From contig OZ014411.1 in assembly GCA_963965975.1 (NCBI GenBank), positions 14,834,501 through 14,898,500 on the forward strand: a stretch of DNA of 64,000 nt. Reading direction: 5' to 3'. Numbering within the stretch: the first letter of the stretch is position 1; the number at the start of each line of letters is the position of its first letter. This DNA comes from Xestospongia bergquistia. Lineage: Eukaryota; Porifera; Demospongiae; Haplosclerida; Petrosiidae. Below, in pieces: positions 1 through 64,000 of the stretch. Under the pieces are notes generated by a model, which had not been told where the DNA came from, did not search any database, and saw only the letters and a program-made list of their open reading frames with translations. The translations under genes were made by a program, and so were the position numbers.

Positions 1-6
1 TGCCCT

Positions 7-57
7 TGACGTCATAATTATCACATCCGGGGTACATTCTTTAGTAAGTGCCACGTG
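7..57. promoter_or_regulatory. CRE-like site and E-box upstream of NTHL1
   Basis: A perfect palindromic CRE/ATF core TGACGTCA lies at 7-14 and a CACGTG E-box at 52-57, only 11 bases before the proposed NTHL1 start codon at 68. CRE and E-box cores are common in housekeeping promoters (established knowledge). Whether they act here is inference, and the transcription start may lie left of the window. Confidence 0.4.
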
Positions 58-67
58 GAATTACACG

Positions 68-3000
68 ATGTATGCTCCAAGTAGAGCAGTTTTGAAGCAG
101 GGAACGAGGAAGCGAACATCTACTTCAAGAGAAGGTGATCATAAACGCTTTGATGATGGCGTAAAAGATAAGAGAACAGAATTTCCTACAGGTAATTAAA
201 AGAATGACAATTATTATATTTAAAAGTATACTGTATATATACGTGTCTAGAAAGCAATTCATCAACCTTATCATCATCAGAAGACACCAAACAGTATGTT
301 GACTCTTTTTTGTTGAAAGTTGTAGCTATTATCCAACAAAGTTCATGCCTACTCTGTTATGCCTCCACCCTCTCAATTCCAAACTCATGATGTGAAGTGT
401 TGATTTCAATCATTCTGAATACACAACTACTGCATTTATAATATTTGAGTTATTTAAGTGGTCTTAAAACATAACTACCTCAACTCTTGCTTTCTTTGCG
501 TAGGTAAAGGTTAGTCTTGTGTTGCTGACCCTTTGCTACAAGAGGAATGGCCTGGAGAAATGTACGTATAGGACTCATACATCTTGCAAAATCTTATAGG
601 CCATGAAAATGACTTGTGCACTTACAAGCTCGTCCTTATCTCTTGACATCAGATCTATTCCATGTGAGTCAACAATGGCTGCTACAAGCTGGTCAAAACT
701 TCGCTTTTAAAGCAATATATGATTTGTGGCAACACTAGTTATTAAAGGGTGGTTTATGCATCTATTTAAATGATCAGGCATTTATATTTTTCACTATTTT
801 AAATACATGTTCAGATCTAACGATGCCCTTCCCACATCCATATTCTTGCTTTATGAGTCCTATATGCTCTTGTCCCCAGATTCCTCTCTTGTCAAAACGT
901 TGACAACATCAGACTACATGTAGATGAAGGCTATGTTAGTGCTTCAGTTTGTATGTACTAGTTTGTATCGTGATACTATGCTCTAGTATATTTACCTCTA
1001 GTGATGATAGTTATCTTTTAAGTGATATATTGTACAGTCCAAAATTTTTGAGCCACTTAATTTAAGTTATAAAGGAGACTTAATAAATCCATTCAAACTC
1101 CCTTCCTAGTTATAGGCCTAATAGTTATGTACATGTAGGGCTGTATGTCTGTGTGACAAAATGTTTTCAACTCCTGAAGGTATTGTTAACTAAGCTTTCA
1201 CTTTCACAACTTTAAGAAATATAGATAATGGCTATCAATATATATGTTTGATAGATAAAATGTCTGTAAAATGGGATATACAGTACATTTATTTATTGCT
1301 CAGAAATGGCTTGAAATTCAGCTTGTGGGGGTTGTGCATTAATTAGAGTATTTGTTTGATTGCAATTAGGTAAGAAGGCTCCTTTTAAACAATGAACTCA
1401 TGTTATTGTGAGATAGAATTTCCCTGTTAAGACAAATATGCAAGTTTGTAGTGAACAGTTAGTAAATGCTTCAAAAAAAAACTGTTGAAGCCTGACAAAG
1501 TTACATCTCTGCATTTACAAGTACTCTCTTGAATGCCAAAATCATGAGAGAAAGCCATTTAGAGGTCAATTATTGCCTGCCTGTGTGCTCTATTGATGGA
1601 TATTTTTATATATTTTTACCCAAACAAAATAGAACTCAGATTATATCAAGAAGTTAGCTTTTGGTTTGATGTTTGTCTTGTGAGCTATTTTCTATTATGT
1701 CATGTCATATTATTATCATGTCTGTGAGAATTCTTTCAATTTTGGTAGGAAAATTGTCATTGTAGCAATTGATTCTGATTTTTGGAGAAAATTGTCACTG
1801 TAACTACATACCATATTTCTTTCAAATTTTTAAGAAAACTATTATTATGACTACTTACATTTTATTTGTTTTTTGCTAGTATACAGACTGTTACTATTTA
1901 TATAATAGTGAACATGTGCTAGTACCAGTTTTGGTTATTGTGAGTATTTTATAAGTCACCTTAAACCTTTTTTTAGCATATGACCTTCTATATTATTATT
2001 CCTATTTAAAGATTGAACATGCTTGGGGTCCAATACACGAGTATTAGTATTTAGCTGTATTTAAATATTGGATATTTGTATTTTGTGATATCTTCAGATA
2101 CTCCTTCTTAAATTGTTTGTTTCTTCTGGATTATTATGTGTAAGATCTATTAAGTAGCACAAGATAGGAAACAGCTGTTAACACTTTTCTTTGAAGTTGA
2201 ATTTAAGCAGCTGAGTAAATTTATCTGATATATGTAATAGGGATGTTCTGGGATAGTACAAAGAAATATTTGAAAGTATTTAAACACTCAAAGTATTTGT
2301 ATTTAAATATTATCCATTGTATTTGACTCCATTCCTGTGATTGAAAATCTTCATAATTTTTATTTATTTTAGAGAATCAAAAATATCAAAGGTACCTACA
2401 AAGTCTGCTAAAATTGAATGGGAACCTCATAATTGGAGAACTCAATTAGATAATATCAAATCAATGAGGTCTTCTCGTGATGCACCTGTTGATAGTATTG
2501 GAGCTGCTGCATTACCTGAGTCAGACTGTTCACCAGAAGTAAGTATGTAAATGACTATAATAGAAGAGAAATAGCTAATAGTATTTGTAATTGAAATGAA
2601 ATTTGGCAAGGTTCAAACTTTAACCCTTAGAAATTGTTGCTATGACAGATTTTAACTTGCATAACCTAAAACACAGTAAAATAGCTCTTTAATGATACAG
2701 TATTCGCATTTTATAAGTAATGTATCAGTTTGTTTGTGAGAGGAAATGTCAATTGTGAGCAAGCTACTGAGAAAAGACCATGCTCTGAGTTTTCCGTATG
2801 TGTTATAACTTTCAAAATTGGTAAAAAAGGTTTGCTTATAGTAGGGATAACTTCAACAGTAGTTACAAACCAGGCTTTTTTTTGAATGAAAACTTCACCA
2901 TTGTGAATAAATACCTGGTAAACTCAAGAGTCAAAGGTATTTTTATAGCATTGTGATAATAGTCAATATCACAAATTAGCAACAAGAAAAAAGAAACCTT

Positions 3001-5421
3001 TTAACACCAATCAATCTAAAGTCACTAATTTCCTGTATCCAGGAAGTCACTTTTAATTAACTTTGGAATTAATATATTTAATTGACAAACTATTAGCGTT
3101 AGTAGTATTTTGTTGTTTGTTTGTTTGTTAGAGGTAACAAGAAAACATTTTTAAACTCACCAGTCCCTCCAAGTCATCTTTTTTACCAAAATCAACTTAT
3201 TTTATAATGAAATGCACTAAAGTGCTTAACCTTGCTGCAGTTTTATCCAGAGACTTTCTTTATTCTTTTTAGCCTCCTCAAGTGATATAATCTCATGTGA
3301 TGCACAAGATGATTATTGATGACTCAGCATTTCTCTTCAATCAATTCTTTGCACTCTAATTGACAAAAGATCCGATACTTTCCAATTTCTTAATAAAATG
3401 ACAGCTATGGTGATAGTATTTTTAGTTTGCACTCAATGTATCAACAAAGATAACTGCCAAAAGTTAGTAAAACTGTCATAACTTTCCAAAGAAGTATTTT
3501 GCAAAAGTTCTCACTTTAAAAAGTTGGAAAACGTCATAAGCTGTATGCAAGAGGTTTTTATTAAATTCTCGAGTGTTCACTGAAAGCTGTGCTTTTTTCA
3601 AAGGTTTTTCATATTTTTAAAGCTTTGTTTCTTTGATGGTCCTTTTGGCAGTATTCTTAAGAAGTACAGAAGTTTTGCTACCGTCCACTATAGTTTGGTA
3701 GCTATCAGTGCTGTGTTTTGCCGAGTTAAAGCAGTTCAAAGCCATTTGTCTGGGTAACAGACACAGACACACACACTGACAGACTACAGTAACCCTCTCT
3801 ATGCGCCCACGCACATCGAGGTTAAATATTATTATACTAGTAATCTATTTTATAGTAATATACATTATTACATGTACTTTATAGGTCAAACGTTTCCAGG
3901 TCTTAATATCTCTTATGCTGTCTAGCCAGACAAAGGATGAAGTGACTGCAGCTGCAATGTCATGTCTTCAGACACATGGACTAAATATTGACTCTATATT
4001 ACATACTTCACAATCAAAAATTGAACAATTAATCAAACCAGTTGGATTTTACAGGGTAAGAGAATAAAAACGTTGTACTAACATATACTTGAATGTTTCC
4101 TAAATGTAGAGAAAAGCACAGTATATTAAGAAAACTACTCAGATTCTTGCAGACCAATATAAAGGAGATATTCCTAATTCATTAGATGAACTGGTAAGAC
4201 TACCTCAATTGTAACTAAATCTGTAGTGTTTATAATATACTCATATATATATTTTACTCACTCTCTGATGTTTGTTTTCATTATTTTAATGTAACTTTGA
4301 AAGAAATGAATGAGATTAGACTGCACTCTTTAACTGTTGACTGCATATAGCAGCCAAAGAATTTCATTAACCCTAACCTCAAACATAACCAAGATATGAG
4401 TGACTGACAATGCTTGAAGCTTCTCACTAGTTTCTATATTTCTAGCATTCTATAGCTATTAGTCTTCCATTGAAGCTGCTACTCATAATACTATCTTTGT
4501 AGCCCTAGTCGGTGTTTCAATGTGAAGTCAGTATCTTTAACAAAAAAAAGTATTTTTTTCAATCTAGTGTCATACCGACTTGCTGGAACTCTTATGTTTA
4601 TAAGTTAGACTTTCTGGCCATGACAGATTTTAACTTTTAACAGCCTGATGCACATTAACATACCTCTCTAATTATATCATATTGATAATGCTGTGCTATG
4701 GATAATTGATCAGTTAAAAAGCAGTGATGTCAACTGTCAAGAAGCTAGCAAGAAAAAGGACTTTTTTCTGAGCTTTCCATATATGCTACAGCATTCAAAC
4801 AGAACTGCTGACACAATAAAAGGTGTTTTGTTAAAGAAAAACCTTTACCATTTCATTTAGGAACCACGGTAACTCGAGAATTTAAATTTTTGTTTTATGA
4901 TACAACTCCTAAATCATATTCTAGCAGCCAGTAAATTTTGTTTTATTCATAAAAGAAAAATTTGAATACCAAGCGATTTATGTTGTATCATTTTCCTGTA
5001 TCCAAGAAGTTATCTTAATTAACATTAGAGTTAATGAATTTTATTTAAAAGGTTAATGGAAGGTGTATTACACTGATATACTTAATTACAAATTTGGTAT
5101 CCATCTTGTCTACTACATTTCATTGACTTCCTAAATAATAACTAAAACTGAACATTAGTGAAATTATTTAGGACTTATATTTTGTGAATGAATCACATGT
5201 ACATTGTTTATTATGAATATTTATAATTTTATTTTATAGGTTAGTTTACCTGGTGTTGGTCCTAAGATGGCTCACTTATGTATGGACATTGCATGGAATA
5301 ATGTGACTGGTATTGGAGTTGATACACATGTACATAGGATAGCTAATAGACTCAAATGGACTAAAAAACCAACCAGTGATCCTGAAGAGACAAGAAAAGC
5401 TCTAGAAGATTGGCTACCAAT
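68..5421 (+). CDS. NTHL1: Endonuclease III-like DNA glycosylase NTHL1, exons 1-5
   Basis: Bifunctional DNA glycosylase/AP lyase that removes oxidised pyrimidines in base excision repair. Coding exons: 68-191, 2375-2538, 3885-4055, 4110-4193, 5240-5421, and the terminal exon 23440-23563. Phases join cleanly to a protein of about 282 aa (human about 305-312). Seen: a basic N-terminus, then [15 protein letters not shown], then the helix-hairpin-helix [10 protein letters not shown], whose Lys aligns with the catalytic Lys120 of E. coli Nth, then [11 protein letters not shown], whose Asp aligns with Asp138. Both catalytic residues are present. The weakest junction is exon 1/2: the acceptor at 2374 (TTTTAGAG before AATC) keeps frame, but the adjacent AG at 2372 would not. 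The ATG at 68 opens a Lys/Arg-rich leader that could serve nuclear or mitochondrial targeting (inference). Confidence 0.96.
2630..3100. repeat. Diverged dispersed repeat, copy A (NTHL1 intron 2)
   Basis: Blocks match, in the same order and strand, the sequence at 4610-5050 in intron 4. Shared stretches include ATGACAGATTTTAACTT, an ACTG(A/T)CAA/GAGC...CTGAG(T/C)TTTCC(G/A)TAT block, and TTCCTGTATCCA(G/A)GAAGT followed by TTAATTAAC. The two copies are clearly diverged, with several indels. No ORF or terminal repeat was identified, so the class is unknown. Confidence 0.6.
4610..5050. repeat. Diverged dispersed repeat, copy B (NTHL1 intron 4)
   Basis: Second copy of the repeat in intron 2, same orientation. 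It ends at about the same internal position as copy A, just after the TTCCTGTATCCA motif and a TTAATTAAC stretch. Two copies in neighbouring introns of one gene fit either independent insertions of one family or an old local duplication. Confidence 0.6.
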
Positions 5422-5734
5422 GTAAGTTACATATTACTTTATAAGCTAAAAAGCTAAAATTTGTATGTAGTAACCTTGTGAAATTTTGGACTATGGCTAA
5501 ATTTGGACTACTAATTGACTTGTATTATCCAGTGAGATTATTCCAAAATTACAAATACAATAGTACCACCTAAAACCACTTATTATTCATGTATCATACC
5601 TGCTACATCCACAAGACTCAGACCAGTGTATAGCTTAGGAATCAGGCTTTCAAATGATATATAATATAACAGGATTATTCTCACAAACATGTGTGATATT
5701 ATTGATGAAATTAACACATGCTTTCGCAGACATT

Positions 5735-5965
5735 TAGACCACGTTTACACGGAAATGTTTTTTTGCTGAAAATAGTAACTTCGCGTATGCACCTTCTGTT
5801 TACACAAAAATGGTGAAAACGCCGTCGAAAACGATTTCGTTTGAAAACACCATTCAAAGTGAAAACATTAGAAAACGGGATGAACAAAACAGGTGAAAAC
5901 GCATACTTCTATTGTGTAAACACTTAAAACGTGATCTTTAGGGGCGTGGACTCTTAAATAATCAT
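5735..5965. repeat. Short MITE-like fragment rich in GTTTACAC/AAAACG motifs
   Basis: CACGTTTACACGG near the left end and GTGTAAACACTTAAAACGTG near the right end form an imperfect inverted arrangement around GC-richer internal sequence with repeated GAAAACG words. Dispersed repeats with such words are common in animal genomes. The exact ends and any target duplication could not be fixed by eye. Confidence 0.35.
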
Positions 5966-6949
5966 GGCGGAAAGGATTATTGTGGTGTTGCTAGTATTGT
6001 TATCCTGTTTATTAGTGCTACAGCAGGTTAATCTGAACAAATATAGAACTTTATATCACCAAAAGCAATGTTGACAATGTATCAAGAAGACATGTTTGTC
6101 TAAGCCTCTTAGCTATATTATAAATTATAGAGCCAAAGTGGTATTACCGAAATTGTGAAAATTATGATCATAATTTTACATCAAATTGTAGCTTATGAAG
6201 CAACAATTTTGAGCATTTTAAAAATTTTTATATGATATTCTGTTTCAAAGTTATGACAAAAACGGCGTCAGCACTTAGTGCAAAGTAAAATAGTCAGGAA
6301 TTTGGCTACATTACTATAATGATAATTAATTAATAAAAACTGATTGCTGAGCATGTTCAAATGAGGCAGTTAATTTAAATCATACTGTGAATTAAATTTC
6401 ATCTTGTTTTGTATTTTTCCATGTGCAGAGTATTGCTTAATCATACTTTAAAATATTCTAATTGCTTTACAAAATCAGAGCTTGTTAGATTTTGTCATTA
6501 GTTAAAATGTAACTCAATAATTATTGGTGATTCAGGAAAGCAAATATCAGTCAAATAAGAAATATTTAAAGAGTACAAGATTGCTTGGAGTTTTTGTAAA
6601 GTCTTTCTTCACAGATAGACTGAAAGGAGATCACTATTGCATTTAAATATTATAGATTAATTGTTTATTGTGTGACACTGACCCTACATATCCACACATT
6701 GCTAACAGTCTTGTGATTGTCACAATGTAAAGTTGGTTCACAATAAACTGTTTGCAGCAAAAGAAAGAATAACACTGTTCATATTTTTATAAGATGGTTT
6801 CATCTCACGTCGTGCATATATGAATAGTGTCAATGGTAATTGTGTCAGCATATTATTTTTTCCATCATTGATTGTAAAAATTTTTTTACCATCAATGTTT
6901 TTGAGTAGGTGATACAGTCCATCCAGTGAAATAAGCAATATGATTGTGT

Positions 6950-7600
6950 ATGGGTGGAACTGAGTAAGTCCCAGCAGCTGATCTACTGAGATTATACTGA
7001 CAGTTGTGAGGTTGGGCTGTGTATATTATCTACCAAGTGCAAGTGTATAGAACTGTGATACAGTCCATCTAAGAGGCTGCTCAGTGAAATTAGCAATATA
7101 GCAACTATAGTGTTAATAGACAAGTCTAGATCAATTGGGGGAAGGGCATTCCACAGTCTTGGAATTCGATTAAAGAAGAAATGGCGAGAGTGATTAGTAG
7201 AGGAAATAGAATGAATCAGGAACTAGCAGATCTAGTGTCAGAAGAGCTAAAAGAAATAAGACTATGAATATCAATACAGCAATGAGAAGACTGGAGACAT
7301 CTAATCATAAAGATTATGTCATTTAGTTCCATGGAGAGCATGAGAGGCAGTATGTGAAGAGAAGTGAGGCGAGACTTGTAGTCAGAAAGGAAGTCATTTA
7401 AGATAAATTTAGAAGCACGCCTTTGAATATTCTCAATTTTGGTAATGTCCTTTATCAGATGGGGACGCCAGATTTGAGAGCCATAGAGAATTTGTGGTCT
7501 AATAATAAAGATCTAAAGTGTCCTTTTGGTAGAGATAGAGCTGATATGATGGAATGAACGGCGGATGAGGCCAAGGATATATTGTAAACTAGTTTGGATT
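6950..7600 (-). mobile_element. Non-LTR retrotransposon (LINE), 3' end of the reverse-transcriptase ORF, decayed
   Basis: The minus strand reads, in order, ILYGSQIWRPHLIKDITKIE, then NIQRRASKFILNDFLSDYKS, then RLTSLHILPLMLSMELNDII, then FNRIPRLWNALP and IDLDLSINT. This is the usual C-terminal end of CR1/Jockey-like LINE ORF2 proteins (thumb region and after). At least two internal stops and a one-base slip after WNALP show it is dead. The piece is 5' truncated, as is usual for LINEs. A 36-bp stretch at 6910-6945 is repeated at 7058-7097, and similar tail sequence reappears near 9340-9375, suggesting a second tail fragment. Confidence 0.8.
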
Positions 7601-7919
7601 AAACCTGCAATAACATCTATGAGCATATTCAGCTAAAAAACATTAAATGGAGGTACGTGTCGAAACAGGAAAGAAAAATTTTATTCTCTAGTTAGATTTT
7701 TACCATTTGACATATTTCATTAATAAATTTATGACATTGCTAATATCATAGATACTAGGAGGTTCAACAAAAGACTTCAGGAATAAATGATGAGTCTTGT
7801 GTGGAAGATAATACAAATTGTTGTGATTAATCAGTTACAATAGGTGATAGTGAGTCTTTCATAAGTGTTGTAGAATTACTTGATACTGCTGTAAACCTAT
7901 TTCTGGACACTCTGTTTCT

Positions 7920-8870
7920 CCAATACTTGCTATTTACCATCTGGTTTTAGGAGATCTAGTACAATTCTGATGTGACGATTGAGAAATAAGATGCTTGGAG
8001 GTACTCCTGTAACAACATGAGGTGTTGAGTGAAACTTTAGAAGAAAACTGGACAACTTGTGCAAATCAGACTTTTTATCTCTCCTTCCTACCATAATTGA
8101 TTCTTCAAGCTTTGTACAAATCTCTCTGCTGCACCATTTGTTATGGGTGATATGGAGCTGTTAGACAATATTTTATGCCATTGCATTTAAGAAATAGTTG
8201 AAACTCTTCAGAACTGAATTGTGGACAATTGTCTGAGACTAATTGATCCAGCAGGCTTTGAAGTGGTGGTAGAAATCATTTCTCTACTATAACAAAATAA
8301 GTTTTACCATACAGTGGACCAGCAAAGTCCACATGGATTCTAACCTAAGAGTTAGCAGGCCATAGCCATGGGTTTATAAGTGATTTAAGAGGAAATGGTT
8401 TGAAAGATAGATCAGGCTCACGTGATTTTACTAAGGTGTCTATATTGGAATCTAGTCCTGGCCATCTACATGACTTCTCACAATAGCTTTCATTTGACTA
8501 ATACCTGGAAGATCTTGGTGCTATTCACATAACACTTTATTTCTGTATTTTAGTGGCACTAATACACAAATACCCCACATAACAAAGTTTCCTTCAATAA
8601 TCAGCTCATATTTACAATTAAAATAAGATTTAAGCTCATGAGGTGCACCGCTAGGGCAACTGGTATGGGTATATCCGAGAACCTTAGACAAAATACAGTC
8701 AACAGATGTGGCTAAAGTCAGTTGTTTATCATCAACATCATGTTGCCCCAAACTGTAATTGCTTGAGATGTGTATGTTCGAAGTACGATGTCCAAAGGTC
8801 ATAGTTCAACATGTGAAATAATTTGTCATGTATAGACTGAGAAATCAATGACATAGCAGCCCAAGTATTC
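7920..8870 (-). mobile_element. Ty3/Gypsy-type LTR retrotransposon fossil, pol fragment
   Basis: The minus strand shows the end of a pol polyprotein in the usual order: the integrase zinc-binding region, then the integrase catalytic core, recognisable by similarity to Ty3/Gypsy (Metaviridae) integrases. No LTRs, gag, protease or reverse transcriptase were found nearby. The copy is truncated at both ends and clearly broken by several disabling changes. Its decay is similar to the neighbouring LINE tail, which suggests an old insertion. Confidence 0.75.
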
Positions 8871-9417
8871 AGTTCATGACTAAGTTCTTCCCGTTTAATT
8901 GTAGATCAATAGGGACCAGATAAATAACAATTCAGAGTCATTTTTTTCATTGGTTTGTAGCCATTCTGTATCTCTTTTAGGCTTCACACCACTGTAGTTT
9001 GCTAATGTAAAGATCTGGAACTGACCCATATGTGAATGAAGGTTGTCACCTCCATTAGTTGAAGAAATGATAAAAACCAAAACTAAAGTAATATGTACAA
9101 AGAATTTTTTCTAGGCTTATTTTCTTCTATGTATTTGCTCTTTCTTGGTACCTATAACAAGCAAGAATATAAATATACATATATTGTTTGCACAGTAACA
9201 ATTTACTTTTTGCCTTTCTCCCAATTGAGAGTTCTTTTTTCTGATGTTCTTCTGACACTGTTGATAACGTTGGCTTTCTTTGAAGTATGATTTTCTCCTG
9301 TTGATCATATCCAAAACAGTATAATGATAAAAAGTATAATCATTATTATCTGCCAAATGCAAGTCTATAGAACTATGTTTTTAGCATGATCTATTTATAT
9401 GTTAGTACAAAATTACT

Positions 9418-9880
9418 TCTTCCCTGTCCTCCAGGTCCGATTCTTCATAATTTTTTCTAATTTATCATCATCGTCTTCTTGTTCCTCACTATCACCATTG
9501 GGAGTATCAATTTTTCTTCTTTTTGCAATGTCCTATAGCGAAGAATAAACTATGTTTGTCTGTGTGACAATGAGTATATACATACAGATCTTTCTTCAGA
9601 AGTTGTTATATTTTCTTTGGCCTGAGTAACAAAATATTATAACAAAGTTACAAGGTTTAAAACAACTTATATATAATAACTCACAGTTTTTTAAGATCAT
9701 TAAGACATTGCCGATCCTTGCGGATGCAGCAGGTCTGTGAAGCTCTACTATATACCCATCTTCTAGTGTAAAGGTTTTTAACCGAGAGTCAACTTCTCTT
9801 GAATTTAATATCTCTTCCCTTAAGGAACAGTTTATTAGGCTGTCCTACTTCGTTGTGCCTAAGCATTTACCAAATCCTCC
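9418..9880 (-). pseudogene. Unidentified minus-strand gene fragment with charged C-terminus, three exons
   Basis: Three minus-strand exons can be read. About 9687-9850 gives DSLINCSLREEILNSREVD and continues through ELHRPAASARIGN to a GTGAGT donor. About 9590-9629 gives AKENITTSEERS between a CTCAG acceptor and a GTATGT donor. About 9418-9535 gives DIAKRRKIDTPNGDSEEQED, then DDDDKLEKIM, and a stop. The product would be hydrophilic, with a basic KRRK nuclear-signal-like patch and an acidic run. The upstream part of the first exon is out of frame, and a second, also broken copy sits at 10075-10390. I do not recognise the family. Confidence 0.4.
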
Positions 9881-10074
9881 ACTTCCTTTCCACTATAGAG
9901 TTTGTTAAGAAGTATTATAAATTCTACAATTATATAAATAAGCATTTCCTCTCGTTTCTGTCTCGTGGACTTTTCGTCTTATAATACAATTAAACTTGTT
10001 CCATCTCTGATGAACCAGTAAAGCTGACGGGCAATTTTCATGCCCTTTTAATTTTATGTGAAGGTAGTTTTTTT

Positions 10075-10390
10075 GGCCTAAGTAACAAAACATTATTATA
10101 AAGTTACAAGGTTTAAAACAACTAAAATATAATAACTCAGTCCTTTTAAGGTCGTTAATACATTGGCAGATCCTGGCAGAAGCTGCAGGCCTATTAAGTT
10201 CTACCCCATACTCGTCCTCTAGTGTAAATGATTTTAAATGAGATGCAACTTCAGTAGAATTTTATAATTTGCTCTCTTAATGAGCAATTGATCAGACTGT
10301 CTTCTTTGTCTTTCCTTTGCATCGACAAAATCCCCTGTTTCCTCTCCACTATGGAATTTGTTTTAAGAAGTATTAACGGTAAGTGCAGGT
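10075..10390 (-). pseudogene. Tandem duplicate of the unidentified exon at 9687-9900
   Basis: The minus strand reads NSIVERKQGILSMQRKDKED then SLINCSLREQI, and after a frame slip NSTEVASHLKSFTLEDEYG and ELNRPAASARI, matching the exon 455 bp away. Flanking intron sequence is also shared (AGTTACAAGGTTTAAAACAA at about 9647 and 10102), so DNA was duplicated here, not mRNA. The frame slip makes this copy unlikely to be functional. Confidence 0.5.
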
Positions 10391-10501
10391 GTTCCTGAAC
10401 ACTTCCAGAACAGTTCTGCATTGAATGTAAACACACATTGTTCTCAAAACGGTTGTTACGCCTACTTGGTCCTCGGGTTCTCCCATACCTTGTGTTGAAA
10501 A

Positions 10502-10909
10502 ATGGCTACTTTTGCGTCCTCATTCCACACTGAAGAAGTGTGGAATGAGGACGCAAGTCAGGCAATGCTAGAAGGAAGCAGGAGGAACAAGGATATTTTT
10601 GTAAATATATCAAGGACAATGGAAGCGGCTGAATATAAAAAGTCAAGAGAGCAGTGCAGCAGCAAAATAAAGAAGTTGAGGTTTGAATATAAGAAAATAA
10701 AGGATGAGAAAGGGAAGACAGGTGAAGGCTGGAAGGAATGGAAGTATTTTGAAGTTATTGATAAGGTTTTAGGACATAAACCAGCCACTCAACCTCCTGT
10801 ACTAGTGGAGTCTGTCGCTACCACTTCCACTGTAGAAGTCAATACACCACAACTTGTGGAGAGAAGTAAGATACTTCTTTATGTAATCAACTTTAGTAGC
10901 TGCTTCTGA
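10502..10909 (+). CDS. Myb/SANT (trihelix-like) DNA-binding domain fragment
   Basis: The 135-aa reading frame contains SREQCSSKIKKLRFEYKKIK followed by GEGWKEWKYFEVIDKVLGHK, the pattern of the Myb/SANT-like domain (Myb_DNA-bind_4 type) common in transposon-derived and regulatory proteins. The conserved part starts near 10537 (VWNEDASQAML). The N-terminal 11 or so residues come from the left arm of a perfect hairpin and may not be original. A GTAAGA donor at 10867 probably ends the real exon, after which the frame runs into antisense hAT sequence. No continuation exon was found, so it is probably a captured or relic exon. Confidence 0.5.
   Translation: MATFASSFHTEEVWNEDASQAMLEGSRRNKDIFVNISRTMEAAEYKKSREQCSSKIKKLRFEYKKIKDEKGKTGEGWKEWKYFEVIDKVLGHKPATQPPVLVESVATTSTVEVNTPQLVERSKILLYVINFSSCF
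10512..10556. repeat. Perfect 20-bp inverted repeat with 5-base loop
   Basis: Arms 10512-10531 and 10537-10556 are exact reverse complements around GAAGA. The right arm reads in frame with the Myb/SANT domain; the left arm supplies the apparent N-terminus. Such a perfect tight palindrome is most simply explained by a template-switch mutation copying the right arm backwards. Confidence 0.85.
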
Positions 10910-12048
10910 GCATGCTAGAGCCACTTGATGTGCTGCACAGTGAATAGAAATTATCTCAGGATTGTGAGATTTCATCCGTGTAGCAACAACTGTTCTCTTT
11001 CCAACCATTACAGGTGCTCCATCTCTTCCGAAGCTAAAAATAGTACTGGTAGGAATTTGAGATTGACTACACACATCCAGTAATACATGCTCTATAGTTT
11101 CTGCTGTACCATTAATAATATGCACCATTTTCAAAAAGCAGGTACACGGCTTCCCATCAACAAGAAAATGAACAAATACAGCTAGTTGCTTCAGATTGGC
11201 AACATCAGTTGACTCATCACAAAGGATACTTACGACAGGACTGGCTTGAATTTTCGAGAGGATATCCTTTCCTACACATTGTTAAAGGACTGTTAAGAAC
11301 TCGTCAATCATGTGATTAGAAGAGTAGGGAGCATTTCTAGTTACATCTAGTTCATGTAAGTAAGAGCACCCAAGGAATTTACCCAGCTTCAACAAGGAAG
11401 GAAAGTTAGTGTAATGGGCAGTTTCCTCCTTAGCAAGCCAATATATACATTTTAGTATTAGTATTTTACCTTTGACTGCTTGACGCTGTAAGCATACTTG
11501 GTCTTCCATGACAAAACGAACACCACCAGAATGCCTGGCAGCTATTGCTATTGCTTCTACTTGAGCAGCATCTGTATATGGGTCTTACTTCTTTGGTGCT
11601 CAAGGAGTTTATTTTTATAAAACTGTTGACATGGGAATGCTATCCATACCATTCTCCTTATTGTCTCATTATGTTTTTGACAAAGGGAGCAGAACATAGA
11701 TGGTCCAGCATTGTCATTAGGCACATAGCGTAGCCATGGAAACTCGTCTGCCCACTTCGGATCAAAACTGGATCTATGTTTACTTTGTCATCGTTTTATC
11801 TGATGAGACTCATCTTCGTTACTCTCCTCTGACTCTATACGATTTCTTTTTCGGTGGCCAGACCTGTCTTCACAAGTATCTGTGTCTTCTGTACCACTTG
11901 ACGAAGTTGATGTCGATGGTAAAAAGTCAGTTACCTTACGATGAGGCATCTTAGCTAATACATGTGCAACACTCAAACCACGCCCATGCATTTTTAAAAA
12001 TAATAATAATAATAATTGAAATTATTTTAAACAGGGCGTGGCGCCCTG
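10870..12048 (-). mobile_element. hAT transposon remnant 1, N-terminal two thirds of a ZNF862-like transposase
   Basis: Minus-strand pieces in order: an N-terminus MHGRGLSVAHVLAKMPHRKV with a Ser/Thr/acidic stretch (11991-11788), a TTF-type zinc-finger region around 11760-11560, MEDQVCLQRQAVKGKI through ELDVTRNAPYSSNHMIDEF (11509-11282), then LCDESTD and FGRDGAPVMVGKR...SIHCAAHQVALACSEAA (11230-10880). These are hallmarks of hAT transposases of the ZNF862/ZBED group. At least two frame breaks separate the pieces, and the hAT dimerisation C-terminus is missing. The right end is a CAGGG-type hAT terminus (12032-12048). The left end is lost at the Myb/SANT fragment. Confidence 0.8.
12032..12048. 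repeat. hAT terminal palindrome CAGGGCG-TGG-CGCCCTG
   Basis: A short palindrome with 7-bp arms sits at the outer end of hAT remnant 1, just upstream of its transposase start on the minus strand. CAGGG termini are typical of hAT elements. The bases TGTTTAGT that follow would be the 8-bp target duplication, but the partner copy was not found. Confidence 0.55.
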
Positions 12049-13800
12049 TGTTTAGTATACTAGGGAAAACATAGGAAGTTTTAAACACACAAGCCTGATC
12101 TATGAATGTTTTAATAATGCTGATATAGAATTTTATATTACCAATATACTATTTGTGTTAGAAAACCAAGTGTTCATAACAAATCTCAAAACCTTTTTGT
12201 CCTAGCACTCACAATAGAGATTTCTAGATTGTGGTATGCATCAGTGATAAGTGATTGTGACTTAAATTCACAAGATATATTCAGTTAACTTTGTAATTTT
12301 AAAGGATATGAATTGTGGACTTGCACTATATGATTAGAAATGTGTTAGTGGAGTAAACATAAAATGAATTATAATATGAAAAATGTGAAAAATGTGTTTG
12401 TCAGTGTTTGGGAATGTTGATATTTGCTAAATAATCTATGATTTTCTTTTCTGAGCTTCATTGCTTTATAGACACCTTTAGTTCTGTTATCACCTCAGTC
12501 AGATGCTCATGAAAGACTCATATTGTTCTAAGACAATGGATTTTCTTGTAGTCTTTCATTCCAGCCAATGTGCTCATTTCTGTGCCATTTGAGAGTATTG
12601 TATCCTAGAGCTTGACTTGAGTAATAACAATTTATTCATTATTCAGAGTGTTTTTAAGTAAGCAGAATCATCATCAATAATTTTTGGAACAGTACTGTTT
12701 GTACAATAGAAATGAACAAAACAATGAGATGGATCTTGCATAGTTTATATTAATAAATATAAATGTAAAATTATTCTAAAATTATTTCGATGATGATCAT
12801 TAAAAGTTTTTTTTTTTTTAACACTTCTATGACTTGTCTTCATGAATCATGAGGATTGTTATTCAGCTATAACTGTAGCATTTGGTGACAATAGTGTCTA
12901 CTTCTTTTATGTATAATTTTAACTAAACTCTAGGCAAATACCACCTTAGTACCAGAGGATGTCCCTCTTTTTACAGTGACTTTGTTCTTAGATGTTGTGG
13001 TTTGCTTCATTTCTCTATTAAATGTCTTAAAATTGTGTTTGTCAACAAGACATTTTTAAAATAGTAAACATATAGGTTTTATTGATGTTTAATTGATGCT
13101 TAAAGCAACGAGTAGCTCCTGTTGTGTCTTGACTGCAGTTGCTGATATTCCAACTTCTTGTAGCTGTCCATCAGGTTATAGGGATACATGTATCATGTTA
13201 GAGGATTAGCAGTTTTTATGTGTGACAATAAGTTTTATCTCTTAAGAGTTTACTATTAGATCCATACCAATAGGCCTTTACTACTTTTCATTTTGTCAGT
13301 GTTAATGATTTAAAGACTACACATACATTTATCTTAGGACATTGTGGACTAGTTGCCTCTAAGGACTATGCCTTTTTGTTGTGATATGACAGCTTGCTAT
13401 ATGAGGAGATTGGAATCTTATGAAAACATTGCTATAACTGAAATGATGAAGATATAATTTATAGGACAAGGATGAAGTATTGAAGTAGGAACATTGAACA
13501 TGAAACAGTTCTTTGCTTCAGCTTTACATTAGGTTGTTAGGTAAAATAAACCATTGACTTTATGTACCTTCCTTAAAGTCCACAGGCATAAATTGGCTTA
13601 TCAATGTAGTTTGGATATAACGTGAATGTAATATTCAACCTCCAATGTTCCTGGACCTTTATGGACCTTTAAGCAGTACTTATGATAAGCCTGACAAAGC
13701 TTCTGCTATCAAGACCCACAGAAGTCGTTTCAGCCTTCTCCCACATTAGATCAATAATGTTATTATTTGTTTTGTTATGGAAATAATAAATATCATTACT
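12049..13800. other. Intronic DNA without recognised features
   Basis: AT-rich sequence inside NTHL1 intron 5. I see no coding-looking frame, terminal repeats or RNA gene. There is a T11-12 run near 12811 and otherwise no obvious repeat. Confidence 0.6.
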
Positions 13801-14096
13801 CTTGACTTAACTATATGTTAATGTCATTGAGTTAGTGATACTTGAACCCAAAATAATGAACAGATGGGAGCTTAGTCCAAATTTTGTTGACAACACAGCT
13901 AGGCAATACAACATGTATTCTTCTTCCAAGCCAATCCCAACACCAACTAGTAAACTGTCGATAGGAGATAAATGGCTTACTGTAAGTGAGTTCAATAAAA
14001 CCCTGTACTTACTCATATCCTGGTTTGTCCTGAATATCGTGCATACCATAATGTTGCCTATAACTAGGCCTGGGTCAATTACATAGCAATGTAATC

Positions 14097-14187
14097 TATT
14101 TCTATTACTTTTACTATTACTATTACTGGCTGAATTCATAGTAATATATTACTATTACTATTACTTTGAAGTCTATTACTATTACTT
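14097..14187. repeat. (TTACTA)n simple repeat cluster
   Basis: Repeated CTATTACTATTAC words occur on both sides of a short GGCTGAATTCATAGTAATA segment, next to AGGCCTGGGTCAATTACATAGCAATGTAATC. The latter resembles sub-terminal sequence of hAT elements and may mark the downstream end of hAT remnant 2 (inference). Confidence 0.6.
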
Positions 14188-14448
14188 CATGACAGGATTA
14201 AGATTTGTATTAAATCAAGCAATTATAACATCACTAACATGTCCATCAGTGTGGCAGATAAGAAAATTAACTAGGTCAGCATCCAAGCTCACCATTGCCT
14301 ACTTAATTTAAATGAATGGGCAGCTTAAGAGTACTGTAGTAAAGTTGCATTAATTAATTGTATTATTGACACATTATCTTTTTTTTAAAATATATTTTAT
14401 TTTAACTAAACTTTCAAATGACAAAATACCTCAAGATCAATGTTAGAC

Positions 14449-15878
14449 TTAGTCACTCTCAAACTCATTGTCACTACCATTTTCATTTTCAATATCTTCA
14501 CAAGATTCGTAAAACTCAGAGGAATCAGAAAGGTCTGACTCTGATTCTAAGTGATGATCTTTGTTAGGTTTCTCTTTACGCACTCCAGGTCGTCGATGTG
14601 TTTTGACACTCCTAGTCCATTCATTCACAGCAGGTTGAGGATCAAACTCCTCAATGCTTCCACCATTTGTACATATAGTCATCAAATCAGTTGTGAAACT
14701 TGTAACTAGTCCTGCTCTGCCTTTAGATTTTATTTGATTCATTAGAGAAAATCCCCGTTCACATGAAGCAGTATTTGTGGGTAATAACATAACGATAGAA
14801 ATTAATCTCATAATTGAAGAAAATCGCTTATCTTCAATAAGAATTTTAGACCAAACATGAAACTGTCGATCCTGAAGTGGGATTCTCTTGCACACAAAGA
14901 GTTTCAACCTAAGCCATTGGTCTTTCATTTCTCATGAATAGTTTCAAGAAAAAGCAGCACAAAGTGATCCAAAATTCGTGACAGCTCTTTGTTGCCGTAT
15001 GCAACAACAGAACTACGCCCAGTGTCTTGGGTTGGCCAATTAACAGGATCAAATATATCTAAATCTGATACTATACCATCCATTGTGAACCGTTTCTCTA
15101 AATACGTGATTGTTCCACATAGTAGTCGATTAACATTAACGATTGCAGAATCAATTCCATTCCTATTACCATGGATACGTAAGTCTCGAAATTTGGTTGG
15201 TAAATTGACATCATCAAAATCTTTAATGAAGCCAGATAGTATATGGCCAGGTGAAGATTTTAGCTGCTCTAAATAACCAAGAACAGCATCTAATTCGTCT
15301 AAAGCACCATTTAGAGATAAGGTATCTGACTGGAATGCTTCGGATAATCTCCCTAGCGATGACGTGAAATCGCACATAAATCCAAGAAAATAGATAAATT
15401 CTACTGAGGTAATTTCACGAAGCAATCCTCTAGCCTTTGCTGCATTGTCACCGTGACCAGCACCTTGTTGTTCTAAATGAACAACTGTGGCTGACCAATT
15501 AGTGTTGACTGCTTTTAATATTCTAGATTTCGATGCAATCCACCTAATTGGATTCCATTTGCCAAACGAACAAATTGTCTCATTAAACATCTTTCCAATT
15601 TCAGCTAGTTCACCAAGCCGTTTACTAGATTGTGAGTAATACTTTAATAGAGTTTTCATAGTATTTTGAAATTTCACAATGTATGTGACTTTATTGCAAG
15701 CATCTAGTACTGCAATCTCAAGTTCATGAGCAATGCAATGAATGTGTATTAAATGGGGTATATCTCTTTTTACGATTGCTCCAACTCCACCAATTTCTCC
15801 CATATTTACACTTGCACCATCTGTTCCAAGTGCTACAAGCTTTGACATCCAATTAACCACTTCCAATTCAGCGAACAT
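14449..15878 (-). mobile_element. hAT transposon remnant 2, ZNF862-like transposase, middle and C-terminus
   Basis: A 317-codon frame (15878-14925) carries LVALGTDGASVNMGEIGGVG and IHIHCIAHELEIAVLDACNK, typical of the RNase-H-like core of ZNF862/C17orf113-type hAT transposases. A second frame (14928-14449) carries the dimerisation motif LPTNTASCERGFSLMNQIKS. The two frames overlap by four bases, so one frameshift separates them; otherwise the region is open for about 1.4 kb, suggesting it is fairly young. The C-terminus ends in an acidic tail. The N-terminal part is missing, and remnant 3 abuts at 15868-15878. Confidence 0.88.
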
Positions 15879-16460
15879 TGCATTTTATGGCGATTAGTTT
15901 TTGAAATACAGAGTGACTCAGGGAGCACCTGTCATGTTGGAAAATGTTACCCGCTATAATGAACAGCCACTTTACAGGGGTCGATGATGCTGGAATAGAT
16001 AGGTAACGCTCAGCTAGCTTTGAAAGAAGGGGGAAGTTGGATTGATGTAACGTCCAAAAGCTAAGAGGGTCAGTATCCTCAGGTAGTATAGACTCTGAAA
16101 GGTATGTGGCTGAGGCACTGGACAAAGCATTTTTATAGCTTCCAGTATAGCATCTGCACCATGTCCACAAGGTTCCTCTGGTGAATTGAATTTGTTTTGC
16201 AGCATACCATTATTTGTGACAACAGAAACAGCAACAAATTTGTTGACAATTTGATATGCATTACTTGTCCATCCACTTTCACAGCAACTGCTAATGAATT
16301 GTCTAGTAACTCTGTAAGCTGTTCTCGACTATATTGAGCAAGATAGGCTAAGCAGCTTCAATGGTGTGATGGGTTCAACCTTTGGTTCACAAGGCTCAAA
16401 TTTAAGAACTAGCATTTTGGATGCAACTAGCCTTGATTTTAGGCCCTGTATCTTCACAAA
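15868..16460 (-). mobile_element. hAT transposon remnant 3, ZBED1-like transposase C-terminus
   Basis: The minus strand reads DPLSFWTLHQSNFPLLSKLA, then ERYLSIPASSTPVKWLFIIA and GNIFQHDRCSL, the hAT dimerisation domain of Ac/ZBED1-like transposases. This is a different subfamily from remnant 2. Upstream sequence to about 16460 gives discontinuous frames (VEPITPLKLLSLSCS, CESGWTSNAYQIVNKFVAVS) that may be more of the same or another element. Its coding end lies exactly where remnant 2 begins, so one element was broken by, or recombined with, the other. Confidence 0.75.
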
Positions 16461-16474
16461 AACATCCTTGTTCC

Positions 16475-16760
16475 TCACTTGTATATGTACATCATTGCTA
16501 ATTTACTATAATGATAGGTTTTAACCTGACAAACCCTACACATCGACTGTAACCGATAGTGTCTCTTAGCATCTGAACGGAAATGACTCTCCCAAATGGA
16601 GATAACAATCCCTTCAGATTCTGTTATAGAAAGTAAGAAGTATTGATAATACATTATTTTATTGAAGCAGTACATCCTTTTACACAGGGACATTATTTTA
16701 AATAGAGTTATTATGAGTCGAGCAGTTGTATCAACTGCCAATGCCAGCAAACTGAATGGG
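16475..16760 (-). pseudogene. Small unidentified ORF with a CRVC zinc-finger-like motif
   Basis: The 91-codon minus-strand frame contains SHFRSDAKRHYRLQSMCRVC then QVKTYHYSKLAMMYIYK. The Cys/His spacing could be half of a transposase-type zinc finger, and the position upstream of hAT remnant 3 would fit an N-terminal DNA-binding part. This is a guess; the first half of the frame is unremarkable. Confidence 0.25.
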
Positions 16761-17189
16761 AGCTCAGCTGTTTCATATTAATAACAAATCTTTATTAAAA
16801 AATAAAATGCTAAAGAAGAGGTTATTCATTCTACAAATGCATTTTTAAATGCTAACAAAAATTACTTCAATGTCAAATTAAAACAATTCACTTTATATTT
16901 CCCTCAAGGCACATTAAGTAATTTTTTCCTTCCAGACAACTCCACTTGTATTCATAGTGATAGCCTCTAACTCCTTATTGAACCAGACAACTTTATGCTG
17001 CCTTGCAAATTGCAATAACACATAACTCTACTGTTTGTTTCACACTTGCTAAACTTTACATGCACATTTCTTGTATTTATCCTTGACATTAGTTGCACAT
17101 TACCTTTTACAGAGAATACAACCTTATAACAATTGAAGACCATAACTTCTCCTTAAACAACTTGGTCAGTAGTAAAGGAAAAAAATACT

Positions 17190-17350
17190 TATCTCATTTT
17201 ACTTTCTCCACCTATTTGTACCAAATTCTCATGTTGCCTTTGTCTCTTGGACTTCAGTGGCATTTTTAAAACAATAGAAAGCCAGTTGTAACTCTTGGGA
17301 GGTGCAAAAGAAATTAATTTATGACATCAAAATTGTGTAACTTTTAGCTT
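17190..17350 (-). mobile_element. Start-of-ORF fragment of a retroelement family (copy a)
   Basis: The minus strand reads MPLKSKRQRQHENLVQ and ESKMR, matching MSSKSKRQRQPKESLVL and ESKMRRC at 20570-20470. The flanks are also alike (ATTAATTT(A/G)TGACATCA on the 5' side). It is the beginning of the same ORF, cut short. Confidence 0.5.
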
Positions 17351-18420
17351 TTTATCTTACTTTGCCTTTTGGTAAATGAGAGACTTACTGTTGCTCTGCC
17401 ATGAAGAGAAAATTTTGATTAATTACAATATGATGATCATCTTCATGCTCACTCATTTTAGGCTGACATCTAGACTATTCTATAGGTCTCTTTCTTTTTT
17501 AGTTCTTACTATCTTCTTTGTATCAGTCAATGTAACTAATAGCAAGCTCAAAAAAGCAACTTTATACGACATACAAAATAAACACGTCTTCATAAAGTTA
17601 TCTTTTTAGTATTCTGCCTTTTTTGCTCTTCCAAGTGGTTCATTATTGAAAAATATACTTTTCGTTATAGTCACAAACAGCAGCTGTGTATTCTTAACAA
17701 TAAACCTGACAATTAAACATTATATAACTCAAGTTCTCTACTTTGCAGCACTCAGCCATATCTTTTGTTTCTAGTACTAATTACATGAAAACTTACAGAT
17801 GTAGACCAGGCTTGCTTAAATTGTTGCTGACCCATTTAAGCACTCAGTAAGTTTTGTATTGTACTTACTAGTATATCCACAATTATAAAAATGAATAGCA
17901 AAGCTAAAATTAGCATATTTTTCTCAATTATTTTTTTATCAGAAGCTGAGAAGTTATAGTAAACACTGTAAATACAAATATTCCATATAAGTGATGTCAA
18001 ACTCAAAATAAAATTAACTGGGCTCAGTGAGCTATACAACTAAACTCTGCTCTACTAATGACATAATCTTTTGTTAATAATGTTAATAATGTTTACATGT
18101 TACAAATATATGTTAAAATATTTCTTCTACCATACTGTGAAAGATAGTGTAGAAGAAGCACGTAAAGCCACCAAGTTGACAGGGTAATTTTTTGAATCAC
18201 AACAAGACTATAGGACTATTTTTTAAATAAAAACAATTTAAATAGTACAGGAGAAATAAGTGTAAATGAAAATGTAACACCAAGAATAATTGTAAATAAC
18301 ACTTATTATAGAGGTACTATTAACAAGATACTTAAGAAGTACAATAAACAATAACACAATAAATAGACACATCACAAACTAAATCAAATAATATTAAATA
18401 ATTATAATACAATTGCCAAA
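17351..18420. other. Intronic DNA without recognised features
   Basis: AT-rich. Short hydrophobic reading frames (17376-17609 and 17836-18039) look like chance translations of T-rich DNA. No repeat structure or gene was recognised. Confidence 0.5.
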
Positions 18421-18625
18421 TCTGCAATCAGTGCTAGGGTACCAATTTTGGTATCAGCCTCCCTCATGACTAGCTCACGCTTCACTTGACTCCAGACAAG
18501 AGAGGCAAGATCTCCTATTGTATCTCATATCTACTGCTTCATGATAATACATGTGATAGACTGAACTGAGAGCTACAACCATCACACAGATCTGGGACAT
18601 TTCTTAATGGTTTCTTGTACCTAAT
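18421..18625 (-). mobile_element. LINE-like C-terminal domain fragment, copy 1
   Basis: The minus strand reads DLCDGCSSQFSLSHVLS and, after breaks, LVMREADTKIGTLALIADLA. This is the Cys-rich knuckle and following segment of a C-terminal domain found after the reverse transcriptase in some invertebrate LINE proteins. It is short and broken. Confidence 0.55.
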
Positions 18626-18766
18626 TGCCAAGGCATCCCATTGTATAATAATTATTTAATATTACTTGATTTAGTTTGTGTTATTGTTTATTGTACTCCT
18701 GAGCTGACAGATCAAACTGACTCCTGACCCAATGGCAGCACTGTAAGCCAAGCCAATTCATTCGCA

Positions 18767-19016
18767 TTCCTTGCCCTCAGTATTGCTCAGCGATGTGCAG
18801 GATCAAACTGGCCCAGGGCTTATTATTATTTCACATTCCTTACCCTCAGTATTGGCTGCTCAGCAATGTGCAGGATCGAACTGGCTCAGGGCTTATTATT
18901 ATTATTATTATCACAACAACAACAGTAACAACAACAACAACAACAACAATAACAACAACATAATAACAGCAACAACAACAGCAGCAACAGCAACAACAAC
19001 AACAATAACAATAATG
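18767..19016. repeat. 65-bp tandem duplication followed by (TTA)n and (CAA)n microsatellites
   Basis: CATTCCTTGCCCTCAGTATT...CAGGGC occurs twice, 18767-18822 and 18832-18892, each followed by TTATTATT. The second runs into TTA repeats (18892-18910) and then about 100 bases of CAA/CAG-type repeat (18912-19013). Confidence 0.85.
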
Positions 19017-19017
19017 T

Positions 19018-19700
19018 TTAGGTGTCGTTAAAGTGATATTCATTCATGCTGAGCCCATCTTCATTATTAAGACCTCTCCACTTTGTGCGGGATCCTCGAA
19101 TACAGAGACCGGTTGCTCTAACCAGGGCAAAGCTTAGTTTAATTTTCACCCGGCATAGAGTGGTGCTGTATGGTCTCTCCCATTTCGAGGATAAAGCGTC
19201 AGAGAGGTGTTTAAGAAATATTGACATTTCGGTACCCATGAGTCCATCTACCGTCACACATAATGGGGTGAAAGAAGAGTGACGCCTTTCACAGATAGGG
19301 TTATATTTTGACTTCTTTTCTTGTTTTGCTTTGCGAAGGACTTGAGCAGGTGGAATGTTTCGATAAGAGGGGGCATCCGAGTCCAGGACACGAACATCGT
19401 ATAATGACATCGCTTATGATTGCCAGACACCTTTGATACCGATATCTGCTTTAAGATTCCTGTCTGAATCGGAGCTGTCATCGATAACAGGTTCCTTAAT
19501 TGTCTGACTCCAGATCTGGGAAGACAGTTCGATAATTACATCTCTTATTATTATTATTATTAATATAAGTTCATTGGTTCTCATATGATACCATCCTCTG
19601 ATGGTAACTGAATGGGGTACTCTTGAGGTCCACATACAGGCATTGCCTCGCCATAAAGTGATGGACAGCCGTTGGAACAAATGGGAGATGGATTATTATT
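19018..19700 (-). mobile_element. LINE-like C-terminal domain, copy 2 (longest)
   Basis: The minus-strand frames give VIIELSSQIWSQTIKEPVID, DVRVLDSDAPSYRNIPPAQV, CERRHSSFTPLCVTVDGLMG, then TEMSIFLKHLSDALSSKWER and FALVRATGLCIRGSRTKWRG. This is the C-terminal module of a LINE-type polyprotein known in many invertebrates. At least two frame breaks are present, and no reverse transcriptase is left beside it. Confidence 0.7.
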
Positions 19701-19714
19701 ATTATTATTATTAT
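19692..19714. repeat. (ATT)n microsatellite
   Basis: Seven or so ATT units immediately at the 5' border of LINE-like copy 2. Like the TTA run near 18900, it sits at the edge of a retroelement piece. Confidence 0.85.
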
Positions 19715-19968
19715 ACAATAATAATTATGCACACAAGGTCAAGATAAAGTAGGGAAAAACTGTCAAATGTCATAACAAAAATAATAACAATAAATTGAAC
19801 ATTTTCAATAATTGACAGGTGACAGGCCAATTGAAGCTCCATCCACAATACCCAAGCTTCTCCACTTTAATCTGGAACCCCGCAGACATAAGATCGACGC
19901 TCATAGAATTCCAAAGTTCAGTCTTGCTCTTATCCAGCCTATAACTGTACTATAGTTACTATCCCATT

Positions 19969-20575
19969 TCAAAGCCAAACTGTCACACCAAGTCGTTTTA
20001 AGAACGTTTCTCCTTCTCTACCAATCATTCCATCAATTGAGCAGCAAAATGGTGTAAATAATGCTCTCCTCTCTTCACAAGCCTGACCATATTTCCCTTT
20101 TTTCTCCTTTTCAGCATTCAGCAAAACCTGGGTTCTTTGGGGGATACTGAATCTAATGCTGGTTTTTATGAAGAAAACTCTGCTGATTCTGTTGCACCCT
20201 TTCCAAGTACAATTGTAAGTTGAATGCAAAAAGGAGGCCAAGAGAAACTCTATCTTCATGGTAGAGATGAGTGACCCATTCATCACAAAAGTTGTCGATG
20301 ATATGATCTCTTATCAGACTTCAAGTTTGAGCCTAAATCAATGATGGATCAGCATCTTCATCCTGCGTATCTAAGGCATCACCGGACAGCGCCAATAATT
20401 CAGCAAGTCCTTCAGGCTCAGTTCTAACCTAGTCAGTCATTCCACTAAACTGACCCTCCATCATCGACTCCTCTGTATTAGAACAACGTCTCATTTTACT
20501 TTCTTTTGCTAGTACTAGTGATTCCTTGGGTTGCCTTTGTCTCTTCGACTTTGATGACATCGATAAAGAGATAGA
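19969..20575 (-). mobile_element. LINE-like element copy 3: ORF start joined to C-terminal domain
   Basis: From 20570 leftwards the minus strand starts an ORF MSSKSKRQRQPKESLVLAKE, then PEGLAELLALSGDALDTQDE. Only about 250 bases later it reads AEKEKKGKYGQACEERRALF and CSIDGMIGREGETFLKRLGV, the C-terminal module of copies 1, 2 and 4. The reverse-transcriptase part that should lie between is absent. It is therefore an internally deleted, probably non-autonomous or dead copy. A stop and frame slips are present. Confidence 0.6.
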
Positions 20576-20849
20576 AAGATAGATTTCAACAATGAAAGCA
20601 CAAAGAAGTTGATCGTGGGAACTCCTGGAAATTAATTTGTGACATCATAATCGTGCAAAATTTTAGAAAATGTGCAAAATTAGGTAGGCAAATACAAAAC
20701 ATCATCATGCAATACTTAAATATTATATTTATGGATATTATCCGAAAGAGCTCATCACACGCTATCATTTAGTGCAAAATCTTAAGGATATGATGTAAGA
20801 AACGGAAGTTACGTCACATGGGTGCACTATATCACTAAAAACAATTTCA

Positions 20850-20853
<4 letters not shown>

Positions 20854-20889
<36 letters not shown>
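20854..20889. repeat. (TA)18 microsatellite
   Basis: An uninterrupted TA run of 36 bases between the LINE-like copy 3 and the next minus-strand gene fragment. Confidence 0.95.
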
Positions 20890-20891
<2 letters not shown>

Positions 20892-20932
20892 AGTAGCAAC
20901 AAATGTATGGTTACAGTGTATAAGGCACATAC

Positions 20933-22085
20933 TCTGTTCTTTCTTTCATAACTTCTTCTCCTGGTAGCATTGTCTGTTGCTCTTCCTCTTCTTAATGCTG
21001 AAGACGCTTCACATTTACTCCAGTAAAATCTATATGCTGCACCTAGAAATTAAAAAGTATATTAAAGTAACTATAATGATAGTTGCTTGTTTCAAGATGG
21101 TCATAGTCCATTACCAGTTGTGTTCTACAAGTAGATATTAAATATTCATACATAGAGAATAGCTACATCACAGAAAATATACATACTAGTTTATGTACAA
21201 ATCATAAAAGTATATACATGAATATTATTCATACTACAAATAACACAATGAATGTACTGAACAATATTAAATTTTAACTAACCAGAGATATCATCAGTCA
21301 GAAATTCTGGATTCATTGTTTTCACTTCTTTTAATAAAGTATCAAGAACTCTCTTGTTTTCAATACTATTGTATGTTTTGCTAATGAATAGGCAAAAACA
21401 AGGAGTAAAATACAAAAACCAAATATTAAAACTATCTGCCAATCAGTGAAGGACTCATTCTCACTCAAAAGAATGTTATATACTCGTCTTGTCTCTCGCT
21501 GTGGTAGTGAAGTGATAAATCAAGAACATAGAAATGTAGTAACTTATGCTAACTGTAATGGATATTTCCTTGGATTGTTTTCCACACTTATTTTTCTTTC
21601 CATTATAACAACTGGATTCAATGGCTTGTACTTTTTCTTTTTCTTTTATACTGGCAATTTCAGACTCTCGTTCTGTAATGTGTGTCATGACAGAAGTTAA
21701 TAGTTCAGCATTTTTCTTCAACTGCTCAAGTATCATCAGCATGGGTTCTGGAACATTCATTGCTTGATCACTCTGATCAATAACTGGTGTTCTAGTTGAG
21801 GATATGTCCTTCGTCTTGACGTGAGAGGTGTAACTGTACTATTGTCATCTAGACGAGAGAAACAATTTCAAATACATAACATTTAAGGTATAAAAATATG
21901 TGTACCTCCACATTCTTTTGGTGGTGTAAGAAAAGATGGAGAGGACGAAGGAGATGATTGTGATATAGTATTGCTAGATAGAATAAATGGTGTCAATTCT
22001 TCTTCATGTGATAAACTATCAGTTTGCTCCACTTCTGACAGAGGTTGTATAAGCTGATTTGAATGTACACTTGTTCATGTGGATA
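20933..22085 (-). CDS. Hypothetical coiled-coil protein, four or more exons, nested in NTHL1 intron
   Basis: Minus-strand exons: about 22070-21907 (LSEVEQTDSLSHEEELTPFI, Ser/Pro-rich, ending PPKECG); 21848 to about 21590 (MNVPEPMLMILEQLKKNAEL then ITERESEIASIKEKEKVQAI, a predicted coiled coil); 21380-21283 (KTYNSIENKRVLDTLLKEVK); and 21042-20933 (AAYRFYWSKCEASSALRRGR, Arg-rich). All but the second exon's 3' end have good splice signals. Joining exon 1 to exon 2 in phase leaves a one-base slip before MNVPEP, so it is either a pseudogene or carries a sequence error. It has no recognised family. Acidic and Ser-rich N-terminus, coiled coil and basic C-terminus would suit a DNA-associated or transposon accessory protein (inference). 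Confidence 0.4.
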
Positions 22086-22228
22086 CTAGAAGGGTTTGCA
22101 TATAAACCTACACAAATACAGACATTATCAATACAGATCAGTATTATACTATAGACCCAAGTTAGCATGAATTACTGTACTAAATTAAATTCAATAATAA
22201 TCATGATCGATATTAACCAAATGTGAAC

Positions 22229-22711
22229 TACTGTAAGTGTATAAATTTTGTGGGGGATTTAATTTCGCTGTATTCATGGGTTGTTGTTTTATCACGAAAT
22301 TTAACTTTATTCCACCCACGCATAATCATGTGATCTCAATAACAGCATGTAAACACGTGGATTTCAAGAATAGTGTTGTGGTGTTGTCCTTGATAATGGC
22401 CACTGCTAAAGGATCATGTCAGTTACTTCTTTCTCTTTTACACTGAAGTACTTCTCCGTCAACTGCCTCCTAGATTTTCTTGTATATATGGTACCCTCTC
22501 ACCATGGATTCATAGGAATACCTAGCCATACTTCGCGAAAATCACTCTTGTGTTCACAACGCGTGTCTGATACCACATCCATCAATTAATACCTCACATC
22601 CACTAAATACGAAGTAAATACCCACAAAATTTAAATAATAAAGCAAAATAAAGCACGAAAATTTAAACCCTTGAAATTTTGAAATTTTTGAAATTTTGTA
22701 CCCTTACAGTA
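22229..22711. mobile_element. MITE with about 21-bp terminal inverted repeats
   Basis: The left end TACTGTAAGTGTATAAATTT and the reverse complement of the right end TACTGTAAGGGTACAAAATT match at most positions. Internal sequence carries AAATTT/CCCACAAAATTT words in inverted arrangement. There is no transposase. TA at both borders suggests a TA target site (Tc1/mariner-like or similar). Confidence 0.7.
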
Positions 22712-22949
22712 TTTATCATGTTATCCTACAGCTACTAATAGGTGACAGATTTGACACATTATAGGTATCAAATTATTTCAGATATCATTAGCAATATGGC
22801 ATATACTACATCAAGGATAGGTACAGTAAATCTCCAGGATACCTCAGGTTTAACTATCCTGTTCATTTCCAATAAGCCAAATTTCAGGGATAGTTAACTT
22901 TTTGTCTAGTGATAAACCACTTAGCTTCTTTTCCCCACATACTATCAAC

Positions 22950-23395
22950 AGAATAGCACAAAGGGTAAATTGTGCTCTCTGCTCCTGGCATGCTGCTACA
23001 TACTTCCTTCTTTTCTCCGACTCAGCATAATTTAAGACTTAACTTGGTGAACGATGACGGTAGGATTGAGCGTCGGTGTCAACCACTCTAACATCCATCA
23101 ATGCCTCAACCTGAGGTAACCTAGTAATCAGAACTGCCTAGTCGTCTGAGGAATCATCCTTTCTAACAATTGGTTCAATTCTAATTTGGTTCCAAACTAA
23201 CGAAGACACATTAGCAATTGCATCTCTGATTTTGTTATGATGTCATTGTGACTAGATCACCTTTCTTACAGTAGAGAGCATGTGATAAGTCAAAGTTTGA
23301 ACCACAGCCATCACACATATCAGGAATGCACAATAAAAGCTTGTTGTACCTTATGGCTATGCCATCTACAGGTTACAGATCAAACTTATTATTAT
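22950..23395 (-). mobile_element. LINE-like C-terminal domain, copy 4
   Basis: The minus strand reads IPDMCDGCGSNFDLSHALYC, KKGDLVT, SSLVWNQIRIEPIVRKDDSS, and DVRVVDTDAQSYRHRSPS. It is the same C-terminal module as copies 1-3, with the Cys knuckle best preserved here (CDGC...HALYC). It is broken by several frame changes and ends only 45 bases before the acceptor of the last NTHL1 exon. Confidence 0.7.
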
Positions 23396-23439
23396 TAATA
23401 TTATTGTTATTATTATTATTGCCTATTTATTTTTGTTAG

Positions 23440-23563
23440 GTGTGAATGGAGTTCCATTAATTGGTTACTTGTTGGATTTGGACAACAAATATGTCTACCA
23501 GTGAGACCAAGATGTAGTGATTGTCTAAATAAACACATTTGTCCTTCAAGTACAACTAAGTAA
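23440..23563 (+). CDS. NTHL1: NTHL1 terminal exon (iron-sulfur cluster loop)
   Basis: The first base completes the Met codon split at 5421. The exon then reads [40 protein letters not shown] and a TAA stop. The cysteines are spaced C-X6-C-X2-C-X5-C, exactly the [4Fe-4S] cluster of endonuclease III, and [11 protein letters not shown] aligns with [11 protein letters not shown] of human NTHL1. Splice phase agrees with exon 5 across the 18-kb gap, and no rival copy of this exon is seen closer to exon 5. This strongly supports one gene with a very long last intron. Confidence 0.95.
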
Positions 23564-23584
23564 CTGCTCCCACTTACATTTTGC

Positions 23585-23695
23585 AGACATATCAACTGTT
23601 ATAAGTCATTATTTGTTCATATCTGTTATAACTTGTTATTGTTTATATCTGTTATAATTCATTATGTGCTATACATTATTCACCATTTATATCAT
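23585..23695. repeat. Short imperfect tandem repeat after NTHL1
   Basis: About three copies of a 30-32-bp unit containing TATCTGTTATAA(C/T)T and TTATTTGTT(C/T)ATA follow the NTHL1 stop codon, probably within its 3' UTR. Confidence 0.6.
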
Positions 23696-23865
23696 TTCAT
23701 GTAATAATCACAAAATTCACTAATTAATATTATATACTATATGTACTAATTAATATTTGAATTAAAGTAGAAGGATGTTGATTTCTCTTAAGACGTTCTC
23801 CTTACAGCTCTCAAGAAAAGCCAGCTATGATTGATTTCTATTAACCATAGGACCTTAGCATGTAC

Positions 23866-24127
23866 CACTCATCAACCTGGAGGGTCTACCATTAGATCCT
23901 CAAGTTCATCTCTTGAACCAGTTGACGTTATTGTACATACCCAGTTACCTCAACCAATTGGAGTAACTGACTTCATTCTTCATCCATTGTGCATCAAACT
24001 ATTGGGGAGAAAAGTTTATGAAAATATGCTACTGCCGTGGAAGTCTACATTTTTATACTGTAATCATTTTTGTATTATCAACTTTAATATTAATATACAT
24101 ATCAAACATAATAAGATTCATAACTAG
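23866..24127 (+). CDS. Hypothetical exon or ORF fragment downstream of NTHL1
   Basis: After a good acceptor (TTTCTATTAACCATAG) the frame reads RTLACTTHQPGGSTIRSSSS, then VDVIVHTQLPQPIGVTDFIL and LGRKVYENMLLPW before turning hydrophobic and AT-rich. The first 60 codons look protein-like. No family was recognised and no partner exon was found. Confidence 0.25.
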
Positions 24128-25035
24128 CTATCACCAGCTCTCGACCACTCAATTAAATAATTTCACACTTAAGTACAGCGGTGGAACCTTCGATTACTAT
24201 AGTATATTCCGGTAAAAAGCTCTGAGAAGGAACAACGTCTCTTGTCTAAGAGAGTTTGATATTGTTTTAGTTTAGCCGTAGAACGTTTGCTTATATAATC
24301 ATCACACTGATTTGAGTAAGTTATTAAGTAAGTTGTCATCTTGTTTAGTGAAATTTTAGTGTCCATGACTGTTCTCTATCAGTGGTCGGTCTGAGTGATT
24401 GACAACTGTAACATGCGTTCTCCTAATATGTATACTTGTCAGTAGTACTAGTCACTTTATAATGTACCCAACCAATTGATCTTGTAGTCGTGTAAAATGT
24501 AACATAATGCCGACATACGACAGCAACAAGAGCCACATAGAGGACATTGATGTCTTTTAGTGATACATGACACCACAATCAGACTATTGATGTACCAATT
24601 GGTAGTAAATTGTGCCACAAAGTGGCTATTGACATTAACAGATAAACTAATTCCTAATACCTAGATTTTAATTGTTAAATAGTAGCATAACATGTCAGAC
24701 CTAAAAAGAAAGAAATTGAGTTGCATAATAGTAATAACAGTATACATACTGAAATGTATACTATTATTATTGATCATTGACAAATAGCCCAATCCTTGAT
24801 ACCTTGTGTTACTCTGTAAGGTCCATGAATTCATATATTAGCAAGTAAATGAAGTTATCACCTAGTAATTCACATAACATAAAATGTAACACTGTAGGTA
24901 ACCTTATGTTACCCTTTGACCTTGATATAACAATCATTTGTATGACTGCTCTTACTACAAATGATGTAGGTTCTATTTCTTCTGTTTTTCAGTTTTGTAA
25001 GGGAAGCACAGGTGCCTTAAGAAGAAAAAGTGGAT
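24128..25035. other. Intergenic DNA, probable promoter region of the first ankyrin gene
   Basis: No gene recognised. The minus-strand 65-codon frame at 24169-24366 has no supporting context. The putative start codon of the ankyrin gene follows at 25036. Confidence 0.4.
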
Positions 25036-28000
25036 ATGGATCAAGTAAGTACATATACTGTTGTATTAAAATTTACTGTAGGGGCTATTAATTATTTATA
25101 ATAAACACTACCCTTGAATAGTAGCCTCTCCCTCTCAATGAAATAAAGTAAGGGTCATATTCAAGAAAATATTATATTAGATTAGCATTATTGCTTCAAC
25201 CTCCACTAGCCAAAGTGATATAAGGTTAGTTAGTGGTTCTTCTATTTTGTTAATAGAGATTTTCAGAAATAAATATGTTGCTGTATTCGTATAACTAGTC
25301 AGGTGATAATAGCATTGTGGTGCCAATGAAATGATAGTTGTATTTGTTTGGAATCTTTTATGTATATACATGCAAATTGTTACACTCTTAGATGTTAGAG
25401 TGAAAATGTCACTGTGATAATATTAACCAAATCTTAACAATTTCATACTAATTTAGAATGACAGTTTAATTAAAGCTGCTAGTGATGGAGATCTAGAGGA
25501 AGTGATATCAGCTCTTAACAATGGAGCAGATGTGAATTATAGAAATGAAGTTAGTTTTAGTATATTTCAGCTAATTCTTTTAAATGTCAGAAATGCATAT
25601 AGTTTTAAAGTTAGTTAAAATGTCTGCTACATAGCACTGAAAAATGATAACATTTCCTTTTTGGTTGCATTATGATATTACTTCCTTTTCATGTTTAAGC
25701 TACTACTTGTGAACTTTAATTGCATATATTCCATTGTGTGCTCAAGGAAGTGATTACTTTTATAAAATAGCTTCAGAATCAATCAATTAGTTAAAGAATG
25801 TGGTTTGAGTAGGTAGTAAGTACACCTTGCTTTCATCTTTGAATGTTAAATCATATAAGATGAATTGATATTAATATTACAAATATGATTTATAATAGCC
25901 TTATCTTCAGGATCATTGGACAGCTTTACATTGGAGCTCACATAATGGTCATACTGAGATTGTCCAGTCACTTTTACAGCATAAAGCCGATCCTAATATT
26001 TGTAACAAGGTCAGTTTATGACAATTGAGGTATTGTATCAAGTTTTATTGCATGGCAGGCCATCCTATGGTTATTTTTGGCCACATGTCATCTATCAGGC
26101 AATGTCCACTTTCAAATTTCTTTCTATTATTGTTCACTGTTGAAAGAGATAAATTATACACAAGGGCTACTGACTCACACTGCAACTATTGATTTAACAT
26201 CTTACAGCATCACTGCATGCATAACATCATCCACTAACATTCTCCATAACTTTGTCACATTGAGACAGATAGAGTTTGCAAGGCCCCCTCTCCCCAAGCA
26301 ATGACAGTAGTTGTACCTCTAAGAAGTTGAAATGTGAGGGTGCATTGACCCCATCCCTAGCCTTCCACTTACAAAGATGTTGCATCATTAAAGCAAAACT
26401 CACTAATAGATGTCAGTGAGTCCTTACCACCGTAGTTGTGCCATAAATGGGTACTAGCAAGTCCCTATAGGTTCAAGTCATTGATTGGCCTAGCACATGA
26501 GGGTGCCTGCTGTGTATACTTTTTACTTCTAAATACCAAGTCTTGTAAGAAGAATGCATTTATGAATTAGTCAGTGTAAGTGAGTATAAGTGGGATACCA
26601 CCCAAAGTCATAAATATACACACCATGCACTGATTCACACATACTGCAACCAATGAATATATCACATTCAGTATTATAAATGATTGTTATGACTCTACAT
26701 GTTCTTCTTACTTTCCAAACTTTGATTATAACAAACAACTCATGCTTTATTATAACACTTGCAGCTTGAAATCAATCATAAGAGATTTATAATCTTGTTT
26801 CCTAATGATTTTCTTAGATAAACACTGGAGGTCAAAGAGGCTCTAAATTACTATGTCTTGATAATTGTATATAGTATTAATGCTTCAATACACATGTACT
26901 AAGCTTTAATCAATGTACAAAATAATGAATATAATGGGTCTTTCATTTTGTTGTTAAATACTCAATAATGGCATCTGTTCCTTGTACAATTACACTTTTG
27001 TCACTGTTAGTGACGAAAAGCAATTGCCACTTCAATTGGCTCATAACAATGAAGTTTACAATTTATTATATGTACTGTAATATATGAATAAATAATAAAT
27101 TTCATTAGGATCTGTGGACAGCTTTACATTGGGCCTCACAAAACAGTCACTCAGAGATAGTCCAGTTACTCTTACAATCAAATGCAGATCCCAATATTTG
27201 TAACAAGGTCAGTTTATGACTCATAATATATTTTTGTACTACATACTAGTACAGCATACATAAGATATACTAACCAATCTAACCTAGATGAAGACTATTA
27301 TTAATTGCATGTACTTATTTTTAGTGACTAATATAATATTTGCTAAAATTTGAACACCACAAAAACTTATTTCATAAATATCATGTAATAAAATGACCAT
27401 AACATGGAAAAATAAATGAAATTAATACTAATTTTGAATGTCTTAAAATTGGTAAATTTAATAAATACAATTACCTTATAATGATTTATTTTTTAGGATC
27501 AGGAGACAGCTCTACATAGGGCTACAAGTAATGATCACTCTGAGATAGTCCAGGTCCTTTTACAATATCAAACAGATCCCAATATTTCTAACAAGGTCAG
27601 TTTATGACCTTATAATTAAATTTGTCGTCTTGTGTACAGTATATGACAATAACTTTTGCTTAGAAAAAAGAGCTTGTCTTGGTTTTCAGCTTATATTTCT
27701 GTGAAAAATAAGGCTATTACAGACTTATTAAAGTATAGTATTGCATGGCTACAACATGTGTTTAATGTTAAATCAAGCTTTTTTCTTGTTAATAACAAGT
27801 TAAATGCTAAGAACAACTCATAACCATAATACCTACAATAGCTGTATATAGTATGTATGCTTTAAAACATATTAGAGTCTTCAATCCATGGACAAATAGT
27901 GAATTTTGGATGTCTTTTTTCTTGTGTCTTTAAATATTCAATAGATGCATCCACATAGTTTTGTGCTTATGACAACTATAAATCATTCTTTAAATACATT

Positions 28001-31000
28001 TTTCACCTTTAATGATAAAAATTCGTGATTTCAAATTGATTAGTCAATAAAAGTGATATTTAAAAAGTTATTATATAATTATACTAGAATGACTAATAAA
28101 TTTCATTAGGAGCAGTGGACAGCTCTGCATTGTGCCTCAAGTAACAATTACACTGAAATTGTCCAGCTACTATTACAATCAAATGCAGATCCTAATATTT
28201 GTAACAAGGTCAGTGTATGACTCATGATATATCGTTGTATGTACTACATATTATTAAGTCTATGTCATGCTAGTACAAGATATACAAGGTATAATGTGAG
28301 TTAGTGGTATATGATGAAGATGTTATGCTAGACAATGTAATCTACCTTAAACCTACTATTAATTGCATGTACTACTTTAGCAAATTTAGCATATTGTGTG
28401 CTAAAATTTAAATTCGCAAATAAAATGGGCATGACTTGAAAAATGATTAGATATATTACACAATAATTCAAATGTCTTAAAATAAGTAAATGCAATTAAC
28501 ATTTAGTTTAAGATATAATTATCAAGTGCCTTAGCACAAGGCAACTAATCTGAACATTGCAGCAAAATATCACCTTAGTTACTATATAAATTTACATGTA
28601 TATGGTTCGGTAATGCTTAGGAATGTAATAATTGCTTCACTGGATACTATATAACTATAGTAGTATATAAACAAACAATTAATTTCATAGGAGCAGTGGA
28701 CAGCTCTGCATTGTGCATCAGGTAATGGTCACTCTGAGGTAGTTCAGTTACTCCTGCAATATAATGCAAATCCCAATATTTGTAACGAGGTTAGTTTAGT
28801 TTTAGTTTAGTTTAGTTAATTAAATATGTGAACATGTACAGTATACTATATGGTGATAACTTTTGCTTAGACAAAAGACGGTATTGCAAGGCTACAACAT
28901 GTACTTAATGTTAACATCATGCTTTTTCCTGTTAATATTATGTTAAAAGCTAAGAACAGCTCAAAACCACAATACCTATAATAGCTGCATATAGTTTTAT
29001 GCTTTAAAACACATTACAGGTTTCAATCTACGGACAAATAGTGAATTTTGGATGTCTTTCTCGTGTCTTTAAATACTCAATAGATGCGTCTACATAGTTT
29101 TGTGCCCATGACAACTATAAATCATTCTACTAATACACTTTTCATATTTAATGATAAAAAAGCACGATTCCCAATTGATTAGTCAATAAAAGTGAAATTT
29201 AAAATTTATAGTATAATTATACTAGTATGACTAATAAATTTCATTAGGAACAGTGTACACCTCTGCATTATGCCTCAAGTAACAATTATACTGAAATTGT
29301 CCAGTTGCTCTTACAATCAAATGCAGATCCTGATATTTGTAACAAGGTCAGTGTATGATTCATGATATATTGTTGTATGTACTACATATTATTAAGTCTA
29401 CGTCATGCTAGTGCAGCATGTACAAGGTATAACGTCAGTTGGTGGTAGATGATGAATATGTTATACAATCAATGTAATCTACCTTAAGCCTACCATTAAT
29501 TGAATGTACTTATTTTAGTAATTTTACTAAAATTTTACTATTTTAGTAATTTTAGCATAATATGTACTACAATTTTAAGTTTACAAATAAAATGGACATG
29601 ACTTGAATAAAAGACTAAACTTATTGCACAGTATGCACACACATTTAAATGTCTTAAAATAAGTAAATGCAATTAACAGTTTAAGATATGATTGTCAAGT
29701 GCCTTAGCGCAAGAGAACTAATCTGAACAATGCAGCAAAATATCACCTTAGTTACTATATAAATTTACATGTATGTGGTTCAGTAGTGCTTAGGAATGTA
29801 ATAATTGCTTCACTGGAACCCCAAACCCAAAACCACAGATATTTAAGAGCGAGTTTTTAGTTTTGTCCACAGAAATTACACTATTCAGCATTTAGTAATA
29901 GTGAGAAACTTGAAGAAAGTAAAAGAGAGGCAAATTCTATGCAATCAATGGTGTCTAGAGCAGTGTGAGAGTGAACAAAGACTAAGTTGGAAGCTATGTA
30001 TACAGAAATTATGCTACAAATGCTAAAGTTTACTATTATTCTGGCCAGACATATATATCAAAGCCACAATTATCATCATTAAATCTAGCTTATACTGTGG
30101 GAGGCAAGCCTTATATATCTATATATATATGATGATAACTTTTACTTAAACAAAAACCTGTTTTTTCAGTTTAGAACTCGTCCAAAAGATAACGCTTTTA
30201 GGACTTATTAATGTAAAGCATTATGACACTATAACCTGTGCATATCATATTAAGCATTTTTCTGCTAACAACAAGTTAGATAAATGCTTTAGGTTAGACA
30301 ACTTAAAGTCATCATACCTGCATATATAGTCTATGTGCTTCAATGTATCAGCGGCTTCAATCCATGTCAAAATAGTATGTCTTTGTCATCTTTTTATATT
30401 TTTTATATTTAAAGATTCATTTCTGCTCATTACCTGTTTTCACTTTTGACAATAAAAAATGTAATTGCCATTTGATTGGTTCAGTGCAATTTAAAATTTA
30501 TTGTATAACTATAGCAATATATACATAAACAATTAATTTCATTAGGAGCAATGGACAGCTCTGCATTGTGCCTCACGTAATGGTCACTCTGAGGTAGTTC
30601 AGTTACTCCTGCAATATAATGCAAATCCCAATATTTTTAATGAGGTCAGTTTAGGACTCATGACATATTGTTGTATGTACTACAAAGTATTGCCTCTATG
30701 TCTACTAATACAGGGTATTTATTGTATAATTTTAATAATGTAACTAATGGTAATTGTGTGCTATTCACTGCATGTAACCAATAATTATAAATTTTTGTGG
30801 TATCAGTGTACAGCTCTATATGTGGCCACACATAACGGTCACACTGAAATTGTCCAGCTACTCTTGAAATTTAATGCTGATCCCAATATTTGCACTAAGG
30901 TTAGTGTGTATTATGTATGTAATAATTACATTGTATTAAGTTACCTATATGTGATATACAGTTGATGATATTGATGTTGTAGTAGTCACTGTAATATAAT

Positions 31001-34000
31001 AGATTAATTTATCTAGGAACAATGGACAGCTCTATATTTGGCCTCAAATAATGGTAACACTGAGATAGTCCAGTTGCTGTTACAGTATAATGCTGATCCC
31101 AATATTTGTACCAAGGTTAGCTATGTGTGTAATACTATGTATCAGGGTTTCATTTAGAAAAATGGACAAGGGGGGGGGGGCAAAATAATACTTAGAGAAA
31201 ATTTAGGGGGGTGAAGGGACTGCGTGCAAAAGAGTGCCTCTTGGGGGTCTGGAGGCATGCTCCCCAGAAAATGTTTGAATTTTAGACCCTCTGAGATCGT
31301 TTCTGGCACATTTTCAGATCATTTGTGGTTTTCAAATGACATGATGAGATGACCATATTACTGGTGGTGTTAAGACACTTAACACCTATAGACCCTGGTG
31401 CTGAAAGGCACTTAGGAGTAATTTAACACCCATTGACTATTGGGTATACATTCTCCTTGTGTTTAGCCTAAGGTTATCTTATGCTGTATATTCCTTGTGT
31501 TGAGTTTCAGTTCTGTATTCACTACATCCAATTACCCCTTGAAAAAAAGTCTAACCTAATTTCCAAGGGGGGGCAAATGCCCCCCTGCCTCCCCCCCCCC
31601 CCAAATGAAACCCTGTGTATAGTGATTAATAAGGCTATATCATACATGTACATAATTAAATGTTAAATGTACCAGTCAATGTAATCTATAACAATTACTT
31701 TATCTAGGATCAGATGACAGCTCTGTATACAGCCTCATATTATGGTTATGCTGAGATAGTAGAGTCACTGTTACAATACAAAGCAGATCCCAATATTTGT
31801 GAAAAAAAAGTCAGCATGTAATGTATATATATATTGTTGTATGCACTACAGTGTGTTAAGTTTACATCATGCTAATACAATAAGTATTGGTTAACACTGT
31901 TTGAAGTGCTATTTGGAAGTTATAATATATATATGATATAATGTAGACACTCAAATAGCACAGAATGAAGCTAAGTGCTATAGGAACATCAAGATCACAC
32001 CTTAAATGCTGTAATTCTGTAGAGTATCAGATAAAATGTATGAAATAAACAAAGGTGCTCAACAAGACACAAGACAAATAATTGTTTTAATAGCTGGCGA
32101 CTATTGTCAAAGTTGAAAACTTGAACAAAAATCATTTTAATTGTTTTTGTTGATTGTGAAAGGAAGAGCATCTGTTGATTCTTCAACAAGCGTTCTTTCA
32201 TAGCTACTTTTACTTAAACATATTTCCTTGTGCCTTGTACGGATACAGCAATGCAACCATTTGTCAAGTAATAAAAAATAACTTACTGATATAATTTATG
32301 TAAATATTATACTAGTCAATGTAACCTTAATAATTAATGTCTTTAGGATCAAGAAACAGCTATATATTGGGCATCACATAATAGTCACACAGAGATAGTC
32401 CAGTTACTTTTACACTATAATGCTGATCCTAATATTTGTAACAAGGTTAGTGTATGTTGTGTATAGATGTTACTGTATGTACTACATAGTGTTAAGTCTA
32501 TATCATACCTCATTGTGTGAGTTAGTAATATCATTATTCATTAATGTTAATATTGTACTAGTTGATACGACCTATAATATCTTTAGGATATGATGACAGC
32601 TCTACATTGGGCCTCAAATAATGGTTGCACAGAGATAGTACAGCTACTCCTAGAATATAATGCAAATCCTAATATTTGTAATAAGGTTAGTTTACGTGTG
32701 TAATATTGGTATAGTAATAAGCTATATCATACAGGATATGACCTAATTAATATTAAATGTTGTACCAGTCAATTTAACTTATAGTGATTACATTTTCTAG
32801 GATCAGATGACAGCTCTGTATGCAGCCTCATATTATGGTTACACTGAGATAGTCCAGTTACTGTTACAATATAAAGCTTATCCCAATATTTGTACCAAGG
32901 TTAGTTTAATACTATGTATAGTAATAAGCTATATCATACACGTACAGGATATGACATAATTAATGTTAAATGTTAAATGTTGTACCAGTCAATGTAATCT
33001 ATAATAATTACATTAATTATATAGGATCAGATGACTGCTCTGTATACAGCCTCATATCATGGTTATGCTGAGATAGTAGAGTCACTGTTACAATACAAAG
33101 CAGATCCCAATATTTGTGAAAAAAAAGTGAGCATCTAAAGTGTATAGAAATTGTTGTATGCACCACAGTGTATTAAGGTTACATCATACTAGTACAATAA
33201 GTAATAGTTAATGCACTGTTTTAAGTGCTGTTTGGAAATTATAACTTAAAAAGTACAGTTTAGACACTCAAAACAGCACAGAATGAAGCCAAGTGCTATA
33301 TGAACATCAAGATCACACCTTAAGTGGTGTAATTCTGTACAGTAACAGGAAGTGTGTGTGGAATAAACAAAGGTATTTAACAAGCCCAAAGACAAATAAT
33401 TGTTTTAAAACCTGGTGACTATTGTCAAAGTTGAAAATTTGAAGGAAAATCTTTTTACTTGTGTTTTTGAAGATGAAAGGAACGATATTTGTTGACTTTT
33501 TAACAAGTTATCTTTTGTAGCTACTTTTACTTAGAACATATATTTCCTTCATTGCGTGACTGTTTATGCGGTGCTATATGACCTTACATATAAGATACAT
33601 GTGCCTTGTATGGACTATATTGATGCAACCATAAGCCAAGCAATAAAGATAACTTAATGATATAACTGATGTAAATATTATACTAGTCAATGTAACCTTA
33701 ATAATTAATGTCTTTAGGATCAAGAAACAGCTATATATTGCGCCTCACATAATAGTCACACAGAGATAGTCCAGTTACTTTTACAATATAATGCTGATCC
33801 AAATATTTGTAACAAGGTTAGTATGTAGTGCCTATAGACACTGTTGTATGTATTAAATTCTATATCCATCCTTCATAATACGAGTTGGTAATACCATTGA
33901 TGTTAATGTTGCACTAGTCATTGTGACCTATAGCAATTAACTTCTCCAGGATCAGATGACAGTTTTACATTTTGCCTCAAGTAATGGTCACACTGAGATA

Positions 34001-37000
34001 GTGCAGTTGCTTCTGCAATATAATACAGATCCTAATATTTGTAGCAAGGTCAGCAGTCTATGATGTCTTTTGTTCACAATCTATTTTTATTCAGGATGGT
34101 GATACTGCATTGCATATTGCCTGCAAACAAGGTCATACAAATATTATACAATCGTTGCTATCTCAAGGAGGAGATACAACTATTACAAATAATGATGGTA
34201 ACACTCCATTAGATGAATGTCAAGACAATATCAAGGATGAAATTGCTAGTCTTTTCTCTAAATACAATCCAAAACGAGGTGACATATTGAACAACAACTA
34301 TGTAGTACTCCTACTTGTTTGATTTGTTATTATTTAGTTTTGGAAGATGTGTCTAAATGGAATATTGAATACCTCAATGAAGAGCAGGTTTTTGAGAAAC
34401 CAGAGTATGGAGTCAAGTTTGTCATTCCACCATCATCAGTGGAAATAGGGCATGAAGTCAAAACTGAAGTTAAAGTAGTTGCACCAGAGGAGTCAGATAT
34501 CATCCTCCCTCCTGATGTTGAGCTTGTTAGTTGTTTCTACAAGATTGAAACAACAGGAAAATTTTCCAGACCTATTGAGCTTCATCTTCAACATAACATT
34601 GAGCTAAGGTCACAAGAGGAAAGCCAACAGCTAGCCTTTGTCAGAGCGAAAGGACCACCACCCTACAAGTTTGAGCTTTTATCAACTGAATCAGAGCAAG
34701 TGTTCAGACCTTACAACAATTCTGGTGTTTTAGGAATCTCTGATTTCTCTTTTGTCGCTGTTGTCATGAAAGGAATAAAGAGTGCTCTATTTAGGCAACC
34801 ATCTTGCAGCTATGTATTGACAGTCTTTCTCAAGGAGATGATGAAGTTTTGTTGGGAAATACAAGCAGTGGTCACAAAAAATCTTGGACCTTTTCTTGAG
34901 GTATGCAGACATTATGAAAAGAGAACTACAACACTATATTACCACTGAATACATGTTCTTTTGCCTGTATTAGAGAGTGAACACAGAGAAACGTTTTGAA
35001 ACTTGGAAAAGGATAGATCAAGTTGCTATTGTTGATCCTGACATTAATGAAGTTACAATTGCTAATGAATGTTATGACATTAAGCCAATGATGAATCCAT
35101 TTCAAGTAAAGTCATAGTTGATGTTGTGAACTTAACTTGTTTTGTTTAAGGTTTCTAGGAAACTCATTGATCAATGTCAACCAGACACTGCCCTACCTTA
35201 CTTAAAATTTAAGGTCTCTCTTATAGATAAGAAGGAACTCGCTGACCTAGAGCTTACTTTTAATGGAATAAGTGAACAGATGAGTATGGTAATTGCTAGT
35301 TATGATTTGCAACAACAGCAGGAGAAAACAAGTGAGTGTCAATAAAGATGAAATATACTCATGTTTTAATTATTGCCATGTGAGCTTTTCCAAAATACTG
35401 AAGTATTATATAGAAATGTACGTTCCTTTTCCTAACATAGCTCACTCTACCAGCAATACTTCCACTACTATTCCTACTCCCAACATGGTTACTTTTACCA
35501 CTATTCCAACTACTGCCAGTATGTCTACTTCCACCAGTAATCCACCTAATATCCATATGCAGTCATCATATCCATTAGGAATATCTGATGAATTATTACG
35601 TGAGTTATGTAATATGTAAGTTAATGTATAATTTTGTTATTAAGTTAATTGAATCATCTTTCACATTTTCTCATTATTAGGCAAACAGCCCAAGAAAAAT
35701 CACCTAACAAGAGTACTTCATGACATTAAGTACATGTGGAATACTATTGGTGAACAACTTGAAGTGCGTTATGGTGATATAAAGTCTGCTGAATATAATG
35801 TGGCATATGACCATACCACAAAACTGTCAGAAGTCCTTCAGGTGTGGATAGATAAGAGAACATGTGAAGTGTCTTGGAGAATGATCATCACCGTTATCAA
35901 GGAACCACCTGTAGAAAACAAAGTAGTAGCTGAGAAAATATATAAATTCTTAGTAAGACCTGATATCAGGAATGAATATATCTCTTCTGATCAACCTGGT
36001 ATAGTTTACAAAATTGTATTTAACAATTGTTCCTGTGTTGTTGTATAGGTCAAGTGATTACCACTTTTAATTCTCCACCTCCAATTCCACCAAAACCTGC
36101 TGGCATAAAAGGTATAACTATATAGCTATATTGTTGAATTAGAAAATGACTTATTTATATCTTAATGTAGATTGCCCTGTTTTTGCTACCACATCATCTC
36201 CAAGTGCACCCAAACCAGCTAAAAATAAAGGTATACACAACCCAATAGACTGATAGATACTAACTAAATTCACTATAGATCATTTATCTGACATTCCACC
36301 TCCAAATACACCAAAATATGCTGAGAAGATAGGTATGCAATAACTAGAGAAATCTCTATCTTGAACATGTTTAAAGGGATTTAAATATTCTTGTTTAGTG
36401 GAGGTAGATGAAATGGAACTAGAAGCTCCCCTACAATCAACCAATCCTATTGGAGTAAGTTAATTAGTTATTGTGATTTATTGCTATAATATTTTGTGAT
36501 GTCTTTTCATAAAACAGTTATCTATTGTAGTAACATATACCACAAGTGGTTATACTTAAATTTAAATGTTCTTCTGAAGTTTCAAGTGCATGCACAATAA
36601 TCTCTTTATGTACACATGCACACACATACATGTTTCACAAAGTGCCACAATAAGTTAAATTTGAGTATCATTTATCTCTTGATATGCATGTGACTTGCAC
36701 ACAATATATATTTTTAGTTACAAATTTATTAAAATTAATGTTGAAAGGTACTCATCAATTTTAGCATTCTTGCTATATATATTTCCTCTAAAAGTTATTA
36801 TATATATTTAGATGATTACTAATAATGATTAAGTTCGCAATAAAAGAAAATAGACTTACCATTTTGGCTTAGCCTACTGAAAAAAAAATTAATATTAAAT
36901 TCTACGAAGTAAAACATGATAAATTCATTTCTCCATTAGTTTGCTGCACATCGTCTTCATAAACAAGCTAAACAATGGGAGGAGAAAGATAATGATATGA

Positions 37001-40000
37001 TACTAGCTACTAAGCGTATGGCCAGACTGATGATGCAAATTTCAAAGTTTGCCCAGTAAGTGTTATAGAGTGAAATTTATACTTCAATATGTAGTTTATT
37101 TAATGTTCATAAACAATAATGATGTTCTGAACATTACAAATACAAGTATTTATACCTGTAATTTTGGCCTGTTATCAATGACAGTAGTACCATACCCTGA
37201 GCAATGTACTATAATGTATTACATTCAGTTTGAACATAATTATGATAATATTTCTTTTATAGAGATGAAGATAGTGATGTCAATTCTAAAGGAGACTTTA
37301 TCGAAACAGCTAATCTTATTGTCAAAGACAGTAAGGAGGTTGCTGAAATAGCTACTAAAGTTGCTAAACTCTGTACAGACACACAACTGAAAAATGTAAG
37401 TTATAGAGTTTGATAATAAAAACATTCATGTATAGAGTATGTTTTAATGTTATATGTGTAGCAAGTAGTTTTATAATTATACATTATGAGCACTTCTTAT
37501 ACGAATTAATGGAATCTGTAATTTTATTCACACCTTAGTTTGGTCATTTTCAAACTTCCTGTTCATTCAAGTGTTGTATATTCCTTATAGGCTCTGTCAC
37601 TGGTTATTGTTAATATTTCAACTTGTGCCACGCAACTCAAAATTAATGTTGGTGTGCATGCAAGAAGAGGAGATGGTAAGCTATAAACTGTGGAGTATTA
37701 GTGTAAAACCATTGTTATAACCTAGAATGGGAGTATACTTATTGACCAAGATAATATATTCCTCATACCTGATAGTATCATAGAATAGACTTAGTTTTAA
37801 AAGGTTTTAAATACATGCTATTGATGAAAGAAACTAATAAATAACTTAAATACTAACATGTGGTCAAAAGCAACTAACTTATGGCCAAGCTTAATGTACC
37901 AGTTAGTAACAAATTAATTAAGAATAGGTGGATGGATACCTAGAGTCTGCATAAAAAAGTGAAGTAAAAGTATTTAATAAAGACTAAATATAATATATTG
38001 ATAAGTGGGATTTTGATCTCATAGTCACTTTGTCTTGACCCCAACAAGTATTGGCATGATACTTTATGTATAACTTTTAAGTTAGTCTATTATCTTATTC
38101 ATTGGTCAGACATTTTGTAAACAATGTTTTGTTTTATAAAATCTGTTCTTTTGATTCTTACGTTCTTGCAACAATAAAGATCCATGCAGTAATGTTTTCT
38201 CTGACAGACAAGTGAATGCATGCTTCCATACTTGATTATACATGTATGTTCTGATAATAAATTTATGTAATAGCTTTACTGTCTGTCTTGTGCTAAGTTA
38301 CTTAGCAATTAGCTAACCATTACTAGTTTATGGATAAATTAGTGATTACTCATAAGACTAATAAATATTAATCTTCAAACAGACCCAAAAGAAGATAAAG
38401 AAACTACTGAAATTTTGACAATCAATGCCGAGAATCTGATGAATGCTGTGTCTGAAGTAATCAATGTCACTGAGAGTGCTATAATAGCAGTTCCTCCTGA
38501 ATCTCATGCTCAACTAACTGGCCTAACGAGTTGGGTCAAAAGATCAGCTGAAACTCTGCCATCTGACATTCAACTTAGTACTACTTGTCAGTCAGGTATT
38601 ATTAAAGAACTTACTTGTAATACATAATTCATATTGCACATTGTGTTATCACTGAAGACCACTCTTTTGATTCACCAGCTTCAATTTCAAAAAAGCCTGC
38701 TAATGAAATAGGTAGACTATTTATATTTTAACCAAATGCTAACACTTAGTTCCATGCATTTTAGATGATGATAAGAATCCTGCAGGCACCTCTACCAACA
38801 ATGAAGGTTTGTCTACATGTGCATCTAATTGTTGTTACAAAATAAACCCATCAGAAACCACTTCAGTGGTGTCAGAAAAGCTAAGCATAGAAAAAACAGG
38901 TTTGTTATAGCATTCAAAGTACATATGCATCTTACCTAACCTATAAAATTTAACTCCAACTCCATGCATTAAAGGTGATGATAAAAAGCCTGCAGGCACC
39001 TCTTCCAACAATGAAGGTTTGTATGTATGTATACATCAAACTGTTGTTACAGAATAAACCCTTTAGAAATCACTTCCATAGCATTAGAAAAGCCTAGCAT
39101 GGAAAAAACAGGTTTGTTATAGCTTTTAAAAGTACATATGCATCATAGTTAAACTACACATTTTAATTTTATACACTTCAGATGATGATAAAAATCCTGC
39201 AGGCACCTCTTCCAACAATGAAGGTTTGTGTATATGTATACATCAAACTGTTGTTACAGAATAAACCCTTTAGAAACCACTTCCATAGCATTAGAAAAGC
39301 CTAGTATGGAAAAAACAGGTTTGTTATAGCTTTTAAAAGTACATATGCATCATAGTTAAACTACACATTTTAATTTTATACACTTCAGATGATGATAAAA
39401 ATCCTGCAGGCACCTCTACCAACAATGAAGGTTTGTGTATATGTGTACATCAAACTGTTGTTACAGAATAAACCCTTTAGAAACCACTTCCATAGCATTA
39501 GAAAAGCCTAGTATGGAAAAAACAGGTTTGTTATAGCTTTTAAAAGTACATATGCATCATAGTTAAACTACACATTTTAATTTTATACACTTCAGATGAT
39601 GATAAAAATCCTGCAGGCACCTCTACCAACAATGAAGGTTTGTATATATGTGTACATCGAACTGTTGTTACAGAATAAACCCTTTAGTAACTACTTCAGT
39701 AGCATCAGAGAAGCTTAGTATGGAAAAAACAGGTTTGTTATAGCATCTAAAGTACATGTGCATCATACATAAGGTACATAATTTAGTTCCATGCATTTTC
39801 AATGGTGATAGAAATCCTATAGTAAGTATATACATGTGCATCATAGCAAAGCTACAAAATTTACTTTCATACACTTCAGATGGTAATAAAAATCCTTTAG
39901 CCAACTCAACACTTACATAATTTCCTATTCTGCATGTTTCCATTTACAATCTCCTTGAATTAATAAATTATTAAACTATTTTGATTTAGCACATGCTATT

Positions 40001-40192
40001 GCTTTAGTCTAATGTGGAAATTTAGACTAAATTCATTGTTTCTGGTATTTTATTGCATTGTCTGGATATGTTAATAAGTTGTATGTTTTTTATTCACTAG
40101 GGAAGAATGATAGTTTAAGTTACTGGCCTTTGTTGCTGTTGGGAGCTATTTTTGTTGTTGTTTTGGCTTATTTTATATACAAACTAAACTAG
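25036..40192 (+). CDS. Ankyrin-ZU5-Death-vinculin-tail protein with C-terminal membrane anchor
   Basis: About 36 coding exons, about 1,503 aa. The MDQ start exon (25036-25044) is followed by ankyrin exons at 25457, 25911, 27109, 27497, 28110, 28691, 29248, 30546, 30807, 31017, 31708, 32347, 32587, 32801, 33025, 33718, 33950 and 34095, mostly 99 bp and phase 0 (residues about 4-600, e.g. [16 protein letters not shown]-like helices). Then come ZU5 (34338-34900; [15 protein letters not shown]), exons 34974-35105, 35151-35331 and 35441-35599 (Ser/Thr/Pro-rich), a Death-like domain (35681-35998; [20 protein letters not shown]), Pro-rich small exons 36049-36454, a vinculin-type tail (36940-38595), a linker (38658-39732) and the anchor exon 40101-40192, [20 protein letters not shown] then KLN. 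There is no signal peptide, so a tail-anchored, cytosol-facing protein is inferred. Linker exon choice is the least certain part. Confidence 0.92.
25457..34278 (+). other. Ankyrin exon array of gene 1, one repeat per exon
   Basis: Eighteen ankyrin exons. Fourteen are exactly 99 bp (33 codons), two are 102 bp ending CEKK (31708 and 33025), one is 93 bp (30807), and the first is a 93-bp capping repeat. All run phase 0 to phase 0, so any exon can be gained, lost or skipped without a frame change. Introns show blockwise duplication: the 31708-32347 pair and its intron reappear as 33025-33718, and the introns after 27497 and 28691 match each other. The consensus end is ADPNICNK followed by GTCAGT or GTTAGT. 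Confidence 0.9.
31143..31615. mobile_element. hAT-like MITE with TIR CAGGGTTTCATTT
   Basis: Starts CAGGGTTTCATTT and ends AAATGAAACCCTG, perfect 13-bp inverted ends. The flanks ..TGTAT and TGTAT.. give a probable short target duplication. The interior has G and C runs and the phrase GGGGGTCTGGAGGCATGCTC, which resembles a widespread marine-invertebrate repeat; a related piece lies near 62365. There is no ORF. It sits in the intron between ankyrin exons 31017 and 31708. Confidence 0.85.
36940..38595 (+). other. Vinculin/alpha-catenin-like tail domain encoded by four exons
   Basis: Exons 36940-37055, 37263-37395, 37591-37675 and 38383-38595. The start reads [20 protein letters not shown] against [20 protein letters not shown] in human vinculin (known sequence). 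Next come [20 protein letters not shown] against [20 protein letters not shown], then [17 protein letters not shown] against IPTISTQLKILSTVKAT, then [20 protein letters not shown] against [20 protein letters not shown]. The collinearity over about 150 residues is strong evidence for the vinculin tail fold. That fold binds F-actin and acidic lipids in vinculin; binding here is inference. Confidence 0.9.
38765..39732. repeat. Five tandem 207-bp units, each carrying a 42-bp and a 30/33-bp exon
   Basis: Units begin after CAG or AAG at 38764, 38974, 39181, 39388 and 39595, spaced 210, 207, 207 and 207. Each has an exon [10 protein letters not shown](T/S)NNE (38765-38806, 38975-39016, 39182-39223, 39389-39430, 39596-39637) and a microexon (A/V)(L/V/S)SEK- or [10 protein letters not shown]-like (38867-38899, 39082-39111, 39289-39318, 39496-39525, 39703-39732). 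Junctions are phase 1. Middle units are almost identical. The result is a hydrophilic linker of about 25 residues per unit between the vinculin tail and the membrane anchor. Degenerate further units lie at about 39797 and 39879. Confidence 0.85.
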
Positions 40193-42243
40193 ACTGTGAA
40201 CTTAGTTTAATACTTTGATTTGTGTCATCAAGTATTTTTTTAAATTACAAATATTTACAAAACACAAGCAAGTAATGACAGATAGGATAATATCAAGACA
40301 ATGACATAATTGCAAAGAGCTTGATGAATGATTTGGAGGAAGAAAGCGGGAAAGAAAGCACAGCAAAAGCAGTAACTTGTGCAAAATGTACTACACCTCC
40401 AAGAAACTAGTCTTGTTTGGAAGATGCCTTTGGTTTATTTCAGGTACGTTCCTGGGCAAATGATAATGTTTCTTTAAAATTAGAAACCAGTTCTAAAGAC
40501 AGATGTGCTGTAAAAGCTAGTACCAAAGTAACAACTAATCAGAACAAAACTGGCAATAATATAAAGAGGCATATATAATTAACTTCCACTGAAAAGATGC
40601 TGTGTTTAAAACTTTTTATTTGATTGTCATGCGTTCGTAAGGATACAGATATAATGAACTTAGCACAATATGATAATAATGAAGCTTACTATAGCTATGT
40701 ATGGAAAAGAACACTCATTAAAGTTTGATAAACATCTGCTAATTGTCCTTAGAGAATTTTGACATTGTAAATAGCTGCTGCTTTCCCACCTTCCCAGGAC
40801 TTGAATGAGTGTATTTACAACCATCCTAGCTACTTCTAGGCTTGCTGATTGATGCCTTTCTTTGAAGAGTAGGTGTAATCTTCTCTTTTAATTTTGTCTG
40901 CAATTACAGAGTCCCTTATATAAAAGCAGCTCTGTTGACAGCACCCTAGTTCCTAAATATCATAACAGCAGTGACCAGACTGATATTGGAGTGAAAACAG
41001 CTTATTGATATGTACACACCTTGACAGAATGGGTCAGTTTTGCTTTGTGAAATGTTAATCCAAATCACTAAAGGTGCATGATAGCTGTCCAGGGTCAATG
41101 CATGTCAAGGAGATGTCACCCCAGCCCCACTTTAGCGCTATATAGTGGGGCTAGCCTTTTGTAATAGATACTATGTTATGCACATGTGGAGGAAAAGGGG
41201 GAATAAAGCTAAGGCCATTCTAACATTTCAAAAATAATAGCCACCATTGAAGATGTGCACAGCCTTATGTAGTGATGAAGAGCTAAAGCATGACTGAAAG
41301 ATTCATAAGGATATGAAGAAAGGTATTCCTTGGCTAACAACTATGTAGACAGCATGGCTGAGTTAACCTAAATAGGACTACAATTCATTTTTCTTGCAGT
41401 AATGGCAGTCTTTTCATCTCGTAATCTTGGCCTTTGGGCTGCAGCTTTAGTGAAGATAGTTTAAACTGGAAGGACAGTGTGTCTATTTCCATGCCAGGAA
41501 ATGTTAATAAGGTGCATGGACCCTTTATCATTGAGAGACAAAAAGAACTGCTAACTGTAAGCAAATCTGTAAGTGTTTGTATAAACACAAGATACATAGA
41601 GCCAAACTTGGGGCTCCCTATGAAGTGAAACTAATGCAGGTAGTGTAGGGCATGTTGGATATTGTGAAAAGTTTTGGGGCAAAGCCTAACCCAAAGCACA
41701 GTGTAAATTCAAGAAACACTTGGCCATTTCAGTGCACAGTTATAGCTCTTCCATATGAATTAGGATGATCATGTATGCATTTATGAGGTTAAGGGTCATC
41801 TGATGTGAGGTTTTGCTTGACATCAAAGGTTAGAGAGAGGCAAAATGCTGATATGTACTTGGCGATGTATTCTGGTAGCACTATTGAGTTCTCTCCCACA
41901 GCTCATGTTTTACTTGATGACATAGATTGCCATTTTGTTTTCTCTATTCCTTTTTTACTTAATATTATTTTTTAAATGACTTAGTATTTTTAGACTTTTA
42001 ACAATTATTAAAGCAAATTGACCTACATATTACTAGCATTGAAATGTTCATGCATTACACCCTCAATTTAAATAACTTCTATTTTAATTACGTGATCATT
42101 TCACCATTGTCGTTACCATTACCTTATATTTACCTTAAATTAATAGCAATAGTTTAATAATAATTATTTTGCAAATAAGTTCATGAAAATTTGATCATGT
42201 ATTATTTTAATTGACAAAGTTAGTGTTATTGTTTTTACTATAA
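40193..42243. other. Intergenic region between the two ankyrin paralogues
   Basis: No gene recognised. A 9-bp-arm hairpin AGCCCCACT/AGTGGGGCT lies at 41123-41152. Short frames at 41385-41628 overlap on both strands and are unsupported. The 5' end and first exon of the second ankyrin gene should lie here but could not be identified. Confidence 0.5.
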
Positions 42244-45200
42244 AATGACAGTCTAATTAACTCTGTTGAGAAGGGAGATTTGTCTGGTGTAGAATATGCT
42301 CTCTCAAGAGAAGCTAATGTAAATGCTACAAATAAAGTAAGTTTATTTTATTTATTGTACAACAGAATACATATTTATTAATTACTTAACTAGTCTAACT
42401 AGGTTTTTTTTGAATGTTAGGAGTATCATTAATTAATTGTTTCTCTGCTAACTTTGGAACTTGGGATCCACTTTGGTTTCTATAAAAATCCCTAAATATC
42501 ATACTAAGAAGCTGAGACAAATATCTTAACTATTGTCACTGTTTAGTTGATAATTATCCAGAATTGCCAGACATTGTATACTTACTAGCTTTATGTAACT
42601 TTTATGGGATGTATATATGTTTGTACTCTTTGTGTAATAAGATAGGTGATAATTTAATTGTTTTTACAATAGATTGGATGGGCGGGCCTTCATATTGCAA
42701 GTTCTGAAGGGTATACAAACATTGTGGAAGTATTAGTCAACCATGGAGCTAACATTGATATTGGTATTAAGGTACTTCAGAATATGAAATGTACATAAGC
42801 ATAGTAAAAACACAACAAATGTGTACTAAAAACAAAGGGAAACCATTGCATAATTTCTAAATGTATGTAATACAACATTGTCATTTTGTTTATTATAATG
42901 TTTTTTTTCATACTTATGGTGCTATAATCATTTGTCATTTGAATGTGTCCTTTACATTAAATATAATAGTCGGTAAGTGTGATAATGCAATAATGTTGTT
43001 TGGTTTTAGTTTACTTGTTTTTTGCCTCCATCTTCATGTTTGCTATGATTACTTGTCATCTATATGTGTCCTTTACAATATAAAAGCGTGTAAGTGTGAT
43101 ATAATGTAGTGTAATTTCTAATTTTGTTTGATCCAATGTTCTCATTTTGTTTACTCTATTATTTCTTTTTTTCAAATTAATGGTGATGTAATAACTTTTA
43201 TGTCCTTTGCAATATAATAGGATGTAAGTATGATATAATATACTGTAATTTGTAAGTATAGTCAATACAACAATATCATTTGGTATACTGTATTATATTT
43301 CCCTATTTTATGATTCTGTAATAATTTGTCATCTGAATCTGTCCTTTACAATATAATAGGAGGTAAATGGGATATAATATAGCATAGTTTATAATTTTAT
43401 TTACTATATTTTTATGTTCTCTTTTACTTTATTATTAATTGTTCCACTTTGTACTAACTTATGTTAATGTGTCCTTTACAACATAATAGATGGTTAGTGT
43501 GATATAAATTAGTATAATTTCTTAGTTTATTTAATGCATTGTTATTATTTCGTTTACTCCATTATATTTTGTTTCCATATTTATGATGCTGTCATCCTAA
43601 TGTGTGTTCTTTACAAATATAATAGTTTGTAAGTGTTACATAACGTAGTATAACATTATTCATTGCATTATTTTCATTCTGTTTGCTCTATTATTTCTAT
43701 TCCCTCGTTTATGTTGCTGTTATTACTCATTATCTAAACATATATTCTTTACAATATAATAGCATGTAAGTATAATATGATGTAGTATGTTTTCTAATTA
43801 ATTGTTGTCATTTTTTACTCTATTTCTTCATCATTTATGCTATTGTGAATACTTGTCATCTCATTATATCATTTACATTATAATAGGAGGTAAGTGTGAT
43901 ACATTGAAATAGAACTTCTAAAGTATATTCAATGCATTACTACCATTTTTGTGTACTCTATTATTTTTTTTCACCATTTATGGTACCATGATTGCTTGTC
44001 GTCTGAATGTGTCCTTTATAATATAATAGTTTGTAAGTGTGATATAATGTAACATATTTTTTAAGTTTATTAATTGTATTGTTGTCACTTTTTTACTCTA
44101 TTTTTTGCTTCCACATTTATTGTACTCTGATTGGTTGTCATATGAATGTGTCCTTAAAATAAAATAGGAGGTAAGTGTGATAAAAATGAACATACTTTTA
44201 ATTTTATTTAATGTAATATTTCATTTTATTTACCCAGTTATTATTTTTTAATTTCTATATTTATTATATAATGATTGTCTTCTGAATGTCTCCTTTAAAA
44301 TATGATAGGCTGTAAGTGAGATATACTTCAATTTAATTTTGATGGGTTGTATTTCTTTTCTCTTTTTCTGTTTCCCGATTCCTCATTTATGGTACTGTAA
44401 TTATTTGTCATCTGAATATATACATGTCATACAATAGGAGGTCAGTGTGATGCAATGTAATACAGTTTCTAAGTATAATCAATGGACAGTTGTCATTTTC
44501 TTTACTTATTCTTTTTTCTTTATTTATGGTACTGTGATAACTTTTATTTACTTTTGGTAGTGGGTAAGTGTGCCATATGATTTAAATGTATTCAATGCTT
44601 TGTTGTGACTTTGTTTACTCTTATTATTTTTTTGATTCTAATTTTATGGTGCTGTAATAACTTGTCATATGAATGTGTGTTTTATAATAGTTTGTAAGTG
44701 AAATACAACATACTATAATTTTTAAGTGTATTCAATGCATTGTTACTTTTTTCTTTAGCTTAATATGATTTTATTTCATGTTCACTATGCTGTAATAATT
44801 TTTCATCTGAATGTTTCCTTTACAATATAATAGGAGGTATGTTTGATATAATGTAATATAATTTTTAAGTTTATTCATAATGTTGTTGTTTTGTCTATCC
44901 TATTTTTTGTTTCACATATACTGTGCTACAATTAATTGTCATTTGAATCTATTCTCTGCATTAATTATAATAGAGGGTAAGCATGATGTTATATAATGTA
45001 ATTTCTAGGTTTTTTTTAATGCATGTTGTCATTTCAATTTTCTCTACTATTTTGTTTCCACAATTTGGTGTTCTGGTTACTTGTCATTTGAATGTGTCCT
45101 TTGTAATATAATAGATGGTAAGTGTGATATGATGCGGTAATGCATTGCTTTCATATGGTTTCCTTAATTAATTTTTTTGTTTCCATGTTTATGGTGCTGT

Positions 45201-48200
45201 AAATGCTTGTTATCTGAATATATCCTTAACAACATATAGTCAGTAAGTGTGATATAATGCAATATAATTTCTACATTTTTTCAATGCATTGTTGTCATTT
45301 TGTTCACTCTATTATCTTTATTTTTGTTTCCATAATTATGGTACTGTGATTGCTAATTGTCTAAATATATCATATACATATAATAGCGAGTAAGTTTGAT
45401 ATAATGTGATGCAATTTCTAACTTTATATTCAATATATTGTCATTCATTTATTCTATTTTTTGCCTCCAAAATGATGTTGCTATAATAACTTGACATCTG
45501 ACATGTGCCCTTTACAAATATAATAGGTGGTAAGTATCATGTGATGCAATATATTTTATTCAATACAATACTATCAACTTGTTTATTCTTTAATTTTTTG
45601 CATCCACATTTATCTGCCTCAATAAATAATCATCTTAATGTGTCCTTTATAATGTAATAGCCAGTAAGTGTGATGCAATATAATATTGTTTTAATTTCTA
45701 TGCATATTTATTGTATTGTTGTAATTTCATTTTTCTCTGTTATTGTTTCTTTTCATATTTACGGTGCTATGGTTACTTGTTATCTGAATATATCCTTTAC
45801 AATATAATAGCCAGTAAGTGTGATATAATGTAATATAGTGCCTAAGTTTATTCAATGCATTTTTGTCATTTTATTCACTGTATTTTGTTTCTGCTTTATG
45901 GTGCTGTAATAACTGGTCATCTCATTTGTCTTTTACAATGTAAAAGCCGGTAAGTGAGGTATAATGTACTGTATAGTCTGTAAGTTACATTGCTGTCACT
46001 TTCTTTATTCTATTTTCTTTACACTTCCACATTGACTCTGCTATTATGACATGTCATCTCATATGTCCTTGATAATTTGATAGGAGGTTAGTGTGATATA
46101 ATGTAATATAATGCCTCAGTTTATTGAATGCATTGTTGTAATTTTAATTACTCCATTATTTTTCGACATTTGCTGTAATCACTTATCTGGATTTGCTTTT
46201 ATACAATATATCAGTTTGTAAGTGTGATATAATGTAATGTAATTTCTAAGTGCAAGTAATGTATTTTTCTAATTCATTTTATTTTTCTTTCAACATTTAT
46301 GGTACTGTAATATTTTGTTATTTGAAAATGTCCTTTACAATGTAATAGGAGGTTAGTGTAATATAATGTAATTTACTTTTAAGTTGATTTGATGCTTTGT
46401 TATCATTTTCTTTTCTCAATAATTTATGTTTACATTTGATGTGACTACTTTTCATCTGAATATGTTGTATACAATATGATAGCAAGTATGTTTGAGATAA
46501 TATAATTTATTACTTTCCTTAATGCATTTTTGAATTTTTTTTATTACTTTCTTTTTCTAAATTTATGATGCTGTGATAATTGTCATCTGTATGTGACATA
46601 TACATTATAATAGCTTGTGAGTGTGATATAATTATTATGATTTCTAATTTCATTCAATGCATTGTTTTCATTTTCTTTATTCTATTTTTTATTGTTTCAA
46701 CATTTATCGTGATATAATAACTTTTTATCTGAATGTGCTTTACAATATCATAGTTTGTAAGTTCTATATAATGTAATATGTTTCCTAAGTTATTCAATAC
46801 ATTGTTGTTGTTTATTTACTCATTTATTTTATGTTCACATGTTTGCATGCTTGTGATAACTTTTCCTCTGAATGTGCCTTTTACGATATGATAGTTTGTA
46901 AGTTCCATATAATATTGTATGTTTTCTGAGTTTATTTAATTCAAAATTGTCACATAATTCTTCTCCATTTTTTGTTACCATATTTATTGTGCTGTGATGA
47001 CTTCTAATCTTGAATATGTCCTTTATAATATAATAGGGAGTAAGTCTAATATAATGTAATGTATAGTTTCTAAATTTTTTTGTTGTATTGATATCATTTT
47101 GTTTCTGTATTTTTATGTTTGCGGTGCTATAACTTTTCATCTTAATATAACCTTTGTACTATAATAGATTGTAAGTATAATAAATGTAATATATATATAT
47201 TCTATGTCTATTCAACACATTGGTATTATTTTGTTTACTCCATTAACTTTTGATTTTCTCATTTCTGGTGCTGCAATAACTTGTCATCTGAATGTTTCAT
47301 TTACAATATAATAGGGGGTAAGTGGGATATGATATGATCTATAGTTTCCAAATTTATTGGTTGTATTGCTGTCTTTTTGTTTACCCTATTGTATTTCTTT
47401 CCACATTAATTGTGCTATAATACCTTGTCATCTGATTATGTTTATTGCATATAATAGGAGGTAGGTGTGATATAATGTAATAGCATTTATAACTTTTTAC
47501 ATTATTGTTATTTTGACTACTCTATATTGTTACTGGATCCACATTTGCTACGCTGTAATAACTCTTAATATGTTTTTTCATTATAATAGGTGGTAAGTGT
47601 GACGCAAAGTATTATAATTTCTGTGATTATTAATTGCAATAATGTCAGTTTTATTAGTTTAATATTTTTTTCACATTCATGGTGCTGTTATTACTTGCCA
47701 TCTGTATGTGTTCTTTACAATATATAACAGATTGTAAGTGTGTAAAAAGTAATGTAAAGTTTCAAAAGTTTATTCCTCACATTGTTGACATTTTATTTCT
47801 CTTTTTTTCAAAATACTGTGTTGTAATGCCTTGTCGTATGACTGTCTCATTTACAATGTAATAGCGGGTAAGTGTGATTTAATGTAATATAAATTCTAAC
47901 ATTATTGAACGCAGCATTATCATTTGTTTATTCTATTATTTTTTGTTTTAAAATTTATGGTGCTGTAATAACTTGTTATTTGATAATGTTCTTTAAAATA
48001 GGCGGTGAGTGTCATATAATGAAATAAAATTTCTTTGATTATTTCATGTTATCATTTTGTTTTTTGTATTATTATTTGGTTTCAATGTTTATGGTGCTGT
48101 TATTAACTATCGTCTGAACGTGTCCTTGGCAATATGCTAGATTGTAAGTATAATAATATAATATATTTTCTATGTTTCTTGAATGAAATGTTTTCGTGTT

Positions 48201-51200
48201 ATTATTTTATCATTTTTGTTTCCACTTTTATGGAATTTCATCTGAATGTGTCCTTGACAATGTAATAGTCGGTTAGTGAGATATAATGTAATTTATGGTT
48301 TCAAAGTTAATTTGTTGCATCATTTACATTTTGTTTCATCAATTTGTTTTTTCTTTTCTCATTGACTCTGTGGAAATAAATTATCATTTGAATGTTTCTT
48401 TTACAATATAATAGTCAGTAAGTATGATTTAATGTAATTTATATTTCTAAGTTAATTCTTGTTGTTATTTTGTTTACTTTTTATTTTTTGTTGTTGTTTT
48501 CACATTTACTGTGCCATATATACTTATCACCTGAATGTGTCGTTAATGATATAATAGGAAGTAAGTGTGATGTAATGTAATATAATATCTAATTTTATTC
48601 GATGCATTGTTGTTATTTTCTTTACTTTATTATTTCTTTTGCAAATTTATGGTGCTATAACAACGTATCATTTAAATGTGTCCTTTATTATTAAAATAGG
48701 CTGTAAGTCTGGTATAATGTAATCTATACTTTATTTCTTGCATTGTTGTTGTTGATTTTATTATTATTTTCTGTTTCCACATAACTGTGCCATGATAACT
48801 TGTCTTCTAAATGTGTCCTTTTCAATATACTAGGCAGTAAGTGTGATTATAATGTAATATTTACTTTCTAAGTTTATTTGTTGCATTGTTGTTGGTTTTT
48901 TTTACTCTATTTTTTTATTTTCACATTAACTATGCTGTAATATCTTGTCATTTGAATGTATCCTATATGACACAATAGTCAGTAAGTGTGTTTTAATGTT
49001 ATATACCGTAGATCGGGAAACTTTCACATTACAAAAGTTTCATGTAAAAAATTTACATGTTAAAAAAATTTCAAACATAAGAGGCATTTACGAAATTTAT
49101 TAACCCTATTTATTTCAATGTGTAATAATGTTCATTTAATTTATTTTCGTACATTGTCTAATGTTTGAATTTTTTTTAACAGCGAAACTTTCCCGATTTA
49201 TGGTAGTTAAATTCTAATTCTAATTGATTTTTTTCACTTTTATGTTGCTGTATTAACTTGCTATCTGAATATGTCCTGAATGATATAATAGCGGGTTTGT
49301 GTGATATATTGTGGTATAATTTTTATTTTCTTTATTTAATGCATTGTTGTCATAATGTTTCTCTATTGTTTTCTTTTTTGAACATTTACATTGATGTAAT
49401 AACTTGTCGTCTATTGTTTCTTTATGATCAATTAGCCAGTAAGTGTTATAAATGTAGTGTAAATTTCTAACTTTATTCAATTTGTTATTGTTGTTTTATT
49501 TACTCAATTTCTTTTTGTTTCAACTTTATCTTGCTGTAATAACTTGTTATCTAAATGTTTCCTGGACAATATAATAGCGCGTAAGTGTTACAGATTGTAA
49601 TGTACTTTCTAATTTTTATGAATGTAGTTATGTTATTTTGTTTACTGTATTCTTTTTTCATTACCACTTTACATTGCTGTTATTACTTGTCATCTGAATA
49701 TATCCTTACAATATAATAGACAGTAAGTGTGATATAATGAAATACTATTTCTATGTTTAGCAATGTCATTTATTTATTCAATCATTATTTTGTCTACATA
49801 TTTATGCTGCTGGGATTATTTATCATCTGAATATGTCTTTACAATATAATAGACGGTAAATGCGATTTAATATAATTAAGTTTCCTATACAGTGTTGTCA
49901 CTTTGTTTACTTTGTTATTTTTATATTTTCATATTTACGGTACTGTGATTACTTATCATCTGAATATATTCCTTACAATATATTAGCAAGTAAGTTTCAT
50001 ATAACATAATGTAATTTCTCATTTTTTCAATGAACTCTTCTCATCTTGTTACTCTATTTTTTTGTTTCACATTTATGATGTTGTCACAACTTTTCATCTG
50101 ATTGTGTTCTTTATATTATAATAGGAGGTAAGTATGATATTATGTAATATAATTTTTATCTTATTCAATATATTGTTTTCAATTTCCATATTTTATTTTC
50201 GTTTCCACATTTATGAATCTATAATAACTTGTCATTGTTTGTTACCAAAAGATAGGCTGTAAGTGTGATGTTATGTAATAATATTTAACTTTATTCAATA
50301 CGTGTCATATCGTTTACACTATAATTTTTGTCTTTCCTCATTTTTGTTGCTGCAATAACCTTTCATCAAAATTTCTTGATTATGATATATTAGTTTGTAA
50401 GTGTGATATAATGTAATATAATTTCAAAGATTATTCAATGCATTGTTGTCATTATTTTTTATTTATTAAAATTTTACTTTGCTGTAATGACTTCTCATTG
50501 GAATGTGTCCTTAACAAAACAATAGGATGTAAGTGTGATATAATGTGGTGTAATTTGTAAGTAAATTAAAAATATTGTAGTTGTTTTCTTTACTCTATTT
50601 TTTTCACATTAACGGTGCTGTAATGCTTGCTGTCTAAATATATCCTTTACACTTTAATAGCGGGTAAGTGTAACATAGTGTAATATATTTTCCAAGTTTA
50701 ATTACTGCAATAATGTTACATTCACTCTATTATTGTTTTATTTTCACATCATGATACTTTGACTATTTCTCATCTAAATGTATCTTTTATGATATAATAG
50801 GCGGTAAGTGCATTGTAATGCAATAGAATTTCTAAGTTTGTTTAATGGATTGTCTTTACTCTAAATTTTGTTTGTTTCCACATTTACGGTTCTGAAATTT
50901 CTTGTCATCTGAATATATCCTTTATGATATAATAGGTGGTAAGTATAATGTAATGTAAAATAATTTTTAAGTTTGTTCAATTGATTGTTTTCATTTGTTT
51001 ACTCAATTTTGTTTGTCTCTACATTTATTATACTATGATTACTTCTCATGTTACTATATCCTTTACGATATAATAGACGGTAAGTTAAACATAATGTGAT
51101 ATAATTTCTAAGTTCATTCAATATGTTTTTGTCATTTTGTTTACTTTTTTGTCTCCATATTTATAATACCATAATAACTTGTGATCTGAATATATCTTGT

Positions 51201-54200
51201 CATCTGAATATATTTTTTACAATATATTAGAAGGTACGTACGTGTCTTACAAAATAACAATTTTTAAGTTTGTTTAATATAATATCATCATTTTCCTCAA
51301 TTTGTTATTTTTCTTTCCACACTCATGATGCTGTAATAACAATATATTAGGAAGTAAGTGTGATATAATGTTGTAAAATTTCTAACATTATTCAATGAAT
51401 TTTTGTCAACTTATTTACTCTTTTTTTCGCATTTATGGTACTATAATAACTTGTCATCTGAATGTGTCCTTTATTCAATAGTTTGTAAGTATGATGCAAT
51501 ATAATACATGTTGTAAAATAATAAAATTTATCAATGTATTTTTGTCATTTTCTTTATTCTATTTATTTTATTTCACAATTACGGTGCTGTAATAACTTGT
51601 CATCTGAATATGTCCTTTACAATGCAATAGTCAGTAAGTGTTATATATGTAATGCCATTTTAAAGTTTATTCAATACATTGTTGTCATGTTGTTTACTTC
51701 ATTATTTTTTTCTTTTCAATTTTACAATAATGTATTAACTTGTCATTTGAACATGTCTTTTATGAAATTATAGTCGGTAAGTGTTATGTAATGCAATATG
51801 AATTCCAAGTTTATTCAATGCATTGTTATCATTTTCTTTATTATATTGTTTTTGATTTCCACATTTATGATGTTGTGATTGCTTGTCATGTGAATATATC
51901 CTGTACAACACAATAGCGGGTAAGTGTGATATAATGCAATATAATTTCTAGTTTATTCAATAAATCATTGTCAATTTGTTTACTTTATTATTTTTGGTTC
52001 GATGTTGTTGGTGCTATAATGACTTGTCATCTCAATGTGTCTTTTATAAAAAAAATTTAGCGGGTAAATATGATACAATTTAGTTAAATACCTAAATGCA
52101 TGTAATGTGATGTTTCAATTTTGTTTATTATCATCTTTTTTAAAAATTGATTTTGCTGTAATAACTCATGTTCTGAATATAATCTTATATGATATAATAG
52201 TGGGTAAGTGTGATATAATGTGATATTTATTGTTTATTTAATGTGTAATTGTCATTTATTTGCTCTATCTTTTTATTTCCACAATTATGTGCTATGATTA
52301 CGTCTTATATGAATGTGTCATTTATAATGTAATAGCGGGTAAGTTTGAGATAAATTCAGATAATGTAATGAAATTTTTAAATTTTTTCAATACCTCGTCA
52401 TTTTGTTAACTCTTATTTTTTCCTTTCCACATTGACTGTGCTATAATGACTTAACACCTGAATGTGACCTTTACATGTAATAGAGCGTAAGTGCACTATA
52501 ATGTATTAAATTTCTTAAGTTTTGTAATGCAAGCTTGTGATTTTGTTTACTTTATTATTTTTTGTATTGTAAATTTCTCATATGAACATGTCCTTTACAA
52601 TATAATAGGAGGTAAGCATTGTATAATATAGTTTCAAATGAAAATGTATTCAAATTAATTTGTGTTTTGTTTACTCTATGTCTTTTTTGTTTCTACATTT
52701 CTGATTCTATGATTATATGTTGTATGAATGTGTCCTTTACAATGTAATAGCCAGTAAGTGTTTTTTAGAATTATGCAAGTTTATGGTCTGGCATGATGTA
52801 ATTTTAAAATTTATTAGTTATTCGTATTCATGATAAAGTACTTAAACTTTCATAAGTGATCATACTGTGGTTTGATTAAATGCTTTGCCAGCCTTCCAGT
52901 TTGAGTTGTACTTTCTTTGAGAGTGCTTTGTTAAGCATAAGTGTGGTTGATGTTACTCACATTTTGTTTAACTTGAAATAATGTTGTCAATCTTTGTATT
53001 TTTACTAATGTACTCATATAATACAGTGTTAGTTTAAAAATGTACACCTGTTACGATATATTTTGTTGCTTCACATTAATTGATTATTATCATATATTTA
53101 GGAGGGATCTACTCCTATCATGTTAGCAGCAGAGAAGGGACTCAAAGATATTGTTTTGATTTTAACACAGAAAGGAGCTAATCTAGATATTATTAATGCA
53201 GTAAGTGTTAATTTACATATGTTACATTATAAATTCTGTATAACTGAATATTAAGATGTGTTTTGAAAAGATAGTCATCAGTAGCAATCTTTTGATAATA
53301 AAGGTTGAATTCTTTTCTTTAAATGATAATAATTCGATATCAGAATAAGGATGGGATACAAGATAAAGTGTAATTTTTAATAGCATATTTATTGACTAAT
53401 TTTCATAATTATTATTATTGAATATTAACTGATGGATAAATATAAAAATGTTCATAAATTTAATGATCAACATAATATGGTAAGATGGTATTATGATAAT
53501 ATAATATCATATTATTATGTTATAACATGACATAATAGGTGTTGACACAACTGTAATAGTCAAGGCATTGATGCAACACATGAGTTGTTTAGCTTTGAAA
53601 ATGTCTTTGTAAATTTCTGAAAATAGACTTATTGTGGAACTATGACAATGGTTGTCACAATAACTACTTGTATCTACCTCCTATTGAGTATCAACTAAAT
53701 AGGAAGGTGTTTGTCTCCTTCATTGAAGTGGTACATTTCTTTTGTTTTTAAGTTTTTATTGTGGCAAATAGATATACAGTTTAAAGTTAGATCTACAAAT
53801 TGTGGGCTACTATTTATTTTAATGATAATAAAGCTGAACTATGTCCACAATTATTTGTGTGATATAACACTTTTAGAGAAATATCATTGTATAACTAACT
53901 ATTTTAAGTGTTGTTATTATGATAACTGCAGATATTGTTTAAGTGTTTGTAACTATTGTGCACTGTTTCTTTCATTAGTAGTAAAGCTGTGCATTAATAA
54001 GGTTTTCTATATACGTTTTAAGGAATATAACTAAGTACCCTCACTCTACAACATTTATACTTTCAATAAAGTATAATGCCTTTCCTGCTTAATTTAGAAC
54101 AAATTCAAAAGCCTTGTATTTATGATATTGTGATCTTTTGGTGATCTGGAATAGTATCAACTCTCATACAATATCTCGGGTTATTTCCAGTTTGTCTAAT

Positions 54201-57200
54201 CCCATTGCGTCTAAGGACTGGCTGTATAGTCTCGGATACCTTCTTTCTTAATGATGATGTTATAAATGCAAGTTTTTTAATAGCCAATAGAGACAAAAGT
54301 ACCATGTTGCAAGGCAGTGAGGTTCTATGTTCAACCACCTCACAAAAAAGTGTTCTTACATATTGTATTAATGAAATAATTATTATGACTACAGTAATAA
54401 CAGAAATCTGGGAACTTGAAATACTAATATTCTCCGTTTGCATTTGTTTCTATCTGTTGATACTAATTATTCATAAGAAAATGTCTCCTTAAGAGTAGCT
54501 TGTAATTCTAAAAGCACTCAAATGTGAGGTAATAATTATTTAAATTGTTCTATATCTGTGAAAATGATGAAAAATCATGACTTTTCACACTTATTGTTCT
54601 GTATAAAAGGAGAAGAAATATAAACAATTTAACATTTTTACCAACTTCTACTGTGATGTTTAGAAACATTGCTTTAGCCTACAGATCAGTCACAGAAAAT
54701 CTTAAGAAGGAAGACTGACAAGTATTGAAATCTTCTAATGTTTTTTTGGTGGGATACTTCATGTTTTCTGACAATGTATTTCAATGGACAATCTGGACAT
54801 CCCTACATACATAGGCACTGCTATAGTGTGTCTGATATTGAGAATATCACATGGAAGTAAGGACATGACTGTAGTTGATAGATGAAGTGACATAAACAGC
54901 TAAATGTTATATTTTTGATTGGTTTTTAAATATTTCCTACTTATAAACTATGTAGTATAGGCCTATATTCTTATGTCGTTGGAAATGTCTTATTGGTATA
55001 ATTGACAGTTGACAATTGTATTTACAATAGGCTGGCTGGACAGCCCTTCATTATGCAAGTTATGAAGGACATTCAGACATTGTTGAAACATTTATTGACT
55101 CTGGAGCTGATGTTAATGTTGAAACAAAGGTAATTCAGATAATGAGAACAAAGTTTAATCTTTAAGCTGTGTGAACAGATGGAAACTGATAGACAAGACT
55201 TAGTATAGACATTGTAATGATACAACATTACTGTACCTGACCTTACCAAGTTTATCTACTATAATTATGCTACATTAACAATGGGTAGTTGTCCAAAGTA
55301 CTAGATCATCTTTTTAATATTTACTGTAAACATAATAAGCACAGCAAATATTTACCTTATCAAAAAGACACTATATAATTCCTAAATATATGTTCATTGC
55401 AATGTTATCATTTTTAATTCTATTGTTTTTGTTTCTATATTTATGATGATATAATTATCTGTCATCTGAATGTGTCATTTACAATGTTATAGAAGGTAAG
55501 TATGACATGATGTATAATATAATTTCTAAATGTATTAATGGAATCTTGTCATTTTCTTTATCTTTTTTGTTTCCATGTTTATGTTGTTCTGATTACTTGT
55601 CGTCTGTTTATGTCATTTACAATATAACAGGAGGTAAAGGTTAACTTAATTTTCTAGGTTTATTCAATGAATGCATTATCGGCATTTTGTTTACTCTATT
55701 TTTTCACGTTTCCAAAAAGCCCATAATGTCACAAATGAATAAAAATTATGCAACTTTATGATATAGTGCCAAATAAAAGCCTTTTTTGAGATTTACCATC
55801 AAAAAAAATAAATTTTATTCAAGATAAAGTACTTAAAGTTCCAAAGAGTTCAGGTTCATTTACTGTAGATTGTCTAGTGGTGTGCCTTCCTTCAAGTTTC
55901 AATTCTGGTTCCTTTATTAGTGTGGTTTGTTTGACATAAGAGTGGTTGATGTTACTCATGCTTTGTTTGACTAGATGTAATATTGTTTATGTTTGTAATG
56001 TTACTAGAGTACTAATGTAGCACAGTGTTAGTTTAGAAAATATACAACTGTTATGACATATTCTTTGTTCATGTTTATGTGGTTGTTAAGGATGGGTCTA
56101 CCTCAATCATATTAGCAGCAAAGAAAGGACACAAAGGTGTTGTTATAATTTTAATGGAGAATGGAGCCAAAGTAAACCTTAGCAACCAAGTAAGTGTTTG
56201 TGTACATATGTTGTATGACAAACCCTGTATAAATGAAGATAAATGTAGCAAACACACTTTTACTTGAAAGAGAACTAAACGTGTAATACTATTATAATAA
56301 TGGTTGAAGTATTTCCTTTGAAAAAAATTGTAAGTAATTGAGAGCAAGAAATTTCTGAAAAAGATTTTTTAATGTCTAATGATCACCTATCTCAATAACC
56401 GACCATCAATCGTCAATGTTAAATTTTTGTCTTATCCAGCAACACTACCATTTTCTAGTTATATGGATTCACGACAAACAAGACTCTATTTGAAAATTCA
56501 TCCTATAATTGCTCTGGAATATACCAATTTCACAGTGAAGGCTGACTGTTGCTACTGATTGTAAAAGTAGTTGCACTGTCTGTGGAAGGGTGTTGCTGTA
56601 GAATGCTGGAATTATAAGCAAAGAAGCAGGATAGTGTAAAGCTTCAAGCTTTGACATGTCACATATATTGTCATAGCACTCATTGTTAGGGTTAAAGAAA
56701 CTCATTAGGCACTATATACGTTGGCAATTAAAGGATGTGGTTGCTTCTGAAGGTAGCTTGCAACAATATATTGAAATGATGATACTCTTGTATTATACTT
56801 TTATATCATGATGAAGCAGAATAGGAAACATCAGCTATGATATAATTATATTTTTCTGAACTGGACTTGACTTGACTTGCTCATCATTGCTTAGAATTGA
56901 TTACAGAAACATATAATTATATCATAGCTAATATGAAATTTTCCCAGTCAGTAGCAAAATGTATACAAAGTAAGCAAAGTCAGTAACAAACAGTATGAAA
57001 ATAGACATTATCTTAAAATCTGTTGTCTTTTACTACTGCTGACAAGGCTAAAACATCAATCTCAGACTTGCTGGTCAATGCTTAGAACTGATTTCTTATG
57101 CATATGGAAGATTCTTAAGACTTTGGTAACCTATCTAAGTAATTATTGCATTTGACTTATGACCAGACATATGATGAAGCCCTCATTAAATATAGTCATT

Positions 57201-60200
57201 ATTTTAACTTCAAAACACATTCAGAGCCTCAAAAGAACCATTGACATCTGATATTTAATCTTCAGAACAAGCTTTATTGCACCTCTGATATTGTCCTCTT
57301 TCATCTTGAAAGAGACTCTACTAAAGAACTGAGGCTAGAATTCTGGCCTTTTCTAGACCTATGTTTGGTGGCTAGACGAAAGTAGAGGATATACTTTCTC
57401 ATTCAACTGTTAATTCACAGCACTGGCAGTAGGCCACCTCTGGTCACCCTATGAATAACTCTGAAACAACATCCAGGGAAACACAGTAATCGATCTCATG
57501 ATGAGTGGTCATTGATGGTTGTCACCACTACAAATATAAAGAAAGTTTCGTTATTACAGACTCCCTGTAGGCCTGTGGTATAATCTTGAGGTTCTTAAAT
57601 AAAGACTTAAGGCAGTTAAACGTAGTTGGAATTGATAGTGTGCACTAAGATGTGGTAAAAATCATCAGTATCACCATGATGGTCACATCTTTGGACTGAC
57701 AACAGCTGGGAAGACAGAACAGGCAGTGCAGCCGGTGTTTAGCAAGAACCATAAAAGCCACTGTGAACCAGATCATGAGATCTAACTGACCCTGCAGTCA
57801 TGAGCGAGAAAACTCAGCAACAAACTGTGCTGTACATAGTAGAAATAGTAGAAGGCAAACCACTAGAGTCATCCATTTTATTAAGAACATATTAAATATA
57901 CATAGAGCTATTACAGCCGAAATAGCAAACATGAATATGAATATATATAACACAGTGCACATTGTGTATGGATTTGTTGTATATATATTAGTATAATATT
58001 ATGAAACATCATAATGCAGTAGAGTATATAGTGGATATAGTAAATTTGTAACATACTTGATGTTAATGTTGTACTATATAGTCATTGTGACCTCTAATAA
58101 TTACTTTCACTAGGATCAGATGACAGCTCTACATTGGGCCTCAAGAAATGGTCACTCTGAGATAGTCCAGTTACTCTTACATTACCATGCAGATCCTAAT
58201 GTTTGTAACAAGGTCAATCAATTGATGACTTCTCTTATTGATAATCTACTTTAACACAGGATGGTAATACTGCATTACATATTGCCTGCAAAGAAGGTCA
58301 TACAAATATTATACAATCCTTGCTATCTCAAGGAGCAGACATTTCTATAAAGAATAATCAGAGTAAGACTTCATTAGATGAATGTTGTGATACAAACACT
58401 GGTGAACTTGCTAGTCTTTTCAATGAGTACAATCCAAAACGAGGTGAGGTATTGAACAACAACTATGTAGCACTCCTACTTGTTTGATTTGTTATTATTT
58501 AGTTTTGGAAGATGTGTCTAAATGGAATATTGAATACCTCAATGAAGAACAGGTTTTTGAGAAACAAGAGTATGGAGTCAAGTTTGTCATTCCACCATCA
58601 TCAGTGGAAGTAGGGCAAGAAGTCAAAACTGAAGTTAATGTAGTTGCACCAGAGGAGTCAGAGATCATCCTCCCTCCTGATGTTGAGGTTGTTAGCTGTT
58701 TCTACAAGATTGAAACGACAGGAAAATTCTCTAGACCTATTGAGCTCCATCTCCAACACAATGTTGAGCTCAAATCACAAGAGGAATGTCAACAACTTGC
58801 TTTTATAACAGCTAAAGGACCACCACCTTATAAGTTTGAACTTACGCCAATTGATATCGATCAAGAGTTCAAACCTAATGACAATTGTGGTGTTTTAAAA
58901 GTTTCAGAATTTTCTGTGTTTGGTGCTGTTATGCGAAAGGTAAAAGCTGTTCTCTGTCTGCAACCATCTTTCAGCTATACTTTGACGGTATTCTTTAAGC
59001 ATATCTTAAAATCTAGTTGGATAATCCAGGTAGTGATCACGAAGAACCTTGGACCTTTTCTTAAGGTAGTCACTTAAGTAATGCAAAATTTCAAAATGCT
59101 TGTTTAAACTGTGTTAACACTATTCTCATTCTATAATATTGCACACTGTTCTTTCTGTTCTAGAGGGTGAATACAGAGAAAGTTTTTGAAAATTGGAATA
59201 AGTTACAACCCATTTCCTTCCACTTTGACCCAATGGTCAACAAAGTGACATCTTCATTTGCTAATGACCGATATGACATCAAACCACTCAAAAAGCCCAA
59301 TCAAGTAAAATTTTAAACTGTTTTTATATAGCCCTATTCCTTTTTTGACAAGGTTACAAAGGAAAATATTGATAAAAGTCATCCTGATACTGTTCTACTT
59401 TACTTAAAGTTTGAGGCCACACTTAAAGCTGATAAGGAGGAACTTGTGGATTTAGAACTCATATTTAAAGGATTGAGAGATGAAGAAAGTTTAATTATTA
59501 GTAGTTATGAATTAAAATCAATACAAGGTATGATATATAAAGAGATTTATTTGTACTGATTTTAGTTTTGCTATCATATAGACAAAATTATTGAGTCCAC
59601 TTGTCCTTCAGTCACTAAACAAGTAGAGGTCTTATCTCGAAAAGAAATTCCTAATGTTTTATTAGGTCTGTTGACAAATTTTTTACTGATTATGATACAA
59701 TTCTCCTTACCTCATTAGGTAAAGAGCCTAAGAAAAAACACCTAATGACACTACTTCACCCAATAAAGAATAAGTGGAATATTATCGGTGAACAACTTGA
59801 AGTGTATTATGGTGTTATAAAGTCTGCTGAATACAATGTAGCATATGACAATACCACAAAACTCTCAGAAGTCCTTCAAGTTTGGAAAGACAAGAAAACT
59901 TGTGAAGTGTCTTGGAAAATGATCATTACTGTTGTAGATGAACCTCCACTTGAAGACAAGAAAGTAGCTGATGAGATGTGTGAATTTTTAGCAAGATCAG
60001 ACATCAGGAGTGAATATCTCTCTTTTAATCAACCTGGTAAAATTAAATTATAATTGAAAAAATAATCCTATGATTGTTTTGAAATATCTAATTTTACTAT
60101 AATATTATTAGCAGCTATGTCTATAAAAAAGTATACCTATAGAATGGTAAAAGAATCGGCAGAGAAGTAAGCTGGTGAGAAGATTCACCAGACATACTCA

Positions 60201-61061
60201 TTATCTTAGCACTTGTTATGGTTAAGGTTAATAAACTTCCTTAGTTGTCACATGCATTGGGATTTTAAACATAGACATTTTCAATTGTTATGTATAACTA
60301 TTTTAAGACCAAATAAAGCTAGTGGAGATAATTATATGTAGACACCTTATTGTTTATAACAACAACAGAACCATTGGTCGAGCTAGCTCAGGCAGTCAAA
60401 ATAATATTTAGCAATTCTTGTGTCACTACATAGGTCAATCAATTACCACTTTTAATTCTCCACCATCAGTTCAACAAAAAGTTACTGAGATAAAAGGTAT
60501 AACTCTGTAGTTATAATATTGAGTAAGACTCTTAGCATATTTATTACTGTAGATGCTATTGATTGTGCTACAGCTTTACCTCCAATGGTGCCCACTGAGA
60601 TGACAGGAGGTATATTAATCATTATTATATCCAGGTCATAAACATAAGTTCCATGCATTTCAGATGATGATAAGAATCCTGTAGTCACTTCTGCCAGTAA
60701 ATGTTTGTATTTATAATTCAAATGAAAATGGAATATAAAATTGTGTGTCTTAAATTTGTCCTTTAAATGCTATATTGAACTGATTTTTCCATATTAAGCT
60801 TTATAGAATTGGTTTCTGAAGTGTCTATTTGGTAATAACAGTTTGATATACAAACATATATGCTATCACTTAAGTGTTAAATTGAGATTCCAATTGAGTT
60901 ATGATTCTAATTGTTCAAGTTTTGTTTGTATCGATATATGGATGACTTATCTTTTTTCTCATACTTATTTCTCATTAGGAAAGGATGATAACTGGTCTGT
61001 ATTGGTGTTTGGATCCATTTATATAGTTATTTTAGCCTATATTATATACAAATATCGATAG
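42244..61061 (+). CDS. Ankyrin-ZU5-Death protein with tail anchor; contains one-codon microexon array
   Basis: Paralogue of the gene at 25036. Exons: 42244-42336 (capping ankyrin, NDSLINSVEKGDLSGVEYAL), 42673-42771, [microexon array], 53102-53200, 55031-55129, [two microexons], 56091-56189, 58114-58212, 58260-58443, ZU5 58503-59065 ([20 protein letters not shown]), 59164-59304, 59353-59527, 59582-59665, Death-like 59719-60036 (WNIIGEQLEVYYGVIKSAEY), 60434-60496, 60553-60609, 60664-60696, and 60979-61061 (WSVLVFGSIYIVILAYIIY then KYR stop). About 762 aa without microexons. The vinculin tail of the first gene is absent. The first exon is unresolved: the bases before 42244 are AA, not AG, so the start may use the AG at 42251, or this exon may have lost its acceptor. 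Confidence 0.88.
42835..52760 (+). repeat. Tandem array of 71 intron-like units, each with AG-NNN-GT (one-codon microexons)
   Basis: Units average about 139 bp: GTAAGTGTGATATAATGTAA-like start, TTTCTAAGT, a T-rich middle, TGCTGTAATAACTTGTCATC, TGTCCTTTACAATATAATAG end, then three bases and the next GT. First-base positions: 42970 TCG, 43087 CGT, 43221 GAT, 43360 GAG, 43490 ATG, 43626 TTT, 43763 CAT, 43887 GAG, 44030 TTT, 44168 GAG, 44309 GCT, 44438 GAG, 44561 TGG, 44691 TTT, 44834 GAG, 44974 AGG, 45115 ATG, 45240 TCA, 45387 CGA, 45527 GTG, 45661 CCA, 45811 CCA, 45947 CCG, 46084 GAG, 46215 TTT, 46349 GAG, 46483 CAA, 46614 CTT, 46754 TTT, 46895 TTT, 47037 GGA, 47168 ATT, 47315 GGG, 47458 GAG, 47590 GTG, 47731 ATT, 47865 CGG, 48002 GCG, 48141 ATT, 48269 TCG, 48415 TCA, 48558 GAA, 48700 GCT, 48834 GCA, 48979 TCA, 49292 CGG, 49436 CCA, 49578 CGC, 49720 ACA, 49853 ACG, 49987 CAA, 50125 GAG, 50256 GCT, 50394 TTT, 50526 GAT, 50661 CGG, 50801 GCG, 50936 GTG, 51077 ACG, 51231 AAG, 51351 GAA, 51482 TTT, 51631 TCA, 51774 TCG, 51917 CGG, 52061 CGG, 52201 TGG, 52336 CGG, 52494 AGC, 52609 GAG, 52751 CCA. 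No stop triplet occurs. Confidence 0.93.
49004..49205. mobile_element. 200-bp MITE inserted in the microexon array
   Basis: The left end TACCGTAGATCGGGAAACTT and the reverse complement of the right end TACCATAAATCGGGAAAGTT form inverted ends matching at most of 22 positions. The element splits one array unit between the triplets at 48979 and 49292, whose spacing is 313 instead of about 139. It has TA-type borders and no ORF. It must be younger than the array unit it interrupts. Confidence 0.8.
52761..53101 (+). other. 3' remainder of the array-bearing intron
   Basis: Non-repeated intron sequence between the last microexon unit and ankyrin exon 53102. It matches 55850-56080 in the paralogous intron (AGTGTGGTTGATGTTACTCA against AGAGTGGTTGATGTTACTCA; CAGTGTTAGTTTA(A/G)AAAA), showing that the two introns are duplicates. 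Confidence 0.75.
53201..55030 (+). other. Intron between ankyrin exons 53102 and 55031
   Basis: 1.8 kb, AT-rich. Overlapping reading frames occur on both strands at 54120-54492 (Arg/Thr/Ser-rich and hydrophobic), with no recognisable family and no splice context. No repeat structure was recognised. Confidence 0.5.
55380..55690 (+). repeat. Two microexon units in the paralogous intron (unexpanded state)
   Basis: Sequence homologous to the 42.8-52.8 kb array units occurs here only about twice: ...TTACAATGTTATAG AAG GTAAGTATGA at 55493-55495 and ...TTTACAATATAACAG GAG GTAAAGG at 55631-55633. Acceptor, 3-nt exon and donor have the same layout. The flanking ankyrin exons (55031 and 56091) are the duplicates of 42673 and 53102, so this intron shows the array before expansion, or after contraction. 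Confidence 0.85.
56190..58113 (+). other. Intron between ankyrin exons 56091 and 58114
   Basis: 1.9 kb without recognised genes. It contains one strong hairpin-forming inverted repeat (56833-56929). The rest is unremarkable. Confidence 0.5.
56833..56929. repeat. Perfect 19-bp inverted repeat, 97 bp overall
   Basis: AGCTATGATATAATTATAT at 56833-56851 is exactly inverted at 56911-56929, with further CAGAAA/TTTCTG pairing just inside. It could be a tiny MITE or a stem-loop in the intron. Confidence 0.75.
60037..60433 (+). other. Intron after the Death-like exon of gene 2
   Basis: No coding sequence. In the first paralogue the corresponding intron is only 50 bp, so this one has been lengthened. 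Nothing recognisable was found within it. Confidence 0.5.
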
Positions 61062-62532
61062 AGAGTGGACTTACTTTTACACTTTATTTTATTTTAATAA
61101 AATCATAAATTGAAATAAAACTACAAATGTATCCTATGTACATGGCAACTATGAAGAAGTATAGTAATTTAATGATAATAGTGCAAACTTAATTTAGTAA
61201 CTAAAATATGCTTTGCTGTAACAGGATGTGCAAAAAACTGTGATCTTTACACCTCAATAATAACTTATGTAATATTTCTTTTGGCTCAAAAGCAAGGCAA
61301 GATGATCTTTCTCTTAGCAATAACTCTGGAACATCTTGTGATATGGATATGAATCACGATGCATATTCTTAAACTTGCATTATTTCAGATTCTTCTTGGC
61401 CATATGTAGTTTCCTTCAGCAGCATCACTATGCAGCTATGTACAATTGCATTTTTTATATATTAAAGATGCTTGCAGGCACAACTGATCATTGATGTTAT
61501 ATATCATTAAGTCACTGACGTTTTTCAAAACATTTAGCAATTCCTTTAGAAATTTCTTTGTCCATTCTGTTATCTCTCGAGCTCTTCCTAGTCTAAAACA
61601 TAGCAACTTACTAAGGCTAATTAATATACTGAAAAAGTTTATGATCAGTATGCAAATGATGCCTAGTATACTAACAACATTGTAAATAATGTGCAAATGT
61701 GGCACAAAAATACTATAATTAAAAGTTTGTGGTCTAAGTTAATAAGATACATACCACAAGTTGTTTAGTGATTTAGTGATTTACCTTGGGATTGTATATA
61801 CAATAACATTGACTCCACATTGATTACACATAAACAATCCCTTGTTAGTCTAAGTGTGACCTTAACATGTTTACCTGTAATTTGTCTTCTATAGATAGAT
61901 TGTTTTATAGTTTACTTATACTTCCAGCAATAGTTGGGCTATGCAGAAGCTCTTTACAGTACTTATTCCCTTTGAGATGGTAATATCTGGAGCACAAATA
62001 ACATGACAATATACAATAACAATATGTATCTGTAATATATACTTTACATGTAATTAACAAAATAGTAATATCAGGCCTGGAGATTCCACCCAGGCCTTCA
62101 GGCCATGGCTTGGGCAATAATTTGAGGACAACTATTTTTTTCATATAGCAATGAAATTCTTGAATTCAATGATCATGAATTGCTGCAATTTTAGCACTTC
62201 ATTTGCAATGCCCTGGGCAGCTCATTTAAGCTTTCTCCACCCCTGAATATATACTGACATTTGCTGGCAAACCATCATTCTCATAGTAGACAGAATTCAC
62301 CACACACGTATCATTCCATGGCAGCTAGGGGGAACATATTTGAATTTAGGGGCTACCAAGGAAGGGGTCTGGAGGGCACAGCCCCCTAGAAGCTGAGGAG
62401 TGTTTTAACAGCGTTTTTTTATAACAATCAGCTAAACAACAGAATTACTAACTATAAATAAAATGAAAATATAAGGCTACACTACAGTCTACAAGTTACA
62501 ATGTTAAACGCTGCTGTATTGTCATTTGGCCA
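61062..62532. other. Intergenic region between gene 2 and the lipase gene
   Basis: The 3' flank of gene 2 has ATTTTAATAAAATCATAAATTG about 30 bases after the stop, a possible polyadenylation region. A G-rich stretch at 62330-62400 (GGGGTCTGGAGGGCACAGCC) resembles part of the MITE at 31143-31615. The two genes converge here. Short opposing frames at 61436-61705 and 61905-62144 are unsupported. Confidence 0.5.
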
Positions 62533-64000
62533 TCATTGCAACTTTTTTAACTGGTCAATATAATGTTTTATGCCATGACCACCAGCACTTTGAAGAAAAT
62601 ACAGTTCCAATGGTTTATACAGACCAATCCATGAACCTAGTGTTGTAGCATGACCATTGGAAATACTATCACCATCAATAGTGATAACATATGAAGAGAT
62701 TGCATGAAAATAGTCTGAGAATTTCTTGTCACAAGTTGGTGGGCATCCATAAACATACATAGTCAGGTGTAATTTTTGATATTTCTTAGAGAGATGATAG
62801 GTTAGTATAGATGCCAAAGCACCTCCAAGACTATGTCCTGTTATAAAGAGCTTCTTTTTGCCAACATGTTGTTTAACATAATCTTTAATAGAAGTATAAA
62901 CAGCATTGGATGCATCAACAAAACCTCCATGGCAATATACTTGACTATTGTCGATTGCTTTTTTAATAAACCGTGCATTGGTCAAAATATTTTTGTCGGA
63001 ATAAATATTTGTACCTCTGAATACGACAACAAGAGTAGTACTATTAGAGGCTATAAAACCATTTGTGTCAGTGTGACTATCATATATCTGTTTTTTAGCC
63101 TCCAATTTGTATTTCTTTACATTTTGCTTGACTGTGTTGTATGGTTTGTAGGCTAACTTAGACAGATATGCAAATGTAAGTGCTTCTTGTACGTTATATC
63201 CTGGAATGAATTTCGGAATTGGTTTAGCAGGAGTGGCAGATACTGTTGCTTGAATTACATTAGAAGCAAATCCTACTTGTCGATAAGCCTTACTTATCCA
63301 ATCAAAGATGGGTCCCACATAGCTCACCATGGTTGTACCTGCCTTCTTTTCTTTAATGTAACTGAGTTTTGTTTTCTTGACATAACCAGGACCAACCCAT
63401 TGCCATCTCAGATAACCTTTTGGACCAAAAGAGATATCAGACCTAAAAAAATAAACATTATATCAACTGATTTTATTAAGAGTCTACGTATTTTCATTAC
63501 TTGTTTTTAAATTTAATTTGAACCTACATTTTTGGATAATATAATCCCAGCCATGCCCACCGTCCAGAGAGAGCTGACTTTGTATTAACAACCGGGTACA
63601 CATATGTGTAACTATAATCAAGTGTAATTGTAAGAGTGATTTTGCTTGGCTCTCTAGCACTTAGGGCCTGTGCCAATGTTGGTTTGTTCCCAAGATCAGG
63701 ATACAGAACTTTTGGCTCAAGTTGATCATCTAATTGTAGACCTGGTTTCTTGATATAATCAGGAAGACTATCTTGTTCCAATATAGGAAGAAGAAGCTGT
63801 TGTTCTTGCCAGTCAAACTGGGACCACAGCCTGTTCAGGTCTTCTTGAGAATACTGAACTGATCCGAATGATTTCTTGTTAGTATTCGAGGTTTTCACAG
63901 CCGTTTCCAGAGACAAAAGAAAGGCCTGTAGTTTAGGCTCAAGTGGAGGCATATAGTCGGCTTCTTCAGCAATTTTTGCTGCAGATTCATCATTTTCATA
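62533..64000 (-). CDS. Class-3 (fungal-type) lipase family protein, 5' end outside the window
   Basis: Alpha/beta hydrolase predicted to cleave ester bonds of acylglycerols or phospholipids. Two minus-strand exons: 63528 to beyond 64000 (open to the edge) and 62533-63442, joined in phase through an AT|G Met codon (donor GTAGGT, acceptor TTTTTTAG). The first exon gives SLPDYIKKPGLQLDDQ and LDYSYTYVYPVVNTKSALSG, a Trp-rich N-terminal region before the lipase. The second has the Lipase_3 core: TTLVVVFRGTN, then the nucleophile elbow ITGHSLGGALASILTYHL, then DGDSISNGHA with the likely acid, and GGHGIKHYI with the likely catalytic His. About 300 aa of lipase domain, no break seen. There is no signal peptide in the visible part. 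Confidence 0.9.

Follow-up and report, generated by a model that had tools for sequence, protein, structure and literature searches.

One intron of an ankyrin-repeat gene in the window (the whole 64,000-nucleotide stretch of sponge DNA that was analysed) holds 71 tandem units in which a 3-nt exon appears to lie between an acceptor and a donor. That these triplets are genuine one-codon exons, with splice sites that have been maintained, is well supported by sequence evidence. This evidence shows an intact array, constraint on its splice sites, compensation between the triplets and their donors, triplets that are not neutral, and a second copy of the arrangement in the same gene. The features involved are as follows.

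42673..42771, + strand: ankyrin-repeat exon R1 (IGWAGLHIASSEGYTNIVEVLVNHGANIDIGIK), 99 nt, phase 0, from the open frame, splice sites and Pfam Ank
42772..42969, + strand: first array intron, from the R1 donor to the first triplet; its 3′ portion is homologous to an array unit
42970..52753, + strand: array of 71 candidate one-codon microexons, with 69 related introns of 114-151 nt and one intron with a MITE-like insert
48999..49210, no strand assigned: MITE-like insert with imperfect terminal inverted repeats (arms 48999-49036 and 49173-49210), within one array intron
52754..53101, + strand: last array intron, up to exon R2, paralogous by alignment to the end of intron 55130-56090
53102..53200, + strand: ankyrin-repeat exon R2 (EGSTPIMLAAEKGLKDIVLILTQKGANLDIINA), 99 nt, phase 0, from alignment and Pfam Ank
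55031..55129, + strand: ankyrin exon R3, paralogue of R1, from alignment
55493..55495, + strand: candidate microexon AAG (Lys), in the paralogous intron 55130-56090
55631..55633, + strand: candidate microexon GAG (Glu), in the same paralogous intron
56091..56189, + strand: ankyrin exon R4, paralogue of R2, from alignment
58114..60038, + strand: remainder of the modelled gene, with ankyrin exons R5-R6, a ZU5-like region and a weak Death-like region, from Pfam

The model covers the gene downstream of its 5′ end and has seven exons, one of 84 nt, one of ~183 nt and five of 99 nt. Its ankyrin repeats are strong Pfam matches and ZU5 narrowly passes its cut-off (E = 2e-4); Death (E = 0.018) and FIIND (E = 0.027) each fall short of the curated one. 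The ankyrin scaffold looks immune-related.

Census of the units

A scan of positions 42772-53102 for AG-NNN-GT with donor-like and acceptor-like context yielded 73 matches, of which two (45977 and 52534) were off register and were excluded, leaving 71 triplets from TCG at 42970 to CCA at 52751. With these two set aside, units are spaced 117-154 nt apart, except for a single 313-nt step at 48979-49292 that contains the insert at 48999-49210, which we infer to be a MITE; the 69 internal introns average 134.2 nt. The scan confirms the regular units between two phase-0 ankyrin exons that were described in the initial annotation, and a recount returned the composition given there: 29 different triplets with 54% G+C and no stop, encoding Glu 12 times, Arg 10, Ser and Phe 8 each, Ala 6 and Pro 5, with Cys, Asn and Tyr absent.

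Because the scan itself demands AG and GT, a second search was run with profiles built from the unit flanks alone, the splice core having been removed. Every left-flank match with E < 0.001 sits at a known intact core, and three of these (44507, 51142 and 51304) are partial matches offset by a neighbouring indel. The two halves lie exactly 12 nt apart in 45 of the 82 left-flank matches, and both AG and GT are present in all 45. Other left-flank matches are weak or are shifted a few bases at either end of the model; right-flank matches without a partner were not listed. Broken units overlooked by the AG/GT pattern were not found with these flank-only profiles.

The pattern is not limited to this intron: the two units at 55493 and 55631 of the same gene bring the total to 73, every one exactly 3 nt long. 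A comparison of these two with the individual array units was not decisive as to which they resemble most. No spliced copy with a direct R1-R2 junction was found in the window, and twelve-mers of the joined codons are present there at chance level (1 of 202). A pattern search of viral_contigs gave no match, and one of genome_contigs gave a single exact match, in a Bacteroidales MAG. That match is probably due to chance because no array is present there (one 24-nt match with E = 2e-4, the others with E of at least 0.23).

Splice-site constraint and donor compensation

Column counts reveal that every one of the 71 units has its GT and AG intact, and that the unit introns are all of the GT-AG type with a consensus donor and acceptor around the 3-nt exon, while the introns differ by 21% on average from their consensus. 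The A, G, G and T columns of the alignment each carry 2.0 bits, and the triplet positions carry 0.06, 0.01 and 0.35 bits. Internal donors are mostly GTAAGT, the acceptor is TAG (T in 67/71), and a possible branch site is located ~24 nt upstream of AG. Retention in excess of the base-specific level is clearest for three Gs, those at donor +1 and +5 and that of the acceptor (z 4.1-4.6), is smaller at the T of GT, positions +4 and +6, and the A of AG (z 1.4-2.2), and is mild at nine interior unit columns (z 1.3-1.9).

The triplets also vary in concert with their donors. A final G is found in 15 of the 17 triplets that precede donors deviating from GTAAGT, as opposed to 19 of the 54 that precede perfect donors (Fisher p = 1.7e-4). 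This association persists without GAG (p = 0.01), and is absent at the first triplet base and in four control stretches. In the two paralogous genes, ordinary ankyrin exons follow the same rule: a G at −1 occurs with 13 of 13 deviant donors and with 0 of 3 perfect donors, a count that covers 16 non-redundant boundaries caught by pattern, a subset of exons, after 3 of 19 rows were dropped as shifted readings (p = 0.02 if they are retained). With compensation evident in the triplets and at these 16 ordinary exon ends, the donor acts like a U1 site that spans the last exon base. The compensation by the final G marks these as genuine 5′ splice sites and the triplet as their exon. Together with the constraint on the splice sites and the flank-only profiles, it bears out the part of the initial annotation that proposed splice-maintained one-codon exons; the analogy to Dscam drawn there is not supported, as described below.

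The composition of the triplets indicates that they are not decayed intron sequence. The middle base is G or C in 36 of 71 triplets, compared with 25% in the flanks (p = 4e-6), and the abundance of GAG (10) and TTT (8) was equalled in 0 of 20,000 positional shuffles. The lack of stops has a chance probability of 0.007-0.019 by three reckonings, and is weak evidence by itself, partly because TAG would also create a tandem acceptor. CpG occurs 17 times inside triplets versus 13.9 expected, and the introns have an observed/expected CpG ratio of 0.30 (p = 1e-5). CpG decay does not account for the codon dependence, which persists in the 34 triplets that lack CG, CA and TG (0 of 10,000 shuffles). 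Shared descent of equal triplets is unsupported, given that the flanks of the 119 same-triplet pairs are no more similar than with shuffled labels (p = 0.35; TCA alone, p = 0.06), and equal codons were not found to cluster along the array at lags 1-6.

Proposed serial splicing and its alternatives

We favour, at slightly less than even confidence, a model wherein serial, intron-defined splicing would join most or all of the codons into a single insert where two ankyrin repeats meet. Each ~134-nt internal intron has its own near-perfect donor, a possible branch site and a TAG acceptor, and therefore should be recognisable by intron definition; no feature that would block successive removal is visible in the array introns. 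Removal would proceed intron by intron in the 5′ to 3′ direction, and after each step the exon end (the old exon plus one codon) would offer the next GTAAGT. Such stepwise removal resembles recursive splicing, in which the acceptor just used directly precedes the next donor. Ratchet points, however, leave no exon, whereas each step in the array would leave one codon. With most or all codons joined in order, up to 71 residues would be inserted between R1 and R2, at the β-hairpin ‘finger’ that forms an ankyrin repeat boundary, and a two-residue Lys-Glu insert would be placed between R3 and R4.

The order of the codons provides some indication of what such an insert might be. Read in array order, the 71 codons exhibit hydrophobic periodicity of the α-helical kind (power at 95-105 degrees, p = 0.004, post hoc), 16 hydrophobic i,i+3/4 pairs versus 9.3 (p = 0.005), and a PPP run (p = 0.012). 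This helical signal was noted post hoc after nine prior measures, three of which had p < 0.05, and it weakens when the Eisenberg scale is used (p = 0.02-0.09) or alanine is included (p = 0.03). No helical period was seen for charges, for Phe alone or for salt-bridge spacing, and no comparable period is present in unit spacing, donor deviation or five other triplet base classes. Neither control passed the i,i+3/4 test (ankyrin, p = 0.98; death-like, p = 0.13). The joined peptide has no match in Pfam, NCBIfam or PHROGs, and only chance-level matches to PDB and plasmids (best E 0.84 and 4). Periodicity in array order favours the joining of all or most codons, and we infer that codons are included in serial order to form a helical insert that may have a binding role. 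A more specific proposal, which we hold with a little less confidence than serial joining itself, is that 72 serial splicings would assemble a 71-residue segment, one codon per exon, as a helical insert on the ankyrin scaffold, and that skipping would also write ordered subsets. Against serial joining, an insert of 71 residues could damage the ankyrin stack, and the codon use of the array, which is unlike that of the exons of the two genes, would be peculiar in coding sequence that is both old and constitutive.

The most credible alternative, albeit an unlikely one, is that individual units are either used, acceptor then donor, or skipped, such that transcripts hold differing ordered subsets of codons and may present variable loops on the immune-looking scaffold. 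All 71 units are 3 nt long, in phase 0 and free of stops, so any subset would be readable, and the triplets cover many residue classes, with identical codons recurring without common descent. A 3-nt exon is probably too small for acceptor and donor complexes to assemble simultaneously, which would make skipping likely, and the R1 donor (GTACTT) is weaker than those inside the array. However, if neighbours were seldom joined there would be no reason to expect helical periodicity among them, the uniformly strong donors point to constitutive steps, and limited tests gave no clear regulatory pairing or structure.

Less probable again is that the splice sites are used but codon identity is irrelevant, with triplets that need only be harmless. 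Tandem introns might be kept because a broken donor would, under intron definition, cause retention and a premature stop, or a long repeat-rich intron might be removed stepwise by recursive splicing. The clearest excess constraint does fall on splice positions, star-like introns suit a burst of copying followed by drift, and changes of one residue in a surface loop would often be tolerable. Unconstrained triplets, however, would be expected to become as A+T-rich as the introns. When drift from one ancestral triplet was simulated (61 starts × 60 runs, with the observed diversity and G+C as the target), the triplets were reproduced in 0 of 3,660 runs at the intron rate, 40 of 3,660 at twice that rate, and none at fourfold or more. 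These runs reject neutral drift both at the intron rate and at fourfold or higher rates, and leave it marginal at twice the rate; the excess of GAG and TTT is not accounted for by any drift that is site-independent.

A scenario for the origin of the array, compatible with the others and rated slightly below the preceding one, is that introner-like mobile intron copies split a 213-nt exon codon by codon, in which case the codons would be an old domain. The array introns do form a star-like family (support of at least 0.9 at 2 of 66 nodes; terminal branches 17.8 versus internal 2.1), and the codon order appears helical. Against this, the array differs in codon use (z = −12.3 versus 71-codon samples) from the exons of the two genes, where CGG accounts for 0 of 1,233 codons; this disfavours a chopped ordinary exon. 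Beyond the two introns, the unit profile finds no more than two matches in the window, both weak (E 0.36 and 8.8), and we know of no insertion mechanism that yields exact 3-nt spacing 70 times. Inspection by eye revealed no clear terminal repeats at the intron ends. Recent tandem duplication is unsupported, as neighbouring units are scarcely more similar (lag-1 identity 0.691 versus a mean of 0.683).

A Dscam-like mechanism in which each transcript would receive exactly one codon would suit many alternative payloads at a single place, with fixed splice sites and a variable exon, but we judge it very improbable: no docking or selector window stood out in the flanks 42772-42900 and 52761-53101 (half of the units, with differences of up to 2.6 kcal/mol relative to a single block shuffle), 15 aligned and folded introns gave no consensus structure, and the introns, of ordinary length with mostly perfect donors, have no visible barrier to joining adjacent units.

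Relation to known small-exon systems

Published accounts describe several systems that share features with the array. Schistosome micro-exon genes likewise carry series of very small symmetrical exons, whose splicing varies the protein by a few residues (PMC4350168), with sizes of 3-81 bp (PMC10526429). Their coding regions consist mostly of tiny symmetrical exons of mixed size, whereas the ankyrin gene is otherwise ordinary in its modelled exon sizes, and its 73 units are uniformly 3 nt, in tandem and separated by related introns. RPS24 has microexons of 3, 18 and 22 bp in succession (PMC12686416), and the 1-nt exons of plant VPS55 have conserved GTRAGT donors (PMC8831610). These, with the 1-nt exon of APC11, demonstrate that such exons do get spliced, but in these accounts each gene has a single exon that small, as opposed to 71 in tandem. 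Dscam1 also has tandem alternative exons at one location (PMC8042237), although these are full-size exons from which one is picked, and docking/selector pairing is described for several clusters, whereas our limited test revealed no clear pairing. Introners and intron gain by tandem duplication are reported to produce families of near-identical introns (PMC4457414, PMC4974935); the array introns differ in being tandem with a 3-nt spacer and, in the window, confined to two paralogous introns.

One-codon exons are already known from these accounts, but singly, and no long tandem array of them appeared among the matches listed, in several cases the best 12-20 of many, from the open-access full-text literature. 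Exons of this size are described in several microexon papers as difficult to map, and a one-codon array would therefore tend to evade gene annotation. If the array is spliced, it would be a natural experiment, and an extreme one, in intron definition, in minimum exon size and in whether splicing can build a peptide residue by residue. If the 71-codon reading is true, every codon of the insert would be separately editable and separately selectable.

The array and the two genes

The 10.3-kb intron between ankyrin exons R1 and R2 contains 71 AG-NNN-GT units, each carrying a putative one-codon microexon (the triplet) between related intron flanks. A pattern scan gave 73 matches, two of which (45977 and 52534) are off register and were left out. 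Judged by its sequence, the array is more than chance would produce. A profile search recovered an unbroken series of units from 42.9 to 52.8 kb and two further matches at 55.4-55.7 kb, and beyond these two paralogous introns the unit profile has only weak matches in the window, one at 37054 with E 0.36 and one at 11657 with E 8.8. The genes and elements concerned are as follows.

Genes and elements of the window
about 27-40 kb, + strand: first gene, by eye paralogous to the second
about 42-60 kb, + strand: second gene, by eye paralogous to the first
42673-42771, + strand: R1, ankyrin exon at the 5' border of the array intron
53102-53200, + strand: R2, ankyrin exon at the 3' border of the array intron
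R3-R4 intron, + strand: two units, AAG and GAG, found by profile match
62536-63462, - strand: ORF with a Pfam Lipase_3 match (E 3e-22), a class 3 lipase

A Pfam scan covering the second gene, and the first through one ORF only, found ankyrin repeats in the second gene together with a ZU5 match just above the cut-off and a Death match below it. Ankyrin exons R1-R5 of this gene are each 99 nt long and in phase 0, with one exon per repeat, and the Pfam Ank register matches the exon boundaries (the top-scoring segment covers residues 162-193 in the joined query, which is R5 minus its first residue). Exons R3 (55031-55129) and R4 (56091-56189) form a pair paralogous to R1 and R2, and their intron aligns with the array intron at both ends. 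Flank identity between the two introns is 76-80%, roughly the similarity between pairs of left unit halves (0.77, similar aligner), and therefore the duplication of the exon pair and the burst that left 71 units in one intron and two in the other may be of similar age.

The first gene carries a 207-bp tandem repeat (38763-39900, 4.8 copies), another tandem exon amplification within one gene family. By eye, each copy has a 42-nt exon-like stretch flanked by AG and GT, and a related copy (64% alike) lies at 60615-60694. The same gene seems by eye to terminate in a single transmembrane segment (40090-40200), and one of its ankyrin introns holds an insert-like stretch (31160-31610, by eye) with poly-G and poly-C ends. 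On the reverse strand, ORFs at 10805-16328 resemble by eye DNA transposase fragments; among them, 10805-11281 has a DUF659 match below the cut-off (E 0.003) and ORF 14928-15884 has no Pfam match.

Constraint on the splice sites

The initial annotation held that the splice dinucleotides are intact although the units have drifted and that no broken unit lies hidden. Both points are borne out, as AG and GT are kept in 71 of 71 units while introns differ from their own consensus at 21% of positions, and flank-only profiles, from which the splice core was cut out, give left-flank matches with E <0.001 that include no decayed unit. In those profiles the halves join at exactly 12 nt in 45 of 82 left matches, all 45 of which have AG and GT; three partial left-flank matches are displaced by indels. 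A MITE-like insert with imperfect inverted arms (48999-49210) occupies one array intron, and both adjoining units are intact.

Three sequence tests say that the splice sites are under selection. Measured column by column against the mean retention of the same base, the donor G, the +5 G and the acceptor G are far above expectation (z 4.1-4.6). Retention is mildly high near TCATCTGAATGT, about 20-30 nt upstream of the intron end, a possible branch site. The first nine columns of the alignment contain no gap and the last eight a single one, against many in the middle. Triplets end in G in 15 of 17 units with deviant donors (departing from AAGT at +3 to +6) vs 19 of 54 with perfect GTAAGT donors (p 1.7e-4), -2 A shows the same direction of compensation (p 0.008), and four control stretches give no such signal. 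Ordinary ankyrin exons of both genes follow the same rule, with -1 G in 13/13 deviant and 0/3 perfect donors; these 16 rows come from 19 yielded by a pattern catching only some exons, with three shifted readings left out (p 0.02 if retained). This shared compensation ties the triplet to its donor as a putative exon.

History of the units and content of the triplets

The 69 internal introns analysed, the insert-bearing one being left out, average 134.2 nt. Because their tree is nearly star-like (terminal branches 17.8, internal 2.1; support of at least 0.9 at 2 of 66 nodes), adjacent introns have almost no extra similarity, and divergence has reached the 21% noted, the units most likely had one common ancestor and later changed independently.

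Triplets are 54% G+C vs 25% in the flanks. The middle base, which is little involved in the splice consensus, is by itself G or C in 36/71 (p 4e-6). CpG is not depleted within triplets (17 observed vs 13.9 expected); observed/expected ratios are depleted in introns (0.30) and exons (0.11). GAG (n=10) and TTT (n=8) greatly exceed positional independence. The flanks of 119 same-triplet pairs are not related (p 0.35), and thus equal codons probably arose independently or were retained by selection. The preference for TTT (8) over TTG (0) is notable because a final G would serve the donor better. That no triplet is a stop, as initially noted, holds as a fact but is weak as support.

In codon use the triplets look unlike ordinary exon sequence of the two genes (z -12.3); CGG makes up 6/71 triplets vs none of 1,233 exon codons examined in both genes. 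Drift from a single ancestral codon at the intron rate is rejected, the observed mixture appearing in 0 of 3,660 simulations, in 40 of 3,660 at double that rate, and in none at four times or more.

Proposed peptide and known systems

The internal introns resemble ordinary short introns (~134 nt, near-perfect donors), and the simplest outcome would be their serial excision with every triplet retained. A limited, weak test of the Dscam-type idea revealed no clear docking site, and 15 introns examined share no consensus fold.

Codon order is suggestive of joint translation. Hydrophobic residues recur at helix spacing, and of 13 angles 90 degrees (p 0.006) and 100 degrees (p 0.004) stand out in power, a post hoc signal following nine earlier measures, three of them with p <0.05. 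Hydrophobic i,i+3/4 pairs number 16 vs 9.3 expected (p 0.005), a count that does not single out ankyrin and death-like control sequences, and a PPP run occurs in codon order (p 0.012). Neither unit spacing nor donor deviation has the helix period, nor do five further classes of triplet bases; the signal is weaker with the Eisenberg scale and absent for charges and for F alone. The insert would sit at an ankyrin repeat boundary, within the beta-hairpin finger, which is commonly involved in binding.

Exact-pattern scans gave a single, probably chance, match in bacterial and archaeal genomes and none in viral contigs; an animal gene would be expected in neither collection. Published accounts describe microexons of 3 nt or less as single exons (PMC12686416, PMC8831610), and schistosome MEGs as many tiny symmetrical exons strung together (PMC10526429, PMC4350168). 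Among the matches listed from the open-access literature, none describes dozens of one-codon exons arrayed in one intron. If the one-codon-per-exon reading is proved, the array would be categorically new.
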